Positions 1-64,000 of a stretch of 64,000 bases of DNA are shown here, piece by piece. The translations under genes and the position numbers were made by a program. Origin of the DNA: Thermoflexus hugenholtzii JAD2 (GTDB lineage Bacteria; Chloroflexota; Anaerolineae; J036; Brachytrichaceae); contig CAMDWA010000003.1 of NCBI GenBank assembly GCA_945877855.1, forward strand, positions 1 through 64,000, written 5' to 3'. The notes beneath the pieces were generated by a model. The model did not search any database. It was not told the DNA's origin and saw only the letters and a program-made list of their open reading frames with translations. Each line of letters opens with the position of its first letter. The first letter of the stretch is position 1.

Positions 1-57
1 GTTGAAAAAATGATAGCTGTTGCAATCAGATATTTTTATTATGATTTAGTCAAAAGT

Positions 58-86
58 CAAATTCAAACGCAGTCAGTTTGAATTTG
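58..86. repeat. Inverted repeat, possible terminator
   Basis: Two perfect 11-bp arms (CAAATTCAAAC and its complement) around a 7-nt loop. It lies about 140 bp beyond the stop of the minus-strand GT39-PA14 gene and could end its transcript, but no clear T-run follows on that strand. Nothing else is recognisable in bases 1-223. Confidence 0.35.
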
Positions 87-223
87 TTATCGTGACATAG
101 TTGGATGCGCTTAATCAATATTATCACCAAAACTAACATTGCAACCCGACTGTTTCAATTTCAACCTCTGTTTTGGTTTATTCGTGCTGTCTATTCCAAA
201 AATGCGCCCAATTGCCCAGCATT

Positions 224-3112
224 CTAAGGCTGCCATTCGGCCCATGCCGCAGGTAAGGTAATTTTTTGAATGGGCGGGATCGCTGTTGTCGCACCTTTGG
301 TGAGCGATTCGGGATATTTACCCATGGGTGGCATTAAATGGGTGGCTGGAATTATCTGCCGCGTTCCACCCGGCGGCGTCCAATATAAATATATTTGAGT
401 GTGGCTTGTGTAATCGACAAATTGTACTTTGATCGGATGCCAGCCTTTTTCAAGCGTGATGTTTACGGTTTTGTTGCTCTTTGTTTGATTATCGATGAGC
501 AATTTGTCGGCAATAAACAATTTTGACTCATCTCTTGACACTGTTTCAAACGCATAATTGCCCGCTTTTTCGATAAAAACTACGCCCCGCCATTCGACGG
601 AATAAGGTCTGGGCAAGGGTAAATCTTGGAAATAGAAATTAATTTCAGGGTCAATTTGACGGAATACTGGCTCGCCTTTAATCTCGCGCCCGCGATAATA
701 ATGACCAACTAGCCCTTGGGCTGCGCTTGTGGCTAACGACAATTGCTTTGCTTCAATGGCATCTAGGCGTTGTGCTTCGGGTTTTTGCCAAGTTAAATCT
801 AATTTGGCATCGTTTGAAATGCCATTCGCGCTGATGCGCAGTAAATAGCTGCCGCGGGCTAATGCCTGCGATTCATCATTCTTAATCGGAAATTCGTTGA
901 TAAATAACGTGGTTGTCTCTATGTTTTCTGCCTTTAAGCTAAACTTGTAATTGCCAGATGTTTCTACATTTAACACCGTGTTTAAATCTGCATTCCCCAA
1001 GTTGGGTTTTAGCGAGAGAGGGAAAGTGGTGAACACCTTCTCTGGTTCATTGCCTTGCTGTTGATAGCGTATCGTGCCACCGAGATTTTGGGCAATATCG
1101 CTAGGCGTGAGGATTACTTCGTAGATGCCAGCCGTTGCACCTTGTGCCGATTGAAATTCTCGCGTGATTGCGTTTGGATATCTTCTACGGAGGTTGTTGA
1201 TCGCCGCAGCCCCGCGTGACTCGCTTAAAATGACCACATTTTGGCTGCTATTGGCTGAAATGACTGGAAAATTATTGACATTCCATGTTTGATACTTTGC
1301 TTGCGGGGCAAAAAACTGGAGCGTCGGGTGGTCTTTCCAACTTTCGCTGATGATGAGATCGCTTGTTGGGGCAAGACGATTGATTTCTTTTGCGACTAGG
1401 GTTTCGCCAGTCGAATGTTCAATCCATGCGCGGTTATTGTAACGTTGAACATTAAAAAACGTAGAGAAATTATCTTGCGCAGAGAAAATGAGTAGCCCTG
1501 TAACTCCGAATGTTGAAAAGATAGTTTTGGGCTTTGTGATAGATTCAAACGAAAACGTCGCTTCAGCATTCTCGCGAGGGAGCAGCGCAATGAGTGGTAG
1601 GCTGGCAAAAAATGCGGTGGTGGGTAACACCCCAATCGCTCGCAAACTTTGTGGTGCTTCAAAATCGAGCGAAAACACCCCGGGTAACAGCATCACGCCA
1701 AATGTCATAAGCATACTCAGATTGCTAGGCCGCCAAAATCGCGCCAGCGCCATGCCAAAGCCAAGCACCGCCAGTGCCGCCATTACGTTGTCGAGCATGG
1801 GTGCGTTTGGTAAATTGTGCCTGCCATTCGGATCGCCTTGCACATTGAACATGAGCAAATGTTTGACGCTTTGCTGCAAAATGGCTTTCGCCAAGTCGGG
1901 TTCGGCCCTGTTTTTGGGATTGAACAACGAGACTTGGTTAGTGCGACCAAACACCTGATCGACGTTGTTGTAGGTATACCATGCTACTGGCGCAATGGTG
2001 ACGAGGGCAGAGATGACAAGGGCTGAAATTGCTAAGAAGTGATACTTAAACAGCGTTTTTTTGTCGAATTGGGTTCGTGGTAAGGTGGTAATGAGACGTA
2101 ACACGAAGTAAACCGTAAATACTGCAATAAATATGCGGTTAGGGACATAAAATGCCAGTGATAACCCTAAAATGATGCCACACAAGATAAAATCAGCAAA
2201 CTTGCGCTGGTGAATTGCGCGTTCGCCAAAGTAGAGAATCGCTAACTCAAACATTGGGGTGGTGATGCCAGGCATGGCAATGCGCGATTGGGTCAGCCCA
2301 TAACGCATGATGATGAGAAAAACTGTGCCGATTAAGCCTGACCATAACCCAAACCAGTGTTTAAAAAGCAAAAAGCCAAACACGCAAGTCAAAACGCCGA
2401 ATATTACTGAGGGCATGCGCATGGCAAATGTGGTTGCGCCAAAAATCTCAAATAAGCCCGCCATCAAATAAAAATAATGACTGGGGAAATTCACTAAGTC
2501 CAAGTAAATAGGGCGATAGGACGGGGTGTTGATGATGCGTATCGCATAATTAGCACCATTAGCTTCGTCATACCAAACGCCAAATGGAAAATCACCCAGA
2601 TCCCAAATACGCGGCAAGAGCGCAGCAATGGCAATGACAATGACCCAAAACGCGGTTTTTAATTGGTTGGCGCGGCTCGATGAGGTCATTGTGTTTGCTT
2701 GCCAATTTGCTGCGATTGCAGCACCAAACAAGGCTGTGACCGATAAAATGTGCAGCCCCCAGGCAAAATTATTTCGGTTTTGGTTAAAAACGGTTAGGCT
2801 TGCGAGGCTTAACCCTGCGCCAATGAAAGTTAAATACAAAGTGAGGATTGGGCGCAATAGCGTAATTGGCTGTTGATTTTTTATAGCGCTTAATTCATTT
2901 TTAGCATAAACCTTGCTTGATTTATGCAAAAGCGAGGCGATGATTAAGACGAGTGCAATCCCAAAACCGAGCCAAACGGTGTTGGATAATTCAGCCTTAT
3001 GTAAAAATTGTGTGCCGATGGCGATGCCGATTGCCAAAAGACGCATCAAATATTGCACCCCGATCCAATTTGCCACAAGCATTTTTGAAAATGAGATGAA
3101 CCTATTTCTCAT
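224..3112 (-). CDS. GT39-type membrane glycosyltransferase with C-terminal PA14 domain
   Basis: The 962-aa protein has about a dozen hydrophobic segments in residues 1-550. The first large loop holds WYDEA near residue 180, matching the acidic catalytic site of PMT/ArnT-like (GT-C) enzymes that use polyprenyl-linked sugars. Residues about 550-790 are soluble and not recognised. Residues about 800-925 (from GLVGHYYRG through YLYWTPPGG) match a PA14 carbohydrate-binding beta-barrel, presumably outside the membrane. The gene is last in a minus-strand unit, starting 4 bp after the stop of the NHL-repeat gene. GT39 plus PA14 suggests transfer of a sugar onto a surface polymer or protein. Substrate and acceptor cannot be told from sequence. 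Confidence 0.85.
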   Translation of the reverse strand: MRNRFISFSKMLVANWIGVQYLMRLLAIGIAIGTQFLHKAELSNTVWLGFGIALVLIIASLLHKSSKVYAKNELSAIKNQQPITLLRPILTLYLTFIGAGLSLASLTVFNQNRNNFAWGLHILSVTALFGAAIAANWQANTMTSSSRANQLKTAFWVIVIAIAALLPRIWDLGDFPFGVWYDEANGANYAIRIINTPSYRPIYLDLVNFPSHYFYLMAGLFEIFGATTFAMRMPSVIFGVLTCVFGFLLFKHWFGLWSGLIGTVFLIIMRYGLTQSRIAMPGITTPMFELAILYFGERAIHQRKFADFILCGIILGLSLAFYVPNRIFIAVFTVYFVLRLITTLPRTQFDKKTLFKYHFLAISALVISALVTIAPVAWYTYNNVDQVFGRTNQVSLFNPKNRAEPDLAKAILQQSVKHLLMFNVQGDPNGRHNLPNAPMLDNVMAALAVLGFGMALARFWRPSNLSMLMTFGVMLLPGVFSLDFEAPQSLRAIGVLPTTAFFASLPLIALLPRENAEATFSFESITKPKTIFSTFGVTGLLIFSAQDNFSTFFNVQRYNNRAWIEHSTGETLVAKEINRLAPTSDLIISESWKDHPTLQFFAPQAKYQTWNVNNFPVISANSSQNVVILSESRGAAAINNLRRRYPNAITREFQSAQGATAGIYEVILTPSDIAQNLGGTIRYQQQGNEPEKVFTTFPLSLKPNLGNADLNTVLNVETSGNYKFSLKAENIETTTLFINEFPIKNDESQALARGSYLLRISANGISNDAKLDLTWQKPEAQRLDAIEAKQLSLATSAAQGLVGHYYRGREIKGEPVFRQIDPEINFYFQDLPLPRPYSVEWRGVVFIEKAGNYAFETVSRDESKLFIADKLLIDNQTKSNKTVNITLEKGWHPIKVQFVDYTSHTQIYLYWTPPGGTRQIIPATHLMPPMGKYPESLTKGATTAIPPIQKITLPAAWAEWQP

Positions 3113-3116
3113 GACT

Positions 3117-4514
3117 CTATTTCAATTCTAACTGCTGCACTCGATGCGCCGCAGTTTCTGTCACCCATACTGTTTTGTTGTAAATGGCTATGCCGGTTGG
3201 CACACGCAAACGCCCGGGGGCGCTGCCCTCGCCGCCAAATTCGGCCATGATGCCAGTATTTTTGTCGTAGCGATGAATCACATGCGAGGCAGGCGATGTG
3301 ATGAGAATGGTGCCCTCGTCTTCGATGGCTAACTTTGGCCCATCGACGGTCGAGGCGGGGCGAATGGCAAATTCTCGCAAGAACTCACCCCCTGCGTTGA
3401 ATAACACCATCCGACGATTGGTCGGGTCTGCCACATAAATAATCCCTTCACGATCGACAACCACTGCTGTCGGCTCCATAATTTCGCCACGCCCTGTGCC
3501 ACGCCGCCCAATCACTTGTAGCCGCTCGCCATTGGGTGAGAGTTTAACCACTCTCGAGCCACCGGTGTCGGCGATATACACATTGTCTGCGACATCTAGC
3601 CCTAACCCGCGTGGAAAATAAAACCCCAAGGCTGGCCCGCCGATGCGTTTGAGTGCTTTGCCATCGGCGCTAAAGAAATAAATCCATTGCTTATTTGAAT
3701 CAAGCACCAGCACTTCGTTTTTGCTGTTGATGGCTACCGCGCCCGGGAAGTCAAAAGCTTCTTCGCCGCCTAAAATCTCGGTCAAAAATTTACCATCTGG
3801 CGCAAAAATTTGCACCCGTTTATTGGCGCTGTCGGCCACATAAACACGCCCATCACGCGCAACCGCCACCCCACGTGGCTCGCGCACTTCGCCCGGCCCA
3901 GTGCCTTCTTTGCCAATAATCTTGAGCGAGGCGCTTTCGCGCAGGGGCGCTTCTACCAAGACAATGGGGCGCGGTAACGATTGCGCAATCCCTTGCCCTG
4001 CCACTGCCGATACGTCGTCGCTCGGCCCATCCCCCGCCAACCCCCACGCCCCAACTATGGCAACCAGTACCAAGGCTGTTGTGAGCAAATTGCGCCGCGC
4101 CCATGTTAGGGCATAAGGCACAAATAGCAATGGGCGGCGCAACATCCAGCTATCAAAGCCCGCTGGCACAAACGACAAAGCGTAACATAACAACCCTAAT
4201 AAGACCCCAAGCCACAAAAAGCTGCTCGAAAAGCCGCCATAACGCATGGCTGCCCAGCCCAATGCAATACATGCCAGCGCCATAAACAACATGCCTGTGC
4301 GCAAAACGGGTTTGGCGGGCGTGCTTGCACTTTGGGCAATCGCTTGTCCCTCCGCCTCGTCCGGCGTTACTTGATCAGGCGGGGCATCTGCGTCTGCCGC
4401 GTTTATTTGTGATGGGTTGATGTCTGATATTTTTGCATCCGTTGTCATAATGGAATCTTCGTTGGACATGGCCTGCTCGTGATGGCCGGGGTTTGCTTGT
4501 GTTGATGTGTTCAC
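3117..4514 (-). CDS. Membrane-anchored NHL-repeat beta-propeller protein
   Basis: The 465-aa protein begins with an acidic, low-complexity cytoplasmic stretch (residues 1-70) and then several hydrophobic segments (about 72-165). The rest is a propeller of roughly six NHL repeats, each with the pattern GxGxFxxPxGVAVxxxGxVYVADSxNxRVQxF (for instance near residues 205-245 and 295-335). NHL propellers usually bind proteins or RNA and are not catalytic. The start is GTG inside the stop of the upstream DUF2298 gene (GTGA overlap), so the two are translationally coupled; an internal ATG at residue 16 is a weaker alternative. Its place between two GT39-type genes suggests an accessory role in the same membrane machinery. 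Confidence 0.82.
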   Translation of the reverse strand: MNTSTQANPGHHEQAMSNEDSIMTTDAKISDINPSQINAADADAPPDQVTPDEAEGQAIAQSASTPAKPVLRTGMLFMALACIALGWAAMRYGGFSSSFLWLGVLLGLLCYALSFVPAGFDSWMLRRPLLFVPYALTWARRNLLTTALVLVAIVGAWGLAGDGPSDDVSAVAGQGIAQSLPRPIVLVEAPLRESASLKIIGKEGTGPGEVREPRGVAVARDGRVYVADSANKRVQIFAPDGKFLTEILGGEEAFDFPGAVAINSKNEVLVLDSNKQWIYFFSADGKALKRIGGPALGFYFPRGLGLDVADNVYIADTGGSRVVKLSPNGERLQVIGRRGTGRGEIMEPTAVVVDREGIIYVADPTNRRMVLFNAGGEFLREFAIRPASTVDGPKLAIEDEGTILITSPASHVIHRYDKNTGIMAEFGGEGSAPGRLRVPTGIAIYNKTVWVTETAAHRVQQLELK

Positions 4515-7500
4515 CCGTTCACCTTATAAATCTTGACACCTTGTTGGTCATAAAGTTGTATCAACATGCCATTGCGTTGCATATTGGCCAGCTTGGCCTC
4601 GGCTTGGGGGTAATGTAATTTTTCAACCCCGCCATAATAAATATAGCTTACCTGATATTGTTTGAGCAATTGCTGGGTCTGTGGCAGATCGGGCGCGGTG
4701 TAAATGCTCAACACATCGCGGGTGCGCTCTTCAATATTGGGCGTGCCAGCCCGTTGTTGCCGCTGATGATGATCCCACCCCAAAATCGTCGGCAAGCCAG
4801 TGTAAATGGCGACCCGCCCGCCCCACGAATATAGCCGCGCATGAGGGGGCGGCCCCGACACTGCTTCAAGCATCACTGGCGAGCCAGCAATATTGTTGCG
4901 AACCCATTGAATGGCCTCCCAATCATCACGCAGTTTTAGCTCGGCTTGTTGGCGGCGTGTGCCAAATTCGGCTTCGTCCATATATGTGGCTGTCTCCATA
5001 TATTTTGCGCCATTCAGCGTTGGGGCAATTTTTGTGTCGAAGCGGTCATTAATTTTGGCATAAGTGGCTGCAAATGGGTAAACTCCCGCCAAAATAATTA
5101 ATACCGCAAAAACGCCCATCCATATTGGGCGAATGGCATCGGGCAGCCGTTTAAACAGCACTGCCAAGCCAACGGCACTGGCAATCGACATCAATGCCCA
5201 AGCCTGAAAGTAAAACTTAAACACAATATTCATGCGCCCAATATCACCCGCTAAGGCCCAAATTTCAACCGCGCCGGTCAAACCCAGCGCCACCGCTGCC
5301 GCGCCCATGCCAAAACTTTCAGACACGCTGCGTTGCATCAGTGCGCCAATGCCCAAGGCAAAGGCCAAAATAAAGGCAACAATGGCGACCGGCCCAAAGC
5401 TGCCGCTTGCAAAACGCAACACCAGCGCCAAAATTCCCGCCGCAAACATCACCAAGGCATAGCTCACCCCCGTGCTTGGGGCATTGCTTTGGCTGATGGG
5501 TGCTGCGCCGCCTTGGGCTGGGTTGGCAGATGAAGCCACCTGCGCTATGTTTGCGCTTGCGCCTTTTTCAAAAACTGCCAGCAAACTAAGAATATGTCGA
5601 GTGCGATCGGGGTGTGCTAACAACAAACTCAAGGCACGATTGGCATTTTGCCACTTGGGCGATTTGATATTAATGCGCACCCCCGACCCAGCCGCAATGC
5701 CAAGCTCAGGGCTGGCACTCATGTTGTTAAATTGATTGAGCGTCGTTTGGGCAGTTTGGTTATTGCGCAAGCGCCCAATGAGCCAAACGAGTAGCCAGGT
5801 GACAATAATAAACAAAAACACCCCATCGACTGTCAGCCACGCCAAGAAGGGGCTGCGTTCTTGATGGGTTTCGAGGCCGGTATAGCCTTGCACAAAACTG
5901 CGGTGAAACGGCAAATAAGCCACATAACCCCAGCCTACAATCGCCGCCGAAGTTAGCATCGCCCAGATAAAGTTGCTGCCGCTGCGCACCGAATGTACCC
6001 AACCCATAATCGCGGCCCCGAAAATAATGATAACGGCAATGGGGAAATCCCACGAATTGATGGCCCATACCGAGCCGAGTGTCACCCCAGCCAGCAGCAC
6101 AATCGGCAGGGCTGTGAGCTGAGTTTTAACCGTCATACGCAATTTGTTGCGCCACGATTCAGCCAGCGCAACATGCTCACCCTGCTCAATTTTTAGCCCT
6201 TGCAAGCGTGCCATAATGACAAGCGCGAAGCACAAGACCAACAAACTGACTGGTAAGGCGATCATGTGGGCATGTAGATCGGCATATAAAAAGGTGAAAT
6301 AGGGGAATTCTTGAATGCTGCCTGTGCCCGGGTAGATGCGAGTTGAGGCCCAGAACCAATCGGGCGGTATTTGTAAGGCTTTTTGACCTTCGGTGATGCC
6401 TTTATAAATACCCAAGGCAAATCGCCCCATAGTCTCGCCCCACGACAAAGTTGCATAGGCTTGTTCGGGGATGGGACTGCCGCCGATGAAGACCAAGCGT
6501 TTAAAGAAACGCATCCCGCCTTCGACATTGCCCAACACCGCCAACAACAGCGCTGCAAATGTGCCAAACCCAGCCGCCGATTTATTGACGATTGATGTGT
6601 TGTCCAATCGTAAATTCGCCGTCAGGTTATAGGCCAAACTCCATGCCCCCGCAAACGACATGGCAAATAACATCGGCACCGCCAAGTTATAAGCCACTTC
6701 GGGCAAAATACCGGTGATTTTGGTCAACACCCCCACCAAATATTGCCCATAATAATAATAATTGATAAACCCACCCGCAAACCAAGGGTCATAAGGCGGC
6801 ATGGTGGTCGATTTAATGGTTGCCAACAAATACGCGAAATCCATCGGTTTTTCGCCCCCACGCGCTGGGTGCCACAAATCGGGGTTGTTCATGCGAATCC
6901 ACACGAAGGCTAAAAACCCAAGCGTAAATACGGCCTCTTCGAGCGCAATTAGCCGCCAATTGGCCCGCAGCCAAGCCAGTGTATTGTGGCGGGTGCGCAC
7001 AAATATGACCACACCGATGACGAGCCACAACAGCAACGCCGCCATTGCGACTGTGCGGGTATAACTCAACAGACCGAGGCTGACTGGAAACCAAATCAAC
7101 CAACCCACCACCAGCCAGCCCAACACACGGGCAAACACATAACCACGATCTGGCAAACGTTTGGCAATGTGCAGCAGCGCGGGCAGGGTGGCAAGGCTAA
7201 GTAATTGCAGCAGCCCCCACCACACCAATAATGGCACTTGGTTGGCGAGGCTGTTGGCATCAAAAATGTCGCTAAAGTTGCCGCCGGCCATGTTTAACTC
7301 ACGTTGGGCCTCGGTTAACAGCGGTTGGCGATTGCTTTGCGCCAATTGGCGATTCCAAGGCTGCTTTAGCACATAGGGGCCAAGCCATTCGGCCACCAAT
7401 TGTGGCGTAATTGGTTTGGTTTTCTTAAACACCATCACCAATGGGTGATCATAGGCCGAGAAGCTTTCGTCGGCAAAGCCGCCGTTAATCTCAAATGGGG

Positions 7501-9469
7501 TGGGGCGATGGGCCATCAGTGCCTCAGGCATCGGTAAGTTCGGGCGGGTGAAGGTGTCTTCAAACATGGTCAACCCTAAAAACGAAGGGTAGGCTTCGCT
7601 AAAATGCACCAACTCAAACCCCAATTCGCCACTGAATAACATTTCATAATAGCGCTTGGTTAATGGGTAACGATCTGGAATGCGCGGAATAGTGCCATAA
7701 AGACGGCTAGAGAAAAACACGATATAGTCGCCACGGGTCAAACTGTTTTGCAGCGATACCAATTTGTTTGGGCCGTCATCGTCATATAAATTGAGTTCGG
7801 GCACTGCCGGTGGCAATTGATAGCCTTGCAAGCCATTGATGCCTTCTTCCCAATGTTCTTTCAGCAAAATTGCAGTTTTGGGCACATTGGCGTTAATCCA
7901 TTTTGAGGCTTGGTTGGCGGTGTGCGGGGCCGAATAGATGCTGGCGAAGGCAAACGCCCACCATGCTGTTGCAGCCACAATCAGCGTCGTTAACACTGGT
8001 GCAACATATTGCAGTGGGTGGCGGCGGGGTTTGTGGATGGGTAGCGGCGCAGGTGGCAGTGGTGTATCGACGGCGACTTCAGTATTTAAATTTAAGGTTG
8101 CTGACTCAAGTGGTTCGGCGGCCTCACTCAAAATGGCAGGTGGCACGCTTGTCGGTGTTTCGGTCGTTGGGGTTGGGGCATCGGGCGTTGGCAGCATGGC
8201 TTTTGGGCGGTAACGCTTGTCGAGCCATTCGCCCAATTGGGCGAGCAGCGCCGCCGCCATAATGGCAAACAGCGGCAACAAGGGCAGGCTATAACGCAAA
8301 AACTTCGCATAGGCACGACCTGTGATAAGAAAATAGGGCAGTATCCACGCCAACATCAAAATTGCACCGGCGGCATGTGGCCCGCGCCCTACGGCGTAAA
8401 CGATGCACATTAGCAAGCCAATCAGCGCCGTTACACCCAAAGGCACGCCCATACTCCAGCGCACCATCTGCTCTATTGGGTAAAGGTAAGGCGTGGTGGC
8501 AAAGTATTGGCGGGTATAGGGTAGGTCGGCTTCGGCGCGAATGACGATTTTGTCTTGCTCATTCACATTGCGCAGCAGGCCATTTGTATCTAAAAATGAA
8601 TAGGGTGCAAAGGCAAAATAGGCGATGACAAAGCCGCCAAAGGCCAAAATGAGCGTGGCAATGAGGCGTGACCAGTTGATGTGGCTAAATTGAGCGCCCA
8701 ACGTGATGAGCTTGGGGTTGAGCGTGGTTATTTTTTGCCGCTCGTGTAAAAGCGCGGCCACAGGCAACAGCGCCAAAATGGGCAGGGCGCTAAATTTGCT
8801 GGCAAATGCCATGCCAGCCGCTGCGCCCATTAAAAATGTGTCGCGGTTGCTGCCAGTTTGGCTGGTGTTGTATGCAAATAGCAAGGTCAGCAACACAAAA
8901 AAATTGAGGGTGATATCGGTGGTGTAAAAATGTGAGTGCTGTATGCTGAGCACGGTGAGGGCATAAAACAAGGATCCAATCAGCCCAACCCGACGGCTAA
9001 AAATGCGGCTGCCGAGCAAGAAAACGATATAAATAGCGGCGGTGTCGAGCAAACCCGATAAAGCACGCCCAACCAGCGTCACGCCATCATAGCCCTCCCA
9101 CCATTTATCGACAAACACGCCCACCCAATATGACACAAAGCGGGTCATATAAACCGGTAGCGTGCCATAGGCAAAGGCGCGTTCGCGGTTTTCGCGCGCG
9201 ATCCAATATGGGTTCATCGGCGAGCGTTTGGGGTCGAGAAACTCATTGACACTCTGAGGCCAGCGAATATCGCTTGTGACCATCGAGATATAGCGCTCGT
9301 CTGGATGGTAATGGGAGTTTTGGTCCCAATTTAAACCATACAAACGTAATGCGCCCCCTAATAGCACAATGAGCAGCACGGCTAACCGCCCATATTTTGA
9401 TAATGATGATGGCGATGGTGGGGGTTGGTTAGGCGTGTTGCGCCGCCAGTTTAATGAAACAGATAGCAT
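4511..9469 (-). CDS. DUF2298 (Chlor_Arch_YYY) membrane protein fused to a GT39 domain
   Basis: At 1652 aa this looks like two membrane enzymes in one chain. Residues about 30-420 resemble GT39 glycosyltransferases, with the acidic motif YHPDERYI near residue 55 and repeated hydrophobic helices. A Pro/Thr-rich linker (about 430-490), one helix and a soluble segment follow. From about residue 750 the protein is again polytopic and carries GGFINYYYYGQYLVG near residue 900, the signature of DUF2298, a family seen mostly in Chloroflexota and Archaea. The C-terminus ends with a soluble domain that includes GWDHHQRQQRAG. Function is unproven; a sugar-transferase role is inferred from the GT39 half. 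It is first in a three-gene minus-strand unit. Confidence 0.88.
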   Translation of the reverse strand: MLSVSLNWRRNTPNQPPPSPSSLSKYGRLAVLLIVLLGGALRLYGLNWDQNSHYHPDERYISMVTSDIRWPQSVNEFLDPKRSPMNPYWIARENRERAFAYGTLPVYMTRFVSYWVGVFVDKWWEGYDGVTLVGRALSGLLDTAAIYIVFLLGSRIFSRRVGLIGSLFYALTVLSIQHSHFYTTDITLNFFVLLTLLFAYNTSQTGSNRDTFLMGAAAGMAFASKFSALPILALLPVAALLHERQKITTLNPKLITLGAQFSHINWSRLIATLILAFGGFVIAYFAFAPYSFLDTNGLLRNVNEQDKIVIRAEADLPYTRQYFATTPYLYPIEQMVRWSMGVPLGVTALIGLLMCIVYAVGRGPHAAGAILMLAWILPYFLITGRAYAKFLRYSLPLLPLFAIMAAALLAQLGEWLDKRYRPKAMLPTPDAPTPTTETPTSVPPAILSEAAEPLESATLNLNTEVAVDTPLPPAPLPIHKPRRHPLQYVAPVLTTLIVAATAWWAFAFASIYSAPHTANQASKWINANVPKTAILLKEHWEEGINGLQGYQLPPAVPELNLYDDDGPNKLVSLQNSLTRGDYIVFFSSRLYGTIPRIPDRYPLTKRYYEMLFSGELGFELVHFSEAYPSFLGLTMFEDTFTRPNLPMPEALMAHRPTPFEINGGFADESFSAYDHPLVMVFKKTKPITPQLVAEWLGPYVLKQPWNRQLAQSNRQPLLTEAQRELNMAGGNFSDIFDANSLANQVPLLVWWGLLQLLSLATLPALLHIAKRLPDRGYVFARVLGWLVVGWLIWFPVSLGLLSYTRTVAMAALLLWLVIGVVIFVRTRHNTLAWLRANWRLIALEEAVFTLGFLAFVWIRMNNPDLWHPARGGEKPMDFAYLLATIKSTTMPPYDPWFAGGFINYYYYGQYLVGVLTKITGILPEVAYNLAVPMLFAMSFAGAWSLAYNLTANLRLDNTSIVNKSAAGFGTFAALLLAVLGNVEGGMRFFKRLVFIGGSPIPEQAYATLSWGETMGRFALGIYKGITEGQKALQIPPDWFWASTRIYPGTGSIQEFPYFTFLYADLHAHMIALPVSLLVLCFALVIMARLQGLKIEQGEHVALAESWRNKLRMTVKTQLTALPIVLLAGVTLGSVWAINSWDFPIAVIIIFGAAIMGWVHSVRSGSNFIWAMLTSAAIVGWGYVAYLPFHRSFVQGYTGLETHQERSPFLAWLTVDGVFLFIIVTWLLVWLIGRLRNNQTAQTTLNQFNNMSASPELGIAAGSGVRINIKSPKWQNANRALSLLLAHPDRTRHILSLLAVFEKGASANIAQVASSANPAQGGAAPISQSNAPSTGVSYALVMFAAGILALVLRFASGSFGPVAIVAFILAFALGIGALMQRSVSESFGMGAAAVALGLTGAVEIWALAGDIGRMNIVFKFYFQAWALMSIASAVGLAVLFKRLPDAIRPIWMGVFAVLIILAGVYPFAATYAKINDRFDTKIAPTLNGAKYMETATYMDEAEFGTRRQQAELKLRDDWEAIQWVRNNIAGSPVMLEAVSGPPPHARLYSWGGRVAIYTGLPTILGWDHHQRQQRAGTPNIEERTRDVLSIYTAPDLPQTQQLLKQYQVSYIYYGGVEKLHYPQAEAKLANMQRNGMLIQLYDQQGVKIYKVNG

Positions 9470-9508
9470 AGTAGGGCTTTATGAATCGTTCAGATAGAAC
9501 AATATTTG

Positions 9509-9514
9509 ATTATA
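9509..9514 (-). promoter_or_regulatory. Possible -10 element for the DUF2298 operon
   Basis: On the minus strand the sequence reads TATAAT, 40 bp before the ATG at 9469. No convincing -35 box lies at the right distance. The surrounding 9470-9643 gap separates divergent genes and must hold promoters for both. Confidence 0.3.
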
Positions 9515-9643
9515 CGTTTTTGCTATTGCAAACATGCATCCTATGATGGATAGATCTGGTCGGGCTTTAGGTCAATCTCGTGAGTGCGGTATTATTAGCC
9601 AACCCAGAGGCGCGTGTTTGCCAAGGGTGATGAGATCGCAACC

Positions 9644-10840
9644 ATGCGCATTTTGCAAATTCTTACTTATTATCGCCCACATATTAGTGGGCTAACCATT
9701 TATGTGGAGCGGCTGGCGCGTGGGTTGGCGCAGGCTGGGCATCAGGTTACGGTGCTGACCTCGCAATTTGACCCAGCCTTGCCATTGGCCGAAACCCAAG
9801 AGGGGGTGGTGATTGTGCGTGCCCCTGTGTCGTTACGCTTGAGCAAAGGGGTGATTATGCCGACTTTTGGCTTTATGGCGCGATGGCTGATGCGTGGGCA
9901 TGATGTGCTGCATTTTCATTTGCCGCAATTTGATGGGGCGGGGCTGGCGCTTAATGCCCGCGTCCAGCGCAAACCGTCTTTGCTTACCTATCATTGTGAC
10001 CTCGAATTGCCGAGTGGCGGCTTTAACCGTGTGGTTGAGCCAGTGGTGCATGGGGCCAACCATATTGCAGCACGTTTGGTCGATAAAGTGGTGGCTTATA
10101 CCGATGATTACGCCCAACATTCGCCGTTTTTATCACGTTATATGCATAAATTGCGCGTTATTCCCCCGCCGGTCGAGGTTGTGTCACCCAGCGCGGCTGA
10201 TCTGAGCGCATTTGCAGAGAAATTTCAGTTGCGGGGGGCAAATTGCAACCCGCAACCTGCAACTTGCAACTTGCCCCCCGCCCCAATCATCGGTATGGCG
10301 GCACGGCTGGCAACTGAAAAAGGCGTTGAGGTGTTGGTGGATGCGCTTGAGATTGTGCGGCAAACTTACCCAGCGGCACGGGTATTATTTGCTGGCCCCT
10401 ATAAAAATGTGTTGGGCGAAGAAGCTTATGCTGCCCGTTTGCAGCCGCGTTTTGCCGCGTTGGGTGATCATTGGACCTTTACTGGTTCGTTGAAGGGGGC
10501 CGAGCTTTCGGCGTTTTTTGCCTCGTGCGATATGACCATTTTGCCCAGCCTCAACAGCACCGAGTCGTTTGGCCTCGTTCAAGTTGAATCGATGTTGTGT
10601 GGCACGCCCTCTATATGTAGCAATTTGCCGGGGGTGCGCACCTCGGTGCAGCGCACCGGCATGGGGCAGGTAGTGCCGATAGGCGACGCAGCGGCCCTCG
10701 CTGCTGCAATTATGCAGATGTATGCCAATCGCAGCGCTTTTGTGCGCCCTCGTCATGAGATCGAGCAGTTTTACAGCACGGCACAGTCGGTGCAGGGGTA
10801 TGAACAGTTATACCGTGAGTTAACAAATAGTGGTGCTTAG
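9644..10840 (+). CDS. GT4-family glycosyltransferase (GT-B fold)
   Basis: About 398 aa. The N-terminus MRILQILTYYRPHISG with the glycine loop, and the C-terminal ESFGLVQVE (E-x7-E, near residue 308), are hallmarks of GT4 retaining transferases using nucleotide sugars. The closest general match is the PimB/WcaL-like group acting on lipid or polysaccharide acceptors. A GTG 30 bp upstream is in frame, but the ATG at 9644 fits the family N-terminus. Between the two Rossmann domains (residues about 196-214) there is an extra Asn/Pro/Ala/Cys stretch encoded by a DNA hairpin at 10231-10281, an unusual in-frame insertion. The stop codon lies inside another palindrome. It is divergent from the DUF2298 unit and probably works in the same surface-glycan pathway. 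Confidence 0.88.
   Translation: MRILQILTYYRPHISGLTIYVERLARGLAQAGHQVTVLTSQFDPALPLAETQEGVVIVRAPVSLRLSKGVIMPTFGFMARWLMRGHDVLHFHLPQFDGAGLALNARVQRKPSLLTYHCDLELPSGGFNRVVEPVVHGANHIAARLVDKVVAYTDDYAQHSPFLSRYMHKLRVIPPPVEVVSPSAADLSAFAEKFQLRGANCNPQPATCNLPPAPIIGMAARLATEKGVEVLVDALEIVRQTYPAARVLFAGPYKNVLGEEAYAARLQPRFAALGDHWTFTGSLKGAELSAFFASCDMTILPSLNSTESFGLVQVESMLCGTPSICSNLPGVRTSVQRTGMGQVVPIGDAAALAAAIMQMYANRSAFVRPRHEIEQFYSTAQSVQGYEQLYRELTNSGA
10231..10281. repeat. Hairpin element inserted in the GT4 reading frame
   Basis: Arms of 11 bp, GCGGGGGGCAA (10231-10241) and its exact complement (10271-10281), enclose about four 7-bp units related to TGCAACC. It has the architecture of the intergenic heptamer hairpins in this window but sits inside a gene, encoding about 17 extra residues in the inter-domain linker. 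Confidence 0.75.
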
Positions 10841-10903
10841 TGCGCACCCCCAGACACGCATCTTGGCTTATGTAAAATGCGCGTCTGGGGATGCGCACTA
10901 AGC
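10835..10903. repeat. Long palindrome, CTTAGTGCGC family (long form)
   Basis: Two 27-bp arms with two mismatches and a 15-nt loop, starting GCTTAGTGCGC. It covers the stop codon of the GT4 gene and ends 10 bp before the next start, so it could act as a terminator hairpin. A shorter palindrome with the same edge lies at 36214-36245. Confidence 0.85.
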
Positions 10904-10913
10904 TGTATTAATT

Positions 10914-11888
10914 ATGAAATCACATACGCGATTACTTCCCCTTATTAGTTCCATGATTGTTAGCATCATGTTAAGCGCTTGTCAACCGGCGCAATCGCTT
11001 GCGCAACCGCGAAATGAGCCTGAGCCAAAGGTTTATGCGCCGGTGCTTGGCACAACCCAAACCGGTTTTCCTAGTATGCCGACCCCATTGCCCAACCAAA
11101 GTGGCCCTTGGCAACAAGATCTTGATATTGTTTTTAGTGATGATGGTGCAAATACATTTGGCGGCGCCAAAACGCTGGTTACACGGGCGGGTGTTCCCAG
11201 TCTCATCCGTGATTTTCAAGGGCGCTTGCTATTAGCGTTTCAGTGGTTCCCCGAAAATTCGCCCAATTTTGACCAAGTTGCGGTCATGATTTCGACTGAC
11301 AACGGTCAGACTTGGGGCGCACCGCAGCCGATCAGCATGTCAAATTTCCCCAGCACGATGCAGCGCCCATTCGACCCGACCATTGTGCAATTGCCCGATG
11401 GACGTTATCGCCTGTATTATTCGTCGAGCAATCGTGGCGCATCGGGTGCTTTGACCAAACCCGCAACTTATTCGGCGGTTTCAACTGATGGCATTCATTA
11501 TGAATTTGAGGCTGGCGCACGGTTTGAGGGTAGCGGGCAGGTAATTGACCCTGCGGTCGCGTTGTTTAATGGGGTGTGGCATTTCACCGCGCCGGTTGGG
11601 GCACCGCAAGACGGGGCATATCACGCCATTTCGTCAAATGGCATCTATTTTGCACGGCACAGCAACATTGCTTCGGTCAATAACGCCAATTGGACAGGAA
11701 ATTTGCTGGCTTATGATGACGGGATGCGTTTTTATGGCTCTGGGCCAACTGTATGGTGGTCGTTTTCAAAAGATGGCGAGGTTTGGTCAAACCCCATTTT
11801 TACCGCTGTGCGTGGTGGCGATCCGGCGGTTGCGTCTTTGGGCAGCAAGCGTTATGTGATGGTGTATGTGACACCGAAGCGGCGTTGA
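10914..11888 (+). CDS. Sialidase/GH43-like beta-propeller lipoprotein
   Basis: The 324-aa protein has a signal peptide ending in the lipobox LSAC (cysteine near residue 23), so it should be lipid-anchored outside the cell. The mature part has five-bladed-propeller features: BNR/Asp-box-like ISTDNGQTWG (about residue 125), DPTIVQLPDGRYRLYYSS (about 152) and further repeats such as VSTDGIHYEF and SFSKDGEVW. These occur in sialidases and in GH43/GH32-type glycoside hydrolases. I cannot assign a catalytic triad, so it may be an enzyme or a binding protein. Its position after a glycosyltransferase fits extracellular glycan handling. Confidence 0.72.
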   Translation: MKSHTRLLPLISSMIVSIMLSACQPAQSLAQPRNEPEPKVYAPVLGTTQTGFPSMPTPLPNQSGPWQQDLDIVFSDDGANTFGGAKTLVTRAGVPSLIRDFQGRLLLAFQWFPENSPNFDQVAVMISTDNGQTWGAPQPISMSNFPSTMQRPFDPTIVQLPDGRYRLYYSSSNRGASGALTKPATYSAVSTDGIHYEFEAGARFEGSGQVIDPAVALFNGVWHFTAPVGAPQDGAYHAISSNGIYFARHSNIASVNNANWTGNLLAYDDGMRFYGSGPTVWWSFSKDGEVWSNPIFTAVRGGDPAVASLGSKRYVMVYVTPKRR

Positions 11889-11911
11889 GTTTGGTTGAGC
11901 AAAAACATATT

Positions 11912-11941
11912 TTGTCACTTAATCTACTAAATGGGTATAAA
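11912..11941 (+). promoter_or_regulatory. Sigma-70-like promoter
   Basis: TTGTCA at 11912-11917 and TATAAA at 11936-11941 are separated by 18 bp, with the next start codon 15 bp downstream. It would drive the small gene and the HNH gene. No Shine-Dalgarno sequence is obvious in the short leader. Confidence 0.5.
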
Positions 11942-11955
11942 ATAAAATTTGTTAT

Positions 11956-12327
11956 ATGTCTACATTATCGGTTTCCGTTCCATTCGAGCAAATTGCTATT
12001 GCAGTAAGCCGACTTGAAGCGAATGATTTGCGTAAATTATTTAAGCAATTACCAACCTTGCGTCGTATTCAAGATCACGCAAAACAAACACGTTCAACGG
12101 CAATCAATGATGTCGTCGATTTTTTAGCAACACACCCTAACGATGGCGAGATTTTGGCTTATAAAATTTCAGATGCGCATCAAGAGCAGCTTGATGCGTT
12201 ATTGCAGAAAAATATTGATATTGGGTTAACACCCGAAGAAGATGAGATATTAGATGATTTTTTTCGTGCTGATGAGATTATTGGTGGCTTAAAAGCACGC
12301 ATATTGAAATCACGTGCCAAAGTGTAA
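11956..12327 (+). CDS. Small acidic helical protein upstream of an HNH nuclease
   Basis: The 123-aa protein is not recognised as a named family. The N-terminus (SVSVPFEQIAIAVSRL) and LEANDLRKLFKQLPTLRRI look helical; the C-terminal third is acidic (TPEEDEILDDFFRADEIIGG). Composition and position, 3 bp ahead of an HNH gene in the same direction, resemble small antitoxin-like or accessory genes that precede HNH proteins in filamentous bacteria. A regulatory or inhibitory partner role is inference only. Confidence 0.6.
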   Translation: MSTLSVSVPFEQIAIAVSRLEANDLRKLFKQLPTLRRIQDHAKQTRSTAINDVVDFLATHPNDGEILAYKISDAHQEQLDALLQKNIDIGLTPEEDEILDDFFRADEIIGGLKARILKSRAKV

Positions 12328-12330
12328 AAT

Positions 12331-12726
12331 ATGCCTATATCACGGTCTTCAATTTCTGCTGGGTTACGAGAATCAATTGTTAAGAGGGCGAATTCAAGAT
12401 GTGAATATTGCTGTTTACCCGAAATTAGCTCAGCATTGTCTTTTCAAATTGATCATATTTATCCAGTAAAACATGGTGGTGCAACCAGCTATGAAAATCT
12501 AGCGTTTGCATGCCCACTTTGCAATCGCAATAAAGGTTCAGATATTGCTGCCATTGATCCATTAACCCATGAGCTTACAGCATTATTTAATCCACGTATT
12601 CACAATTGGGCTGAACATTTTGAAATAGTGGATGGACGAGGGTATGGAAAAACAGCGATTGGGAGGGTTACGGCCATTATCTTGCGATTTGACGACCCAC
12701 GCCGCATTTATATTGTTGACTCATGA
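12331..12726 (+). CDS. HNH endonuclease
   Basis: The 131-aa protein has a compact HNH (beta-beta-alpha-metal) nuclease: CEYCCLP (zinc-knuckle cysteines near residue 28), QIDHIYPVKHGG with the catalytic D-H pair, YENLAFACPLCNRNKGSD with the HNH asparagine and second CxxC, and a terminal RIHNW. Such stand-alone HNH proteins cut DNA but their biological role is usually unknown. It follows the small acidic gene by 3 bp and its last 19 bp overlap the end of the convergent flavin oxidoreductase gene. Confidence 0.85.
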   Translation: MPISRSSISAGLRESIVKRANSRCEYCCLPEISSALSFQIDHIYPVKHGGATSYENLAFACPLCNRNKGSDIAAIDPLTHELTALFNPRIHNWAEHFEIVDGRGYGKTAIGRVTAIILRFDDPRRIYIVDS

Positions 12727-14246
12727 TTTAAGGCAAGCTTGTTGACCCACTCAAACCTCGGCGACACCACAATTTCAGCTACCGCCGATGCCACTGAGCG
12801 ATTGCCAGCGAAGTCGTAAGCCCGCACGCAATAGCCATACACATTGCCCGCCAACGCCGTTTCATCAACATAATTTGTGGTGAGGGATGAGCTAACATGT
12901 TCAAACGCGCTGCCATTGCTGGCACGCAAAACCTCATAGCCATACACACCTTGTGGGTCGATGGCAGGTTTCCATGTCACCCGCACCCGTCCATCGTCAT
13001 TTAGCTTAGCACTAATGTGTGCCCCTTCGTCTGGCCATGTTGGCGCAATATCGTCATTTGGCGCTTCAGGCGCATGTAAAAATTCGCGCGGCCACAGCGA
13101 ACCACAACGCACTTGTTTAAAATTTTCATCGAGTTGTTTGCACACATTGCCATAAATACAACGCACAATCGTGTTTTCGCGCCCGAGTCGCGCCTTTTTG
13201 GGCATATCGGGGTCGGCCAGCAGCGCCCGCGCAAAGCCAATCATGTCGGCGCTACCGGCTTGCAGAATGGCATCACCGTCGCTGGGGGTGCGTATTTTGC
13301 CGGTCGTCACCACCTTAGTCGTTAGCTGCGGCGCATGGGTCGCCAAAAACGCCTTCACCCCGGCGGCCAAATAGACATTGGGCGCATCTTGAAAGCTGGC
13401 GGGGGGCATGGTGCGGTCACCCGAATAGCCGGTGTAGGGGTAAGGTGCCTCGCCTTCTTCATGTTGGGCGTCTTCAAATTTGCCGCCAGCCGACAGGCTG
13501 ACATAATTTGCGCCCAATTGTGCCAAGCGTAGCGCCATATATTTGGCATCGTTTAGCCCATAGCCATCTTTAATACATTCTTCGGCATCAAAACGCACCC
13601 CAATCGGGTAATCATCCCCCACGCGCTGGCGCACCTGCAGCATTACTTCAGATGGTACGCGTAGCCGTGTTTCGAGACTGCGCCCGCCATATTCATCGCG
13701 GCGTTTGTTGCGGGTCGATAAAAACGATGAAAGGGTATAAGCGTGGGCCATGTGCAACTCAACTGCATCATAGCCAGCCTCGCGCACCCGCGCCGCGGTG
13801 TCGGCATAGGCTTGAATGATGGCCTTGATCTCGTCTTGGCTCAACATATCGACCGTTTGCCGCCAGCCCGAGCGGGCAATTTTTAGAAAATGGATGATTT
13901 GCAGCGCGACTTTTGATGGGCCATTGTCGTGAATACGCGCCACAAGTTCCCGATGTCCGTCCAAAAATTCATCGCTGCCCAGCCGTAGCAATGGCCCGCT
14001 TTTTGATTGATGCACTGCCGTTGCTTCGACCACAATTAGCCCCACTTCGCCACGCGCAAAACGGGTGTAGCGGTCGGTAATGGCTTGGTTGACAAGCCCA
14101 TCTTCGCCCGACAGGCGCGTCACCATAGCTGGCACAATCATGCGGTTGGGCAGGGTTAGCTGATTGATACGAATGGGAGCGAGGATCAGATTGGTCATGT
14201 TGTTGGTTGAGGCGTTAGCGTGCTGGTGCGCTGCTGAATTTGACAT
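12708..14246 (-). CDS. Old-yellow-enzyme-type NADH:flavin oxidoreductase with fibronectin III tail
   Basis: The 512-aa protein has an FMN-binding TIM barrel (residues about 18-385). It includes LPNRMIVPAM, the substrate-binding HMAHAYTLSSFLS, the YGG.SLETRLR segment and IGFARALLADP. A cysteine cluster follows (RCIYGNVC then VRC about 12 residues later), corresponding to the Fe-S ligands of 2,4-dienoyl-CoA reductase-like enzymes, but one cysteine appears replaced by glycine. The FAD/NAD domain of the long family members is absent; instead residues about 405-500 form a fibronectin type III module. The ATG at 14246 has AAGG just upstream and abuts the Tdh-like stop with no gap. It is the last gene of the minus-strand catabolic operon. 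Confidence 0.83.
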   Translation of the reverse strand: MSNSAAHQHANASTNNMTNLILAPIRINQLTLPNRMIVPAMVTRLSGEDGLVNQAITDRYTRFARGEVGLIVVEATAVHQSKSGPLLRLGSDEFLDGHRELVARIHDNGPSKVALQIIHFLKIARSGWRQTVDMLSQDEIKAIIQAYADTAARVREAGYDAVELHMAHAYTLSSFLSTRNKRRDEYGGRSLETRLRVPSEVMLQVRQRVGDDYPIGVRFDAEECIKDGYGLNDAKYMALRLAQLGANYVSLSAGGKFEDAQHEEGEAPYPYTGYSGDRTMPPASFQDAPNVYLAAGVKAFLATHAPQLTTKVVTTGKIRTPSDGDAILQAGSADMIGFARALLADPDMPKKARLGRENTIVRCIYGNVCKQLDENFKQVRCGSLWPREFLHAPEAPNDDIAPTWPDEGAHISAKLNDDGRVRVTWKPAIDPQGVYGYEVLRASNGSAFEHVSSSLTTNYVDETALAGNVYGYCVRAYDFAGNRSVASAVAEIVVSPRFEWVNKLALNHESTI

Positions 14247-15284
14247 CTAGCCTTCTGCCCACGTTAACACGACTTTGCCTGAATCGCCCGACAACATGGC
14301 ATCGAAGCCTTGTTGAAAGTCTTGATATGGGAAACGATGGGTGATGATCGGGCTGATATCTAACCCCGATTGCAGCATGACCGTCATCTTATACCAAGTC
14401 TCATACATTTCGCGCCCATAAATACCGCGAATGGTGAGCATATTAAAGATGACTTTATCCCAGTCAATCGCCATTGTTTCAGATGGGATGCCGAGCATGG
14501 CGATTTTGCCGCCATGACACATATTTGTCAGCATATCACGAAACGCTGCTGGATTTCCACTCATCTCTAGCCCTACGTCGAAGCCTTCACGCATGCCGAG
14601 TTGGGTTTGCACATCGGTTAGGCTGCTACTACGAGCATCGACCGCCAGCGTCACGCCCATTTTGCGCGCCAGCGCCAGCCGATATGGGTTGACATCGGTG
14701 ATGACGACATGGCGTGCCCCAGCGTGGCGTACCACCGCCGCCGCCATGATGCCAATTGGCCCTGCACCGGTAATCAACACATCTTCGCCCAACACATCAA
14801 ATTGCAGCGCGGTGTGTACGGCGTTGCCAAATGGGTCGAAGATCGACTGAATGTCACGCGGGATGTGTGGATCGTGATACCACACATTTGACATCGGCAA
14901 GGCAATGTATTCGGCAAACGCGCCTGCGCGATTGACCCCCACGCCCATGGTGTGTTTGCATAAATGTCGCCGCCCGGCCAAGCAGTTGCGACAATGCCCA
15001 CACACCACATGCCCTTCGCCGCTCACAATATCGCCGGGGTGAAAATCTTTGACCATTGCGCCCACTTCGACGATCTGGCCGACAAATTCGTGCCCCACCA
15101 CCATCGGTACGGGGATGGTTCGCTGTGCCCAAGCATCCCATTTGTAAATGTGCAAATCTGTGCCGCAAATGCCGGTGCGCAACACTTTGATCAAGACTTC
15201 ATTGATGGCGATTTCTGGCACGGGTACTTCGTCTAGCCACAGGCCACGCTCGGCTTTTTTCTTTACAAGGGCTTTCATTTTCAT
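14247..15284 (-). CDS. tdh: L-threonine 3-dehydrogenase-like zinc alcohol dehydrogenase
   Basis: At 345 aa it matches Tdh length. Catalytic zinc ligands are in [14 protein letters not shown] and GHEFVG. The structural zinc loop is [15 protein letters not shown] (about residues 95-110), and the NAD-binding Rossmann motif is GAGPIG (about 170). [12 protein letters not shown] and [16 protein letters not shown] are typical of threonine dehydrogenase, which makes 2-amino-3-ketobutyrate. No Kbl partner is nearby. Since the neighbours are catabolic enzymes of unknown substrate, a related polyol or hydroxy-amino-acid substrate remains possible. Two ATGs six bases apart could both serve as start. Confidence 0.85.
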
Positions 15285-15312
15285 GGGGCTATCATCTCAT
15301 AAATGATTGGTT

Positions 15313-15394
15313 GAATGGTTGATTAGTTGATTAGTTGATTTGTTGATTGATGACTCGTGAGTTATTAATCAACAAATCAACTAATCAACCATTC
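15313..15394. repeat. Hairpin with 8-bp tandem-repeat arms (GTTGATTA)
   Basis: Left arm 15313-15348 contains tandem GTTGATTA/GTTGATTT units; right arm 15367-15394 is its complement but has one unit fewer. It separates the aminotransferase and Tdh-like genes of one minus-strand unit. The unit-number difference suggests slippage in one arm. Confidence 0.85.
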
Positions 15395-15403
15395 GACTAT
15401 TGA

Positions 15404-16741
15404 TTATTGCACTTGCCGCCGAAATGGCTCCTTTTTAATATCGGCTACCAATAAGGCATCGAGGCTGTTGTTTTCAAGCCCGCTTTGAATGACACGAAAG
15501 GCGGCGGCGGCGGCGGTAACGGTTTGGTCGATGTCACTTGGCGTGTGCGCCAAGGTGGCTTTGAATGATGTTCCCGTATGCACCCCGCGCCGCGCCATTT
15601 CTTGCACAAACAAGGTCGAGACTTTGCGTCCATCCACCCCATTCGGCAGGTCGAATGCCAGATAGGGATTGGCAAAAATGCCAGCGCAGCGCCCATTCAA
15701 CCCCGCCGCAATAAAAGCTTGGTTTAGCCCAGATCGTAGCCGTTCGCCAATTTCGCGCAGCACGCGCTCAGAGTCGCGCCTTTTTAGTTCGCGAATGGTG
15801 GTCAATGAGGCGATCAGCCCGATGTTATCGCTCCAATACGAGCTTGAAATAAACATACGCGCTGCCGGGGCCATGACCTCGTGTGAGCCGACGACGGCCC
15901 CCATTGCATAGCCATTTGACATGGCTTTGGCGATGACGGTCATGTCGGGCGTAACGCCCACCACGCTTTGAATGCCGCCAATGGCTTGCCGCCACCCACA
16001 CGATACTTCATCGAAAATAAGCACGACACCGTGTTTTCGGGCGAGGGCTTGCACGCCAGCCAAGTAACCAGCGGGCGGCAATTCACTGCGGGCTGGCTCC
16101 ATCATAATGGCCGCCACCTCGCCGGTGTGGGCGGTTAATAGCGCTTCGAGCATGGCGAGATCGCCATAACGAAATGGCAGCACCGTGCCTGCGAGCGCCC
16201 GCGGCACCCCAATCGGCTCGATTCCTGCAAAGGGGTATTCGCCACTGTCAGGGTCTACGCCAAAGTTGGCGGCCTGATACCAATCTTGCCAGCCGTGATA
16301 GCCACAAAAAAGAATTTTGTCGCGTCCAGTCGTGCCACGCGCAATCCGCGCTGCCACCGCGCAAGCCTCGCCGCCGCCTTTGGTATAGCGCACCATTTGG
16401 GCACTGGGGATGGTTTGGCACAGTTCTTCGGCCAGATCAATTTCGAGTGGGCTGTTAAGGGTGTATAAACTGCCGCGATTAATTTGCTCTTTGACGGCGG
16501 CGTCAACCACTGGGTCGGCGTGGCCCAAAATGATGGCCCCGACGGCGTTGACCCAATCAACATATTGATTTTCATCGATATCGACAAAATGTGAGCCACT
16601 GGCGCGGTTGGCATAGATGGGGCTGACCCCTTGCGCAAATTGGTCGGCACGGCGGCTGATCAGTTGCGTCCAACCCGGAATCAATTCACCCGCCCGTTTG
16701 TAAAGCGCTTGGCTTTGGGAAACATCTGGAAAATGGGTCAT
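15404..16741 (-). CDS. Class-III aminotransferase, glutamate-1-semialdehyde-aminomutase-like
   Basis: About 445 aa, PLP-dependent. The N-terminal GAxxxILGHADPVV region, GGGEACAVAARIAR, CGYHGWQDWY, IFDEVSCGWR (PLP-contacting Asp) and the lysine of TVIAKAMSNGYAMGAVVG are hallmarks of the HemL-like subgroup. It sits in a catabolic operon with no tetrapyrrole gene nearby, so it more likely acts on an amino acid or amino sugar acid. A TTG 18 bp upstream is in frame, but the ATG at 16741 gives the usual N-terminus. Long hairpins lie on both sides. Confidence 0.83.
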   Translation of the reverse strand: MTHFPDVSQSQALYKRAGELIPGWTQLISRRADQFAQGVSPIYANRASGSHFVDIDENQYVDWVNAVGAIILGHADPVVDAAVKEQINRGSLYTLNSPLEIDLAEELCQTIPSAQMVRYTKGGGEACAVAARIARGTTGRDKILFCGYHGWQDWYQAANFGVDPDSGEYPFAGIEPIGVPRALAGTVLPFRYGDLAMLEALLTAHTGEVAAIMMEPARSELPPAGYLAGVQALARKHGVVLIFDEVSCGWRQAIGGIQSVVGVTPDMTVIAKAMSNGYAMGAVVGSHEVMAPAARMFISSSYWSDNIGLIASLTTIRELKRRDSERVLREIGERLRSGLNQAFIAAGLNGRCAGIFANPYLAFDLPNGVDGRKVSTLFVQEMARRGVHTGTSFKATLAHTPSDIDQTVTAAAAAFRVIQSGLENNSLDALLVADIKKEPFRRQVQ

Positions 16742-16778
16742 CTTTTGTAAATAGCGCAAATTTCTAAAAGATGAAGGG

Positions 16779-16835
16779 CCGATTTCATTATCTATCTCCC
16801 ACAGCTACGCCGTGGGAGATAGATAATGAAATCGG
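16779..16835. repeat. Perfect hairpin, CCGATTTCA class
   Basis: Two perfect 24-bp arms (16779-16802 and 16812-16835) with a 9-nt loop. The edge is CCGATTTCATTATC. An outer GATGAAGG/CCTTTCATC pairing extends the stem. It sits just upstream of the aminotransferase start within the operon. Confidence 0.9.
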
Positions 16836-16878
16836 TAAAACCTTTCATCAACTCAGAATCTGCTCTAAGCAGATACAA

Positions 16879-17904
16879 CTAAAACGAATAGAGTCGCGCA
16901 GCGTTGCCATAAAACAGGTCTTCGATTTGGCGGTCGTTGAGCCGAAGCCGATGTATGGCCAGAATGACGCTGCGCAGCGACTCAAGCCCAATCAGCACCG
17001 GTTTTAGGTTGGTGTGTTTTTCATTTAGCGACATTTCATCGGCATACAGCCAGTGAAACGAATCGCCAATGGCAACACAGCGCCCGCGCATATGGCTCAC
17101 GTGAAAATCGGTGCCATACATCAGCCGGTCATGCCCCATCACATCCACAATCGCCTCAAACGCACCCGCCTCGGTGACGGCAGAGGTGTCGAACCAGACA
17201 TTGTGCAACCCGCGCAGGCTGCCAATGCCTTCGATGGTATGCCAAGGGTTAAAGCCACGCGCCGCGTGCGCCAAGATCAGTTGCATATTAGGGTAGTTTT
17301 CGCAATAGCGGCGAATGGTGGCTTGGTTGACAGGGTCAGCCATCGCACGGTCACGCACCATATGCAAAGTGATGCTCAAGCCTTCTTCATGCGCAATTTT
17401 TACATGTTGCTCAGTTAAATACGCCTCGATGGGCGCGAGAAAAGTGGGGCCGGTGGTTTGGGCCATCGTGTGATAAGGTTTTAGCCCAACAAAGCCACCA
17501 CGACGCACTTCTTGCCGCACATATTCGGGGTCCATGTCGGGCGAGATCAACATTTGCCCCAAGGCTCGAAACCCCTGCGTGTTGGCATAACGCATTTGCT
17601 CGGCGACAAACTCGTTATTGGCGACGCGCTTGCCCATAAATGCCAAGCCAAAAAACAAGCCGCCGACGGTGCGCCCGTCGGGGTGCAGCCAGTTAATATA
17701 GTGACGATAGGCATCGATGCCTGTGACCGCTGGTGTGCCCAGCAAGCTGGCGGGCAAATCACCGGGTGCATAATGATCGTGGCAAAACAAATGGGCGTGG
17801 GCATCGAAGATGCGTTCTGGTAAATAAGGCCGCACATACCGCTCAAGGTGATCGCGGTCGGCCTCGTTGAAGGTGAGTTCGGGCATAGTATTGGTGATAT
17901 TCAT
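16879..17904 (-). CDS. Amidohydrolase family 2 protein
   Basis: The 341-aa protein has the TIM-barrel metal-hydrolase pattern of PF04909: FDAHAHLF (HxH, near residue 35), ITLHMVRDRA (histidine near 180), LILAHAARGFNPW (about 212) and LMYGTDFHVSHM (aspartate near 262). Family members include decarboxylases and lactone or amide hydrolases. Its genomic partners are the M81 protein and the DapA-like lyase, so it may hydrolyse an intermediate there. Its ATG lies inside a near-perfect palindrome (17899-17939), which could hide the translation start in mRNA. Confidence 0.82.
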   Translation of the reverse strand: MNITNTMPELTFNEADRDHLERYVRPYLPERIFDAHAHLFCHDHYAPGDLPASLLGTPAVTGIDAYRHYINWLHPDGRTVGGLFFGLAFMGKRVANNEFVAEQMRYANTQGFRALGQMLISPDMDPEYVRQEVRRGGFVGLKPYHTMAQTTGPTFLAPIEAYLTEQHVKIAHEEGLSITLHMVRDRAMADPVNQATIRRYCENYPNMQLILAHAARGFNPWHTIEGIGSLRGLHNVWFDTSAVTEAGAFEAIVDVMGHDRLMYGTDFHVSHMRGRCVAIGDSFHWLYADEMSLNEKHTNLKPVLIGLESLRSVILAIHRLRLNDRQIEDLFYGNAARLYSF

Positions 17905-17939
17905 TGCCTAAAGCGCCCCAAGCGCTTTAGGCGATGAAT
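17899..17939. repeat. Palindrome covering the amidohydrolase start codon
   Basis: Arms 17899-17916 and 17922-17939 (18 bp, one mismatch) with a 5-nt loop; the core GCCTAAAGCGC pairs with GCGCTTTAGGC. The start codon CAT/ATG at 17902-17904 is in the arm. The hairpin lies between the M81 gene and the amidohydrolase gene. Confidence 0.85.
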
Positions 17940-17953
17940 ATGACATTAATTGA

Positions 17954-19420
17954 TTACATCGGATCAAACGGATATAACTTGCGTCCTAATTTGTGATATT
18001 TGATATGCCCAATCTCGGCGCTATGCACACCGGGTTCCGAGATGACATAAATGGCCCCAGCCCATGGCTCGAATGCTGCACGAAAATGGGCCGCCGACTT
18101 GACACAGATATAGCGCATGGCTTGCGGGTCTAGCCCAAGCGAGCGCGAAAACGCCAATCCCATCGGCTGCTCGCGCCCATAAGTTAAGATGACGTGAATG
18201 CCGTTTTGGCAAACATGGGCCGAGGGGCCATAATCGCCATCGAGGCCGGCATACATGGGGCCTTCGTAGCGAAATCGCCCATCTGAAATCGCCATGACTT
18301 CGACGGTCATGCGCACGGGTGCGCCTTGTAAAGGTGATGATTTGCCGCCAATGTCAAGAGTGAGGGTTGCGCCCACCCCAGCCCGATGACAAGCATCCAC
18401 CGCTGCGGGGTCAACCATATATAACACACAGGCATCTTGCAGCCCAGCATCAATAAAGCCTTGTAATGCGCCGGTGCTATCGCCCGGCGAACCGCCGCCG
18501 CAGTTATCATTGCGATCGGCAAAAATGACCGGATAAAGCCCTTGGGCTTGAGCCGTTGCCAAGGCCTCTTTGAGTGGGGGCATCGTTAGCTGCCAATCGG
18601 CCCGTCGCGCCCAAATCCATTCAGCTAGCGCATCTGCCAGTTGTTGCGCCAATGCCAGATTGTTGTCGGTGACGATATAAACCGATGAACCCATGTCTGG
18701 CACATCGGACAAGGGGAAACCGGTGGCAATCGAGCCACACACTACACCGGGAATCGCTTCGATGCGATGTAGTTCGGCGATGGCGGCATTCATGGGCGGG
18801 TGGGCTGTCACTTGATTCATACCCCAAATCATGGGCAATTTGCGCAGTGCCATGGTTGGGCGCAACCCATCACGCACGATGCGCACCAGCACATCGGCAC
18901 ATTCACGCCCGCGTGGGGCTTGGTCAATTTCGGGGTAGCTTTCGCGGCCAATCAACACATCGGCCTTTTCTATCATCAATTCAGACACGCTCGAATGAAT
19001 GTCTAATTGCGCCACAATGGGCACACTTGGCCCCACCAGTGCCCGCACTGCGCTAAGAATGTAGCCTTCGCCATCATCGATGCCCTCGGCTACCATCGCC
19101 CCGTGTAACTCAAGCAACACCCCATCAATTGGGCCTGCCGCCCTAAATCCATCAAGCATTTCATTGATGAGGCGGTCGAGGGCCGCTCGCGGGGCTGGGC
19201 CGCTAGGGTGGGCCACCGCCATGATGGTGGGGATGAGTTCGAAGCCGTGCACCTCTGCGGCTTCGATAAAGCCGCCGGTTGGGGTGTTTGCGCCTTTAAA
19301 TTTTTCGAGAATGGCATTGCCACGCACATCACCGAACCGCTCGAAAAAGCTTTCGTAGCTGGTTGCCACAGGCGTAAATGTGCTCGATTCATGGCTGATA
19401 CAGCCGGTTGCGATTCGCAT
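17954..19420 (-). CDS. M81-family protein (MlrC/microcystinase-C-like)
   Basis: The 488-aa protein matches the DUF1485/MlrC family over its full length. Features are GCISHESSTFTP at the N-terminus, LELHGAMVAEG (about residue 103), QLDIHSSVSE (metal-binding D-x-H, near 136) and RNDNCGGGSPGDST (about 310). The known member cleaves linearised cyclic peptides; most members sit in catabolic clusters with unknown amide substrates. A GGAG Shine-Dalgarno lies about 11 nt before the ATG. It is 14 bp downstream of the dehydrogenase gene in the same operon. A hydrolytic role on an amide or peptide-like compound is inferred. Confidence 0.86.
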   Translation of the reverse strand: MRIATGCISHESSTFTPVATSYESFFERFGDVRGNAILEKFKGANTPTGGFIEAAEVHGFELIPTIMAVAHPSGPAPRAALDRLINEMLDGFRAAGPIDGVLLELHGAMVAEGIDDGEGYILSAVRALVGPSVPIVAQLDIHSSVSELMIEKADVLIGRESYPEIDQAPRGRECADVLVRIVRDGLRPTMALRKLPMIWGMNQVTAHPPMNAAIAELHRIEAIPGVVCGSIATGFPLSDVPDMGSSVYIVTDNNLALAQQLADALAEWIWARRADWQLTMPPLKEALATAQAQGLYPVIFADRNDNCGGGSPGDSTGALQGFIDAGLQDACVLYMVDPAAVDACHRAGVGATLTLDIGGKSSPLQGAPVRMTVEVMAISDGRFRYEGPMYAGLDGDYGPSAHVCQNGIHVILTYGREQPMGLAFSRSLGLDPQAMRYICVKSAAHFRAAFEPWAGAIYVISEPGVHSAEIGHIKYHKLGRKLYPFDPM

Positions 19421-19434
19421 TATCTTTTTGCTCC

Positions 19435-20463
19435 TTATTTCCAGTCAAATAACACACCCAACATCGATTTCTCACGACGGTAGGCCATTTCATAAGCCTT
19501 TGCCATATCGGTGTAATGAAACCGATGGGTAACAAGGCTTTTGGGTGTTAGCTTTCCTTCAGCCATCAGCGATAACATATGCGCGGCGTTACGATCTGCT
19601 GTGTAGCGGTCATCCATTGCAGCACGTTCTGGGCGCGAATTTGGGAAGGCGTAGCCGGCCGGACCCGATACTGCAATGAGCGAAATGCCTTTGATATAGA
19701 AACGCTGCATTGACAATGGGTTAAAGTCGAGTGCGGCTTCGCCCCGACCCAGCAGCGCCACAATAGACACACGCCCATTGGGTCGCACAATGTCGAGTGC
19801 CGTGCGATAGGCTGGCCAAGGGTTAGCGGTCAGCACGACCAAATCAACGCCTTGCCCTTGGGTAAATGCGTCTATTTTTGCAAGCAAATCGGCATCATCA
19901 AAACGCATGGCGGCATGAGCACCGCTTTGCCGCGCCAAGCCCAGCCGAAAATCATCATTGCCAATGGCGATGACACGCGCCCCAAACAGTGGCCCCACCG
20001 CAACCGCGCCCAAACCAAGTGTGCCAAGCCCAACCACAGCCACATTTTCGCCGGGTCGAAATTGCGCTTTGTGATAACAATGGGCGCTGAGCGCATATAA
20101 ATGGGCATACACTGCGTCTTCATTGCTCACCCCCTCTGGCACATGCACCATACTGGCCGAATCGGTGGTGATGCATTCTGACTGATGCGGTAAGCGCGTG
20201 ACAATGCGGTCGCCGAGGCGCACCCGTTTGACGGCGCTGCCAACCCCGCGCACAATACCGACATTGCTATCACCGACCCAGCGCGGGTAATCGGGCGCGC
20301 CCGGCACACGTTCTGCCCCTTCATAATTGCCACGGTCGGTGCCAATTTTTAAGGCAGTCAATTGGGTCTCGACCCAAATCTCATGGGGTTGTAAATTTTG
20401 GGTGTCGAGTGCTTGTTCTTCGATGCGCAAATCACGCGGGCCATGCAAAATCGCGATTTTCAT
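19435..20463 (-). CDS. Zinc-type medium-chain dehydrogenase
   Basis: About 342 aa. The Rossmann motif GLGTLGLGAVAVGPLFGAR lies near residue 155 and IKIGTDRGNYEG near 38. RWVGDSNVGIV and the C-terminal LVTHRFHYTDMAKAYEMAY are typical of zinc-binding alcohol/sorbitol dehydrogenase relatives. The structural-zinc cysteine loop is missing, as in the BchC-like branch. An in-frame TTG lies upstream at 20478, but the ATG at 20463 overlaps the previous stop as ATGA, the usual arrangement for coupled genes. It probably oxidises or reduces an intermediate shared with the DapA-like enzyme. Confidence 0.8.
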   Translation of the reverse strand: MKIAILHGPRDLRIEEQALDTQNLQPHEIWVETQLTALKIGTDRGNYEGAERVPGAPDYPRWVGDSNVGIVRGVGSAVKRVRLGDRIVTRLPHQSECITTDSASMVHVPEGVSNEDAVYAHLYALSAHCYHKAQFRPGENVAVVGLGTLGLGAVAVGPLFGARVIAIGNDDFRLGLARQSGAHAAMRFDDADLLAKIDAFTQGQGVDLVVLTANPWPAYRTALDIVRPNGRVSIVALLGRGEAALDFNPLSMQRFYIKGISLIAVSGPAGYAFPNSRPERAAMDDRYTADRNAAHMLSLMAEGKLTPKSLVTHRFHYTDMAKAYEMAYRREKSMLGVLFDWK

Positions 20464-21389
20464 TTGGTTGGTAACCAACTCCCGAAATGTTCACGCATCC
20501 GCGCTGCCATTGCCGCATATTGTTCTTCACTAAAACAAATATAGGGCGAGAGTAATCGCAAGGGAAATTCTTCTAGACCGGCCAAGCGCACAATCATTTT
20601 GTCGTATGCGCCATCAATGCGTTCTTCGGCCAGCAACGGCCCTAGCACAATACGCAGCATGTCTTGAAACTCGTGCTGTAAGCGATACATGTCTTCAATT
20701 CGCGCAGCCAGCCCAGCCTCAAATAAGTCTTTGGCTTTGGCAGGGGCCATTGGGCCGAAGCTGCTGAGCAATGAACACGGGCCGTAATTGCAACCGTGTA
20801 TGAAATTACCTTCGCCAAAGAAATGTTGAATTTCGGCGGCATTGGTCATTAGGTCACGTGCCCGTTCGAGGCCGCCGCCGGTGTTTTTGGTGGCGACAAG
20901 GTTTGGCACGACATCGGCAATGCGGCGATAGTCACGCCCAGTGAGCAGGCGTTTGGTGCGCGGCAAGTTGTAATGCAAAAAGCCTGAGTCGGGGAACGCG
21001 CCACACACATCGACAAAAAAGCGCATCATTTCTTCGTCACGCAGGGCCGCCCAACTGGGCAGCGAGATTTGAAAGGTGCGAAAGCCAGCGTCATGCGCCA
21101 TTTGAATACGCTCGACGATGTTGGCGGTCGAAAGCCCAATCACCCCAACCATGGCATGAACATCGGGTTTGTTGGTTTCTTCGCGGAAAATGCGCACAAT
21201 TTGTTTAAATCGCGCTGTATCAACCGCATAGCCTTCGCCAGCGGTGCCAAAAATATAAACATGCTTGAACCCTTGTGCCAAGACGGTTTGCACCTCACGG
21301 CGAAATAGATCTTCCATCAATTGTTCATGCGCATCCCAAGGCACTTCGCACGAAATTAAGATGGCTTGCGGGTAACGTTGCTTTATCAT
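20460..21389 (-). CDS. DapA-family (dihydrodipicolinate synthase/aldolase-like) lyase
   Basis: The 309-aa protein has the class-I aldolase barrel of the DapA/NanA/KdgA superfamily. IFGTAGEGYAVD corresponds to the GTTGE substrate loop (about residue 48), FLHYNLPRT holds the catalytic tyrosine (about 140), and VATKNTGGG the Schiff-base lysine (about 168). The family cleaves or forms C-C bonds in 2-keto acids. Catabolic context argues against lysine biosynthesis. It is first gene of a seven-gene minus-strand operon (to 12708), preceded by a GntR-type operator at 21411-21421. Confidence 0.84.
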   Translation of the reverse strand: MIKQRYPQAILISCEVPWDAHEQLMEDLFRREVQTVLAQGFKHVYIFGTAGEGYAVDTARFKQIVRIFREETNKPDVHAMVGVIGLSTANIVERIQMAHDAGFRTFQISLPSWAALRDEEMMRFFVDVCGAFPDSGFLHYNLPRTKRLLTGRDYRRIADVVPNLVATKNTGGGLERARDLMTNAAEIQHFFGEGNFIHGCNYGPCSLLSSFGPMAPAKAKDLFEAGLAARIEDMYRLQHEFQDMLRIVLGPLLAEERIDGAYDKMIVRLAGLEEFPLRLLSPYICFSEEQYAAMAARMREHFGSWLPTK

Positions 21390-21410
21390 AATTGTTTAAA
21401 ATAAGTGAAG

Positions 21411-21458
21411 TTGTCAGACAAATATGATTTTAGTCTTACATTGTATTTTGTCAAGCTG
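21411..21458. promoter_or_regulatory. GntR/FadR-type operator plus conserved promoter box
   Basis: TTGTCAGACAA at 21411-21421 is a perfect palindrome around its central base and fits FadR-subfamily operators (TnGTC-n-GACnA). Exactly 37 bp later, start to start, comes TTGTCAAGCTG at 21448. The same pair with the same spacing precedes the gntR gene at 25752. The site lies in the 86-bp divergent gap, so it could control both the DapA-led operon and the class-IV aminotransferase. Confidence 0.72.
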
Positions 21459-21475
21459 TAAAATATTTGATAATT

Positions 21476-22408
21476 ATGATCGACAAAACCCACCACCATC
21501 AGGTTTACCTGAACGGCAAACTGTTGCCGCGTGACCAAGCCATGATCTCGGTATTTGATTCGGCAGTGATGCTGGGCGATACTGTAACCGAATCGACCCG
21601 CACCTTTAACGGTGTGCCATTTAAGCTGGATGCGCATATCGATCGGCTGTATAAATCGCTTAAGATTACGCGCATTAACCCGGGGATGACGGCAGCCGAG
21701 ATGAAGGCGTTGACGCTGCAAGTGTTGGCAAGCAACGCCCATTTGTTAGCCGAGGGCGAAGATTGCTGGATTGTGCATAACATTTCGCGTGGGCAATCGG
21801 TGGCTGGGGCAGACCCAACGGTTCAGCGCTCACCAGCAACGGTCATTATTTTTACTTCGCCCATGATTTTGACCGATTGGGCCGGTTTTTACACCGAGGG
21901 GTGTCATGCCGTTACCCCGCCTAGCCGCGCCATGCCGTCGCAAGCGCTCGATGCACGTATTAAAAATCGCAGTCGCATGGCCTATACCTTGGCCGAGATC
22001 GAAGTGAAGCTGGTTGACCCGAAGGCGCAGGGCATTTTGCTCGATATGAATGGCAATATTGCCGAAAATAAAGGCGGTAATTTTTTTGTGGTTGAAAATG
22101 GCATGCTCAAAACGCCCTCAACCAGCAATGCCTTGGCTGGCATCAGCCGCGCCACCATTCTTGAGCTGGCGCAAACGCTGCACATTCCATTGCGCGAATG
22201 CGACTTGCAGCCATACGATGTGTATACGGCGGATGAAGCATTTTTTACCAGCACGCCTTATTGCATCATGCCGGCCACGCGCTTTAATGGGTTGCCGGTG
22301 GGCGATGGCACGGTCGGCCCCATTACGCGCCGCTTGTTGGCGGCATGGAGTGCGTTGGTGGGGGTGGATATTGTGGCGCAGGCTCAAAAACAACTTTTAC
22401 CAGATTAA
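21476..22408 (+). CDS. Class-IV aminotransferase (BCAT/D-amino-acid transaminase fold)
   Basis: About 310 aa. PLP-fold signatures are GDTVTESTRTF (about residue 38), the lysine of DARIKNRSRMAY (about 163) and the glutamate region DMNGNIAENKGGNFFVV (about 190). The usual split is between branched-chain, D-alanine and aminodeoxychorismate enzymes; I cannot choose. An in-frame TTG begins 9 bp upstream, but ATG at 21476 fits. No Shine-Dalgarno is visible and the promoter-like DNA runs almost to the ATG, so the transcript may be leaderless or nearly so. It is divergent from the DapA-led operon, and its stop overlaps the convergent SDR gene by 4 bp. Confidence 0.83.
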   Translation: MIDKTHHHQVYLNGKLLPRDQAMISVFDSAVMLGDTVTESTRTFNGVPFKLDAHIDRLYKSLKITRINPGMTAAEMKALTLQVLASNAHLLAEGEDCWIVHNISRGQSVAGADPTVQRSPATVIIFTSPMILTDWAGFYTEGCHAVTPPSRAMPSQALDARIKNRSRMAYTLAEIEVKLVDPKAQGILLDMNGNIAENKGGNFFVVENGMLKTPSTSNALAGISRATILELAQTLHIPLRECDLQPYDVYTADEAFFTSTPYCIMPATRFNGLPVGDGTVGPITRRLLAAWSALVGVDIVAQAQKQLLPD

Positions 22409-23193
22409 CGGTATTCATCTGGATTGAAGTTGTCTGAACTACCCGTTGGCGACCAATTTAATATGTTTTTGGCATGGGTTGTGTCGCGCCAGCGATATTT
22501 GTTATTTGAGATCGCGTCAAAAATATCATAATGTAGGTCGGATGGGGCGGAAAGACATAAATCGATCATTTGTACCGCATCTTGCTGCGCAAGATAGCCC
22601 GGAAAATGACGCAGCAGTTTAGGTTTATCGTCATCAAGCACCGCCCCAAGCCGAATGCATAGTACACTCATTGGGTAGTTGTCGGCAAACCATCTTCCTG
22701 CTTGTTCTCCAAACAATTTGCCTACGCCGTATGGGCTATCGGGGCGAGGTGGGTCGGTGTGTTTCTTCATCTGCCAAGGTGTTGAAACCTGATCATACTC
22801 GCCGCGTGCCAATTTGCCATAGGGCAAGGTGTCGTCCCATTCGTGCCCTAGCATTGTGCTGCCAGTGCTCATAAACACAACCCGTTTTATGCCAGCCTCT
22901 GCCGCAGCACGATACATATTTAGGGCACCCAATACGGTCGTACTCATCGTCGCATCCCAGTCAAAGGTTAATTTAGTTTCTGCCGACAAATGCAGCACCA
23001 TATCTATACCATTAAATGCTGGGCGAATGGCCGCCAAATCTGCGATATCAGCTTGCAAACAGGGCAAGCCTTCGATTTTTGAGCGATTAAGCGCACTAAA
23101 GGTATATTTATCGCTTAGCCCGGCAAGTGTCAATTTGCCAATTAAGCCACTGGCTCCCGTGATCAACACTTTTGTTTTTGTGTTTTGGGTCAT
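22405..23193 (-). CDS. NAD-dependent epimerase/dehydratase-type SDR, uronate-dehydrogenase-like
   Basis: The 262-aa extended SDR has ITGASGLIG at residue 11 (NAD-binding), VLHLSAET (about 65), the catalytic serine in VVFMSTGST and the Y-x3-K motif SPYGVGKLFGEQAGR (about 155). The short length and the way the YxxxK segment runs into GE resemble uronate dehydrogenase (Udh), which oxidises hexuronates to lactones. A sugar-acid role would fit the nearby Gfo/Idh enzymes, DapA-like lyase and FAH-family protein, but the assignment is tentative. It is third of a minus-strand set with the FAD and PhyH genes. Confidence 0.78.
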   Translation of the reverse strand: MTQNTKTKVLITGASGLIGKLTLAGLSDKYTFSALNRSKIEGLPCLQADIADLAAIRPAFNGIDMVLHLSAETKLTFDWDATMSTTVLGALNMYRAAAEAGIKRVVFMSTGSTMLGHEWDDTLPYGKLARGEYDQVSTPWQMKKHTDPPRPDSPYGVGKLFGEQAGRWFADNYPMSVLCIRLGAVLDDDKPKLLRHFPGYLAQQDAVQMIDLCLSAPSDLHYDIFDAISNNKYRWRDTTHAKNILNWSPTGSSDNFNPDEYR

Positions 23194-23220
23194 ATTGTGT
23201 TTTGTTGAAACGGTAAATTG

Positions 23221-24549
23221 TTATGAGATGGCATGATGGGCCGCTTTTCGCCCAAACACCAAGCCGAGGCATAAGCCGCCGGCATATTGCTCATTGTGAA
23301 CACCGCCCGAATCTGCGCCTGCGGCATATAAACCCGGAATGATGCGGGTGCTGCGGTCGATGACTTGGGCGTTTTCGTTAATTTGTAGACCGCCCAAAGT
23401 AAAGGTGATGCCCGTTGTTAGCCCAAGTGCGTAAAATGGTGGCTTGAGCAAGGCATTGGCGGTGGCTTTGCGCGGAATACGCAACTGGGCGGCGCTGCCA
23501 TTGGCAACGGCCTGATTAAACTCGTGCAGGGTGGTGAGTGCGCCCTTGCCATAAACGCCCAATTGGGTCAGCCCCTCGCACAAAGCTTCGAGCGTGTCGG
23601 CCTTGAGGCCGGGCGCGCCCAAAGCCAATGATTCGTGAAAGGTATCGGTAGCGCGTGCGCCGCCACCAGCGGGGCGTACGGCAAAATTGCGATAGACATC
23701 GTCGTCATATAGCACAAAGGCCAGTGCGTTGGGTTCACGCGCCACATATTGGCAACTGGTTTCGTCGCCCACCGATTCATCACAAAAGCGCTCGCCATAC
23801 ACATTCACCAACACCGACTGGGCGCTGTGATAGTGGGTGTAGGCGATAAAGTCGTGGGTGGGCACAACGGCAGGCGGGGCGGGGATGAGATGCCCATAAA
23901 AACTACTCATGCCGATACTGGGTGCTGCGCCAAGCGCCGTGCCCATCAAATAGCCATCGCCAGTATTGTTTGGGCTGCCGCGCAACACCAAACGGTCTGA
24001 CCAACGTCCGAAAAACTGCGCCCGCAAGGCGCGATTGCCCTGAAACCCGCCACTGCTCAGAATGACCGCATCGGCTTCAAGCTGTTCGAGTGCGCCCGTT
24101 TGGGTGCGTATCTCTACCCCTTGAACTGGCCCGTCCGCACTTCGGATCAAACGCTCGACTGGGCTGTTTAATCGTAGTTCGCCCCCAAGCGCTAAAAAGC
24201 GCTCGAGCATGGCAGCGACAAAGGCACGCGGGTTTGGCTCCATTAAATAGGTGGTGCGGTCTGGCAGCGAGTCAAGCCGCGTCAGTGTTGCCCCATGTCC
24301 TCGCAGCCAATCGATGCCCGCTTGGTAGCCATCCACCAATACGCGCCCAAGAATGGGGTCGCCCAAGGGCACTAAACGCCGCAGGTCGGCATAGCTGGCG
24401 GCGCACCATACTGTACCGCCCGACATCGCCAGTGACCCACCGGGGGTAGCGCCTTTTTCGATCAGGGTGACGTGTGCGCCAAGTTCACGGGCTTGTAATG
24501 CGCTGCATAAGCCGGCCATGCCAGCGCCAACGACAATGATTTTTTTCAT
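23221..24549 (-). CDS. FAD-dependent oxidoreductase, fumarate-reductase/ketosteroid-dehydrogenase-like
   Basis: About 442 aa. The N-terminal MKKIIVVGAGMAGLCSALQA is a GxGxxG FAD site. GGSLAMSGGTVWCA (about residue 42), AVILSSGGFQGNRAL (about 164) and the C-terminal FTLGGLQINENAQVID and PGLYAAGADSGGVHNEQYAGG belong to the FAD-binding-2 family (SdhA/FrdA, KstD, urocanate reductase). It is soluble, without a heme domain. The longest frame starts with GTG at 24561, but ATG at 24549 fits the FAD motif. The reaction is probably dehydrogenation or reduction next to a carbonyl or carboxylate; the substrate is unknown. Confidence 0.83.
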   Translation of the reverse strand: MKKIIVVGAGMAGLCSALQARELGAHVTLIEKGATPGGSLAMSGGTVWCAASYADLRRLVPLGDPILGRVLVDGYQAGIDWLRGHGATLTRLDSLPDRTTYLMEPNPRAFVAAMLERFLALGGELRLNSPVERLIRSADGPVQGVEIRTQTGALEQLEADAVILSSGGFQGNRALRAQFFGRWSDRLVLRGSPNNTGDGYLMGTALGAAPSIGMSSFYGHLIPAPPAVVPTHDFIAYTHYHSAQSVLVNVYGERFCDESVGDETSCQYVAREPNALAFVLYDDDVYRNFAVRPAGGGARATDTFHESLALGAPGLKADTLEALCEGLTQLGVYGKGALTTLHEFNQAVANGSAAQLRIPRKATANALLKPPFYALGLTTGITFTLGGLQINENAQVIDRSTRIIPGLYAAGADSGGVHNEQYAGGLCLGLVFGRKAAHHAIS

Positions 24550-24561
24550 ATTCTTAATCAC

Positions 24562-24606
24562 TTGACAATGTCACATTTGCAAAAGCGAGCAAGTTTTGTC
24601 GATTTT
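24562..24606. repeat. Partial copy of the hairpin-flank element
   Basis: TTGACAATGTCACATT, 12 bp, then CAAGTTTT and GATTTT. The same layout occurs at 31930-31974 (TTGGCAATGTCACATT, 12 bp, CAAGTTTT, CCGATTTC), where it runs directly into a CCGATTTCA hairpin. Here the hairpin is absent. TGACAATGTCA (24563-24573) is itself palindromic and lies 14 bp before the FAD gene start. Confidence 0.55.
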
Positions 24607-24645
24607 GCATGTTTTTTAGAGGTTGTATAAAAACGCTGCAATTTG

Positions 24646-24723
24646 CCTCTCACGAAGCTCACAAAGAACACAAAGGGTTTAAAAAAATACCTTCTTTGTG
24701 TTCTTTGTGAGCTTCGTGAGAGG
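24646..24723. repeat. Perfect 30-bp-arm hairpin
   Basis: Arms 24646-24675 and 24694-24723 are exact complements; the loop pairs further (GGT/ACC). On the plus strand a T-run follows, but both flanking genes are on the minus strand, so it sits inside their operon between the PhyH and FAD genes rather than at its end. Confidence 0.9.
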
Positions 24724-24759
24724 TTTTTGTATTGATAAAAATAGTTTTTATACTAACGC

Positions 24760-25617
24760 TTATACATTCCAACGGCTGGGGTTAATGCCGGGGGCTTCGT
24801 TTGCCATATTGGTCGGGCGGTTGGGTACATTAAAGTCAAAATTGGCGGTGTTGAGGCTCTTAAATAGCTTGCGCACAGGCGGTGGGAGTGCCGCGACTTT
24901 GTCTTGTGGCCAATCTGGCACTTCGACGATGGGCGGCGACCACGTGGGGCGATAGGCAATGGCTAACAAACGCCGATCTTCTTGGCTGCGATTGGGGTAG
25001 TTGGCATGAAAAACCGACTGATTGATGATGGCGGCTGACCCGGCTGGGCAGCAAATCATGACCGATTCGGGGTGGGTGAGGTAACGTTTGTAGGGGTTGG
25101 CATCGCTGTGCATCGACAAATGGGAGTGGGGCAACACCAATAAGGGGGCCTTGGCCGGGGTTAGATCGTCCAAATACCACAAGACCCGCACCAATTTGGG
25201 GGCGCTCGATTGCATGCCAAAGATTTTTGAGCCATAAGGTTGGGCATCGGTGTGAATGGCGATGCCCGGATGCCCCGGACGTGAGAGTGCAAAGACGCAG
25301 GAAGTGACGACCAATTCATCGCCGAACAAAGTTTCAAGAAAGCCGGTGATGGTGGGATTGGCGATCAGGTCGATGCTGTTGGGCGAATTTGACCATTGCA
25401 CATTGCTGTGCCCGCGTTGGTTTTCGCTATAGTCGGTGCCGATGGTCGGCAATTGGTCTAGCTCGGCCTTGATCGCCGCGACTGTCGCTTGGTCGATGAC
25501 AGATGGGAACAACACATAGCCCTCAATTTCGAGGTGTTTAATGCGTTGTGCTGTGTTTAGCGTGGCCCAATCGGTTGTGTCGAGTGTGGCGGGGTATTCG
25601 GCTAGTCGATTTTCCAT
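24760..25617 (-). CDS. Phytanoyl-CoA dioxygenase (PhyH) family Fe(II)/2-oxoglutarate oxygenase
   Basis: The 285-aa protein has a double-stranded beta-helix with the metal triad: AIHTDAQP gives HxD (about residue 121), SVFHANYPNR the distal histidine (about 202), and the arginine of DRRLLAIAYRP binds 2-oxoglutarate. Bacterial PhyH relatives hydroxylate diverse small molecules, including amino acids, ectoine and halogenation substrates. It heads a minus-strand set (PhyH, FAD enzyme, SDR) and its upstream gap contains the GntR operator shared with the divergent gntR gene. Confidence 0.84.
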   Translation of the reverse strand: MENRLAEYPATLDTTDWATLNTAQRIKHLEIEGYVLFPSVIDQATVAAIKAELDQLPTIGTDYSENQRGHSNVQWSNSPNSIDLIANPTITGFLETLFGDELVVTSCVFALSRPGHPGIAIHTDAQPYGSKIFGMQSSAPKLVRVLWYLDDLTPAKAPLLVLPHSHLSMHSDANPYKRYLTHPESVMICCPAGSAAIINQSVFHANYPNRSQEDRRLLAIAYRPTWSPPIVEVPDWPQDKVAALPPPVRKLFKSLNTANFDFNVPNRPTNMANEAPGINPSRWNV

Positions 25618-25650
25618 TTGTATTTTCCTATTTTGGTGGCACAGGTTTTG

Positions 25651-25696
25651 CCGAAATCGCTGTCCTTCTACGAGGATAGAGGGACAGCGATTTCGG
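25651..25696. repeat. Hairpin, CCGAAATC variant of the CCGATTTCA class
   Basis: Arms 25651-25670 and 25677-25696 (20 bp, one mismatch) with a 6-nt loop; edge CCGAAATCGCTGTCC. It lies 34 bp upstream of the PhyH start, between it and the GntR operator. Confidence 0.88.
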
Positions 25697-25751
25697 TATT
25701 ATGTCTATTGGACGGAAATCATATTTTCAAATTGCTATTAGTATATAATAG

Positions 25752-25799
25752 TTGTCTGACAAATTTATTGTAGTATATAGAATAAAGCTTGTCAAGCTG
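25752..25799. promoter_or_regulatory. Second GntR/FadR-type operator plus conserved promoter box
   Basis: TTGTCTGACAA at 25752-25762 and TTGTCAAGCTG at 25789-25799, with the same 26-bp AT-rich interval as at 21411-21458. The operator is 61 bp from the end of the box-to-start region of gntR, so autoregulation is likely, and it also faces the divergent PhyH operon. Confidence 0.72.
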
Positions 25800-25822
25800 A
25801 TAATTGCATAAGTTATGCCGCT

Positions 25823-26614
25823 ATGTCAATGATGCAAGAACCATCTGCAACAGGTGAAAAACACGCATTTAAAAACCTCATTCGCGAGCGCATGAAGGCC
25901 TTTATTGTGGATGAGAAGTTAAAGCCGGGCGACAAATTGCCGACTGAGGAAGTGCTGTGCGAACGGTTGCAAATTAGCCGCAGCGCCTTGCGTGAGGCGC
26001 TCGCTAGCCTAGAGGCGTTGGGTGTGATTGAAGCGCGGCAGGGCAGTGGGCGGGTGGTGCGTGACTTTAACTTTGATGCGATTTTGTCAAATTTGGCTTA
26101 TGGTTTTGCAATTCGTCGGCAGACGCAACAACATATTAAAGATGTGCGTAAGGCGCTTGATCTGTTCTTCATTGAAAGCATTGTTACGGTTGCGACCGAC
26201 AAGCAGATTGAAGAATTGCGTCAAAAGGTGCGTGCCATTCAGCTAAAAATGCGCGACAAGCAAAGTTATGCTGCCGAAGATTATGAATTACATCGCGCTA
26301 TGTTTGAGATTACCGGCAACCCATTGGCTAAGCAACTTTTTGAGATCACATGGGATGCAAATTTGCATCCGAATGATAGTGATGTGCAATGGATGCGCCG
26401 CGCTTCGGATCGTTATGAATTGACGATGCACAGTAATATTGTTGAAGCCATTGCGAACCGTGATGTAGTTGGGGCGCGTAATGCTGTTTTGGCTCATTAT
26501 CGTCATACCGATAAACGTATGAAGGAGAATTTAGAAAATAAGCAAGTGGAAAATAATCGTAAAGACATTCCTAATGAAATCGCGGTATTTTCTCAATACA
26601 CAGCGGCAACCTAG
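25823..26614 (+). CDS. FadR-subfamily GntR transcriptional regulator
   Basis: The 263-aa protein has a winged helix at residues about 10-80 (LKPGDKLPTEEVLCERLQ, SRSALREALASLEALG, the wing RQGSGRVV) and an all-helical FCD ligand-binding domain (about 95-235). That domain contains metal- and ligand-type residues such as ELHRAMFEITGN and the terminal HSNIVEAIANRD then HYRHTDKRM. FadR-type regulators usually sense an acidic metabolite of the pathway they control. Two matching operators, one upstream of this gene and one in the 21.4-kb divergent gap, make it the likely regulator of the whole 12.7-32.8 kb island. It precedes the ABC binding-protein gene on the plus strand. Confidence 0.88.
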   Translation: MSMMQEPSATGEKHAFKNLIRERMKAFIVDEKLKPGDKLPTEEVLCERLQISRSALREALASLEALGVIEARQGSGRVVRDFNFDAILSNLAYGFAIRRQTQQHIKDVRKALDLFFIESIVTVATDKQIEELRQKVRAIQLKMRDKQSYAAEDYELHRAMFEITGNPLAKQLFEITWDANLHPNDSDVQWMRRASDRYELTMHSNIVEAIANRDVVGARNAVLAHYRHTDKRMKENLENKQVENNRKDIPNEIAVFSQYTAAT

Positions 26615-26627
26615 TTAAAGACGTAGT

Positions 26628-26685
26628 GCCGCAACCATTATCTCTTTATTCCTATTCCTATGAATAAAGAGATGATGGTTGCGGC
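26628..26685. repeat. 24-bp-arm hairpin (GCCGCAACC edge)
   Basis: Arms 26628-26651 and 26662-26685, one mismatch, 10-nt loop. It lies between the GntR gene and the binding-protein gene. The inner CATTATCT is shared with the hairpin at 16779, hinting at relation to the CCGATTTCA class. Confidence 0.85.
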
Positions 26686-26775
26686 GAAAATCTGGTTTTA
26701 GCACTTAAACAAGTTGATTTTGAAACGGGCCATCCGTCCCGATGAACGGATTTTTGACCAAATGAGGCATTAAGG

Positions 26776-28557
26776 ATGAAGAAAGATATGTTTACTGCGC
26801 TGTCTGCCCAATTAACCCGCACGACAGCCATTGCAATCGCAACAAGTGTCATGCTTGCGGCGTGCGCATCACCGACAGCCACCCCGACGGCGAAGCCAGC
26901 CGCGCCAGCGCCAGCCGCCACAACCGCACCGGCTGCGCCTGCACCAACGACAGCCCCGGCGGCCCCTGCTCCAACGGCGGCCCCAGCCGCCACCAAACCC
27001 GCTGCCCCTGCTGCTGTTGCCAATACGGGTAATATCATAATTGGCGGTTTTAATACTGGCCCGGGTGGTTTCCCTGAGCGTTTTGATGCCTATAACAAAG
27101 GCGCAGGTGATTATGCTTTTGAGTTTTATCTGAGCAAATTGGTGCGTTATTGTGATGTAAGCCTGAGCAAAATGTGTGGCGACCTTGCCGAAAAATGGGA
27201 CGTATCGCCCGATGGCAAGACCTTGGTCTTTACGCTTAAAAATGCCAAGTGGCATGATGGCACGCCCGTAACCGCAGACGATGTTGATTTTACGCTGACT
27301 CGGTTGTTGGTCAAAGGGGTGTCACGTTATATTACGTCATTTACCGCCATCAAGGGCGGCAAAGATTTTACTGATGGTAAAGAAACCAAAGTAGCTGGTT
27401 ATACTGTCGTTGACCCTAAGACATTTAAGATTGAGTTATCGGTGCCGAATACGCCATTGCTGGATACGTTGTCTTCTATTGCGATTATTCAAAAGAAGCA
27501 ATGGGAAAAAGTAGCACCCGCCGATATGGAAAAAAGCGATATTTGGAAGAATGGGTTGATCGGTAGTGGGCCATTTGTATTTACCAAATATGTATCAGGC
27601 CAATATTCAGAATTCACGGCTTTCCCTGATTATTTTGGTGGCAAACCCAAGGTTGATAAGATGTATGACCGATTCTTTCTTGAGCCGGGCACGGCCTTGA
27701 TTGCGTTGCAACGCGGCGAGATTGACTTTACGTATGCTACGGTCGATGAATTGGAGAAGGTGAAAACCAATGCCGATTTGAAGATTATTGAAGGGCCATC
27801 ACTCGTCGGTCAATACCTCATTCTAAACCGCAAAGTGCCAGAGTTTGAAGACAAGCGCGTGCGACAGGCACTAATGTATGCTATTGACCGTGATTCAATC
27901 ATTAAAGGGTTGTGGAAAGGCACGGCATTGCCGACTAATTGTTGGTTTTCGCCAGCTGGCCCCTATAACCTAAAAGATGCAAACCCCTATAAGTATGATG
28001 TAAATAAGGCCAAGGCCTTGCTAAAAGAAGCGAATATTGATTTGGCGAAGATGGGTGAGGTTGAGTTCATCACCTATTACAACGATCAATTGAGCAAAGA
28101 CATGATCTCGGTGGTCGCTGAAAACTTGACCGCCATTGGCATGAAAGTAAAACTGCGCTTTATTGATACTCCGACCTTCACCACCGAGACCCGCACCGAT
28201 TCGCCAAAATGGAAGATCGCTTGGGTGGGCGGTGGCAATGGCCCTGAGCCAGATTTCCCACTCTACGGCAGCATCCATTCATCTGCCGAATACCCCAAGG
28301 GGAATAACATTGATTACATCAAAGACCCCGAACTTGACAAATTGCTTGATGATGGCCGTGTCGAAGGCGACCCAACCAAGCGTCAGGCGATTTATCAAAA
28401 AGCTTGTTTGCGCATGAATGAAGATGTGACCCGCCCATGGATGCTAGAAAGCACGCGCTATGGCGTGGTAAATAAGAAGATCGGTAACTTCATTTACACC
28501 CCATCCCCGGGTGGTGGACGCTATTTGCAATACCCAGAGCGCTGGACGAAGAACTAA
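26776..28557 (+). CDS. ABC transporter solute-binding lipoprotein, family 5 (oligopeptide type)
   Basis: The 593-aa protein has a lipoprotein signal with LAAC (cysteine near residue 31), followed by a ~45-residue Ala/Pro/Thr linker typical of Chloroflexota lipoproteins. The mature domain carries SBP_bac_5 marks: CGDLAEKWDVSPDGKTLVFTL (about residue 135), FTLKNAKWHDGTPVTADD and DKRVRQALMYAIDRD (about 365). This family binds peptides, nickel complexes, glutathione or oligosaccharides. No permease or ATPase genes lie in the window, so it must use a transporter encoded elsewhere. Position after gntR suggests it collects the island's substrate. Confidence 0.88.
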   Translation: MKKDMFTALSAQLTRTTAIAIATSVMLAACASPTATPTAKPAAPAPAATTAPAAPAPTTAPAAPAPTAAPAATKPAAPAAVANTGNIIIGGFNTGPGGFPERFDAYNKGAGDYAFEFYLSKLVRYCDVSLSKMCGDLAEKWDVSPDGKTLVFTLKNAKWHDGTPVTADDVDFTLTRLLVKGVSRYITSFTAIKGGKDFTDGKETKVAGYTVVDPKTFKIELSVPNTPLLDTLSSIAIIQKKQWEKVAPADMEKSDIWKNGLIGSGPFVFTKYVSGQYSEFTAFPDYFGGKPKVDKMYDRFFLEPGTALIALQRGEIDFTYATVDELEKVKTNADLKIIEGPSLVGQYLILNRKVPEFEDKRVRQALMYAIDRDSIIKGLWKGTALPTNCWFSPAGPYNLKDANPYKYDVNKAKALLKEANIDLAKMGEVEFITYYNDQLSKDMISVVAENLTAIGMKVKLRFIDTPTFTTETRTDSPKWKIAWVGGGNGPEPDFPLYGSIHSSAEYPKGNNIDYIKDPELDKLLDDGRVEGDPTKRQAIYQKACLRMNEDVTRPWMLESTRYGVVNKKIGNFIYTPSPGGGRYLQYPERWTKN

Positions 28558-28566
28558 GTTTTAAAG

Positions 28567-28658
28567 AGTGCTGAGTGCTGAGTGCTGAGTGCTGAGTTTT
28601 AAGTGATGATTTCACTTAGGTCTTAGCACTTAGCACTCAGCACTCAGCACTTAGCACT
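28567..28658. repeat. Heptamer hairpin, AGTGCTG family
   Basis: Left arm (28567-28594) is four tandem AGTGCTG units; right arm (28624-28658) is five units of TAGCACT/CAGCACT. The loop itself pairs (AAGTGAT/TTCACTT). It ends 9 bp before the Gfo/Idh/MocA start. The same heptamer recurs at 43158 and 45054. Confidence 0.9.
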
Positions 28659-28666
28659 CATTAAAA

Positions 28667-29740
28667 ATGCAAAAATATAAAGCCGCCGTCATTGGCCTCA
28701 GTCATATTTCTCAAGCCCGCTCGCCCAAGCCGAGCAGCATGCCCGCTGTTCAGCCGATGCCCCGCTCACACGTGGCGGCCTATGCAGCCCACCCGCAAAT
28801 TGAATTGGTGGGTGCATGTGATCTTATGCCCGCAGCATTTGAACGGTTTAACAATACTTGGCGCGATGTGCACCCCAATACGCGCTTATATAACGATTAC
28901 CGCGAGATGTTGGTGCAGGAAAAACCCGATATCGTCAGCGTGATCACACCCGACGACAAACATGCTGATATTGTGGTGAATGTGGCCAATAGCGGCGTGA
29001 AAGGGATTTGGTGCGAGAAACCCATCGCCACCACTTTGGCTGATGCTGACCGCATGATCGAAGCAGTTGAGCGCAATGGCGTGGCGATGACTGTCAGCCA
29101 TACCCGTCGTTGGATGCCGATGTTTCATCGCGTGCGCGATTTGGTGCGCGACAAAACGTATGGCAATTTGAAACTGGTGACAGCGACATCCTACTATTCA
29201 CGCGCTATGATGTTTCGCAACGGCACGCACACCTTTGACATGATGTGCTTTTTGGCAGATGCCGCGCCAGAGTGGGTGATTGGCGAGCTTGAAGATGGTT
29301 TTGATGGCTTTGATCGTTATCAGGGCGATGGCGGTAATTTGATCAGCAGCGAACCCTCCGCCAACGCGTACATCAAATTTAAAAATGGGGTGCGGGCCAA
29401 TGTGTTGATGGTAAAAAGCAACAACCAGACCAACGTGATCGAGTTGGTGTTTGACAATGCGGTTGTGCGGCTCGATGGCAGCCCACAAATTGTTATTCAT
29501 CGGATCGATGGGCCACCCGCCACCGCAACCAAGGCTGCCATTGGCGTGACCGAAACCATCGGCTATAGCGATTGGTCGGCAGACCGCGAATTGGCGGTGG
29601 TGACAGAATTGGTTCATGCCCTCGACACTGGAACCGTGCCCGCCATTTCACCACCACGTGTGGCCCGCACCACCCTTTCGCTGTTGTTGGCCGTGCTTGA
29701 ATCTCATGCCAAAGGCAACGCCAAAGTGATGCTTGGCTAA
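28667..29740 (+). CDS. Gfo/Idh/MocA-family oxidoreductase
   Basis: The 357-aa protein has an N-terminal NAD(P) Rossmann fold (KAAVIGLSHISQ, an atypical loop in place of GxGxxG; VGACDLMP at about residue 48). GIWCEKPIATTLADADRM (about 108) has the EKP motif. The catalytic DxxxH-like segment is FRNGTHTFDMMCFL (about 183). Members oxidise sugars, inositols or their derivatives, or act as imine reductases. An insertion after the first strand (about residues 14-28) is unusual. It is followed 3 bp later by a second family member; the two may form a pair or heteromer. Confidence 0.84.
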   Translation: MQKYKAAVIGLSHISQARSPKPSSMPAVQPMPRSHVAAYAAHPQIELVGACDLMPAAFERFNNTWRDVHPNTRLYNDYREMLVQEKPDIVSVITPDDKHADIVVNVANSGVKGIWCEKPIATTLADADRMIEAVERNGVAMTVSHTRRWMPMFHRVRDLVRDKTYGNLKLVTATSYYSRAMMFRNGTHTFDMMCFLADAAPEWVIGELEDGFDGFDRYQGDGGNLISSEPSANAYIKFKNGVRANVLMVKSNNQTNVIELVFDNAVVRLDGSPQIVIHRIDGPPATATKAAIGVTETIGYSDWSADRELAVVTELVHALDTGTVPAISPPRVARTTLSLLLAVLESHAKGNAKVMLG

Positions 29741-29743
29741 GGG

Positions 29744-30811
29744 ATGATTGCGATGAGAGCATTATTAATCGGACCCGAAAACCCACATTTTGCCGGGCAT
29801 TTGCGCACCTTGCAAACCTTGCCCGAGATCACAGCCATTACCGTTTGTTGTGCCGATAGCGGCGATATGGCATTGTTGCAAGCGGCGGTGGCCAGCGATG
29901 CGCCCAAAGTGTTGGCGCCTTTTGCCTCGGTGAATGAGGCCTTGGCGGGTGGACATTACGATTTTGTGCTTGGTTGCCCACGCAACGATCGCGCTTTGGC
30001 GGTGTATGAGGCCGTCTTTGCCCACAAATTGCCGGCCCTGGCCGAGAAACCGCTTGGTCGCAATGCCGCCGAAGCCGCAAAAATTTGTGAAATGGCTGAC
30101 GCAGCTGGGGTGACGCTGGGTGTGTGTTATCAAAACCGCTATAACCCTGTGGTGCGCTATGCCCGCGAGTTTATTGCTGCTGGTTTGCTGGGGCGGTTGA
30201 TGCAAGTGCAAACCCGCTATGTCACCACCAATATCGCGGCCCGCGACCCCAATCATTGGCTGTTTAAACGCGAGTGTGTTGGCGGCGGGGTGTTGCAATG
30301 GCTGGGTTGTCATCATGTCGATGTGGCGCGTTATGTCGCCAACGACGAGATTATTCACGCCACTGGGCATGTTGGCACGTTGAATGGGCATGACATTAGC
30401 GTCGAAGACACTGCCACGATCTCATATCGCTTTGCCAGCGGCGCAGTGGGTGGGTTACATTGTGCCCACGCCTTGGCCCAAAGTGGCGGCGGTTATTACA
30501 ATCAAGCTGGCAACGACACTTTGCTGATGTTTGTCGGCACGTTGGGGCGGCTGTATTGGTCGCCGACTGAAACGCCGACGACCCTGCACGCTGAGAGCAT
30601 TCACCCCGATTGGGACACCTCGCCGCGCCGAACAATCACTTTTGAGATGGGTGAATCGCCAGCTTATGGCGGTAAATATGGCGAAGCCTTTGTGCGTGAT
30701 TTTTTGCGTGCCGCTGTTAATGGCCGCGTCGCCCCGGCCAGCGGGCGGGATGCCTTGGCTGTGCAAACCATGATCGATTCTGTATATGCAAGTAATGTAT
30801 CTTTTCAATAA
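29744..30811 (+). CDS. Second Gfo/Idh/MocA-family oxidoreductase
   Basis: The 355-aa protein has MRALLIGPENPHFAGHL replacing the canonical glycine loop. The EKP motif is in PALAEKPLGRNAAEAAKI (about residue 98), and GGGVLQWLGCHHVDVARYV (about 180) contains the GG..xxxGxHxxD catalytic segment. It starts 3 bp after the previous gene, so the two are co-transcribed. The degenerate nucleotide loop suggests altered cofactor binding, which is an inference from one motif. The last five codons are part of an outer inverted repeat around the hairpin at 30843-30907. Confidence 0.83.
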   Translation: MIAMRALLIGPENPHFAGHLRTLQTLPEITAITVCCADSGDMALLQAAVASDAPKVLAPFASVNEALAGGHYDFVLGCPRNDRALAVYEAVFAHKLPALAEKPLGRNAAEAAKICEMADAAGVTLGVCYQNRYNPVVRYAREFIAAGLLGRLMQVQTRYVTTNIAARDPNHWLFKRECVGGGVLQWLGCHHVDVARYVANDEIIHATGHVGTLNGHDISVEDTATISYRFASGAVGGLHCAHALAQSGGGYYNQAGNDTLLMFVGTLGRLYWSPTETPTTLHAESIHPDWDTSPRRTITFEMGESPAYGGKYGEAFVRDFLRAAVNGRVAPASGRDALAVQTMIDSVYASNVSFQ

Positions 30812-30842
30812 AGTGAGGCAAATAAAATCAATTTTCGTCTTT

Positions 30843-30907
30843 AAATCACGATATGGCCTTTGATGGCATGGGCAAAGCCCATGCCATCAAAGGCCATATC
30901 GTGATTT
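30843..30907. repeat. Perfect 31-bp-arm hairpin with outer inverted repeat
   Basis: Arms 30843-30873 and 30877-30907 are perfect with a 3-nt AAA loop. Outside them, 30795-30809 and 30926-30940 are also complementary (14 of 15 bp), so the pairing reaches into the 3' end of the preceding gene. The rest of the 30812-31007 gap shows nothing else clear. Confidence 0.92.
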
Positions 30908-31007
30908 CGAGGTTTACCTCTCATGATTGAGAAGATACATGAATTAATCAGCGGTCTACATTTTTATGGCTATATCAAAAAAATAAGATCAGTGATTCTA
31001 TTAAATT

Positions 31008-31925
31008 ATGAAACTAGTTACTTTTTCAACTCCGACCAATCCGACCCCGACGATGGGGGCAGTTCAAGATGGCAATGTGTATGATTTGGCGAATTGCGCC
31101 AAAGCGCTTGGGGTGTCACTGCCAAGTGATGTTCGTAGTTTGCTCGAAGCTGGCGAGGTTGGTGGGCTTGCAGCCGCCAAATACGTATTGGCGCAAGCGG
31201 TGGCCCAAGGCTTACTCTTTTTCCCAGAGGGCATTGTTAAGCTATATTCCCCAATCACAAACCCACATAAGATCTTGTGCTTGGCGGGTAACTATCAAGA
31301 GCATATTAAAGAGGGCGGCGGCAAAGCCGTTGACAAGACACGCATTACCCCGCGTGTATTTATTAAGCCAATTACCACCCTATGCGGTGATGGCGACCCG
31401 ATTTTGTTGCCAGAAGTGTCGCACTGGGTCGATTATGAGCTTGAGTTAGCCATCATTATCGGCAAGACGGGCAGCGGCATTGCGGTGGCAGATGCGTTAA
31501 ACCATGTGGCGGGGTATGCCGTGTATAACGACATCTCGTCGCGCAAGTTGACCATTGCCGAAGGCCGCGATAAGCGTGATGGCGATAGTTGGTTTGACTG
31601 GCTCAATGGCAAGTGGCAAGACAATTCAGGACCGATGGGGCCTTATTTGGTCACTGCCGACGAAGTGCCCAATGGCGATAATTTGTGGATGAAGCTTTGG
31701 GTGAATAACGAATTGAAGCAAAATTCGGATACCTCGAAGATGATTTTTAACGTAGCAGAGACAATTGCTTTTGCCTCGCGTTTGATGACATTGCAGCCCG
31801 GCGACATCATCGCCACCGGCACCCCCAGCGGGGTAGGTGCCACCACCAACACCTATCTCAAATCGGGCGACGTTGTGCGTTGTGAGATTGAGGGTTTGGG
31901 GGTGTTGGACAATACGGTCGTGTAA
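31008..31925 (+). CDS. Fumarylacetoacetate-hydrolase (FAH) family protein
   Basis: The 305-aa protein has the FAH fold in residues about 80-300. CLAGNYQEHIKEGG and metal ligands in SHWVDYELELAIIIG (about residue 140) are clear, as are GYAVYNDISSRK (about 168) and the C-terminal GDIIATGTPSGVG. Family activities are C-C bond hydrolysis of diketo acids, decarboxylation of oxaloacetate-like acids and hydration in sugar-acid catabolism (for example 2-keto-3-deoxy-L-fuconate routes). With the Gfo/Idh and uronate-dehydrogenase-like neighbours a keto-sugar-acid substrate is plausible. Hairpins lie on both sides. Confidence 0.87.
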   Translation: MKLVTFSTPTNPTPTMGAVQDGNVYDLANCAKALGVSLPSDVRSLLEAGEVGGLAAAKYVLAQAVAQGLLFFPEGIVKLYSPITNPHKILCLAGNYQEHIKEGGGKAVDKTRITPRVFIKPITTLCGDGDPILLPEVSHWVDYELELAIIIGKTGSGIAVADALNHVAGYAVYNDISSRKLTIAEGRDKRDGDSWFDWLNGKWQDNSGPMGPYLVTADEVPNGDNLWMKLWVNNELKQNSDTSKMIFNVAETIAFASRLMTLQPGDIIATGTPSGVGATTNTYLKSGDVVRCEIEGLGVLDNTVV

Positions 31926-31967
31926 TAATTTGGCAATGTCACATTAATAGATGCCAACAAGTTTTCT

Positions 31968-32022
31968 CCGATTTCACCATACATTCCCCTACTATATGCA
32001 GGGGAAGGTATGGTGAAATCGG
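31968..32022. repeat. Hairpin, CCGATTTCA class
   Basis: Arms 31968-31990 and 32000-32022 (23 bp, one mismatch), 9-nt loop; edge CCGATTTCACCATAC. It is preceded by the flank element that recurs at 24562. It ends 8 bp before the amidohydrolase start codon, in the ribosome-binding position. Confidence 0.9.
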
Positions 32023-32030
32023 CATAGCTT

Positions 32031-32801
32031 ATGCGATATATCGACACCCATGCCCATCTTGGTCCTTGGCACGAAGATATTTGGACATTTTCGCCTCAAG
32101 AATTTGTGGCGTTACAGCAACGTGCCGGTATTGAGCGGACAATCGTAACGTCATCGGCGGCGCTGGCGGGTGAATTGGTGTATGGCAATGAATGGACGAT
32201 TCAACAGGCTGAGCAATTGGATCATCTGTTGGTGTGGTTAGTGCTTAATCCGTTGCGTGAACGTGATTCTTTTGCCTTGCTTGATCGATATAAAGATCAC
32301 CCCAAGGTCGTAGGTATCAAAATTCATCCCGTAATGCATCGCTACCCGGCCGATATTAAGGCCGCATTTCGATTGCTAGAGCGGGTTGAGCCATTACGGT
32401 TGCCAGTGCTTTCGCATGGCGAAAACGAATCGTATGCATCACCGGCCCGTATGAAGCGACTGGCCGAGGCTTTTCCAGCATTAACAATTATTGCGGCGCA
32501 TTTTGGGGCTGGGGGTGGTGGGCAAACGCATGAGGCAATCGATGCTTTGCAAGATTGCAAAACGGGTAATTTATATACCGATATGGGCACGGCGCGTGCC
32601 ATTCGCACTGGCATTATTGCCCAAATGGTGCGTGCCATTGGGGCTGATCGCATTTTGTTTGGCACCGATTCCCCGCTGTATGAGCCGATGGCTTTCCCTG
32701 CCTTACTGAATGCTGCTAATATTACCGATGCCGAGCGTGAGCTGATTGCGTATGGGAACGCCGAACGCTTGATTTTGAGGCCAAAAGGGTTGATACCTTA
32801 G
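32031..32801 (+). CDS. Amidohydrolase family 2 protein
   Basis: The 256-aa protein is shorter than the amidohydrolase at 16879. Metal ligands are YIDTHAHLGPW (HxH, residue 6), VLSHGENESY (about 127), IIAAHFGAGGGG (about 153) and DRILFGTDSPLYEP (about 212). Family members hydrolyse lactones or amides or decarboxylate. It is the last plus-strand gene of the island, behind the FAH-family gene and a hairpin. No Shine-Dalgarno is evident because the hairpin occupies that position. Confidence 0.83.
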   Translation: MRYIDTHAHLGPWHEDIWTFSPQEFVALQQRAGIERTIVTSSAALAGELVYGNEWTIQQAEQLDHLLVWLVLNPLRERDSFALLDRYKDHPKVVGIKIHPVMHRYPADIKAAFRLLERVEPLRLPVLSHGENESYASPARMKRLAEAFPALTIIAAHFGAGGGGQTHEAIDALQDCKTGNLYTDMGTARAIRTGIIAQMVRAIGADRILFGTDSPLYEPMAFPALLNAANITDAERELIAYGNAERLILRPKGLIP

Positions 32802-32804
32802 GCA

Positions 32805-33056
32805 ATGCAGCATGTTACTTTACCTGACTTCATTTTGATGAAATCACGGATTAAGGGATTTATTGCTGTTTACCCCGAGTGTGTCACAGAGTGGCAACGC
32901 AATATTCAATTGCGAGGGATTTCATTTAATCTGGTTCATGATTTTGACTGGGATATTGCGTATCATCTCAAAAAATCAGGGAAAATAAACCTATTTTTTG
33001 CCAAACGCACTGTATGGCATTACATCTTTGGGGTTTCCCCCGAATTATTGAGATGA
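32805..33056 (+). CDS. Small hypothetical protein
   Basis: An 83-aa frame begins 3 bp after the amidohydrolase stop. It is rich in aromatic and basic residues (FAKRTVWHYIFG near the C-terminus) and has no transmembrane segment or family I recognise. Spacing favours a real co-transcribed gene, but it could be a chance frame in the 350-bp gap before the convergent trxB. Confidence 0.3.
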   Translation: MQHVTLPDFILMKSRIKGFIAVYPECVTEWQRNIQLRGISFNLVHDFDWDIAYHLKKSGKINLFFAKRTVWHYIFGVSPELLR

Positions 33057-33154
33057 TACCCCAAAAACACAAAAAGCCCCTCTTGTTGGAAATTCGCCAA
33101 TTTTTGCTAAGATTTCATTAAGGCTGTTCAAAAGTTGGCACTTCACTTAACCCG

Positions 33155-34087
33155 TCATCTCTGAGATAAGAACTTCTCAGCCGACATGGCCGCCATACAC
33201 CCATACCCCGCCGAGGTAATGGCCTGCTTAAACCAATTATCATGAATTTCACCCGCTGCAAATACCCCAGGTACGCTGGTTTGTAGGTGTTTATCAACAA
33301 CCAAATAACCTTCATCAGACATTTCAAGATGTCCTTTGAACAACTGCGAATTGGGTTCGTGCCCAACGAAGATGAAAATACCTTCGGCAGCGCTGGGTGC
33401 AACTTCGCCAGTCTTGAGGTTTTTGAAGATCACCTCATTTACCTTGCCACCCTCTATTGCTGGGGCTGTGCCATTGATCGACTCGATGACGGTGTTGGTG
33501 ATGACTTCGATCTTGGGGTTTTCGGCCACATATTTTTGCAGCGTGGCCCCAGCGCGGAAGCTATCGCGCCGATGCACGATGCGCACGCGCTTGCCGAATT
33601 TGGTGAGGAATAAGGCCTCTTGAAAGGCACTGTCGCCCCCGCCAACCACCAAAATCTCTTTGCCGCGAAAGAAAAAGCCATCGCAGGTGGCGCAATAGCT
33701 TACGCCGCGCCCGATATAGTCTAATTCACCGGGCACGCCCAGTGGGCGTGGGGTTGCGCCAGTGGCGATGATGACAGAATCGACCTTATATTCATTTTCT
33801 GCCGAATACAGCTTATACGGGCGCTGGCTAAAATCGACCCGTTCGATGATTTCTTCGACCATGCGAGCGCCGAATTTTTCGGCTTGCTCACGCATCCGTT
33901 GGGTTAATTCGGGGCCTTGCAGCCCATCGGGGAAAGCCGGAAAGTTTTCGACTTCGGTGGTGGTGGCAATTTGGCCGCCGAAGGCTGGGCCGACGAATAC
34001 GAGCGGCTCTAAAAAGGCGCGTCCGGCATAAAGGGCGGCAGTCAACCCAGCGGGGCCGCTGCCGATAATGGCTAATTTTTCTGACAT
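33155..34087 (-). CDS. trxB: Thioredoxin reductase
   Basis: About 310 aa, the usual TrxB length. FAD site IIGSGPAGLTAALYAGRA, the redox disulfide in GVSYCATCDGFFF (about residue 135), the NADPH site VVGGGDSAFQEALFL and the C-terminal GVFAAGEIHDNWFKQAITSAGYGCMAA are all present. It reduces thioredoxin with NADPH in the cytoplasm. The open frame extends upstream to 34141, but those residues are encoded by the heptamer hairpin 34102-34156, so ATG 34087 is chosen. It is convergent with the catabolic island. Confidence 0.92.
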   Translation of the reverse strand: MSEKLAIIGSGPAGLTAALYAGRAFLEPLVFVGPAFGGQIATTTEVENFPAFPDGLQGPELTQRMREQAEKFGARMVEEIIERVDFSQRPYKLYSAENEYKVDSVIIATGATPRPLGVPGELDYIGRGVSYCATCDGFFFRGKEILVVGGGDSAFQEALFLTKFGKRVRIVHRRDSFRAGATLQKYVAENPKIEVITNTVIESINGTAPAIEGGKVNEVIFKNLKTGEVAPSAAEGIFIFVGHEPNSQLFKGHLEMSDEGYLVVDKHLQTSVPGVFAAGEIHDNWFKQAITSAGYGCMAAMSAEKFLSQR

Positions 34088-34101
34088 GGTTTTTTCGCTT
34101 T

Positions 34102-34156
34102 GAGCCATGAGCTTTGAGCCGTGAGCTAGCTCATGGCTCATGGCTCACGGCTTGAG
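34102..34156. repeat. Heptamer hairpin, GAGCCAT family
   Basis: Units of exactly 7 bp: GAGCCAT, GAGCTTT, GAGCCGT, GAGCTAG, then the complementary CTCATGG, CTCATGG, CTCACGG. The centre is a loop-less palindrome. It lies 14 bp upstream of the trxB start and uses the same heptamers as the etfB-etfA junction at 44006. Confidence 0.9.
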
Positions 34157-34261
34157 AGGCTAATTTACCATCCTAGTGTAAGACGTAGATAAGAACCGGG
34201 CGGGGGTTTGAGAATATTGATGGCACGGGCAGCCAAGACGACCTTGCTTAAAAGATGAAAT

Positions 34262-34315
34262 GCCGATGTCACACGATCACCCAACCTTTGGTTAGGCAGA
34301 TCGTGTGACATCGGC
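34262..34315. repeat. Hairpin, CCGATGTCA variant of the CCGATTTCA class
   Basis: Perfect 17-bp arms (34262-34278, 34299-34315), then a second inner stem CCCAACC/GGTTAGG with a TTT loop. It lies just downstream of the acyl-CoA dehydrogenase gene, so it could end that transcript. The rest of 34157-34347 shows nothing recognisable. Confidence 0.88.
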
Positions 34316-34347
34316 AAACTCTTTTCTGACTTTAAATTGACGCTAGC

Positions 34348-36138
34348 TTAAAAATCATCATCGGCCAAGGCCAGCGTGCCAGCCGCACCATTGGTGACGG
34401 TGTAAGCCAACCCATCGGCACGAGACAGCACATGATCGGCATAAAAACGGGTGGTGGCGATTTTGGCTTTGTAGAACGCATCAGTCTCGCCAGCATTGAT
34501 TTTGGCTTGGGCTGCCATTGCGCCACGCGCCAATTGCCAACCCCCTGCCACGATGCCCATCAATTCGAGGAAAGGCTCGGCCCCAGCCGCGACGGCCTTG
34601 ATGTCTTTCATGATGGTGCTGGCGAAGAATGCCCCCGCCTTCATAATGGCTTGCACGCCACGGTCGAGCGCCTCACGAATGACGGCAAAATCGGGGCCGG
34701 GCTGCTGCGATAATTCGCTGATGGTGTGATGCATTTCACCGATCACGGTGCGCAAGGTGCTGCCATTTTCACGAATGATCTTGCGGAATAGCAAGTCGTT
34801 GGCCTGAATACCGGTTGTGCCTTCGTAAATGGTGGCGATGCGCGAATCGCGCCAATATTGAGCCGCGCCGGTTTCTTCGATATAGCCCATGCCGCCATGA
34901 ATTTGCACACCCAGCGAGGCAAGCTGGATGCCTGTCTCGGTGCTCCAACCTTTGACTACCGGAATCATGAGATCGACAAAGGCTTGATGCTTCTTGCGTT
35001 CGGCCTCGTCTGGGTGCTTGAGCGCGAGGTCGAGCGAAGCGCCTGCGTAATAAGCCAATGAGCGCATGGCCTCGATTTGCGACTTCATCAACATCAACAT
35101 GCGGCGCACGTCGGGGTGCTTGATAATGGCAACAGACGCTTTGCCGCCCGCGATGTCGCGGCCTTGCACCCGCTCTTTGGCATAGGCAAGGGCTTTTTGA
35201 TACGCACCTTCGGCCATCGAGATGCCCTCAAGCCCAACCGCAAAGCGTGCTCCGTTCATCATGATAAACATGTATTCGAGACCACGATTCTCTTGGCCAA
35301 CCAAATAGCCGGTTGCACCGCCGTTGTCGCCATAGGCCAACACACAAGTGGGGCTGGCGTGAATACCAAGCTTGTGCTCAATCGAGACACAGCGCACGTC
35401 GTTGCGTTCGCCGAGGCTGCCATCATCGTTTACCAAAAACTTGGGCACAATAAACATCGAAATGCCGCGGGTGCCTTCGGGGGCAGTGGGCGTGCGGGCC
35501 AACACGAGGTGAATGATATTTTCGGCCAAATCGTGTTCGCCGTAGGTGATGAAAATCTTTTGACCGCTGATCTTGTAGCTGCCATCGGCTTGGGGCACGG
35601 CTTTGGTGCGAATGAGGCCGAGGTCTGACCCCGCTTGTGGCTCGGTCAAGTTCATCGTGCCGGTCCACTTGCCGCTCACCATGTTGGGCAAATACTTGTG
35701 TTTCAGATCCTCTGTGCCGCTCAGCATCAATGCCTCGACTGCGCCGGTGGTGAGCAGTGGGCCGAGTGAGAAGCCCATGTTGGCGGTTTTCCACATTTCT
35801 TGCAGCACCGCGCCGATCAGCTTGGGCAAGCCTTGGCCGCCAAATTCGGTCTCGCAGCCAACGCCGTTCCAGCCGTTTTCGCTAAATTGGCGATACGCTT
35901 CTTTAAAGCCAGGCGGGGTGGTGACCTCACCGTCGTGCCATTTTGCGCCTTCGTGGTCGCCAATTTGATTGAGTGGTGCAAGCACGCGGCTGGCAAATTT
36001 GCCGCCTTCCTCAAGCACGGCCTCGATCAGATCGGGGGTGGCGTCTTCGTAGCCGGGCAGGGCGGCGATGGCTGGGTAATTTGCTACCTCGTTTAAGGTG
36101 AATTGAATATCTTTTAGGGGCGGGTTATAGGTTGTCAT
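34348..36138 (-). CDS. Acyl-CoA dehydrogenase, long (DmdC/AidB-length) type
   Basis: At 596 aa it matches the DmdC-like subgroup, which adds a C-terminal helical domain to the ~390-aa core. FAD/substrate segments are TEPQAGSDLG (about residue 165), KIFITYGEHD (about 194) and LGIHASPTCVL (about 268). The catalytic base is the glutamate of TIYEGTTGIQANDLL (about 440). Such enzymes oxidise the acyl-CoA alpha-beta bond and pass electrons to ETF, here encoded at 43.2-45 kb. The exact chain (for example methylthiopropionyl-, branched or medium chain) cannot be assigned. Confidence 0.88.
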   Translation of the reverse strand: MTTYNPPLKDIQFTLNEVANYPAIAALPGYEDATPDLIEAVLEEGGKFASRVLAPLNQIGDHEGAKWHDGEVTTPPGFKEAYRQFSENGWNGVGCETEFGGQGLPKLIGAVLQEMWKTANMGFSLGPLLTTGAVEALMLSGTEDLKHKYLPNMVSGKWTGTMNLTEPQAGSDLGLIRTKAVPQADGSYKISGQKIFITYGEHDLAENIIHLVLARTPTAPEGTRGISMFIVPKFLVNDDGSLGERNDVRCVSIEHKLGIHASPTCVLAYGDNGGATGYLVGQENRGLEYMFIMMNGARFAVGLEGISMAEGAYQKALAYAKERVQGRDIAGGKASVAIIKHPDVRRMLMLMKSQIEAMRSLAYYAGASLDLALKHPDEAERKKHQAFVDLMIPVVKGWSTETGIQLASLGVQIHGGMGYIEETGAAQYWRDSRIATIYEGTTGIQANDLLFRKIIRENGSTLRTVIGEMHHTISELSQQPGPDFAVIREALDRGVQAIMKAGAFFASTIMKDIKAVAAGAEPFLELMGIVAGGWQLARGAMAAQAKINAGETDAFYKAKIATTRFYADHVLSRADGLAYTVTNGAAGTLALADDDF

Positions 36139-36213
36139 GAGGCTCCTTCTATTAAAAATCGCACAAATTCACCCTTAAGCCTTTCTTGAGCGTAACTTCC
36201 TAATTAATAGATG

Positions 36214-36245
36214 GCTTAGTGCGCGTCCCCAGACGCGCATTAAGC
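36214..36245. repeat. Short palindrome, CTTAGTGCGC family
   Basis: Arms GCTTAGTGCGCGT (36214-36226) and its complement (36233-36245, one mismatch) around CCCCAG. The first 27 bases match the left arm of the 10835-10903 palindrome almost exactly, yet here they fold on themselves. The rest of 36139-36402 has only AT-rich promoter-like DNA (TATAAT at 36388-36393). Confidence 0.75.
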
Positions 36246-36402
36246 ACTGCGCTATATTATCTTGGAATCTACTCTGATACGGGCTAAGGTGATGAAAATG
36301 TTTTTGGACAAGGTTAAGTATACCGCCAAACCTAACGGTGTTATATTTTTTGGATATCGTTAGAGATTGGAATTAATTATAAATTAGTATAATTTGTTAT
36401 AG

Positions 36403-36666
36403 ATGATGATGACACAAATTGCCCAGCGAGGAAGCATGGTATTGCCTGATGAAATGCGTAGCGAATACAAAATTATGCCGGGCGATATTTTTACCATAAT
36501 TCCTTTAGGCGAAGATCGTTTTTTGCTGGTCAAAGGTAAATCACAAGTTGATGTGATTGCTGATGAACTGAGCGCATCTTTACAATCGAAAGGTGCAACG
36601 CTCGCAGAAATGTTGAAATCTGCGCAAGAAATTCGCGCAAAAAATAGCCCTGATCTTCTTGTATAA
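36403..36666 (+). CDS. AbrB/MazE-type antitoxin
   Basis: The 87-aa protein has the swapped-hairpin DNA-binding fold in its first half: IAQRGSMVLPDEMRSEYKIMPGD followed by FTIIPLGEDRFLLV. The C-terminal half is a helical tail that would bind and block the toxin. It overlaps the PIN gene by 8 bp, the usual antitoxin-first layout. Three ATG codons in a row make the exact start uncertain by two residues. An imperfect CTAACG...CGTTAG inverted repeat upstream (about 36333-36362) could be its operator. Confidence 0.82.
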   Translation: MMMTQIAQRGSMVLPDEMRSEYKIMPGDIFTIIPLGEDRFLLVKGKSQVDVIADELSASLQSKGATLAEMLKSAQEIRAKNSPDLLV

Positions 36667-37093
36667 CATTTTTTTAGACTCCAGTGTCATTATTGCTGCT
36701 GTTTTTTCACCCAGTGGTGGTGCGCGTGCGTTGCTAAAACTAGGTGAATTTGAGTTTGTGTTACTTTGGACGAGCAATGATGCACTTGCTGAAATTGAGC
36801 ATAACGTTGCAAAATATGACCAAGGTTATGTTGCACAAGTTGCCAAATTGTTAGCTGTTGCAAGATTGAGCATTACACCGCCACCAAGTGCCACCAATGC
36901 ACGTCGAATTAACCTTCATATTAATTACGCGCCTGATGCAGTTATCTTGGCAGCGGCATCGGAAATTCCCGCCGATTATTTTGTTACGTTAGACCGCGAA
37001 CATGTTTTGAAAAATCTTACTTTATCTAAAGCCGTTCCATTTTTGCTTGGTACACCGGGTGATTGCTTAGCTTGGTATCGGTCACAGAATTAG
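36659..37093 (+). CDS. PIN-domain toxin (ribonuclease)
   Basis: The 144-aa PIN nuclease shows acidic residues IFLDSSVIIAA (Asp, residue 6), ALAEIEHN (Glu, about 43), YAPDAVILAAA (Asp, about 92) and FVTLDREH (Asp, about 113), the four-carboxylate metal site of VapC-like RNases. The start is TTG, chosen because the family N-terminus begins just before the first catalytic Asp; translation is probably coupled to the antitoxin. It very likely cleaves RNA unless bound by the AbrB-type partner. Confidence 0.85.
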   Translation: MYNIFLDSSVIIAAVFSPSGGARALLKLGEFEFVLLWTSNDALAEIEHNVAKYDQGYVAQVAKLLAVARLSITPPPSATNARRINLHINYAPDAVILAAASEIPADYFVTLDREHVLKNLTLSKAVPFLLGTPGDCLAWYRSQN

Positions 37094-37114
37094 ACGTAAA
37101 TAGCTTTGGCAATA

Positions 37115-37450
37115 TCAATTCACTGCAAATTCGGTATATGGACGAAGATATTCAGATTTAAAGCCTAAAACAATATCTGACTTTGGCACACCCTCATCCA
37201 GAAAATCTTGGGCAATGCCATGCTCGATGCCGTCGCGTTGAATCCAGATCTTTTGATTGATGATATCAATATGAATGAGGCAACCATGCACACGACGACC
37301 AGAATCCCAGCCCAAACTCATGACTAAATAATGATCATTCTCGTGATCGAAAACGGTATTATTTTTGTAATTGCCATATGCATATTGGGTGTTTGCATAT
37401 TTTTTAAGAATGTTTTGTGTTAATTGGCGGTAGGAGGTTAATTTATCCAT
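37115..37450 (-). CDS. xisI: XisI-family protein
   Basis: The 111-aa protein matches XisI: LTQNILKKYAN near the start, the central DHYLVMSLGWDSGRRVHGCLIHIDI and IWIQRDGIEHGIAQDFL, and the end VPKSDIVLGFKSEYLRPYTEFAV. XisI was first described with XisH as a control factor for excision of the cyanobacterial fdxN element. In other genomes the pair is often found without that element, with toxin-antitoxin-like distribution. Its start overlaps the end of xisH by 13 bp. Confidence 0.92.
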   Translation of the reverse strand: MDKLTSYRQLTQNILKKYANTQYAYGNYKNNTVFDHENDHYLVMSLGWDSGRRVHGCLIHIDIINQKIWIQRDGIEHGIAQDFLDEGVPKSDIVLGFKSEYLRPYTEFAVN

Positions 37451-37851
37451 CTGGTTATCTCCTCAGTTTCGGGGGTAAATAAAATGATTTTTAGTTGTTG
37501 ATGTGCGATGATGAGTCGTCCCAAATCATCTTCAAATAAATCGGTGTAGATATCCGACGGCATGGCTAAATATAAAGTGCGATCTTTCTCTTGTTCTGCC
37601 ATAATTTCACGATATACCCCAAACTGCCCCAATGCGGCATAAAAGTCAGTGACGGCAGATTTATTCAAAAAACTTTTGATTTCTACCGCAATCTTTTGTG
37701 TGCCCTGAGTTGCGGCAAGAAGCTGGCTTGCGCCAAGATCGACAAATAGGTCTCGCCGCCCCCAACGAATAACGAGGGGATCATGCGTAATTGTCCAGCC
37801 ACTACGAACAAGTGCGTTTTTTACAAGGTCATGAAAGACATCACGTGCCAC
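37438..37851 (-). CDS. xisH: XisH-family protein, nuclease-like fold
   Basis: The 137-aa protein (GTG start, giving the typical ARDVFHDLVKNALVRSGW) has a PD-(D/E)XK-like core: DLFVDLGA (Asp) and KIAVEIKSFLN (E-x-K), followed by a conserved ALGQFGVYR. This suggests an endonuclease fold, in line with XisH family predictions. It is the first gene of the pair. No excisase/recombinase XisF or nif genes lie in the window, so a role in programmed excision is not supported here. Confidence 0.9.
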   Translation of the reverse strand: MARDVFHDLVKNALVRSGWTITHDPLVIRWGRRDLFVDLGASQLLAATQGTQKIAVEIKSFLNKSAVTDFYAALGQFGVYREIMAEQEKDRTLYLAMPSDIYTDLFEDDLGRLIIAHQQLKIILFTPETEEITRWIN

Positions 37852-37867
37852 ATCTATATTTTACTTA

Positions 37868-39058
37868 TTATTTTCCCTTCGGCCCCAAGCCCTCATATTT
37901 GGCGATGACCTCCATCATCACCTCATCGGCCCCACCGCCGATGGCCCACAGCCGAATGTCGCGGAAGTAACGGGCGATGGGGTATTCTTCGACATAGCCC
38001 ATGCCGCCGTGAAATTGTAAACACATGTCGGCCACTTGGCGCGATAGCAAGCCCGACTTGAGCTTGGCCATGCTGGCGAGGCGTGTCATGTCTTGGCCGG
38101 CCGCATATTGGCTGACGCATTCATAGGCCAAATAGCGCAAGGCTTCGATCTCGCTGATCAGCTCGGCCAGTTTGAAATAGATGAACTGATTGTGCCCGAG
38201 CGGTTTGCCAAAGGCCTTGCGTGCTTTTAAATATTTCTTGGTCAATTCGATACAGCGTTCCATGCTGCCGAGGCTCATCAGCGTCATGGCGAGGCGTTCA
38301 CGCTGAAATTGCTGCATCTGATATTGAAAGCCCTTGCCCTCTTCGCCGATGCGGTTGGTTTTGGGCACGCGCACATTGTCGAACGACAAAATGGCGGTGT
38401 CGCTGTCACGCAGGCCGAGCTTGTCGAGCTTGCGGCTGACGCTAAAGCCGGGTGTGTTGGTGGGCACGACGATGAGCGACGAGCCGCTATGCCCGCCACT
38501 GCTGCCGGTCTTGGCCAGCAAACACAAATAGTCGGCCTGTGCGCCGTTGGTGATCCACATCTTGCTGCCGTTGATGACGTAGTCATCGCCGTCGTCATCG
38601 GCGCGGGTGCGAATGGCCGCCACATCACTACCGGCATCTGGCTCACTCACGGCGATGGCCGACACGATCTCGCCACGAATGGCGGGGGCCAGATAGTGCT
38701 GCTTCAGGTCTTCGTTGCCATGCTGCGCCAAGGCCGGGGTCGCCATGTCGGTATGCACACAAATGCCGAGCGTCGCCCCCATCGGCACGGCGCGGCCTAG
38801 TTCCTCGAGCAACACCGCGTTAAAGGTATAATCGGCCCCACCGCCGCCATAGGCTTCGGGGTAACTCAGACCGAGAAAACCCAAGTCGCCCATCTTTTTT
38901 AGCACGTCGCGGGCTGGCCAAATGCCTTGTTTTTCCCAGTGTTCGGCGTGGGGGTCAAGTTCGGTCTGCACAAAATCGCGCACAGCGGCACGTAGCATCG
39001 CGTGTGCGGGGCTGTTGCGGGTGATGGGTTGGGTTGACATGGGGTTGTTTTGGTACAT
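37868..39058 (-). CDS. Acyl-CoA dehydrogenase, LCAD/isovaleryl-type
   Basis: The 396-aa protein shows FAD/substrate motifs AVSEPDAGSDVA (about residue 136), KMWITNGAQAD (about 166) and MCLQFHGGMGYVEEYP. The usual C-terminal catalytic Glu is replaced (AIGGGADEVMM). The base is therefore probably Glu254 in FQRERLAMT, as in long-chain and isovaleryl-CoA dehydrogenases. A palindrome TTAACG-n4-CGTTAA lies directly before the start and is echoed upstream of the acyl-CoA dehydrogenase at 41979, suggesting common regulation. Electrons would go to the ETF encoded at 43.2-45 kb. Confidence 0.88.
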   Translation of the reverse strand: MYQNNPMSTQPITRNSPAHAMLRAAVRDFVQTELDPHAEHWEKQGIWPARDVLKKMGDLGFLGLSYPEAYGGGGADYTFNAVLLEELGRAVPMGATLGICVHTDMATPALAQHGNEDLKQHYLAPAIRGEIVSAIAVSEPDAGSDVAAIRTRADDDGDDYVINGSKMWITNGAQADYLCLLAKTGSSGGHSGSSLIVVPTNTPGFSVSRKLDKLGLRDSDTAILSFDNVRVPKTNRIGEEGKGFQYQMQQFQRERLAMTLMSLGSMERCIELTKKYLKARKAFGKPLGHNQFIYFKLAELISEIEALRYLAYECVSQYAAGQDMTRLASMAKLKSGLLSRQVADMCLQFHGGMGYVEEYPIARYFRDIRLWAIGGGADEVMMEVIAKYEGLGPKGK

Positions 39059-39060
39059 AG

Positions 39061-39087
39061 TTAACGTTTGCGTTAATGTTAATTATA
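39061..39087 (-). promoter_or_regulatory. Promoter and palindromic operator of the acyl-CoA dehydrogenase gene
   Basis: On the minus strand TATAAT (39087-39082) lies about 24 bp before the ATG, and the palindrome TTAACGTTTGCGTTAA (39061-39076) covers the expected start of transcription. The pattern resembles the ACGT-containing operators of regulators such as LiuR that control branched-chain acyl-CoA breakdown; this is a resemblance only. Confidence 0.55.
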
Positions 39088-39102
39088 ACCCGCCCATTTA
39101 CT

Positions 39103-39410
39103 GTAGAGACGGGTCGGTGACCCGTCTGGGATGTGACCCATCTGGGATGTGACCCGTCTGGGATGTGACCCATCTGCGATGTGACCCATCTGGGATGTGA
39201 CCCATCTGGGATGTGACCCATCTGCGATGTGACCCATCTGCGATGTGACCCGTCTGCGATGTGACCCATCTGCGATGTGACCTGTCTGCGATGTGACCTG
39301 TCTGCGATGTGACTCGTCTGCGATATGGCAAGGATAAGATAAGTGATTTTTTTCTGGTATTTTTGTCTTTGGTGTGGCAAAAATAAGACGGGTCACCGAC
39401 CCGTCTCTAC
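39103..39410. repeat. 16-bp minisatellite bounded by 25-bp terminal inverted repeats
   Basis: Thirteen tandem copies of GACCCATCTGGGATGT-like units (39119-39326), with A/G, G/C and C/T variants, are enclosed by GTAGAGACGGGTCGGTGACC... at 39103-39127 and its exact complement at 39386-39410. Each end is itself palindromic (GACGGGTC-GGT-GACCCGTC). The GTAGAGACG edge resembles small palindromic repeats common in filamentous bacteria. It fills most of the 394-bp gene-free gap at 39059-39452; three overlapping open frames in it are repeat artefacts. Confidence 0.92.
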
Positions 39411-39452
39411 GGCGTGATTGGTGCGATAATTAAGGGTTATCACATCTTATTT

Positions 39453-40964
39453 ATGAACACGCTAGGCAAATATAAAATTTTGGGGGCGCTTGGGTCGGGG
39501 GCATTTGGCACGGTATATCGTGGGGTAGACCCGGTATTGCAACGCGAAGTGGCGATTAAGGTGCTGCAACCGCAATGGGCTGCCAATGCCCAAATTCTCG
39601 AACGGTTTCGGCGGGAAGCCATTGCAATGGCACGGCTGCGCCACCCGAATATTGTGACGGTGTATGAGCTTGAAAATCTCGAAGGCATGGCCGCTTTTGT
39701 GATGGAGTATGTGCATGGCAATACGTTGGCCAAACATATTCCGAGTGGTGGCATGTCGTTGCGGCAAGCTTTGCCCATGATCGAGAAGCTGATTGATGGG
39801 TTGACAGAGGCACACGCCAAACATATTTTGCACCGTGATCTCAAACCCGCCAATATTTTGGTGGAGCAAGCCAGCAACCGTCCGGTCATTACCGATTTTG
39901 GCCTTGCTAAACTGCGTGATATGAGCAGCATGAGCAGCGGTGCGGGCATGGGCACTCCGCTGTATATGGCTCCCGAATTGTGGGATGACGGTGAGGCCAG
40001 CCCGGCCAGCGATGTGTATGCCATGAGCGCGGTGATTTATGAGATGTTGACCGGTAAGCCGTTATTTGCCGCCAATAACATGATGGCGGTGATGAAGAAG
40101 CATATGGATGGGGCACGGCTGGATGACTTGCCTGATCGCAGCTTGCGCAATGCCTTGCTGAGTGGCTTGGCGACCCAAGCCAGCCAACGGGCCACGCTGG
40201 CGAACTTGTTGGCTGGCTTGAAGGCAGCTGCGGGAGGTGGGGCCGTGCAGCCGGTGGCGGCAGCACCGGTTGTGCCAACCAACGCTTTTCGTAATGCGGC
40301 GCAAGTTGTGGGTGAACTGATCCGTATTCCTGCTGGAAATTTTATGTATGGGGATGATATATGGCATCCCAAGCAAACCCGTTATTTGCCGGAGTATTAC
40401 ATTGGCAAATATGTGGTCACCACGGCCCAGTTTTGGGCCTTTGTCAAAGCCACTGGGTTTAAAGGTGATGGCCATTGGGGGAGTGGCAATGAGGCGTGGT
40501 TAAAAAGTTACCCCGACCATCCTGCGGTGAAGGTAAATTGGGATGATGCCAATGCTTTTTGTGCTTGGGCCAGCCAGAAGACGGGTTTGGGCATTCGTTT
40601 GCCGAGTGAGGTGGAATGGGAAAAGGCGGCGCGTGGCACGGATGGGCGCACTTACCCATGGGGTGAAGCCAAGCCGGATGCCAGTCGTGCCAATTATGAC
40701 AAATCTTATGATTTGGAAAATCTAAGCCGAGTGGGGAGTTATCTGGCGGGCAACAGCCCGTATGGTTGTGCCGATATGGCAGGGAATGTATGGGAATGGT
40801 GTGTGGATTGGTATGATGATAAAAAAAGCGGGCGCGTGGTGCGCGGCGGTTCGTTCAGCTACAATGGAGGCCCCCTGCCCTGTGCCGCCCGCAGCCACTA
40901 CGACTCTCCGTCCCCCCGCAACCTCTGCAACGGTTTTCGGCTTCTTGCGTCCCCCTTCTCATAG
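39453..40964 (+). CDS. Ser/Thr protein kinase fused to an FGE-sulfatase/C-type-lectin-fold domain
   Basis: About 503 aa. Residues 1-265 are a Hanks-type kinase: GSGAFGTVYRG, VAIKV, HRDLKPANI (about 126), ITDFGLAK (about 148) and GTPLYMAPELW. An Ala/Val/Pro linker leads to an FGE-sulfatase domain (about 287-503): IRIPAGNFMYGDD, RLPSEVEWEKAARG, YPWGE, DMAGNVWEWC, VVRGGSF and NGFRLLAS. It has no transmembrane segment. The final 35 or so codons change abruptly to C-ending codons (see the variable-region entry), which points to a retroelement-diversified ligand-binding face coupled to kinase signalling. An in-frame GTG at 39414 is rejected because it precedes the kinase N-terminus by 13 unrelated residues. 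Confidence 0.9.
   Translation: MNTLGKYKILGALGSGAFGTVYRGVDPVLQREVAIKVLQPQWAANAQILERFRREAIAMARLRHPNIVTVYELENLEGMAAFVMEYVHGNTLAKHIPSGGMSLRQALPMIEKLIDGLTEAHAKHILHRDLKPANILVEQASNRPVITDFGLAKLRDMSSMSSGAGMGTPLYMAPELWDDGEASPASDVYAMSAVIYEMLTGKPLFAANNMMAVMKKHMDGARLDDLPDRSLRNALLSGLATQASQRATLANLLAGLKAAAGGGAVQPVAAAPVVPTNAFRNAAQVVGELIRIPAGNFMYGDDIWHPKQTRYLPEYYIGKYVVTTAQFWAFVKATGFKGDGHWGSGNEAWLKSYPDHPAVKVNWDDANAFCAWASQKTGLGIRLPSEVEWEKAARGTDGRTYPWGEAKPDASRANYDKSYDLENLSRVGSYLAGNSPYGCADMAGNVWEWCVDWYDDKKSGRVVRGGSFSYNGGPLPCAARSHYDSPSPRNLCNGFRLLASPFS
40855..40964 (+). other. Candidate DGR variable region (VR)
   Basis: This is the 3' end of the kinase-FGE gene, the position where DGR variable repeats occur in FGE/C-type-lectin proteins. 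From the serine after RGGSF onward about 20 of 28 codons are NNC (agc, tac, ggc, ccc, cac, gac, tcc, ctc, tgc), as expected if AAC codons of a template had their adenines replaced. The codons just upstream are mostly tat, gat, aaa and ggg. CGCAAC, AACGGTTTTCGG and the tail stay family-like. No reverse transcriptase or template repeat was seen in this window. Confidence 0.6.
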
Positions 40965-40970
40965 CTCTGT

Positions 40971-41049
40971 CCTCTGAATCTCTGATCTCTGATCTCTGAT
41001 TTTTGATCTACAGCGAGCCTAATCCGGGGGTTTGGGGCGATAGCCCCAA
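40971..41049. repeat. TCTCTGA heptamers and a short GATA-loop hairpin
   Basis: Tandem units CCTCTGA, then TCTCTGA three times and TTTTTGA (40971-41006), without an opposite arm. Downstream, TTGGGGC-GATA-GCCCCAA (41032-41049) forms a 7-bp stem with a 4-nt loop. It lies between the kinase-FGE stop and the DinJ operator. Confidence 0.65.
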
Positions 41050-41076
41050 CAAAAATTGTTTTTGTTGGCATACAAT
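41046..41076 (+). promoter_or_regulatory. Promoter with palindromic operator for the DinJ/YafQ pair
   Basis: CCAACAAAAA-TTG-TTTTTGTTGG (41046-41068) is a perfect 10-bp-arm inverted repeat just before TACAAT at 41071-41076, ten bases ahead of the antitoxin ATG. Antitoxins of this type repress their own promoter, so this is the likely binding site. Confidence 0.55.
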
Positions 41077-41085
41077 AGGTTTATT

Positions 41086-41367
41086 ATGAACAGTGCATCT
41101 ATTCATGTTCGTCTATCTCCTGATCTAAAACAACAGTTTGAGCAGACCTTAGCCCCGCTGGGGCTAGGCATGTCAGAGGCAATTAAATTGTTTGTAACGC
41201 GAGTGGTGGCTGAAAAGTCACTTCCGTTTATGGTGAAAGTCCCTAATGCGGCACTAGCACAGACTATTCATGATGCAGATCAGGGGGTTGGTCTGATTGG
41301 CCCGTTTGATGACGTTGCTGCGGTCATGCGTTTCTTGGATGACGACACGATTGATGATGACGCATGA
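41086..41367 (+). CDS. RelB/DinJ-family antitoxin
   Basis: About 93 aa. The N-terminus SIHVRLSPDLKQQFEQTLAPLGLGMSEAIKLFV is a ribbon-helix-helix DNA-binding fold of the DinJ type. The middle segment ending in LPFMVKVPN is typical, and the C-terminus is very acidic (FLDDDTIDDDA), as expected for a toxin-neutralising tail. The open frame starts upstream, but ATG 41086 gives the correct N-terminus. It overlaps the toxin gene as ATGA. Confidence 0.88.
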   Translation: MNSASIHVRLSPDLKQQFEQTLAPLGLGMSEAIKLFVTRVVAEKSLPFMVKVPNAALAQTIHDADQGVGLIGPFDDVAAVMRFLDDDTIDDDA

Positions 41368-41648
41368 GCCGGAAAATAGTATTGACGAAAGCCTTTAATC
41401 GTGGCTATAAACGCATGATTAAACGCGGTAAAGATAAACGAAAGCTGGAGACTGTGCTTAATTTGTTGGCTAATGATGAAGCGTTAGAAAAGCGCTATGC
41501 TGATCATGCATTAACGGGTAATTTCTCGCATTGTCGGGAGTGTCATATTGAGCTTGATTGGTTGCTCATTTATCAGTTTTTTGATGAGGGTGATAGGTCG
41601 ATTTTGCGACTGAATGACACGGGCAGTCATAGCGACTTATTTGATTAA
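41364..41648 (+). CDS. YafQ-family mRNA interferase toxin
   Basis: The 94-aa protein has the RelE/YafQ fold with the YafQ catalytic residues: DHALTGNF (His near residue 47), CHIELDWLLIYQF (His and Asp, about 60-65) and DTGSHSDLF (His near 87). It should cut mRNA on the ribosome. The start overlaps the DinJ-like stop by 4 bp. All active-site residues are present, so the toxin appears intact. Confidence 0.9.
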   Translation: MSRKIVLTKAFNRGYKRMIKRGKDKRKLETVLNLLANDEALEKRYADHALTGNFSHCRECHIELDWLLIYQFFDEGDRSILRLNDTGSHSDLFD

Positions 41649-41725
41649 CATTTTGTTTGTCTAGCTGTCGTATCTCCTCAATAATTGCGGGTATCCCCAA
41701 AAGACACGACGCCGAACACAAGTCG

Positions 41726-41816
41726 AGCGCGGGGATTAAAATCCCGCGCTGGGCACACAAAGATCACCTTCGTGGTCTGAATTTTTAGCCTGCGCAGGCA
41801 GGCTTCGTATGCCCAG
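41726..41816. repeat. Multi-stem structured repeat
   Basis: Several nested palindromes: AGCGCGGGGATT/AATCCCGCGCT (41726-41750, one bulge), AGATCACC-TTC-GTGGTCT, AGCCTGCGCAGGCAGGCT, closed by CTGGGCA (from about 41749) and TGCCCAG (to 41816). It resembles the AGCCTGCGCAGGCAGGCTTCGTA repeats found in cyanobacteria and relatives. It lies in the gene-free stretch 41649-41978, which otherwise holds only the acyl-CoA dehydrogenase promoter. Confidence 0.65.
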
Positions 41817-41906
41817 CACGCCATTTCTAATGGCTGCGCAAAATCGGCATACGCTTTTAGCATTGGACATTGCCAAGGTGACATGATTGAGTAAAATATC
41901 CCATCA

Positions 41907-41950
41907 AACTTAACGTTAACGTTAAGTTTAACTTTGACTTGAAGTACAAT
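41907..41950 (+). promoter_or_regulatory. 22-bp palindromic operator and promoter of the acd-etf operon
   Basis: 41907-41928 is a perfect 22-bp palindrome with core TTAACGTTAACGTTAA, covering a -35-like TTAAGT (41922-41927) that is 17 bp from TACAAT (41945-41950). A closely related palindrome precedes the acyl-CoA dehydrogenase gene at 39058. Binding here would repress. Confidence 0.65.
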
Positions 41951-41978
41951 AAGAAAATCTAACATTGATAGGAAAACC

Positions 41979-43154
41979 ATGATGAGCCTAGGCCCAACGC
42001 TAGAATTAACCCCCGAACACCTGATGATCCGCGACGCGGCCCGCGATTTTGCCCAAAACGAAATTGCGCCGATTGCCGCCCATTATGACGAAATCGGTGA
42101 ATTTCCGATGGAGACGATTAAAAAAATGAGCGCCATGGGCTTCATGGGGCTTGAGATCCCCGAAGCCTATGGCGGCGCAGGCATGGATGGGCTGTCATAC
42201 GTGTTGGCGCTTGAGGAAGTGAGCAAGGCCGATGCCTCGCATGGCACAATTATGAGTGTGAATAACTCGTTGTATTGCGGCGGCATTTACAAATATGGCA
42301 GTGAATTGCTGAAGCAGAAATTTTTGCAGCCGGTGGCGAGTGGGCAAAAAATTGCGGCCTATTCGTTGACCGAGCCGAGCAGCGGCAGCGATGCCAGCCG
42401 CATGAAAAGCCGCGCTGTCAAGCGAAGCGATGGCAGCTATGTCATCAACGGGCGCAAAAGTTGGGTGACCAGCGGGCCGGTGGCCGATTTTGTGCTGTTG
42501 TTTACCATGACCGCGCCCGAGCGGGGGCACAATGGCATCACGGCGTTTTTGGTCGAAGCCGACCAGCCGGGGTTTGTGCATGGCAAAGTTGAGCCAAAAA
42601 TGGGCATTCGCGCCAGTGCCACCAGCGAATTGGTGTTTGAGGATTATGTCTGCCCGGCTGAGCATCGGCTGGGTGAAGAGGGCGAGGGCTTTAAAATTGC
42701 CATGACGATGCTGGACGCGGGGCGAATTGGCATTGCCACCCAAGCGCTGGGCATCGCCGAGGCGGCCTATGAAGCCGCAGTCGGCTATTTGACCGAGCGC
42801 GAGGCCTTTGGCAAAAAATTGGGTGAATTTCAAGGGTTACAATTTCAGGTAGCCGATATGAAAACCCGTATTGAGGCAGCGCGTTTGCTGATTTACAATG
42901 CAGTCTTGGCAAAGGCAAAGGCTCAACACAGTGGCGCTCGTTACACACTCGAGGCGAGCATGGCGAAACTTTACGCCAGCGAAACCGCGATGGAATGTGC
43001 GCATCGGGCCTTGCAAATGCACGGCGGCATCGGCTATAGCAAAGAATTGCCGGTTGAACGCTATTTCCGAGATGCTAAGATTACCGAAATTTATGAAGGC
43101 ACCAGCGAAATTCAACGCATGGTTATTGCGCGGAATGTGTTGGGGCTAAGATAG
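41979..43154 (+). CDS. Acyl-CoA dehydrogenase, short/medium-chain type
   Basis: The 391-aa protein is like butyryl/short-chain acyl-CoA dehydrogenases. It has YSLTEPSSGSDASRM (about residue 127), RKSWVTSGPVADF (about 160) and MGIRASATSELVFEDY. ALQMHGGIGYSKELPVERYFRDAKI is followed by the catalytic Glu of TEIYEGTSEIQRMVIA (about 372). A good Shine-Dalgarno (AGGA) precedes the ATG at 41979. It is first gene of an operon with etfB, etfA and the membrane Fe-S oxidoreductase, each joint occupied by a heptamer hairpin. It makes enoyl-CoA and hands electrons to ETF. Confidence 0.93.
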   Translation: MMSLGPTLELTPEHLMIRDAARDFAQNEIAPIAAHYDEIGEFPMETIKKMSAMGFMGLEIPEAYGGAGMDGLSYVLALEEVSKADASHGTIMSVNNSLYCGGIYKYGSELLKQKFLQPVASGQKIAAYSLTEPSSGSDASRMKSRAVKRSDGSYVINGRKSWVTSGPVADFVLLFTMTAPERGHNGITAFLVEADQPGFVHGKVEPKMGIRASATSELVFEDYVCPAEHRLGEEGEGFKIAMTMLDAGRIGIATQALGIAEAAYEAAVGYLTEREAFGKKLGEFQGLQFQVADMKTRIEAARLLIYNAVLAKAKAQHSGARYTLEASMAKLYASETAMECAHRALQMHGGIGYSKELPVERYFRDAKITEIYEGTSEIQRMVIARNVLGLR

Positions 43155-43157
43155 TTA

Positions 43158-43213
43158 AAAGTGCTGAGTGCTGAGTTTTTACCTAGCACTCAGCACTCAG
43201 CACTCAGCACTTT
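43158..43213. repeat. Heptamer hairpin, AGTGCTG family
   Basis: Left arm AAAGTGCTGAGTGCTGAG (43158-43175) pairs with four complementary units TAGCACT/CAGCACT (43183-43213). It fills the acd-etfB junction and ends 5 bp before the etfB ATG. Confidence 0.9.
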
Positions 43214-43218
43214 GAAGT

Positions 43219-44004
43219 ATGAACATAATTGCATTAATTAAACAAACGCCCGACACGGCAAAGTTGTCGCGCACCTTGAATGGCTTGCAATTGATGGCTG
43301 ATGGTCAGCCGCGAATTGTCAACCCTTGGGATGAATATACGCTAGAAACCGCGTTGCGGCTGAAGGAAAAGCACGGCGGCAAAAAGGTAACGGCCCTCTG
43401 TTTGGGCAACCCAGAATCGATTGAAGCCTTGCGCACCGCCATTGCGATGGGGGCCGATGAGGCCATTTTGATCAACGACGCAGCCTTGGCTAACGCCGAT
43501 TCACTTGGCACCGCGCGGGCGTTGGCCGCCGCCATCAAAAAAATTGGCGCATATGACATCATCGTCGGTGGGCGCAGTGCCATTGATGGCAATATGGGCG
43601 CGACGGCGGTGCAAGTGGCGACCTTGCTCGGGGTGCCGATGCTGTCATACGTGGCGGCGCTCAATGCCGTGAACGGGGGCGCAAAATCCATCAGTGTGGT
43701 GCGGGCGATGGAATATGGGCGCGAGACGGTGACAAGCACATTGCCCTGTGTGATGACGGTGGTGAAGGAAATCGCGGAGCCGCGTTACCCCAACTTTATG
43801 GGGATTCGCAAGGCCAGCAAGGCCGTCATTCCAACTTGGAAGTTGGCGGATCTGGGCTTGAGCGCGGCTGATGTGGCGGCCAAAGTAACGTGGGCAGTCG
43901 ATTTACCGCCCACCCGCGACACCAATGTCGAAATGATTCAGGGTTCACCCGCCGAGCAAGCCAAGGCGTTGGTGGACAAGTTGATGGCGGCGAAAATAAT
44001 TTAA
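43219..44004 (+). CDS. etfB: Electron transfer flavoprotein beta subunit
   Basis: The 261-aa protein matches the EtfB length. MNIIALIKQTPDTAKL, VNPWDEYTLETALRLKEKHGG and VTALCLGNPE are family marks, with the AMP/FAD-binding VGGRSAIDGNMGATAVQVATLLGVPMLSYV (about residue 118) and PRYPNFMGIRKASKAVIP (about 197). With EtfA it forms the soluble ETF that takes electrons from the acyl-CoA dehydrogenases in this window. The standard rather than the bifurcating form is likely given the EMO-type neighbour, but that is inferred. Confidence 0.94.
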   Translation: MNIIALIKQTPDTAKLSRTLNGLQLMADGQPRIVNPWDEYTLETALRLKEKHGGKKVTALCLGNPESIEALRTAIAMGADEAILINDAALANADSLGTARALAAAIKKIGAYDIIVGGRSAIDGNMGATAVQVATLLGVPMLSYVAALNAVNGGAKSISVVRAMEYGRETVTSTLPCVMTVVKEIAEPRYPNFMGIRKASKAVIPTWKLADLGLSAADVAAKVTWAVDLPPTRDTNVEMIQGSPAEQAKALVDKLMAAKII

Positions 44005-44005
44005 T

Positions 44006-44071
44006 AGCCATGAGCCATGAGCTTTGAGCTTTGAGTTTTAGCTCAAAGCTCATGGCTCATGGCTCATGGCT
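44006..44071. repeat. Heptamer hairpin, GAGCCAT family
   Basis: Left units AGCCATG, AGCCATG, AGCTTTG, AGCTTTG (44006-44035) pair with the right arm GCTCAAAGCTCATGGCTCAT... (44041-44071). It fills the etfB-etfA junction 10 bp before the etfA ATG and shares heptamers with the trxB hairpin 10 kb away. Confidence 0.9.
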
Positions 44072-44081
44072 TACAGCTTTT

Positions 44082-45053
44082 ATGAACAATATTTTTGTTT
44101 GGATTGAACAAACCAATGGCGCAGCTGAGAGCATTGCATGGGAAGCGATGACGGCAGCGCGGGTGGTGGCAGATGGGTTGGGCGGCAACGTGGTTGCGCT
44201 GGTGTTGGGGGACGGGGTGGATGCCTTGGCGCAACAAGCCATTCAACGCGGGGCGAATAGCGCGATTGTGGCAAATGATGCTACGCTCAAGGCGTTTCGC
44301 TTAGAGGCTTATGCCGCAGTGGTGGCAAAAGCGGCGCAAGGCGCAGCCGCCGTGTTGATGGGCACAAGCCAACGCGGGCTTGAGTTATCGGCAGCAGTGG
44401 CGGCGCATTTGGGCGCCGGTTTGGCCGCCGATTGTGTGGATGTGGCGGTAGTGGGCGGTCAGATTGTGGCCTCGCGCCCGGGGTTGGTGGGCAATGTGAT
44501 GGCCAAAGTGACGATGAGCGGCCCTAGCGTCATCAGCATGCGCAAGCGCGTGTTGCCAGCCGCCGAGGTCGATGCGGCCCGCACTGGCGCGGCGGCACAG
44601 GTTGGCGCGGTGTTGGCCGAGGCCAATATTGCCAGCAAGGTTGTTGGCATCGAAGCCAAGGCCGTAACCGAAGTCAGCCTAAGCGATGCGCGAATTGTGG
44701 TATCGGGTGGGCGGGCCACCGCCGGTAGCCCGGGCTTTGCGCCGGTTAAGGCCTTGGCCGATGCGCTGGGTGGGGCGCTTGGGGCCAGCCGGGCTGCGGT
44801 TGATGCTGGCTGGATTCCGTATGCCCATCAGGTGGGGCAAACCGGCAAGACGGTGCAGCCCGATTTGTATATCGCGTGTGGCATTTCGGGCGCAATTCAA
44901 CACTTGGCGGGTATGAAGACCAGTAAGTTGATTGTTGCCATCAACAAAGACCCCGAAGCGCCGATTTTCAAATATGCGCATTATGGCTTGGTCGGCGATA
45001 TGAACCAAATTTTGCCCGCCCTGACCGCCGAAGTGAAGAAGCGTCTGTCGTAA
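44082..45053 (+). CDS. etfA: Electron transfer flavoprotein alpha subunit
   Basis: About 323 aa. [23 protein letters not shown] at the start, [28 protein letters not shown] in domain I, and the FAD-binding C-terminal domain: [50 protein letters not shown] and [21 protein letters not shown]. The open frame runs upstream to 44031, but that extension is encoded by the hairpin, so ATG 44082 is taken. It binds FAD and docks with the downstream membrane oxidoreductase. Confidence 0.94.
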
Positions 45054-45214
45054 AAGTGCTGAGTGGAAAGTGCTAAGTGAAAAGTGGAAAGTAGGGTTGC
45101 TTGCTTTCCACTTTTTTGTTTTGGCTGTAGAATATTTAGCACTTTTTACTTTACACTTTGCACTTTGCACTTTGCACTTTGCACTTTTTACTTTCTACTT
45201 CCTACTTCCTACTT
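45054..45214. repeat. Heptamer hairpin, ACTTTGC/AGTGCTG families
   Basis: Right arm 45141-45214 is ten consecutive 7-bp units (ACTTTTT, ACTTTAC, ACTTTGC four times, ACTTTTT, ACTTTCT, ACTTCCT twice). Left arm 45054-45096 is made of complementary AAGTGCT, GAGTGGA, AAGTGAA-type units. It fills the etfA-FeS junction and ends 5 bp before the next ATG. Confidence 0.9.
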
Positions 45215-45219
45215 AAATT

Positions 45220-47310
45220 ATGTTAACCCTCATCGAAAAAATCCTTTTTATTTTGTTAGTGGCGGCTTCATTTTATGCCGCGTCGCTGACATTTCGGCGT
45301 ATGTGGTCGGTGGTGCAACTGGGGCAGGGCGGCAAGCTCGATTTTAGCCAAGCGCCTGAGCGCTTGCGCAAGGGCATTATTGCGCTCTTTTCACAGGGGC
45401 AAATTTTGCGTAATAGCGCCACGCCCAAACGTAAGATCGCGTCGCTATTTCATTATGGCATCGCGTGGGGTTTTATTTTTTATTTGCTCGTCAATGCGGT
45501 TGATGTACTAGAGGGACTATTTCCCTTCACCACACACAGCATGGGGGTGGTGGGTGGTGTCTACCGCTTGCTTGCTGATGTGTTTAGCATGAGCGTGTTG
45601 GTTGGGGTGGTTTATTTCTTGCTGCGCCGGTTTGTGGCAAAAGCGCCAGAATTGCAGTTTAATGACAATGTGCTATTGCACCCAAAGGTCAAGGCTGGCG
45701 GCATCTCGCGTGATTCGCTTATTATCGGCATCTTCTTGTTGTTGCATATTGGTTTTCGGCTGTTGGGTGCGTCATTTGCGGTGGCCGAACATGCCGATGG
45801 TTGGCAACCCTTCGCCAGCCTCATTAGCAATGTGTGGCGTGGTATGTCGCCAGCGGCGCTGACGGTGGGCCAACATGTGGGTTGGTGGGTGGCGCTGGGG
45901 CTGATTTTGGTGTTCTTGCCCTATTTCCCCTATACCAAGCATTTGCATTTGGTGGCGGGGCCGTTTAACTTTGCTACGCGACCTGAGCGCAAAGCCTTGG
46001 GCGCACTTGAGGCGATTAACTTTGAGGATCAGTCGATTGAGAAATTTGGCGTGACCACGATGTTAGACATGCACCAAAAGCACATCGTTGACCCATTCGC
46101 CTGTATCATGTGCAATCGCTGCCAGCAGGTCTGCCCGGCATACACCACCGGCAAAGAGCTATCGCCCAGCGCCCTTGAGATTAACAAGCGCTATATGATT
46201 TGGGACGTGTTGCGGCCCAACAGTTGGCAAGATTTAACCAAGCCGGTAGTGATCGATGAAGCCTCGATTAACGAAGCCGCGCCGGATGTCAACCCGTTGT
46301 CGTTGCCATTGATGGGCAATGTGATTAGCGAGAGCGCATTGTGGGCCTGCACCAGTTGCGGGGCTTGTGTGGATGTATGCCCAGTCGGCAATGAGCCGAT
46401 GTTTGACATTTTGAATATGCGGCGGGCGCAAGTGCTGATGGAAAGCAAGTTCCCCGATCAACTCAAGGCCGCATTCACCGGCATGGAACGCAGCGGCAAC
46501 CCATGGCAGATGAGCGAAGACCGCTTGAATTGGGCGCAATCGCTTGACTTTAAAGTGCCGACGGTGGAAGAGAACCCCGATTACGAGGTGTTGTATTGGG
46601 TGGGCTGCGCAGGGGCCTTTGATCCAAATGCCCAAGCCACGGCCCGCGCCATTGCCACCGTGTTGCACAAGGCCAATGTCAATTTTGCGGTGTTGGGCAA
46701 TCAAGAGACTTGCACCGGTGACGTGGCGCGTCGCGCTGGCAATGAGTATTTGTTTTTCGAGATGGCGAAGGCTGTAATTGAAACTTTGAAAGGAGTTGAG
46801 GCCGACAAACGCACCATTGTGGCTGGTTGCCCACATTGTTTGCATACGATTGGTAAAGAATATCAAGAATTGGGCGCAACATTTAAGGTTTTGCATCACA
46901 CCCAACTCATCAATCAATTGGTTGGCGAGGGCAAACTCAAGATTGACGCCAAGAAGATGCTGGAAAGTGTCACTTTTCACGACCCGTGCTATCTTGGGCG
47001 GCACAATAACGAATATGACGCGCCGCGCAAAGTCTTGACAACCTTGGGTGGCGAACAGCTTGAGATGCCGCGCAGCCGCAATCAATCATTTTGTTGTGGC
47101 GCAGGTGGGGCGCAGGTGTGGAAGGAAGAAGAGCACGGCAAAGAAGCCGTGAATGTCAATCGCTTTGCCGAGGCCAAAGCCACTGGCGCTAAGACGCTCG
47201 CCATCGGCTGCCCGTTTTGCTCACGTATGCTCAATGATGCCAACGCCGCCGACGGCAAGCCGATGCAAGTCAAAGACGTGGCCGAATTGGTTATGGAAGC
47301 GCTTATTTAA
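45220..47310 (+). CDS. Membrane Fe-S oxidoreductase, ETF:quinone oxidoreductase (EMO) type
   Basis: The 696-aa protein has an N-terminal membrane part (residues 1-245; about five or six helices) resembling the heme-b subunit NarI. Two ferredoxin-type clusters follow: CIMCNRCQQVC (about 293) and CTSCGACVDVC (about 378). Two CCG domains come next: VGCAGAFDP with AGCPHCLH, then DPCYLGRHNN and SFCCGAGGAQVW. This heterodisulfide-reductase-like architecture next to etfBA is proposed as an ETF:menaquinone oxidoreductase, passing beta-oxidation electrons into the membrane quinone pool. It closes the acd-etfB-etfA operon. Confidence 0.9.
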   Translation: MLTLIEKILFILLVAASFYAASLTFRRMWSVVQLGQGGKLDFSQAPERLRKGIIALFSQGQILRNSATPKRKIASLFHYGIAWGFIFYLLVNAVDVLEGLFPFTTHSMGVVGGVYRLLADVFSMSVLVGVVYFLLRRFVAKAPELQFNDNVLLHPKVKAGGISRDSLIIGIFLLLHIGFRLLGASFAVAEHADGWQPFASLISNVWRGMSPAALTVGQHVGWWVALGLILVFLPYFPYTKHLHLVAGPFNFATRPERKALGALEAINFEDQSIEKFGVTTMLDMHQKHIVDPFACIMCNRCQQVCPAYTTGKELSPSALEINKRYMIWDVLRPNSWQDLTKPVVIDEASINEAAPDVNPLSLPLMGNVISESALWACTSCGACVDVCPVGNEPMFDILNMRRAQVLMESKFPDQLKAAFTGMERSGNPWQMSEDRLNWAQSLDFKVPTVEENPDYEVLYWVGCAGAFDPNAQATARAIATVLHKANVNFAVLGNQETCTGDVARRAGNEYLFFEMAKAVIETLKGVEADKRTIVAGCPHCLHTIGKEYQELGATFKVLHHTQLINQLVGEGKLKIDAKKMLESVTFHDPCYLGRHNNEYDAPRKVLTTLGGEQLEMPRSRNQSFCCGAGGAQVWKEEEHGKEAVNVNRFAEAKATGAKTLAIGCPFCSRMLNDANAADGKPMQVKDVAELVMEALI

Positions 47311-47313
47311 TGA

Positions 47314-47446
47314 TTAATGGTTAATGGTTAATGGTCAGTGATTGGTTTACGCATTACGCATTACCATTAACCATTAACCATTAACCATTAACCATTGACC
47401 ATTGACCATTAATCATTGACCATTGACCATTAATCATTAACCATTA
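47314..47446. repeat. Heptamer hairpin, ACCATTA family
   Basis: Left arm holds three TTAATGG units (47314-47334). The right side is twelve consecutive heptamers (47363-47446): ACCATTA with ACCATTG and ATCATTA/ATCATTG variants. It stands between the Fe-S oxidoreductase stop and the nucleoside hydrolase ATG 6 bp further on. The 3:12 unit imbalance suggests strong expansion of one arm. Confidence 0.92.
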
Positions 47447-47452
47447 TTTAAT

Positions 47453-48412
47453 ATGCGAAAATTTATTATTGACACCGATACCGCCTCAGATGATGCGGTG
47501 GCGATTGCGATGGCGCTGCGCTGGCCGGATGTTGAGGTATTGGCGATTACGGTGGTGGCGGGGAATGTGCCCCTTGAACAAGGCACGATTAATGCGCGTT
47601 ACACGGTTGAATTATGTGGCGCACATACACCGGTGTATGCCGGTTGCGCCAAGCCGATGCTGCGCGACTTGGTGACGGCGACGTGGTATCACGGCCCCGA
47701 CGGCATGGGCGATATGAATTACCCCGCGCCGACAACGCCGCTTGCGTCGGGCCATGCCGTTGATGTGCTGATCGATTTGATCAAGGCCAACGCGGGCGAT
47801 GTGACGCTGGTAACGCTTGGCCCGCTCACCAATATCGCGACGGCGCTGCTGCGTGCGCCCGAAATTGCGGGCATGGTATCGCGTTGTGTGATGATGGGCG
47901 GCGCGGCCTGTCATGTTGGCAATGTCACCCCCGCTGCCGAATACAACATTTGGGTTGACCCCGAAGCCGCCCGAATTGTTTTTCGCAGTGGTTTGCCGCT
48001 CGAGATGGCGGGCTGGGAGACGGCCTTGGGTGAGGCGAACCTCAGCCGTGCCGATATTGACGCAGTGTATGGGCTGGGCACGCCGTTAGCAACGTTTGCC
48101 ATTGACTGCAATATTCATGCGCTACGCTCAAGCACCGAGTGGTTGGGTGACCCGGGCCTTATTCTCAACGACCCGGTGGCGGTGGCCATTGCGCTCGACC
48201 CGTCGATTGTGACGCGCCAAGGGCGCTATCGGGTGGATGTTGAGACACAGGGCGAATTGACCCGCGGTATGACGGTGGTTGATCAGCGTAGTGTGGTCGG
48301 CTCGCAGGTCGGCTTTACCGAGGCATGGGCGGTGCGTCAGCCGAATGTGTTGGTGCATCATGCGGTTGATGCGGTGGGGTGGAAGCGGGTGTTGATGGTG
48401 TGTTTAGCATGA
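47453..48412 (+). CDS. Nucleoside hydrolase (IUNH family)
   Basis: The 319-aa protein has the N-terminal Ca2+-binding DTDTASDDA (residue 6). TLGPLTNIATAL (about 121), VMMGGAACHVGNVTPAAEYNIWVDPEAA (about 145) and the C-terminal LNDPVAVAIALDP (about 238) complete the metal/ribose site. It cleaves N-ribosidic bonds of nucleosides, giving base and ribose for salvage. The ribosome-binding position is occupied by the heptamer array. It is convergent with the helicase gene 22 bp away and is not obviously part of the etf operon's role. Confidence 0.92.
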   Translation: MRKFIIDTDTASDDAVAIAMALRWPDVEVLAITVVAGNVPLEQGTINARYTVELCGAHTPVYAGCAKPMLRDLVTATWYHGPDGMGDMNYPAPTTPLASGHAVDVLIDLIKANAGDVTLVTLGPLTNIATALLRAPEIAGMVSRCVMMGGAACHVGNVTPAAEYNIWVDPEAARIVFRSGLPLEMAGWETALGEANLSRADIDAVYGLGTPLATFAIDCNIHALRSSTEWLGDPGLILNDPVAVAIALDPSIVTRQGRYRVDVETQGELTRGMTVVDQRSVVGSQVGFTEAWAVRQPNVLVHHAVDAVGWKRVLMVCLA

Positions 48413-48434
48413 GATAGATAATAATTCCATGCTT

Positions 48435-51116
48435 TTATTTACTCTTAGCCGGCCAAAATGCTGCTACCAATTCGATGCTCGGCACATGCAATCCGAAATC
48501 CAACTCGTGAATAGAATTTTCCAGGTGAATAAAGGCCCGCTCTCTTGCCAATCGTATTTGCTCCATACGTCCGGGTGAGACTGTTGCCTCACGAGAAATT
48601 CCCTTTCCATCCATGATTCGGTTGAGCGTCTTCAAAACCTGCCAATCCTTCAAGATATTACAGGCTGAATTGTCTAGCGCAGCTTCAACCCCAACTACCA
48701 TACTACGCCGGGTATTGGCCGAATGGGTGATGCGATCGAATACCCGAAATATCAGCAGCGGATGCATAAGCACAGTTTGTGGTAGCGTAGCAACGGCAGC
48801 TTGCAGACTGTGCGCATCGGTGATGGCTTTCTCGAAGATCTTTTGCCCCATGCCCAGCAGGTGCAAAATGGCCTGTCGACCCTCATCCTGCCGGTCAAAG
48901 CTCATCATTTCATAGTTATTGCTAATCCCAAATTCACGTCGCCAATCATCTGGTGTAAGGAAACTTATCTTGTCCGATGCCTCTGTTTTGACCCGCCGCC
49001 CGCGCAGCGCTAACATAGATACAAAAAACGGTCTTAAATCGACAAGATCAACGCGCGGGATTAGCGCCGAGGCCGTGCCATAGTCAAATTTGTCAGCTCG
49101 CCCGACTATATCCTTCACCGCTTGTAGCACATCCTGTCCACCAAGCTGCGCAGTCTTTTGATTAAACCACTCATCTAATCGCTCACGGGGTTGATTCTTG
49201 GCCTCAAAAAATAATTGATCAAATACTTCTGACGATTCAATTCCAAGGACAAGTTGCATTAGATCTTCTGGATCATCCATCACCGCATTGAGTGCAACTT
49301 TTATTTGCTCAATTTTGTGTTCTAACTTAATCCAAATCTGTGCTTCAACGGTCTCCAGATTGCGCAATGACAAAACATCAACTGGGTGTTTCTGCCCGAT
49401 TCGATTCAACCGTCCGACGCGCTGATGTAGACGCATTGGGTTCCAAGGCACATCAACATGAATTAAGGTGTGGCAATTGTCTTGCAAGTCGATTCCCTCG
49501 CCACCCGCCTCGGTCGAAACGAGAAATCGAGCCTGGCCAGACAGAAATTGACTGCGGGCCGAAGTGCGCGGCAACCTCAATGTGATGCGCTGCCCGTCTG
49601 GTATCGGCACATCCGCCAATGCATCATCCCCGTTAATAAACACGACCGCCTGCTCCCCAAATTCCTTCATTAACAGAACAAGCAGCGCTCGTTGCGTTGC
49701 CTTATATTCGGTAAAAAACAGCACGGATCGATTGGCATAGTTACCTTTTAGCAACTGAATAATTTTTTTCAGTTTTGTCTCAACTGTGACCTGATTCGCC
49801 AAATCAAGTAATTCTTGCAGGCGGTCCTGTTCATTAGCCATCAATCCGACTGAACCCGACATCTCCACTAGGCTAGCTTGCAAGGCCGCTACCTCGTCAT
49901 CGTTACCCATTTGCGTGGCTTGTTCTTGGGTCTGGATGAGCTGCTGAATATCCTTGAGTTTCGTGGATTTGCGACGCAGACCGTCCAACCGATTTTGCAA
50001 GGCCTGCTTAATTGCCGCGAGTGAACTCGAGGCAATTTTCTGCATCGCAATCAAAATTAACAAGATCAATCGGCTATCTTGATAGCCACGCGCACCCGCA
50101 TACATTTGACCAGATGAAATAAACCCAGATAGCCGGTTATAAAACTCTGCCTCTTGTGGCGAGTAAATATAGTTAACAACGGTAACTTGGTGCGACTGAA
50201 AGAGTGGCTTGCCGGCCAGATCAGTGACATTCTGTTTGTTATTGCGTATCATCACCTCGGGAAGCTTCGAGAGTTGGTAACGCAACTCGGTCTTCGGGTT
50301 AAAGTCCGGATTCAATAATTTCAATAGTGATAAAAAGCCATAATTCTTACCTCGATGAGGCGTGCCGCTAAAAAACACCATAGAGTTAATACGCTGATGC
50401 TCTAACATTTCTTCGATCAATTTATAGCCGAGGGTCGCTCCCGTTTGTTCAGCGCTATTCAAATGATGGGCCTCATCAATAAACACCATATCCCAGGGCT
50501 GGCTTTCAAGCAATCGCCTGCGTCTGTCTGGGTTATCGTTTCGCAAGGTCTGTAACGATGCGACAACTCGGTCGTGAGTCTTCCAAAAATCTAATTGGGC
50601 TGTATCCGACTGACTGACATAGGGCACGACCCGGATTTCGAACATTTCGGCCAAACGTTGTGCCCATTGCGTGACCAAAGACGCTGGGCACAAGATCAAC
50701 ACTCGCTGAATCAATTTGCGACTGAGCAATGACGAGAGGATTAACCCCCCCTCGATCGTTTTACCGAGTCCAACATCATCGGCGATCAGTTTTCGGGTCG
50801 GCAACGACTGAACTACTTTATGACACACCCACAATTGATGCGGCAATAATTTGATCCGTGAAATCGCAAACACACCCCAGGCATCATTGGTTGACTGTAT
50901 GACTTCGGCCTGCACGCGCAAAATGACCTCCAGCGGTGCATCCCACATTACAGATGACAGGCGTTCATCTAGGCTTTGCTTGGCCTCAAGCTCATTAGCA
51001 AAGCACTCCTCAATACCATGTAAGAAGCGCACCACAACCGTGGTGTCATTGTCAACAATGACACGACCCTCGCCAAATTTTGAATGGATGACGAAATCGT
51101 CACGCTTGTATTTCAT
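48435..51116 (-). CDS. SNF2/RapA-type helicase, partner of the sacsin-like protein
   Basis: The 893-aa protein starts with a small Tudor/KOW-like barrel (DDFVIHSKFGEGRVI) and then a superfamily-2 engine: Q-motif region LPHQLWV, Walker A DDVGLGKTIEGG (about residue 112), Walker B FIDEAHHLN (about 222), SGTPHRGKNYG, then STEAGGEGIDLQ (about 545) and QRVGRLNRIGQKHPVD (motif VI). The layout resembles RapA/DrmD-type SNF2 translocases of phage-defence loci. It follows the 2521-aa gene by 69 bp on the same strand. It should use ATP to move on nucleic acid; the target is unknown. Confidence 0.86.
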   Translation of the reverse strand: MKYKRDDFVIHSKFGEGRVIVDNDTTVVVRFLHGIEECFANELEAKQSLDERLSSVMWDAPLEVILRVQAEVIQSTNDAWGVFAISRIKLLPHQLWVCHKVVQSLPTRKLIADDVGLGKTIEGGLILSSLLSRKLIQRVLILCPASLVTQWAQRLAEMFEIRVVPYVSQSDTAQLDFWKTHDRVVASLQTLRNDNPDRRRRLLESQPWDMVFIDEAHHLNSAEQTGATLGYKLIEEMLEHQRINSMVFFSGTPHRGKNYGFLSLLKLLNPDFNPKTELRYQLSKLPEVMIRNNKQNVTDLAGKPLFQSHQVTVVNYIYSPQEAEFYNRLSGFISSGQMYAGARGYQDSRLILLILIAMQKIASSSLAAIKQALQNRLDGLRRKSTKLKDIQQLIQTQEQATQMGNDDEVAALQASLVEMSGSVGLMANEQDRLQELLDLANQVTVETKLKKIIQLLKGNYANRSVLFFTEYKATQRALLVLLMKEFGEQAVVFINGDDALADVPIPDGQRITLRLPRTSARSQFLSGQARFLVSTEAGGEGIDLQDNCHTLIHVDVPWNPMRLHQRVGRLNRIGQKHPVDVLSLRNLETVEAQIWIKLEHKIEQIKVALNAVMDDPEDLMQLVLGIESSEVFDQLFFEAKNQPRERLDEWFNQKTAQLGGQDVLQAVKDIVGRADKFDYGTASALIPRVDLVDLRPFFVSMLALRGRRVKTEASDKISFLTPDDWRREFGISNNYEMMSFDRQDEGRQAILHLLGMGQKIFEKAITDAHSLQAAVATLPQTVLMHPLLIFRVFDRITHSANTRRSMVVGVEAALDNSACNILKDWQVLKTLNRIMDGKGISREATVSPGRMEQIRLARERAFIHLENSIHELDFGLHVPSIELVAAFWPAKSK

Positions 51117-51185
51117 AGTTGATTATGTTTATGAGCTACGCTAATCGCAAAATTAGTATTCGGGCTGAGCAGTAAAGTCAATGAC

Positions 51186-54100
51186 TCAAAGCTTATTGTC
51201 CAACCTCAGATTGATCGGGATATCAAAACAGTAATCAAATGTCGCATGAGTTGCGCCTAAATGTTGTTTTGCTTTCTCATACATCTCTATTGATGTCGAG
51301 CAGCCGAACCATTCACGCACACGTTTGGCAGGCACAAAACAGTGTTTATGCGCAAAAGGCGTAGTAACAACACCTAGTCGCATAAGTTCGCGCATGACAT
51401 AGTGCGCGCCGACTGTCATGCCGACAAGATCAGGCGCTCGATATCCAGTGCCACCAAATATTGAACTTGTCCTTGACCTTATTAAATCATCAAGATAAAA
51501 CGTACGGTTCAATTTTTCAACACTTAGAAATATCTCGCGGTAGTCTTTCAGGTGACGACGGATCTGATAGATAGTCACAAATAACCGCATATGACTTGCA
51601 TAGCTTGGCTCATTGCTAAAACTTTCTAGTTTGCTATCAATAAAGTTGTCAAGCACTTTCATCCAGTCGTCACTCTTCGGATCTTTGCTTCCCACAACGT
51701 CCATAAGCTCGATTTTTTGACAAACCTCTAAGAATTCACGTGTTCGGCCAGGTTTGAACCAACCTAACCCATATGTGAGACCGGCAATAAACAAGGTCAT
51801 CCAGCCAAGATTGGCGTCATAAGGGTTCTTTTGCAATTCGACCAGACCATGTTGGGCCCAACTGGGATAAAAAAGACTATTGACATACCCATCTTCGGCT
51901 GAATTTTTATAAAGAACCCATTTGCGAGATAGGTCTTTGATTTCTTGTCCAAAATCGTGCGGTGGCGCAATTGGTAGCGGCTCTTTGGTGGAATCCGGGG
52001 CATCCGATTCGAGTTTGAGGCGACCAAGCACAATGTTCTTTTTATGCGAATCAAGCTGCTGAAACGATCCATCTTGCTTAACATTTGCCAACCATGAACC
52101 TTCATAATTCGCATGTTCCAGCAGTTTCTCGGTTAAGGATTTTGCCAGCGCACCATCTACAAGGTAAGTCAACACAGCACGGCGCATGTCTGGGCTAATG
52201 TCTTCCAGCGCCCAATCAGCCAAGCGCGCGGAGCCTGCATCAAGCTTTTCACGACAAACCCTAAATACCTCGATTGAGCCTTTTTGGCAATAGTCTGAAT
52301 GTAATTGAAATTTGAGCGGTGCAAAGGCCGCTCTCAAAGTTTCATCATCTGAATTATCTTGATCTAATGTATTAGCGACGACTAAACTACTGGCTACTCG
52401 CCAATGTCTATCGGCACATAAAAATCGCAATTCTGACAAAAATCCTTTCAATTCTTTCGACTCATCATCATCTGCTTTGTTAATATATTTATCTACTAAA
52501 ATATCCTTCAGCTGAAGCGTCAGCTCTGGCTCCATATTGTGGTTGTTTGGAATTAGCCTTTCCAAGACTTGTTTTAGTGTTAATGGTCGCCACATCAGAT
52601 TGGATTGCTCAATGCTCGGCCACTTATCATAAATACGTTTGGCGACAACCGAACCAGAGAGTAATGTATCGTTAGCTACATCGAGCTTAATAACCAAGGC
52701 AAGCAAGTCGGGAATTTTTTCAAGCAGACCATCGAGGTAATACTTAATCGACCCAAGCCCTGTCAAAATGGGGTGTGGTGATGGTAAACCCGTTGGTACG
52801 CAAGCATGCCTGTTCACGAGCGATCGAATAGCGCCGTTATCACCAAACAAGAATTCGTTGATGACACGTTGAGCAGGTGAATTGTCATCCTTTTTGGCGC
52901 GTTCGACAACAACGTCCCACAATGATTCCCAAAAGGCATCGTGTGTGAGGCCCGGCGAGAGAAATAAGCTGTCGCAAAATGCCGACCAATTTTGCTGAGA
53001 CATGACAAACAATTGGCTGAGATCCTCAGCTAATTGTCGTCCTGCCTTGCCAGCGAGGGCCATATTTTTAGCCTCAACCCGTGATAGTTGTGCCCGGCCA
53101 GGGTCTAAATCAAAGGGCGCATTGACGAGTATTCCGGCATTTAATTTCTCTTGGGTTGGTGCAGTTACCCATAAGGTGGGTATTTCATCTGCGCTGGCCA
53201 TGAAGCCGTTGGCCCCCATCACCATACAAGTCGTTGCGCTATTCGTTCGGCAGACCAGAATTTGTTGTGTGGCAGCATCCGTCAATGTGCTAAGTGAGCC
53301 GGTTTCCCAATGTGCTAGGTTTGGCAGCAACAGATTTGGGCGCCAAAGCACAGTTGTTGCCTGTCTGCTGCTATCGCGCAATTCAATCGATCGGATCTGG
53401 CGGGCAAAGAGCGCCAAGTAGGGCGCTAAGCGCGTGAATGATTGCACAGCTTCCTGATATCGTGTATGACTATCCGGCAACAAAGGCAATTCAATCAGAG
53501 TAGCCCGTTGGTTTGGTTCTGTGCTCAGATTACGAATTTGAGTTTTCATCCGATCCCTGTTTGAATCGTCCAACCGTTTAGGATAAAAGCCAGAAATTAT
53601 CTCGAATCCTAATCGTCCGCTGAGAATGCGCGGACGCTCTGACAGTAGAAAGACGCTCTTGAATCCCAAACCAAACTTGCCAGTCTGATGATTTCCAACT
53701 TCGTCACCACCTTTGTCCGAGTTATGTAAGGTCAGCATATTCTCTAGATCGGCACCCCAGCCTTTGCCCAAACCATTGATTTCGCCAACTTGGGTCTGGT
53801 TAATCAGGCGACCCCAATGACAAATAGCCAGTGTGTTATTGGTCGATATAACCACAAACCGTCCGATCTGCTCCTTATTGATCAAGGTCGATGCCGCCAA
53901 ATTTATGGCTGCGTCGTCTGCATTTTGAAATAACTCAAACAACACGCTTTTGGCGCTATATTGATATCGGTTCTCAACCCTTTCGCGCACAGCTTTTACA
54001 GATTGCCTATGACCTTGGCCAGCTACATCACTGATATACTTTTCTATTTCACTAAGGCAGAATTCATAATCTATAGCTACGGGTCTAATGGACGATTTTT

Positions 54101-57100
54101 GCAAGAAGTGATATTCATTGTTAACTTCCGTATATAAAAGTTTGTTCCAATCTTTTAGAAGCGCCTCGAATGGTGATGTCTTCTGAAGTCCAAGTTGCTC
54201 CAAGTAATATGGCGATTTTTTAAGCAACAGTCGTTGTGCCACCTCAAGATCAAGTTGATCTCCAGTCACTATTTTATCTGCCCATATTTTATCAAAGTTA
54301 AGCGGAATATTAAAAATATTTTTTAGCCAGTATCGAGCTGTTTCTTTTATAAGCCCGCTTAATTCTGCACGCGAATAATCCCCTAAATTGATAGAAGCTA
54401 ATTGAATCGGAATATGAATCTGACCACTTACCGATGTATTCGCCCGATTCATCATGGGAAAGCTCTTACCAACCAATAAATTATCAAACCTAGAAGTTAA
54501 GCGGGCGTCAATACTCAATCCAGTGATAGATTTGACGTTTATCGCTTGCGAAAGACTCTCGACCACCGAGACTTTGATAATTGTAATATTAGACAATTGT
54601 TTTAAGAATCTCGTCCCGTCTGCGGCATTTACTGAAAAGTCAAAAAGTTGACGAAAATGATAAAGGGAACGTCTTCCAAGATAAGATTGTGCTAGCTCTG
54701 GTATGTTACCGTGATCGCCTAATAATGCAAGAAACCCACCGATTTCGGTTTCATCAATTATGGTTGCCCACGGTTCAAAAAAAGCGCGTAGCTGCTTGGT
54801 TACTTCATATGGTTTAAGATCAAGAGTTGTGCTCTTTCCATCATGATTTGGATCTGGATGGATAGGCAATGAAGTTGATGTGACGATTAGCGAAATATCA
54901 TGAAAACCACATACCTGCGCAATCCCTTCATCAACTATAAAATCTTTGTCGACCCCTAAGAAGCCATAACACAAGCGATTAGCTGGCTTACTTTTTCCGT
55001 TTTCGTTAAGCAAATTCAAATATGGCAGAATATTTTGGTAAAAATTGCCCTGATTCGACACAGATTGCTCCAAATAAGCATTCAGAATGTCGCGTTTCGG
55101 CGCTTGCTTCTTACCAGCCGTCAAACCACTGATTGCATTAACAAGGTGATTAATTACCTTTATCTGTTTTTCGTTTACCAATGGCTTTGACAACTCTTTC
55201 GCCATCTCAGCGTAGTCTGCTTCCCCCATTTTGTTGTAAACGTCATTGAGCACAAGCCCACCCGGCAAAATACTGTTGTGCGATCCAAAGATTTGCAGCC
55301 ATTCAGCAACGCTATCCATCTCGATTGTCGGCCCAACAAAGTTGGCTTCATCGCTCGCGGCAACCAAAGCCAATAAGGTCACGCCGTCAGTTTTAGCGGC
55401 AAAACACTCCAGTTCTAAAAGTTGCTTAAAGCCTTTATGCTGCTTTACTGTCTCTAGCAACGCAGATGAATCGTAATAGCCGAGATCCTGTTTAGCCGAG
55501 CGGATAAGTTGTCTAGGCAAATCCCCCAAGATTGGAAGGTAGATAATATTTTCGGGTGAAACCCAATGATTTCCAGTAATCGGCAACCAAGCTGTTTCTC
55601 GGATTCTTGTAAGTACTTCACGAGTAAGCGAGTTGGGTTGCAATTGGTAATGCGCCAGTGTATCCAGCAAGTGCTGCCAGCGCTTGTCTTTTGATAATTT
55701 ATCCGAATGTAATAGGTGGTCGATTAACACTGAGGCCGTGAATCCCTGAATCCCAAATCGTGTATATTTTTGATGCAGATCAGCGTCACCATCATCATCA
55801 ATTAGGTATATCTCATCTGCAAGATCATCTGGCAGAGAAACTTCAGTCGCTAGATATGAATACTTAGTAAGGCAGATGTAACCACCAACTTTTGTTTTAT
55901 GTAATCGCAAAGCCCGAAAGACACGTTCCTTAAGAATTAAGCGTAATAATCGTTTACGGTCGGGATCAGTCAACCCACGCAAATCAATCTGCTGAAGATC
56001 AGCCTCACCCACCAGTTCAAGTTCTTCAAACAGTGTATCAAACTTAAGCGTTTCAATACCAAGTCGTGCATATAATTTTTCAGCTACGTTTGCGGCCAAT
56101 TCAGCTGACAATACCAAGAAATTGGCGGGCAGAAAGCGGCGGCTCGACTCTAACACCGTCGATTCCAAGCTGCCCTGTTCTATGCGGTATAGCGAGACAT
56201 TGGTGTCACGAGCGAGTTTTGATCCTTGCAAACAATAGCGAATGACACGCCGCCGTTTATCTGTTATAGCACTTCCAACACTGAGTAATAGATCATTTAA
56301 TAGCGCAGTGCGATCTGAGCGCAAATCACCAACATGCTTCAAAAGTGAATCGACGATACTATCAATTTCTAGGTTTTGAATTGGTTCACTCTGCAGTGGC
56401 AAAGAGCGAACTTTATCTTGAACGAGGATAACTTCACCACCCACAGCTGCCACGAGATTCTTAGCATAATCACTGCCTGATACTCCCCTCGCAAAAAGAC
56501 GACCTTCGGCGTTACAGGTGTTAAGCTGATCTAGTGACAAATAGCTGGATTTTGCATCTCCGGCCCCGTCAAAAACTTTGACCTGAAAAAGAGCAAATCC
56601 TGCAATCTGCCGTAAAACTTGAGGATCATTTCGCTCAGCATCAAGGATGATTTCTGCCGCCAGCCGGCTACGCTCCCACAGCCAGTCGCTATTTTTGGGC
56701 GCGGCAAGCCTAGCAAGACATGACACCAAACCCACCAACTGATTGAAACTCAGCTTACGGTCGCCGTCATCGTCAGCCGGCCATAGTTCCGCTGGCGTGC
56801 ACAGCCACGCTGTCTCCTCAGCCAACGACTTAATCAAATCCTCATAGGCATCAGTCACTGGCTGCGACACACTCAGGCGCACCCGCTGAGACAAGTCTAC
56901 AAATCGCACGATCTCGCTTACAACTTTCTTGTTTGTCGTAAGATTTCTGTAGCGCACGCTACCAAATGCATGCTGCAGCAACCTAAATATATGTTTAGAT
57001 TTACTTTCGGATTTTATGGTCTGCAGAAAGTCCCGTAAGTAAGTGAGATGATTTTGGTTCGTAAAGGTTTTCTCGACCTCGATACTCTCTAAAACCTGCC

Positions 57101-58751
57101 CCAATAAATGGTCGGGCCATAACCGGCGTGTATTTTGGCTATTCAGCAAGTGCACGTCGCCAGTAACAATGAGACACGTGATGTCTTTATCTTTTAAGCC
57201 CGGCATAACGTCAAATGGCCGCGACGGGTCTGACTCGGGTGGCGCAGCGATCAAGTAGACAGGATTCGAGGCTTTTATTTTTTGGTAAGATTTACTACCG
57301 TCATGTGTCAACTGACATATCCATTGCCACTCTGAACAAATTACTCCTAAGTTCGGTTTCAACCATACCGACTCAGCTATTGCCTGCGTGATTTCTACGA
57401 TTTCTTGATGCTTGGTGCCAGGTTGGCTAGCAAATTCAGCCAAAGTTGGAATCAGCAATGGGAAGGTGATGTGCTTGGCAACAAGCCTGTTCCAATTTTC
57501 CTGAATGGTTTGGGGTTCTCCAGCTTCTGTATTTTTTAGACCAAGTATATGCTGCCTGCCAGAATCCACGAACCAATAGCCATGTGTTGTGACATTGGCA
57601 TAAAGGCTAATGCTAGGCTTGATGTTTTCAGCAATACCTATTGGTAAAAATACAGCTGGCGTAATTTTTACAAACGGTTTCTGATTCACTAACCGATCAA
57701 AGACGCCAATGATGATCGAGCCGTGTGGAGATGCTTTTTCTTTCTCATCCAACACGTCGCCGTTCTTATCAACTCCGTTCTGACGAGGCCATTCAGGTTG
57801 CTCCTTAATTGCTTGAAATAGCTGATCTGTATTCCATTTGGCGGTGCCAAAATAACGATATTTTGTATCACTTGCAACCCCCGCTCCTAACTTGTTCCTC
57901 CCAAATTTTAGGGTCACTTCTCCAGCAAATTGAAGCAGTTGTTCCTTCGTCATTCTTTCCTCGTCAAATGGCATATGTCCACTCGCCGTTACAGCCGAAC
58001 ATGTCAACTCCAAGCTAGGCTGACTGGGTGGTTTGGTATCTAGAGAAAAGAAGCTTATTTGTCTCAGATAACGCAACATGGGAAACAAAGGTGCTAGGCT
58101 CTCGGCCAAGGTAATGATGTCAGGCTGATCTGATGTAACTTTAAAAATATCAAAGAGTGAGATAGCTGAATCCCCTGGAGTGTAATCCTTGGACAAACAT
58201 GGTTCATCGCCCTTTTGCCGTAGCGGGATAATAGTAATAAGACCAGTTTCTAAATTTGCCTGATAGTCCATCAACAATTCGATTACTAATTTAGTGTCAT
58301 TTTCAAACCCGACATTCCATTCTTTATGATGCTCGTCAAATTCTTTGCCTTGATCGTTTGCTGTTGAGTAGGGATTGATGCTAAATAATTGCGAATTATG
58401 TTCAGGCGCAAGGCAAAAGAAACAATCGCATAGATGGAAAAGACTTTTGATACCCAAGCCAAATCGCCCAACAGTACTTTTTTGCGTCACTTTTGCACTG
58501 GCACCGATCTGGTTTATGGCTTCGCGATCATCTGCCGAAAACATACCGTTGTTGATTACAATCAGGATTGGATGTCGAAGTAGAGGATGCTCGGCATCGC
58601 TGATCCCGGATGTAAGAATGATCTTCATCTCGCTTGCTTCGGCATCATCAGCGTTCTGAATAAGTTCTTTGAGGATTGGAAATCCGCGATGATAATTTTC
58701 CTTCAGTAGTGTTTTTAGGTGATTGAGGCGTGCGCCGATACTATCTTTCAT
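51186..58751 (-). CDS. Giant protein with two sacsin/Hsp90-type ATPase domains
   Basis: The 2521-aa protein has two GHKL ATPase modules of the sacsin/NOV type. The first is at residues about 1-200: GFPILKELIQNADDAEA (N-box), VINNGMF, GRFGLGIKSLFHL. The second is at about 1590-1750: SVLFELFQNADDAA and GKFGLGFKSVFLL. The 1350 residues between and the last 750 are largely helical and unrecognised; I see no nuclease motif. Such proteins act as chaperone-like or sensor ATPases in eukaryotes; bacterial ones cluster in defence islands with helicases. It is first in a two-gene unit, and its codon use is more AT-rich than flanking genes, suggesting transfer. Confidence 0.87.
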   Translation of the reverse strand: MKDSIGARLNHLKTLLKENYHRGFPILKELIQNADDAEASEMKIILTSGISDAEHPLLRHPILIVINNGMFSADDREAINQIGASAKVTQKSTVGRFGLGIKSLFHLCDCFFCLAPEHNSQLFSINPYSTANDQGKEFDEHHKEWNVGFENDTKLVIELLMDYQANLETGLITIIPLRQKGDEPCLSKDYTPGDSAISLFDIFKVTSDQPDIITLAESLAPLFPMLRYLRQISFFSLDTKPPSQPSLELTCSAVTASGHMPFDEERMTKEQLLQFAGEVTLKFGRNKLGAGVASDTKYRYFGTAKWNTDQLFQAIKEQPEWPRQNGVDKNGDVLDEKEKASPHGSIIIGVFDRLVNQKPFVKITPAVFLPIGIAENIKPSISLYANVTTHGYWFVDSGRQHILGLKNTEAGEPQTIQENWNRLVAKHITFPLLIPTLAEFASQPGTKHQEIVEITQAIAESVWLKPNLGVICSEWQWICQLTHDGSKSYQKIKASNPVYLIAAPPESDPSRPFDVMPGLKDKDITCLIVTGDVHLLNSQNTRRLWPDHLLGQVLESIEVEKTFTNQNHLTYLRDFLQTIKSESKSKHIFRLLQHAFGSVRYRNLTTNKKVVSEIVRFVDLSQRVRLSVSQPVTDAYEDLIKSLAEETAWLCTPAELWPADDDGDRKLSFNQLVGLVSCLARLAAPKNSDWLWERSRLAAEIILDAERNDPQVLRQIAGFALFQVKVFDGAGDAKSSYLSLDQLNTCNAEGRLFARGVSGSDYAKNLVAAVGGEVILVQDKVRSLPLQSEPIQNLEIDSIVDSLLKHVGDLRSDRTALLNDLLLSVGSAITDKRRRVIRYCLQGSKLARDTNVSLYRIEQGSLESTVLESSRRFLPANFLVLSAELAANVAEKLYARLGIETLKFDTLFEELELVGEADLQQIDLRGLTDPDRKRLLRLILKERVFRALRLHKTKVGGYICLTKYSYLATEVSLPDDLADEIYLIDDDGDADLHQKYTRFGIQGFTASVLIDHLLHSDKLSKDKRWQHLLDTLAHYQLQPNSLTREVLTRIRETAWLPITGNHWVSPENIIYLPILGDLPRQLIRSAKQDLGYYDSSALLETVKQHKGFKQLLELECFAAKTDGVTLLALVAASDEANFVGPTIEMDSVAEWLQIFGSHNSILPGGLVLNDVYNKMGEADYAEMAKELSKPLVNEKQIKVINHLVNAISGLTAGKKQAPKRDILNAYLEQSVSNQGNFYQNILPYLNLLNENGKSKPANRLCYGFLGVDKDFIVDEGIAQVCGFHDISLIVTSTSLPIHPDPNHDGKSTTLDLKPYEVTKQLRAFFEPWATIIDETEIGGFLALLGDHGNIPELAQSYLGRRSLYHFRQLFDFSVNAADGTRFLKQLSNITIIKVSVVESLSQAINVKSITGLSIDARLTSRFDNLLVGKSFPMMNRANTSVSGQIHIPIQLASINLGDYSRAELSGLIKETARYWLKNIFNIPLNFDKIWADKIVTGDQLDLEVAQRLLLKKSPYYLEQLGLQKTSPFEALLKDWNKLLYTEVNNEYHFLQKSSIRPVAIDYEFCLSEIEKYISDVAGQGHRQSVKAVRERVENRYQYSAKSVLFELFQNADDAAINLAASTLINKEQIGRFVVISTNNTLAICHWGRLINQTQVGEINGLGKGWGADLENMLTLHNSDKGGDEVGNHQTGKFGLGFKSVFLLSERPRILSGRLGFEIISGFYPKRLDDSNRDRMKTQIRNLSTEPNQRATLIELPLLPDSHTRYQEAVQSFTRLAPYLALFARQIRSIELRDSSRQATTVLWRPNLLLPNLAHWETGSLSTLTDAATQQILVCRTNSATTCMVMGANGFMASADEIPTLWVTAPTQEKLNAGILVNAPFDLDPGRAQLSRVEAKNMALAGKAGRQLAEDLSQLFVMSQQNWSAFCDSLFLSPGLTHDAFWESLWDVVVERAKKDDNSPAQRVINEFLFGDNGAIRSLVNRHACVPTGLPSPHPILTGLGSIKYYLDGLLEKIPDLLALVIKLDVANDTLLSGSVVAKRIYDKWPSIEQSNLMWRPLTLKQVLERLIPNNHNMEPELTLQLKDILVDKYINKADDDESKELKGFLSELRFLCADRHWRVASSLVVANTLDQDNSDDETLRAAFAPLKFQLHSDYCQKGSIEVFRVCREKLDAGSARLADWALEDISPDMRRAVLTYLVDGALAKSLTEKLLEHANYEGSWLANVKQDGSFQQLDSHKKNIVLGRLKLESDAPDSTKEPLPIAPPHDFGQEIKDLSRKWVLYKNSAEDGYVNSLFYPSWAQHGLVELQKNPYDANLGWMTLFIAGLTYGLGWFKPGRTREFLEVCQKIELMDVVGSKDPKSDDWMKVLDNFIDSKLESFSNEPSYASHMRLFVTIYQIRRHLKDYREIFLSVEKLNRTFYLDDLIRSRTSSIFGGTGYRAPDLVGMTVGAHYVMRELMRLGVVTTPFAHKHCFVPAKRVREWFGCSTSIEMYEKAKQHLGATHATFDYCFDIPINLRLDNKL

Positions 58752-58802
58752 AAATTTCTGGTGATTATTTTTGCTTGATATTTAGTTTATAGTTTGTATT
58801 TT

Positions 58803-58985
58803 ATGTTACTGCCTCTGCACTACAGTGCAGTATTGTTGCGTCTGGCCTATCTTCAAAAAGACTTAGGCGATCTTACACAGGCTCGGCATTTGGCGCTTGA
58901 AGCTGCGCATGTGTTTGATACTTTGCCTCCCGCTGAGATGCAAGAAATAACTGATTTTCTGGTGCAGTTGCCAGTTGGCAATTGA
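58803..58985 (+). pseudogene. Short TPR-like fragment
   Basis: A 60-aa frame from ATG 58803 contains one TPR-like helix pair (LAYLQKDLGDLTQARHLALEAA). It looks like the end of a TPR protein whose front part is missing. It sits in the short divergent gap behind the giant ATPase gene. It could also be a real small protein; there is no Shine-Dalgarno. Confidence 0.35.
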
Positions 58986-59045
58986 GGTGATATGTTATTT
59001 CATCGAAATAACATTTACTGAGCGCGGTATCAAACTGAGGTTTTC

Positions 59046-59102
59046 GCCGATTTCACTATATCCCCACCAAGCGTAGCTTGGTGGGGATATAGTGAAATCG
59101 GC
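59046..59102. repeat. Perfect hairpin, CCGATTTCA class
   Basis: Perfect 27-bp arms (59046-59072, 59076-59102) with a 3-nt GTA loop; edge GCCGATTTCACTATA. Outer short complements GGTGATAT (58986-58993) and ATATCACC (59131-59138), the latter reaching the neighbouring stop codon. Confidence 0.92.
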
Positions 59103-59137
59103 ATTTCCTCAATTTCTGTCCGTGTGCGGTATATCAC

Positions 59138-60928
59138 CTAATCACCCACCGTCACCGGCAAAATGCGATCAAAACCCAGCGCCAGCACAATAAAACTGCG
59201 CAGGCGCTGGTCGGGGCCGATGATGGCCCGCAGGTGCGGGGCATAGCGATTGATTTGCGCATAGGCTTGAGCGAGGGCGGTTAGCACGGCAGGCAGAGCC
59301 ATGATTTGCTCGCGGCTGAGGCTGTGGGCGGTTGCGCCATCGATCTTGGCATCGGTCAGCGACACATATTTAAATTCAATCAGCAGATCGAGCATACCGC
59401 GTGGCCGTGATTCGGGGCGCACTGTCATCACCACGTCGGCATAGCCGCGCCCGACCTCTAATTCTGAGCGCAGCAGATAATTGAGATCGTCATACAAATA
59501 AGCCATGAAAATAATTTTGACGGTTTGCTCGCTAAATTGCAAATAATCGCGGTTGCTGAAGGTCTTGAAGAAATACTGCTCGACAAATTCACATAAAAAT
59601 TGGGGTTCGCCACGCCAGCGCCAGCGTCGGGCACCCTCGGTTACTTTTTGAATGTGTTGGGCATCGGGCAAGGTGAAGCGCCGAATTTGCTGAAAGTAGA
59701 GGCCGCGTGTAACCAGATTGGGTATTTCAAGCCGCAAGCCTTGTTCGGGCAAATAGCCATTGAGGGTGAGAATGCCGAGGTAATAGAGTAACGATCGGTA
59801 GGTGATGTCATCGGCTCGCATGTCCATCATGTCACGTAGATGAAAACTGTGGATGATGTTTGGCACGCCTACCGCACCGCCATGCGGGGCAAGATCAAAT
59901 AAGAATTGTTCACCACCGGCACGGCGTGCCATATATTCGAGTTTGGCTTGGTCGAGCGATAGGTTGACATCGAGCATCTCACTGGGATATTTGCAAGTTC
60001 GGCGCACATGATCGAGGAAATATAAGGCTAACGTTGGGTTATACAAACGGGTGTTTGCATCTTCGTTAAACATATAACCGTTGTAAAAACGGCGCATGGT
60101 GTCGAGCGCGTCGTCGTATTGTGCCGCACTCAGGCCACATTGATCGGTGACTTGTCGCAAAATCGTTGCAATTTCAGTTTCGGTAAAGCCGCATAAATCG
60201 TGATATTCAACGCGATGGGTAATATCTTGGGCAATATTAAACCCCGATGTGATGTCGGCCAACAACATGGGCGACACGCCGGTGATAAAGACGCGGTCTA
60301 GTGTGCCTGTGCCGACCATGCCTTTGATAATTTTGAACAAGGATTTTAGCAAGCCATCGGTTTGGGTTAAGGCGTTAAAGCGGTCAATTGCCTCACTCGT
60401 ATCGCTAAAGGCCAACTCGTTTGCAAAATTATCGTATTCGTCAATCAGCAAATATAACTTGCCATTGATATTTTGCACGGCTTCAACCAGTGATTGGAAG
60501 GAGGCCAGCGCATCGTTTTCATCAATCTTAATTTCATCTTGGAGCCATTGGCGGTAATGTGAGCGAAAGCCCCCAATTCTGATATTGATGTGGTTGAACA
60601 ACGATTGCTTAATTTGGGTCAAGTCGCCATAGGCTGCCACATTTGAGAAATCCCAACGCAAAACGAAATACTGATTGTGCAAGGGGGTGGGGTTACGCCC
60701 GATGTCGAGATCGCCAAACAGCCGATCAAACGCTTTGGCTTGGGCAAGGTCGTAATAGCTGGCGAGGGTGCTAAGCCACAGGCTTTTGCCAAAACGGCGC
60801 GGACGCAAAAACACGGGGTAATACACGGTGTCTTCTAACACCCGAATAAATGCGGTGCGGTCTTGATACCACAGATTTTGATTGCGCAATTTCGGGAAGT
60901 CAGCGGTGCCGTAACCAAAGCGAAGCAT
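59138..60928 (-). CDS. AAA-ATPase with C-terminal PD-(D/E)XK nuclease-like domain (PF09820/PF08011 type)
   Basis: About 596 aa. The N-terminus FPKLRNQNLWYQDRTAFI leads into Walker A FLRPRRFGKSLWLSTL (about residue 45), and the DEY of KLYLLIDEYDNFANEL (about 157) is Walker B. FITGVSPMLLADITSGFN and YNGYMF are family marks. The C-terminal GRGYADVVMT (Asp) and MLDLLIEFKYV (E-x-K) give a PD-(D/E)XK nuclease-like core. Members are abundant, often multi-copy and of unknown function; mobility or defence roles are suspected. The frame runs to 61033, but ATG 60928 gives the family N-terminus. Confidence 0.87.
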   Translation of the reverse strand: MLRFGYGTADFPKLRNQNLWYQDRTAFIRVLEDTVYYPVFLRPRRFGKSLWLSTLASYYDLAQAKAFDRLFGDLDIGRNPTPLHNQYFVLRWDFSNVAAYGDLTQIKQSLFNHINIRIGGFRSHYRQWLQDEIKIDENDALASFQSLVEAVQNINGKLYLLIDEYDNFANELAFSDTSEAIDRFNALTQTDGLLKSLFKIIKGMVGTGTLDRVFITGVSPMLLADITSGFNIAQDITHRVEYHDLCGFTETEIATILRQVTDQCGLSAAQYDDALDTMRRFYNGYMFNEDANTRLYNPTLALYFLDHVRRTCKYPSEMLDVNLSLDQAKLEYMARRAGGEQFLFDLAPHGGAVGVPNIIHSFHLRDMMDMRADDITYRSLLYYLGILTLNGYLPEQGLRLEIPNLVTRGLYFQQIRRFTLPDAQHIQKVTEGARRWRWRGEPQFLCEFVEQYFFKTFSNRDYLQFSEQTVKIIFMAYLYDDLNYLLRSELEVGRGYADVVMTVRPESRPRGMLDLLIEFKYVSLTDAKIDGATAHSLSREQIMALPAVLTALAQAYAQINRYAPHLRAIIGPDQRLRSFIVLALGFDRILPVTVGD

Positions 60929-61060
60929 ATGATGATTATAAAGAGGATTTACGATTGCAAGAATGGATTTAATTGCAAATCCAAAACCTAAACCCCAAAA
61001 TTCCCCGTATAATCCCCACCTCAAACTCCCCACCGCTGTTTTCGGTGCAAGGAAAATAAC

Positions 61061-61795
61061 ATGACCTATAAATATAAATACCTCGACCTCATCCTCGGGT
61101 TGTTCGTGGCTGTCTTGCTCATTAGCAATATTGCCTCGGCAGCCAAAATTGTTGACCTCGGCATGTTTGCTGGTCGCCCCATGATCTTCGACGCTGGCAC
61201 GCTCATCTTCCCACTCAGTTATATTTTTAGCGATGTGTTGACCGAAGTGTATGGCTACGCGGTGTCGCGCCGTGTCATTTGGATCGGCTTTATCAGCCTG
61301 TTTCTGATGAGCGCGGTGCTGATTTTAGTAGGCGTGATGCCGGGTGAAGCCGGTTGGTTATCGACCAATGCCATGGGCGACAACGCCGCCGCCACCTTCG
61401 GGCAAGATGCTTTTGATAAGGTGCTGGGCTTAACATGGCGCATCGTATTAGGTAGCTTGATTGCCTATTGGTGTGGTTCGTTTATCAATGACTATGTGCT
61501 TGCCAAGCTCAAAGTGCGCACCGAGGGCCAATTGTTATGGTTGCGCACCATTGGCTCGACCCTGATCGGCGAAGGGATCGACACCCTTGTGTTTGCGTTG
61601 GTGGCGTTTTGGGGTGTGTTGCCCAACGAAATTTTGATAGACTTGATCATTGCCAACTATATTTTCAAGGTTGGGGTCGAAATTATATTTACGCCGTTGA
61701 CCTATTGGGTGGTCAATCGTCTGAAACGGGTTGAGCATCAAGACCATTTTGACCGCAACACTGATTTCAACCCATTTAAATTAGGCGCATCGTAG
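61061..61795 (+). CDS. yhhQ: Queuosine-precursor transporter, YhhQ/VUT family
   Basis: The 244-aa protein has six hydrophobic helices. The family signatures are LLISNIASAAKIVDLG (helix 1), FPLSYIFSDVLTEVYGYAVSRRVIWIGF (about residue 50) and TIGSTLIGEGIDTLVFALVAFWG (about 165). It imports preQ0/preQ1 for tRNA queuosine synthesis. TATAAT at 61008-61013 and AAGGA nine bases before the ATG support expression. A small CACCG/CGGTG hairpin precedes the Shine-Dalgarno, but it does not match the preQ1 riboswitch consensus. The stop abuts the convergent YHYH gene with no gap. Confidence 0.92.
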   Translation: MTYKYKYLDLILGLFVAVLLISNIASAAKIVDLGMFAGRPMIFDAGTLIFPLSYIFSDVLTEVYGYAVSRRVIWIGFISLFLMSAVLILVGVMPGEAGWLSTNAMGDNAAATFGQDAFDKVLGLTWRIVLGSLIAYWCGSFINDYVLAKLKVRTEGQLLWLRTIGSTLIGEGIDTLVFALVAFWGVLPNEILIDLIIANYIFKVGVEIIFTPLTYWVVNRLKRVEHQDHFDRNTDFNPFKLGAS

Positions 61796-62869
61796 CTAGC
61801 GAGATTTGCGTTTATACACTTCTATCCGCCTCACACCATTTGCGTCTATAAACTCAAAGGTATAGGTGTCGGCTTCAAAGTGATAGTTTACGTAATTTGT
61901 TTTGCCGTTTAAAGTGTATTCTAATGCGTAGCTGTTGATATCAACATTTTTAAAATTGCTAATGGTTGCGCCACGCAAAGGTTGTTGGGCCGCGCGAATT
62001 GCGGTCATGGCTGGTTGCGGCTCGATCTGATCATCTTTCACCTGCACCACCCCACGCATCCCGCCATTAATATAAGGGTAAGTGGTGGTGGCATGATAGT
62101 GATAGCTGCCATCTTTGTCACCATGCCCATTAAATTCATCGAGGCCGACCGGTTGGCTACCATCGGCCTCGGTGAGGCCATACAACGGAAAGCCATCGAG
62201 CGCATAAGCAATCGGGTTGCCCACGCCAATATAGGTTTGCAAATGCAGCGGGGCGGTGTGGTAATGATAATCATCGGCGCGCCCACAATGCCCACCCCAA
62301 TCATCCAACTCGCCAAACACATAAGCATCATCACCGCGATTGTTGAGCGCGTTAAAAATAGGAATCCCATTTACCGCCAAGGCAATTGCCCCACGATACA
62401 AGGCCGTGCGGGCTGAGATTGGGTTTGCCGCCAATATCGGCTTGATCGGTATGCTAAAAGCATTGCTGCCGCTAAACGGTTGCGGCAATGGCACTTGTTG
62501 TTGCCAACTGCGAATACCGATCATCATGGGGTGGGTGGGCAAGCCATTGCTTTCGATGCGGTAATACGTGCCGTCCGACATCACCTTTACCTGATCGGCA
62601 AAAGCCGCAAAACTTGGCAGCGAAGCCGCCGACACGGTGGCGAGAATGGGTGCATAGACCGAGTTATTGCTATTGCCGCCCGATTGCGATGGCTTAGGAG
62701 CGCCGGTGGCGCTACGTTGCGCACAGGCCGCCAGCGCCAAATTGGCTAGGCCGATGGCCGAATATTGCAACAAACTGCGACGGCTGAGATGTAACCCCTC
62801 GGCCCTGTGGGTTTTCTCGGGTGGGCGAATGGGGCGCTTGTGTTGATTGGGTTTTATGGGTTGACACAT
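61796..62869 (-). CDS. YHYH-domain Tat/lipoprotein
   Basis: About 357 aa. The N-terminus carries a twin-arginine-like LSRRSLLQYS and a lipobox LAAC (about residue 48), so it is probably exported folded and lipid-anchored. The rest is the YHYH domain: GHCGRADDYHYHTAPLHL (about 205) and DKDGSYHYHATTTYPY (about 262), with VNGIPIF and YALDGFPLYG. The histidines look like a metal site; the domain's function is unknown. The frame extends 72 codons further upstream, but ATG 62869 begins the signal and is 4 bp after the upstream gene's stop. Confidence 0.85.
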   Translation of the reverse strand: MCQPIKPNQHKRPIRPPEKTHRAEGLHLSRRSLLQYSAIGLANLALAACAQRSATGAPKPSQSGGNSNNSVYAPILATVSAASLPSFAAFADQVKVMSDGTYYRIESNGLPTHPMMIGIRSWQQQVPLPQPFSGSNAFSIPIKPILAANPISARTALYRGAIALAVNGIPIFNALNNRGDDAYVFGELDDWGGHCGRADDYHYHTAPLHLQTYIGVGNPIAYALDGFPLYGLTEADGSQPVGLDEFNGHGDKDGSYHYHATTTYPYINGGMRGVVQVKDDQIEPQPAMTAIRAAQQPLRGATISNFKNVDINSYALEYTLNGKTNYVNYHFEADTYTFEFIDANGVRRIEVYKRKSR

Positions 62870-62873
62870 GATT

Positions 62874-64000
62874 TCACCTGCTATAAACAACATCAATCGT
62901 GGCTTGGGTGAGTGTGCGATCTTTGATCGCTGCCAGCAACACTTCACGCGAGACCTGATTTGCTGCGACGCGAATATCGGGCGCTGCCGCAAGCGCATAA
63001 ACCGTGAGCGTATAGGTTTTGGCGCCCGAGCCTTTTGAGCAAGGCGGGGCATATTCGGTTTTGCCATTGACACTATTGTTGCCAAATATACCGATACGAG
63101 TGCCTTCGCTCAGGCTGCGGGTGTCAGCCGGAATTTGGTAATTGACCCAATACCAATGGGTGTCGCCCGGCCCGGGCACATGATGTATGACGACGGCAAA
63201 TGATTGTGTGCCGCTGGGCGGGCTGCCCCATGTCAATGGCGGCGAGGTGCTGGCCCCATCGCAAGTATGTTGGCGGCTGAGGGTGCCATTGCTTACACCG
63301 GCGCTGCTTAGGTCAAAACTTGCTGTGGCTGCTGCGCCACTGGTGGCGGCACTGGGCACATAAACGGCGCTGTTGGCGCTGGCTGGTTTTTGTACGGTTA
63401 AGCGACACAACAATGTATTATTGGTTTGCAAATCTGGCCCCCAAATCAATTTGGCTGCTGGTTGCCATGTGATGGTGTTGTAACCTTCTTTTACACCCAC
63501 TTGCTCTTTCGTATAGGCAATGGCTTTGGGCCACGCACTGGCATCAAAGCCAATGTCTTTCCAATTAGCAGGTTCGGGCAACGATTTAAAGCCACATGGC
63601 CCTTGCCCAGCGCTTGGGTTCGCCGACGCGGCACACGATTTATCGAGCGGGGCTTCGTGAATGACGGTGCAGGCCCATGATGTGTCGGTGGTGGCAATGG
63701 GTTTGCCAGTGGCGACGTTGGTAAATTGGGCAATAAAACCGCCATCCCCCATTTGTTGACGATTTGTGCCAATGTATTCTAGGCCAGTGTCATTTTGCTT
63801 ATAGTCTTTGGCAATGAAATTGAGTTGTAGCTGGTAGGTGGCTTCAAACGTGAAACTCTCGGCGTTAAATGAACGCTCAGTGGTGATGGACACCGAATCT
63901 TCTTTGATGAGCTGATTGCCGAGGTAGAAGGCAAACCAATTGTCGGCCCATACCTCGGCTTTAATTTTGACTGTGTCGCTGTTGCTTTCAGGGCTGCTGG
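62874..64000 (-). CDS. PEBP (YbhB/YbcL)-family protein, 5' end outside the window
   Basis: The frame is open to base 64000, so only the C-terminal part (about 375 aa) is seen. Residues encoded by 62874-63330 form a phosphatidylethanolamine-binding-like domain: SPPLTWGSPPSG, VVIHHVPGPGDTHWYWVNY, EYAPPCSKGSGAKTYTLTVYAL. The upstream part has AEVWADNWFAFYLG and WACTVIH, with several cysteines, suggesting an exported two-domain protein whose N-terminal domain binds a ligand. It directly precedes the YHYH gene on the same strand (4-bp gap). The GTG at 63893 is not needed as a start. Confidence 0.78.
   Translation of the reverse strand, partial: SSPESNSDTVKIKAEVWADNWFAFYLGNQLIKEDSVSITTERSFNAESFTFEATYQLQLNFIAKDYKQNDTGLEYIGTNRQQMGDGGFIAQFTNVATGKPIATTDTSWACTVIHEAPLDKSCAASANPSAGQGPCGFKSLPEPANWKDIGFDASAWPKAIAYTKEQVGVKEGYNTITWQPAAKLIWGPDLQTNNTLLCRLTVQKPASANSAVYVPSAATSGAAATASFDLSSAGVSNGTLSRQHTCDGASTSPPLTWGSPPSGTQSFAVVIHHVPGPGDTHWYWVNYQIPADTRSLSEGTRIGIFGNNSVNGKTEYAPPCSKGSGAKTYTLTVYALAAAPDIRVAANQVSREVLLAAIKDRTLTQATIDVVYSR

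What the first reader, a model, noticed from the sequence alone, without database searches (positions are those of the whole stretch)
40855..40964. Possible diversity-generating retroelement target: C-terminus of a kinase-FGE fusion
Seen: the last ~35 codons of the kinase-FGE gene switch abruptly to C-ending codons (about 20 of 28 are NNC), while the 20 codons before use tat, gat, aaa and ggg. The change begins right after RGGSF and ends at NGFR, the usual variable window in FGE/C-type-lectin DGR proteins. Known: DGRs replace template adenines, turning AAC into NNC, typically at the 3' end of such genes. Inferred: the face is diversified and feeds a kinase signal. No reverse transcriptase or template lies here, so it would be a remote target.
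Basis: partly seen in the sequence, partly recalled or inferred. Interest (0 to 1): 0.85.

Follow-up and report, generated by a model that had tools for sequence, protein, structure and literature searches.

The report
Hypermutated tail of a kinase-sensor gene
The end of this kinase gene from a Chloroflexi bacterium is a patch that a bacterial "mutation machine" (a diversity-generating retroelement) rewrites while leaving the rest of the gene alone. The mechanism is known, but here it is shown clearly by comparison with an almost identical gene in a sister genome.

Summary
The finding holds up. Gene 39453-40964 encodes a Hanks-type kinase fused to an FGE (C-type-lectin-fold) domain, and its 3' end (40828-40953) is a DGR variable region (VR).

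A sister Chloroflexi genome (REEB501, here G003) has the syntenic ortholog, 96% identical in protein. The genes differ at 20 of 1404 bases outside the VR, but at 20 bases plus one codon indel within 73 bases of the VR, 19 of them at codon positions 1 and 2. G003 also holds a matching template (TR4) beside an Avd gene. Against TR4, the window VR differs at 17 of 30 template adenines and only 2 of 72 other bases (p = 1.6e-9).

The window's own genome holds three intact DGR cassettes (RT, Avd, template), one on the same contig just past the window end. Each matches its own VR with mismatches almost only at adenines, but none is this VR's template. TR4 is absent from this 79%-complete assembly, so the gene is a remote (trans) target.

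Kinase-CLec remote targets are known from cyanobacteria: a new member of a known kind. One possibly new lead: a CTCTG-repeat array follows 12 of the 16 FGE genes here, and none of four templates.

The parts
39453..40964 (+). Variable protein gene: Ser/Thr (Hanks-type) kinase fused to an FGE/CLec-fold domain, 503 aa
   Evidence: PF00069 E=1.5e-47 (aa 7-220), PF03781 E=3.7e-44 (aa 288-498). The sequence shows GSGAFG, VAIK, HRDLKPAN, DFG and APE kinase motifs. Ortholog L143 / G003:C14 is 96% identical.
39471..40112 (+). Protein kinase domain
   Evidence: Pfam PF00069, aa 7-220
40314..40946 (+). FGE-sulfatase (CLec-fold) domain that carries the VR; lacks the cysteine pair of active FGEs
   Evidence: Pfam PF03781; model pLDDT 80 and pTM 0.84, Foldseek matches to FGE, ToxD and the DGR variable protein TvpA 2y3c; in the sequence alignment the CHxSYC stretch of active FGEs has no counterpart in this protein (read by eye)
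40828..40953 (+). DGR variable region (VR), stretch homologous to template TR4, including 20 bp of 5' and 22 bp of 3' perfectly matching flank
   Evidence: 17/30 template adenines changed, 2/72 other bases changed, hypergeometric p=1.6e-9
40857..40931 (+). Variable core of the VR (25 codons, one codon longer than the TR4 template, extra codon in its AAC run at about 40891-40904)
   Evidence: 20 substitutions and a 3-bp indel against the ortholog; placement of the extra codon
40932..40953 (+). Invariant VR 3' end GGTTTTCGGCTTCTTGCGTCCC (candidate IMH, site of cDNA priming/integration)
   Evidence: Identical in VR and G003 TR4, then the two diverge; position of the IMH inferred from known DGRs
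40965..40998 (+). CTCTG-repeat array immediately 3' of the stop codon
   Evidence: the only cluster of 4 or more CTCTG within 80 bp in the 64 kb window (both strands); 12 of 15 such arrays in the genome follow FGE genes
41032..41049 (+). GC-rich inverted repeat TTGGGGC-GATA-GCCCCAA (candidate homing hairpin/cruciform, or a terminator)
   Evidence: and the sequence: 7-bp stem, 4-nt loop matching GRNA (PMC3240598), but about 80 bp from the VR instead of 4-34

Best explanation
The 3' end of the kinase-FGE gene is the variable region of a diversity-generating retroelement, diversified in trans. Template RNA (TR4 family, AAC-rich) is reverse-transcribed by a DGR RT with Avd. Template adenines are misread, and the cDNA replaces 40828-40953, anchored by the matching 22-bp 3' end. 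SHOWN by sequence: adenine-specific TR/VR mismatches, a hypervariable patch in an otherwise near-identical ortholog, a template plus Avd in the sister genome, and three working-looking RT/Avd/TR cassettes in this genome. INFERRED: that an RT acts on TR4 in trans, that this genome has or recently had its own TR4, that the FGE surface is a ligand-binding face, and that binding modulates the attached kinase, most plausibly as a sensor of invaders or neighbours.
For: Ortholog: 20 substitutions in 1404 bp outside the VR versus 20 substitutions and a codon indel in 73 bp inside, 19 of the 20 at codon positions 1/2; flanking genes vary mainly at position 3. The locus is syntenic at 97-98.5% nt identity in blocks on both sides. 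TR4 in G003:C407:11588-11692: window VR 17/30 A vs 2/72 non-A, p=1.6e-9; the G003 VRs C14 13/30 vs 1, C407b 15/30 vs 0, C249 19/30 vs 0; C106 fits with no non-A mismatch once a 1-nt deletion is allowed. TR4 sits beside an Avd gene (NF033474 97.5 bits, cut-off 80). Paralogs window and C67 agree at all but 2 non-A template sites although their upstream FGE DNA is only 64% identical. A synonymous site (40919) is C in both G000 VRs that use this tail and T in the G003 TR and its VRs, as expected if each genome copies from its own template. In the same genome TR1 and TR3 match their adjacent VRs with 17 and 19 adenine-only mismatches, and TR2 matches a remote VR on another contig, C29, with 14 A and 1 non-A mismatches. 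RT motifs IGNLTSQ and YVDD (sequence; RT1 checked). No TR4 codon can mutate to a stop.
Against: TR4 itself is not in the window's assembly and no RT is found in the G003 assembly, so no single genome shows RT + TR4 + this VR together. One non-adenine change (T to G at 40887) is shared by both orthologs and is not explained by simple full-length replacement. No read-level diversity within one population could be examined.
Confidence: 0.94

Rival explanations
1. Relic target: the region was made by a DGR in the past, but TR4 has been lost from this lineage and the VR is now frozen, with variation generated only in the sister lineage.
For: TR4 not found in G000. The ortholog of the G003 gene beside TR4 lies on G000 contig C6 next to a second similar gene, with no template match there. 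RT-less or decayed loci occur (C149 holds a broken RT C-terminal fragment). A frozen-paralog model has been proposed for cyanobacteria (PMC7517822).
Against: The assembly is only 78.7% complete, and several contigs end at or near VRs. The G000-specific C at 40919 in both VRs fits copying from a G000 template, although it could also be the ancestral base. The VR frame is intact, with no stops.
Confidence: 0.3
2. Ordinary FGE divergence under positive selection or local recombination, without a DGR.
For: FGE/CLec C-termini are variable in general, and surface loops can evolve fast.
Against: Selection does not confine changes to positions that are adenine in a separate non-coding copy (p=1.6e-9). 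It does not keep 70 of 72 non-adenine sites fixed between paralogs whose neighbouring sequence is 64% identical.
Confidence: 0.01
3. Codon-usage artefact, for example a laterally acquired GC-rich 3' end or an assembly chimera.
For: Abrupt NNC codon use.
Against: The ortholog in an independently assembled MAG has the same structure and the same flanks. The NNC pattern equals the AAC codons of the template with the first two bases randomised.
Confidence: 0.005

Closest known systems
Cyanobacterial DGR remote variable proteins with an N-terminal Ser/Thr kinase and a C-terminal CLec domain (Vallota-Eastman 2020, PMC7517822)
   Same: Kinase + CLec architecture, VR at the very 3' end of the gene, remote from the RT, several paralogs per genome
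   Different: Chloroflexi rather than cyanobacteria; the template for this gene was identified only in a sister genome; the ortholog pair gives a direct before/after comparison
[quoted passage not shown]
   Same: Several DGR cassettes per genome, trans-diversified targets, effector domain + FGE/CLec sensor architecture; this genome also has an EAD7-TIR-FGE target beside the C3 cassette; filamentous Chloroflexi are mentioned there
   Different: No STAND/MoxR ternary system was looked for around this gene; its neighbours are acyl-CoA dehydrogenases and a toxin-antitoxin-like pair
Bordetella phage BPP-1 DGR (target recognition, PMC3240598)
   Same: RT + Avd + TR, adenine mutagenesis, 3' anchored retrohoming, GC-rich hairpin 3' of the VR with a GRNA loop in this gene
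   Different: Hairpin about 80 bp from the VR instead of 4-34 bp; several other VR families here have 3-nt loops; the CTCTG array was not among the passages of that paper I read
Treponema denticola variable protein TvpA (PDB 2y3c)
   Same: FGE-type CLec fold carrying a DGR VR at its C-terminus (profile match E=1.1e-50; Foldseek E=4.3e-11)
   Different: No kinase domain; from my own knowledge it is a surface lipoprotein

Membership tests
Diversity-generating retroelement target (VR of a variable protein) | Template repeat (TR) nearly identical to the VR | tested here: met
   G003:C407:11588-11692; 83 of 102 aligned bases identical, perfect flanks of 20 and 22 bp. Not present in the window's own incomplete assembly.
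Diversity-generating retroelement target (VR of a variable protein) | Mismatches confined to template adenines | tested here: met
   17/30 A vs 2/72 non-A, p=1.6e-9; one of the two is a genome-specific base shared with the other G000 VR of this family
Diversity-generating retroelement target (VR of a variable protein) | DGR-type reverse transcriptase in the genome | tested here: met
   Three intact RTs of 361-380 aa in G000 with IGNLTSQ and YVDD motifs. None in the G003 assembly. Which RT serves TR4 is unknown.
Diversity-generating retroelement target (VR of a variable protein) | Avd accessory protein | tested here: met
   NF033474 above cut-off for C3 and for the G003 copy beside TR4; homologs at C65 and C186
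Diversity-generating retroelement target (VR of a variable protein) | VR at the 3' end of a CLec/FGE-fold gene | tested here: met
   PF03781, model and Foldseek
Diversity-generating retroelement target (VR of a variable protein) | IMH and 7-10 bp GC hairpin with a 4-nt GRNA loop, 4-34 bp 3' of the VR | tested here: inconclusive
   Hairpin with GATA loop present, but about 80 bp away; 0 of 4 templates have such a hairpin; it could be a terminator
Diversity-generating retroelement target (VR of a variable protein) | Ongoing diversification in a population | not testable with these tools
   No reads; only the between-genome comparison
Hanks-type Ser/Thr kinase | Intact catalytic motifs (VAIK lysine, HRD, DFG, APE) | tested here: met
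   Pfam PF00069 E=1.5e-47; motifs read in the sequence
Catalytic formylglycine-generating enzyme | Copper-binding cysteine pair after RGGS (CHxSYC) | tested here: not met
   active FGEs read RGGSYLCHDSYCNRYRVAAR; this protein reads RGGSFSYNGGPLPCAAR, without the pair, so it is a scaffold, not an FGE

The most novel reading that the evidence does not exclude
In this Chloroflexi lineage all DGR targets, whatever their template family, are marked by a shared 3' element (a CTCTG-repeat array plus a GC hairpin). This lets a small set of RT/Avd complexes, and templates that stand without an RT as in G003, rewrite many dispersed sensor genes in trans. The array would be a previously undescribed homing signal.
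Probability: 0.15. Interest if true: 0.65.

Novelty: new member of a known kind. Interest (0 to 1): 0.47.

Why it matters
It extends kinase-linked, remotely diversified sensors from cyanobacteria to Chloroflexi. It also supplies a clean natural experiment: two syntenic orthologs, 96% identical in protein, that differ sharply almost only where the template has adenines. The genome carries about 16 FGE genes in roughly nine VR-tail families with three assembled templates, so it is a good system for asking how DGRs choose remote targets. If the CTCTG array is a targeting signal, target choice would become predictable from DNA.

Tried and rejected
(a) The on-contig cassette TR1, and TR2 and TR3, as template for this VR: rejected. 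Their 3' tails differ, and a position-by-position scan of the loci found no usable alignment to this VR (best non-self: C67, offset by its missing codon). (b) Direct template search in the own genome by BLAST and by a tail pattern: no TR4. (c) RT beside TR4 in G003: none by Pfam RVT_1, by RT protein, or by tblastn on the G003 loci held. (d) Synteny search for the G003 TR4 locus in G000: the neighbouring gene is on C6, with no template match there. (e) Full-length AlphaFold model: poor for the kinase (mean pLDDT 53) and not used; the FGE-only model is usable. (f) A global alignment profile of the whole syntenic block is dominated by a non-homologous insert at about 41.1-41.9 kb, so the per-gene counts were used instead. 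(h) PADLOC hits of the kinase (for example PD-T4-6) look like generic kinase-domain matches and are not taken as evidence of defence function.

Full report
What was checked. The region 40855-40964 is the 3' end of ORF 39453-40964. Pfam finds a protein kinase domain (aa 7-220) and an FGE-sulfatase domain (aa 288-498). In the 25 codons 40857-40931, 19 end in C, against 21.6% in the rest of the gene and at most 10 in any other 25-codon stretch of it.

DGR machinery in the genome. The window is bases 1-64000 of contig C3 in a 246-contig, 78.7%-complete MAG. Three RTs are present, at C3:66948-68033, C186 and C65. They carry the DGR-like IGNLTSQ and YVDD motifs (sequence). Avd homologs stand near each; the C3 one passes the NCBIfam Avd model. 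Each cassette has an AAC-rich template. TR1 and TR3 match their adjacent VRs with 17 of 29 and 19 of 35 adenines changed and no other change. TR2 matches a VR on a different contig (C29) with 14 adenine changes and one other change, so remote targeting occurs in this genome. The C3 cassette starts with an EAD7-TIR-FGE target at C3:64564, just past the window end.

This VR has another template. None of TR1-3 fits the window VR. Its partner is a second kinase-FGE gene on C67 with the same 3' tail. From these two VRs I predicted a template; it is not in the own assembly, but it hit a same-genus genome, G003, at 91% identity. There, C407:11588-11692 reads GGTTCGTTCAACAACAATGAAGACAACCTGCCCTGTGCCTACCGCAACAACAACAATCCGACCAACCGTAACATCAACAACGGTTTTCGGCTTCTTGCGTCC. 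It lies beside an Avd gene and an FGE target. G003 corresponds to MAG REEB501: the contig length and gene coordinates agree.

Test of the mechanism. Against this template the window VR changes 17 of 30 adenines and 2 of 72 other bases (p=1.6e-9). The G003 VRs give 13 vs 1, 15 vs 0 and 19 vs 0; a fourth (C106) fits without any non-adenine change if one 1-nt deletion is allowed. No template codon can become a stop. The window VR is one codon longer than the template, in the AAC run, which is plausibly a slip during cDNA synthesis (inference).

The ortholog as a natural experiment. REEB501 carries the same locus (colinear blocks at 97-98.5% nt identity around the gene) and a 96%-identical protein. 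Outside the VR, 20 of 1404 bases differ. Inside 40857-40929, 20 bases and one codon differ, 19 of the 20 at codon positions 1 or 2, whereas neighbouring genes differ mainly at position 3. Base 40919, a synonymous site, is C in both G000 VRs of this family and T in the G003 template and its VRs, as expected if VRs are overwritten from each genome's own template. Base 40887 is G in both orthologs and T in the template; this one change is unexplained.

Fold. The FGE-domain model (pLDDT 80, pTM 0.84) matches FGEs, ToxD and the DGR variable protein TvpA. The cysteine pair of active FGEs is missing. The domain is therefore best read as a binding scaffold whose former active-site edge is diversified (inference).

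3' element. Arrays of CTCTG follow 12 of the 16 FGE genes; only three other such arrays were found in the 4.4 Mb genome, and the reversed control pattern gives none. In the 64 kb window the only dense cluster is the one behind this VR. I found none after the four templates. GC hairpins follow at least 11 of the 16 genes within about 130 nt, against 1.2% of random 130-nt windows and 0 of 4 templates. In this gene the loop is GATA, which fits the GRNA loop required in BPP-1 (PMC3240598), but it lies about 80 bp from the VR instead of 4-34. A terminator role is not excluded, and shared descent of duplicated target genes could explain the array without any function.

What is known. Kinase-CLec remote targets are described in cyanobacteria (PMC7517822). 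Trans diversification and FGE, TIR and kinase sensors are described in multicellular bacteria (PMC10907252), where filamentous Chloroflexi are mentioned. Roux et al. note that their metagenome survey cannot see remote targets (PMC8144416). This is therefore a new, well-supported member of a known kind.

What stays open: where TR4 is in the window's own genome, which RT serves it, whether it is active now, and what the kinase does with the signal.

Noticed in passing
G000:C3:64564-68770 (L031 4565-8771), just beyond the window end: Complete DGR cassette on the same contig: EAD7-TIR-FGE target, RT, Avd, TR1; TR1/VR differ at 17 adenines and nowhere else.
   Followed up: yes
window 40965-40998 and the 3' side of 12 FGE genes: CTCTG-repeat array tightly associated with DGR targets across different template families; none seen after the four templates.
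   Followed up: partly
G000 contigs C29, C45, C61, C65, C67, C114, C116, C125, C127, C144, C149 (x2), C186, C28: About 16 FGE genes in roughly nine VR-tail families, with three templates assembled: a large repertoire of probable remote targets. Several contigs (C114, C116, C125, C127) end in or near a VR.
   Followed up: partly
G000:C149:5364-5564 (L036 5451-5558): Broken C-terminal RT fragment between two VR genes: remnant of a decayed DGR cassette.
   Followed up: no
G003:C407:11588-12100 (L078): Template and Avd without any RT detectable in a 94%-complete genome: either an assembly gap or an RT-less unit.
   Followed up: partly
G003:C106:7632-7735 (L080): An FGE target whose VR fits the template only with a 1-nt deletion, which shifts the frame: possibly a failed retrohoming product.
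   Followed up: no
window 41086-41648: Two-gene RelB/YafQ-like toxin-antitoxin pair directly after the target gene (named by eye, not searched); the stretch at about 41.1-41.9 kb does not align with the ortholog contig L143.
   Followed up: no
window 39118-39330: Tandem array of a roughly 16-bp unit (gatgtgacccatctgg) upstream of the kinase gene.
   Followed up: no
window 40887: Non-adenine T-to-G difference from the template shared by both orthologs; not explained by full-length template replacement.
   Followed up: no

What the first reader, a model, noticed from the sequence alone, without database searches (positions are those of the whole stretch)
48435..58751. Two-gene giant sacsin-like ATPase plus SNF2 helicase module
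Seen: a 2521-aa protein with two separate GHKL ATPase sites (QNADDA plus GLGIKS or GLGFKS) is followed after 69 bp by an 893-aa helicase with all SF2 motifs. Composition is more AT-rich than the flanks. Known: sacsin-type ATPases and SNF2 helicases such as DrmD occur in phage-defence islands. Inferred: this pair is a self-contained defence system in which the ATPase senses or remodels and the helicase engages DNA. I see no nuclease or other effector motif, so the killing step would be novel or in the unrecognised regions.
Basis: partly seen in the sequence, partly recalled or inferred. Interest (0 to 1): 0.82.

Follow-up and report, generated by a model that had tools for sequence, protein, structure and literature searches.

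The report
Two-gene sacsin-ATPase and DNA-translocase module
This bacterial gene pair makes a giant ATPase resembling the human ataxia protein sacsin and a DNA-translocating motor; the pair moves between distant bacteria as a unit, sits among anti-virus genes, and in some relatives the motor is swapped for a DNA-modifying toxin or a predicted DNA-cutting domain, so it is probably an undescribed immune system.

Summary
In detail: 2521-aa double-sacsin GHKL ATPase plus 893-aa SNF2 helicase, minus strand, 69 bp apart. It is a real, mobile two-gene unit. A search using only the ATPase found 80 loci; helicase and ATPase lie adjacent in 67 loci overall (66/67 same strand, median gap -4 bp), across many phyla, and the two trees agree (Mantel r 0.78, best shuffle 0.17). 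A congeneric genome has an empty site lacking an 11.8-kb insert that holds the pair. Neighbours are rich in known defence families; other regions of the same genomes are not. The helicase is RapA-like with no nuclease. Strongest clue: in 11 related loci without the helicase, the ATPase's last ~290 residues are replaced by a DarT DNA-ADP-ribosyltransferase (7 loci, always beside a macro-domain gene) or a NOV_C/PD-(D/E)XK-like domain (4 loci), with at least four switches on a core-only tree; the all-helical tail occurs in all 67 pairs and none of those 11. So the sacsin core is most likely a sensor/gate with exchangeable DNA-acting effectors, here a coupling tail plus RapA-like translocase. Anti-phage function is inferred, not shown. 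Neither DISARM nor Tiamat by the tests made; no description found in the libraries available.

The parts
51186..58751 (-). Giant double-sacsin GHKL ATPase gene (2521 aa)
   Evidence: homologs in 80 genome loci and 7 plasmid records
58209..58721 (-). First sacsin/GHKL ATPase domain (residues ~11-181); E29, N33, D36, GRFGLGIKS lid
   Evidence: Pfam SACS, sacsin structures by sequence, conservation
57537..57584 (-). HGYWFVDSGR motif (residues 390-405) with invariant R399, candidate for the Hsp90/sacsin middle-domain arginine
   Evidence: R in 78/78 homologs; equivalence to sacsin R474 (PMC9880540) is inference
54042..57314 (-). Unrecognised linker region (residues ~480-1570), no family match
53082..54005 (-). 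Second sacsin/GHKL module (residues ~1583-1890); E1606, N1610, D1613, GKFGLGFKS lid, invariant R1886
   Evidence: profile match to the first domain, probability 97.9
51189..52046 (-). Helicase-linked C-terminal all-helical domain (residues ~2236-2521), the exchangeable part
   Evidence: present in 67/67 pair loci and 0/11 helicase-less loci; AF2 pLDDT 90 for residues 2130-2521, no PDB match; breakpoint at ~2235-2240
48435..51116 (-). RapA/DrmD-like SNF2 translocase gene (893 aa)
   Evidence: AF2 pLDDT 84, RapA Z 23-24 over ~695 residues
49284..50861 (-). SNF2 motor core (residues ~86-611)
   Evidence: Pfam SNF2-rel_dom and Helicase_C; invariant motifs
48438..49049 (-). C-terminal alpha/beta part of the helicase (residues ~690-893), aligned with the C-terminal part of RapA; no nuclease match
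47331..59155 (.). ~11.8-kb insertion carrying the pair, absent from a congeneric genome
   Evidence: L132 (G788) joins window 47330 to 59156 across ~100 bp at ~85-87% flank identity

Best explanation
A self-contained, horizontally mobile immune module. The double-sacsin protein is an ATP-driven sensor and gate: its two GHKL sites bind and hydrolyse ATP and change shape on meeting an infection-linked trigger, which is not known. Its last ~290 residues are the output arm. In this version the arm is a helical coupling domain that recruits or licenses the partner, a RapA-like SNF2 dsDNA translocase, so that the motor acts on invading DNA or on the polymerases working on it. In related versions the same core instead carries a DarT DNA-ADP-ribosyltransferase (with a macro-domain protein to protect the host) or a NOV_C/PD-(D/E)XK-like domain. 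Shown here: intact sites, near-obligate pairing, co-evolution, mobility, defence-rich surroundings, exchange of the output arm. Inferred: ATPase activity, physical coupling, sensing, anti-phage or anti-mobile-element action, and the final step (stalling phage DNA or transcription, or recruiting a host nuclease).
For: Search with the ATPase only gives adjacent helicases: 67 loci in all, 66 same strand, 63/66 gaps <=150 bp, median -4 bp. Trees agree, r 0.78 vs max 0.17 in 1000 shuffles, n=61. C-terminal domain in 67/67 pairs and 0/11 helicase-less loci. All 11 helicase-less loci carry a DarT or NOV_C/PDDEXK-like domain instead: Pfam DarT 83-98 bits in 7, macro-domain gene adjacent in all 7 (by Pfam in two, by matching N-terminal sequence in the rest); NOV_C above cut-off in 2, weak but with a GxD..ExK motif in 2. 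At least 4 switches on a core-only tree, key nodes supported 0.97-1.0. Breakpoint at ~2235-2240. Neighbour genes match 429 and 340 PADLOC families (108 and 102 proteins) vs 24 in 103 proteins from other regions of the same genomes; named neighbours include type I and IIG R-M, DrmB, DruE-like, PDC-S68. Empty site and AT-rich composition. Precedents: a GHKL ATPase proposed to gate a PD-(D/E)XK nuclease in VcSduA, experimentally anti-phage (PMC12137116); GHKL MORC ATPases with SWI2/SNF2 helicases in predicted R-M operons (PMC2292703); DarTG ADP-ribosylates phage DNA (cited in PMC9503650).
Against: No experiment. PADLOC enrichment counts families, not genes, and R-M models are redundant. The neighbours in this very window are metabolic: only the insertion itself, and a kinase-like gene ~8 kb away, hint at defence. 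The NOV_C/DarT swap is seen only in one branch (cyanobacteria plus two gammaproteobacterial loci), so the core/effector logic is extrapolated to the rest. Homolog sampling leaned towards helicase-type sequences, since the query profile was built from them. No effector chemistry is identified for the helicase version. Residues ~480-1570 were not folded and could hide an enzyme.
Confidence: 0.6

Rival explanations
1. An accessory of larger DISARM-, Druantia- or R-M-type systems: the helicase is a DrmD-like subunit and the sacsin protein an adaptor, so the pair is incomplete without a methylase/nuclease set.
For: PADLOC files the helicase family under DrmD (916 bits); L013 and L072 lie in tight runs with large neighbours, in L013 a DruE-like helicase, and a IIG R-M-like family recurs in 9 of 67 loci; Trichormus L002 has drmC and a DUF1998 gene nearby.
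Against: No third gene family in more than 9 of 67 loci; in the window the insertion holds only the pair and a nucleoside hydrolase; the pair is the only constant part.
Confidence: 0.15
2. A defence module aimed at plasmids or other mobile DNA rather than phages, with the translocase acting on the invading replicon.
For: Mobile context and DNA-acting outputs; the helicase is a dsDNA-translocase type.
Against: Several copies are themselves on large plasmids, so a general anti-plasmid action would need self-exemption; no direct data.
Confidence: 0.12
3. A stress chaperone-remodeller: sacsin-like chaperone plus RapA-like recycler of stalled RNA polymerase, carried on mobile islands but not immune.
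For: Closest solved fold of the helicase over its full length is RapA; sacsin is described as a chaperone in eukaryotes (PMC3710099).
Against: Sporadic distribution: 1 of 400 genomes in the phylum sample, 1 of 369 genomes in the sampled class, that one being the seed genome; defence neighbours; replacement of helicase and tail by DarT or a PDDEXK-like domain is hard to explain for a recycler.
Confidence: 0.08
4. The true effector is a catalytic domain hidden in the unrecognised linker (residues ~480-1570), and the helicase only licenses it.
For: About 1100 residues have no family match.
Against: This region is less conserved than the GHKL-2 or C-terminal parts and is kept in the DarT and NOV_C versions, which already have an effector.
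Confidence: 0.05

Closest known systems
DISARM class 1 helicase DrmD (and RapA-like relatives BrxHI, DpdE, HmaA)
   Same: The partner helicase belongs to this RapA-like SNF2 group; full-length match to PADLOC model PDLC02634.
   Different: No drmA/B/C set with the pair in the window; NCBIfam DISARM_DrmD 280 bits against a cut-off of 610; the near-obligate partner is a sacsin ATPase.
Tiamat (taken to be PADLOC TmtA; the expansion of the name is from memory)
   Same: GHKL ATPase-containing large defence protein; best PADLOC match of the ATPase.
   Different: Best matches are confined to GHKL segments (e.g. residues 16-109 of 2521 to 36-131 of 1655); the models are 1063-1782 positions long, so no full-length homology.
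MORC/paraMORC GHKL ATPases with SWI2/SNF2 helicases in predicted R-M operons (Iyer et al. 2008, PMC2292703)
   Same: GHKL ATPase with SF2 helicase; nuclease or TIR domains at the C-terminus in some families.
   Different: There a single GHKL+S5 module, often with separate nucleases and methylases; here a double-sacsin core of ~2240 residues, an all-helical helicase-linked tail and a RapA-like helicase as sole constant partner.
VcSduA, type I-D Shedu (PMC12137116)
   Same: GHKL ATPase proposed to gate a C-terminal PD-(D/E)XK nuclease; experimentally anti-phage.
   Different: Single protein with a DUF4263 nuclease, no double sacsin core, no helicase.
DarTG toxin-antitoxin
   Same: The sister version here carries a DarT domain and an adjacent macro-domain gene.
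   Different: DarT is fused to the giant ATPase, which would gate it.
Eukaryotic sacsin (SACS)
   Same: Tandem Hsp90-like ATPase modules in a giant protein; candidate arginine downstream of each module.
   Different: Human sacsin has three modules plus ubiquitin-like, J and HEPN domains; here two modules and a different tail.

Membership tests
DISARM | drmA, drmB, drmC core with methyltransferase in the same locus | tested here: not met
   No Drm component among ten flanking window proteins or the others scanned in the window apart from the helicase itself; the insertion holds only the pair and a nucleoside hydrolase.
DISARM | DrmD helicase by curated equivalog cut-off (NF038317) | tested here: not met
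   280.4 bits against cut-off 610, although PADLOC DrmD model PDLC02634 matches full length at 916 bits.
Tiamat | Full-length homology to TmtA | tested here: not met
   Best alignments cover only GHKL-containing segments of 1063-1782-position models.
Sacsin/GHKL ATPases | Bergerat-fold motifs with catalytic Glu/Asn and glycine lid | tested here: met
   Two sites, SACS and P_loop_sacsin above cut-off, motifs invariant.
Sacsin/GHKL ATPases | ATP binding and hydrolysis | not testable with these tools
   Needs purified protein.
RapA-like SNF2 translocases | Full-length RapA-like architecture with intact SNF2 motifs | tested here: met
   Z 23-24 over 691-699 residues to E. coli RapA entries, against ~400-450 aligned residues for other SNF2 proteins; motifs invariant.
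MORC/paraMORC R-M systems | GHKL+S5 MORC-type ATPase with linked nuclease or methylase | tested here: inconclusive
   HATPase_c_3 hit in the first site but the SACS model is far stronger; no constant nuclease or methylase; S5 fold not tested.
Anti-phage defence system | Protects a host against phage | not testable with these tools
   No bench work; only genomic context.

The most novel reading that the evidence does not exclude
An undescribed immune architecture: one ~2240-residue double-sacsin ATPase core that evolution plugs into alternative DNA-acting outputs (DarT + macro antitoxin, PD-(D/E)XK-like domain, or a helical coupler with a RapA-like translocase), in which a nuclease-free SNF2 motor is itself the effector.
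Probability: 0.4. Interest if true: 0.88.

Novelty: new variant of a known kind. Interest (0 to 1): 0.74.

Why it matters
If true, it adds a widespread but unnamed defence family to the GHKL-plus-helicase kind, explains full-length 'DrmD' matches found outside DISARM, and gives a natural experiment: the same sensor core with three different outputs. It would make testable whether a nuclease-free translocase can be an immune effector, and would link the architecture of human sacsin, whose mechanism is debated, to bacterial immunity.

Tried and rejected
Close-relative scan of genome contigs with the helicase alone found nothing; the ATPase profile succeeded. Single-sequence search of 201 phylum genomes found only the own genome. 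C-terminal domain against PDB sequences, PDB folds and viral folds: no convincing match. That is absence of a match, not proof of a new fold; parts of that model were barely covered by the listed rows. Whether the C-terminal domain occurs without the sacsin core: not found in 400 + 369 genomes beyond the known loci. Phage records: no match for the ATPase. Viral contigs: the one full pair (L090/L093) looks like a type I R-M/defence island next to an integrase and phage genes, by reading the sequences, not scanned. Literature searches on sacsin, GHKL, SNF2, DarT and Tiamat found no description of this pair; the library holds open-licence papers only, so an existing description elsewhere cannot be excluded.

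Full report
Observation. Pfam and NCBIfam recognise two sacsin-type ATP-binding domains in the first and an SNF2/Helicase_C motor in the second. Across 75-78 homologs the catalytic Glu, Asn, Asp, the glycine-rich lids of both sites and an arginine downstream of each (R399, R1886) are invariant or nearly so. Sacsin has comparable arginines proposed to complete its ATPase (PMC9880540); the equivalence is my inference. The second site has His in place of the usual acidic DxG residue (75/78), a family feature.

A conserved two-gene unit. Plasmid records gave full-length relatives in Trichormus and Deinococcus and split or truncated ones in Sphingomonas, Synechocystis and Haematobacter; helicases 42-48% identical lie beside the ATPase genes in Trichormus, both Deinococcus plasmids (two copies on pDrdI) and Sphingomonas. 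A scan of GTDB species genomes with an ATPase-only profile found 188 relatives and returned the best 80. Counting all collections, 67 loci have the helicase next to the ATPase, 66 on the same strand, 63 of 66 within 150 bp, median gap -4 bp. Record titles cover Chloroflexota, Actinomycetota, alpha-, beta- and gammaproteobacteria, Desulfobacteraceae, Planctomycetota, Cyanobacteria, Bacillota, Gemmatimonadetes, Bacteroidales, Neomarinimicrobiota and others. Trees of the two proteins agree.

Mobility. A congeneric genome (G788) joins the flanks of the window across about 100 bp: window 44055-47330 and 59156-61782 are contiguous there at about 83-87% identity, so an 11.8-kb stretch with a nucleoside hydrolase, the helicase and the ATPase is an insertion (or was lost there). 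None of the other 27 genomes searched in the family holds a helicase of this clade, and only 1 of 400 phylum genomes does.

Defence context. Two genes on each side of the pairs were scanned against PADLOC: 429 and 340 families matched at 1e-10 in 108 and 102 proteins, against 24 in 103 proteins from arbitrary fixed positions in some of the same genomes. These are family counts inflated by redundant R-M models; the contrast, not the size, is the point. Named neighbours include type IIG enzymes, type I methylases and specificity subunits, DrmB, DruE-like, BrxHI-like and PDC-S68 proteins. No third family is in more than 9 of 67 loci, so nothing else is obligatory.

Exchange of the output arm. Eleven ATPase relatives with room downstream lack the helicase. 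All eleven have a different C-terminus: seven cyanobacterial loci have DarT (83-98 bits) overlapping or abutting a macro-domain gene; two have NOV_C above cut-off; two (L063, L070) have weak NOV_C hits with a readable GENVE...GGDFE...VEVK pattern. That NOV_C belongs to the PD-(D/E)XK nucleases is my recollection of Pfam plus the motif, not a test. A profile of the P0001 tail finds all 67 pairs, truncated pair contigs and a divergent pair (L067/L084, helicase 32% identical), and none of the eleven. Identity to the nearest helicase-type cyanobacterial protein drops at residues ~2235-2240. On a tree from the core alone, these versions nest among helicase-bearing lineages with at least four type changes (shuffled mean 10.7) and key node supports 0.97-1.0. 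Thus the core stays and the output changes.

Structures. The C-terminal 392 residues fold confidently (pLDDT 90.2) as all helices with no PDB match, which argues against a DarT or PD-(D/E)XK fold; a HEPN-like helical domain was not found but is not excluded. The helicase (pLDDT 84.4) matches RapA along most of its length, Z 23-24, including the C-terminal part; no nuclease appears.

Mechanism. Most likely the sacsin core senses an infection cue and, through ATP-driven change, releases an output acting on DNA. In this version the tail couples to a RapA-like translocase. What the motor does to the invader is unknown: displacing polymerases and stalling phage replication or transcription is my leading guess. 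The related DarT version would need a safeguard, and has one in the macro gene. Precedent for GHKL gating of a nuclease exists in VcSduA (PMC12137116), and for GHKL ATPases with SNF2 helicases in predicted R-M operons (PMC2292703).

Comparison and novelty. Not DISARM, not Tiamat, by the tests made. The kind (GHKL ATPase plus SF2 helicase in conflict systems) is known; this family, its near-obligate pairing, its helicase-linked tail and the swap with DarT or NOV_C I did not find described in open-licence literature. I therefore call it a new variant of a known kind.

Limits. No bench data; mild sampling bias to helicase-type sequences; simple ORF calling in loci; PADLOC of 2023; middle region not folded; host organism not named by the tools.

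Noticed in passing
L061, L068, L069, L073, L074, L080, L089: Cyanobacterial giant double-sacsin proteins, split into two overlapping genes, end in a DarT domain and are followed by a macro-domain gene: a candidate gated DarTG system of its own.
   Followed up: partly
L063, L070, L083, L086: Double-sacsin proteins ending in NOV_C/PD-(D/E)XK-like domains, no helicase: candidate ATP-gated nucleases.
   Followed up: partly
L013:1098-26987, L072:2512-26734: The pair sits in a tight run of large genes; downstream are 2133-2145-aa proteins (DruE-like in L013) and upstream ~1660-1690-aa proteins, in loci that share a family with a type IIG R-M-like enzyme; perhaps a larger composite system.
   Followed up: partly
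window 59138-61033 (-): AAA-ATPase_like + PDDEXK_9 protein directly upstream of the insertion; also present at the empty site, so not part of the insert.
   Followed up: partly
window 59043-59105: Long near-perfect inverted repeat (gccgatttcactatatccccaccaagc and its reverse complement) close to the right border of the insertion.
   Followed up: no
window 47307-47446: Heptamer tandem repeats (TTAATGG / CATTAAC) at the left border of the insertion; similar repeats in congener loci.
   Followed up: partly
window 58794-58985 (+): Short open stretch reading like the end of a TPR-type protein, perhaps a gene remnant between the ATPase start and the right border.
   Followed up: no
window 39414-40964 (+): Protein kinase fused to an FGE-sulfatase domain, matching PD-T4-6 kinase models (242 bits); probably a generic kinase hit.
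   Followed up: no
L008:17174-19801: Second copy of the pair on the Deinococcus plasmid pDrdI, followed by a NucS-domain gene; its helicase frame holds an in-frame stop, so it may be decaying.
   Followed up: no
L006:5517-16276: Haematobacter plasmid with a sacsin-family protein of 1405 aa (weak NOV_C) beside a 2103-aa double-sacsin protein without a helicase.
   Followed up: no
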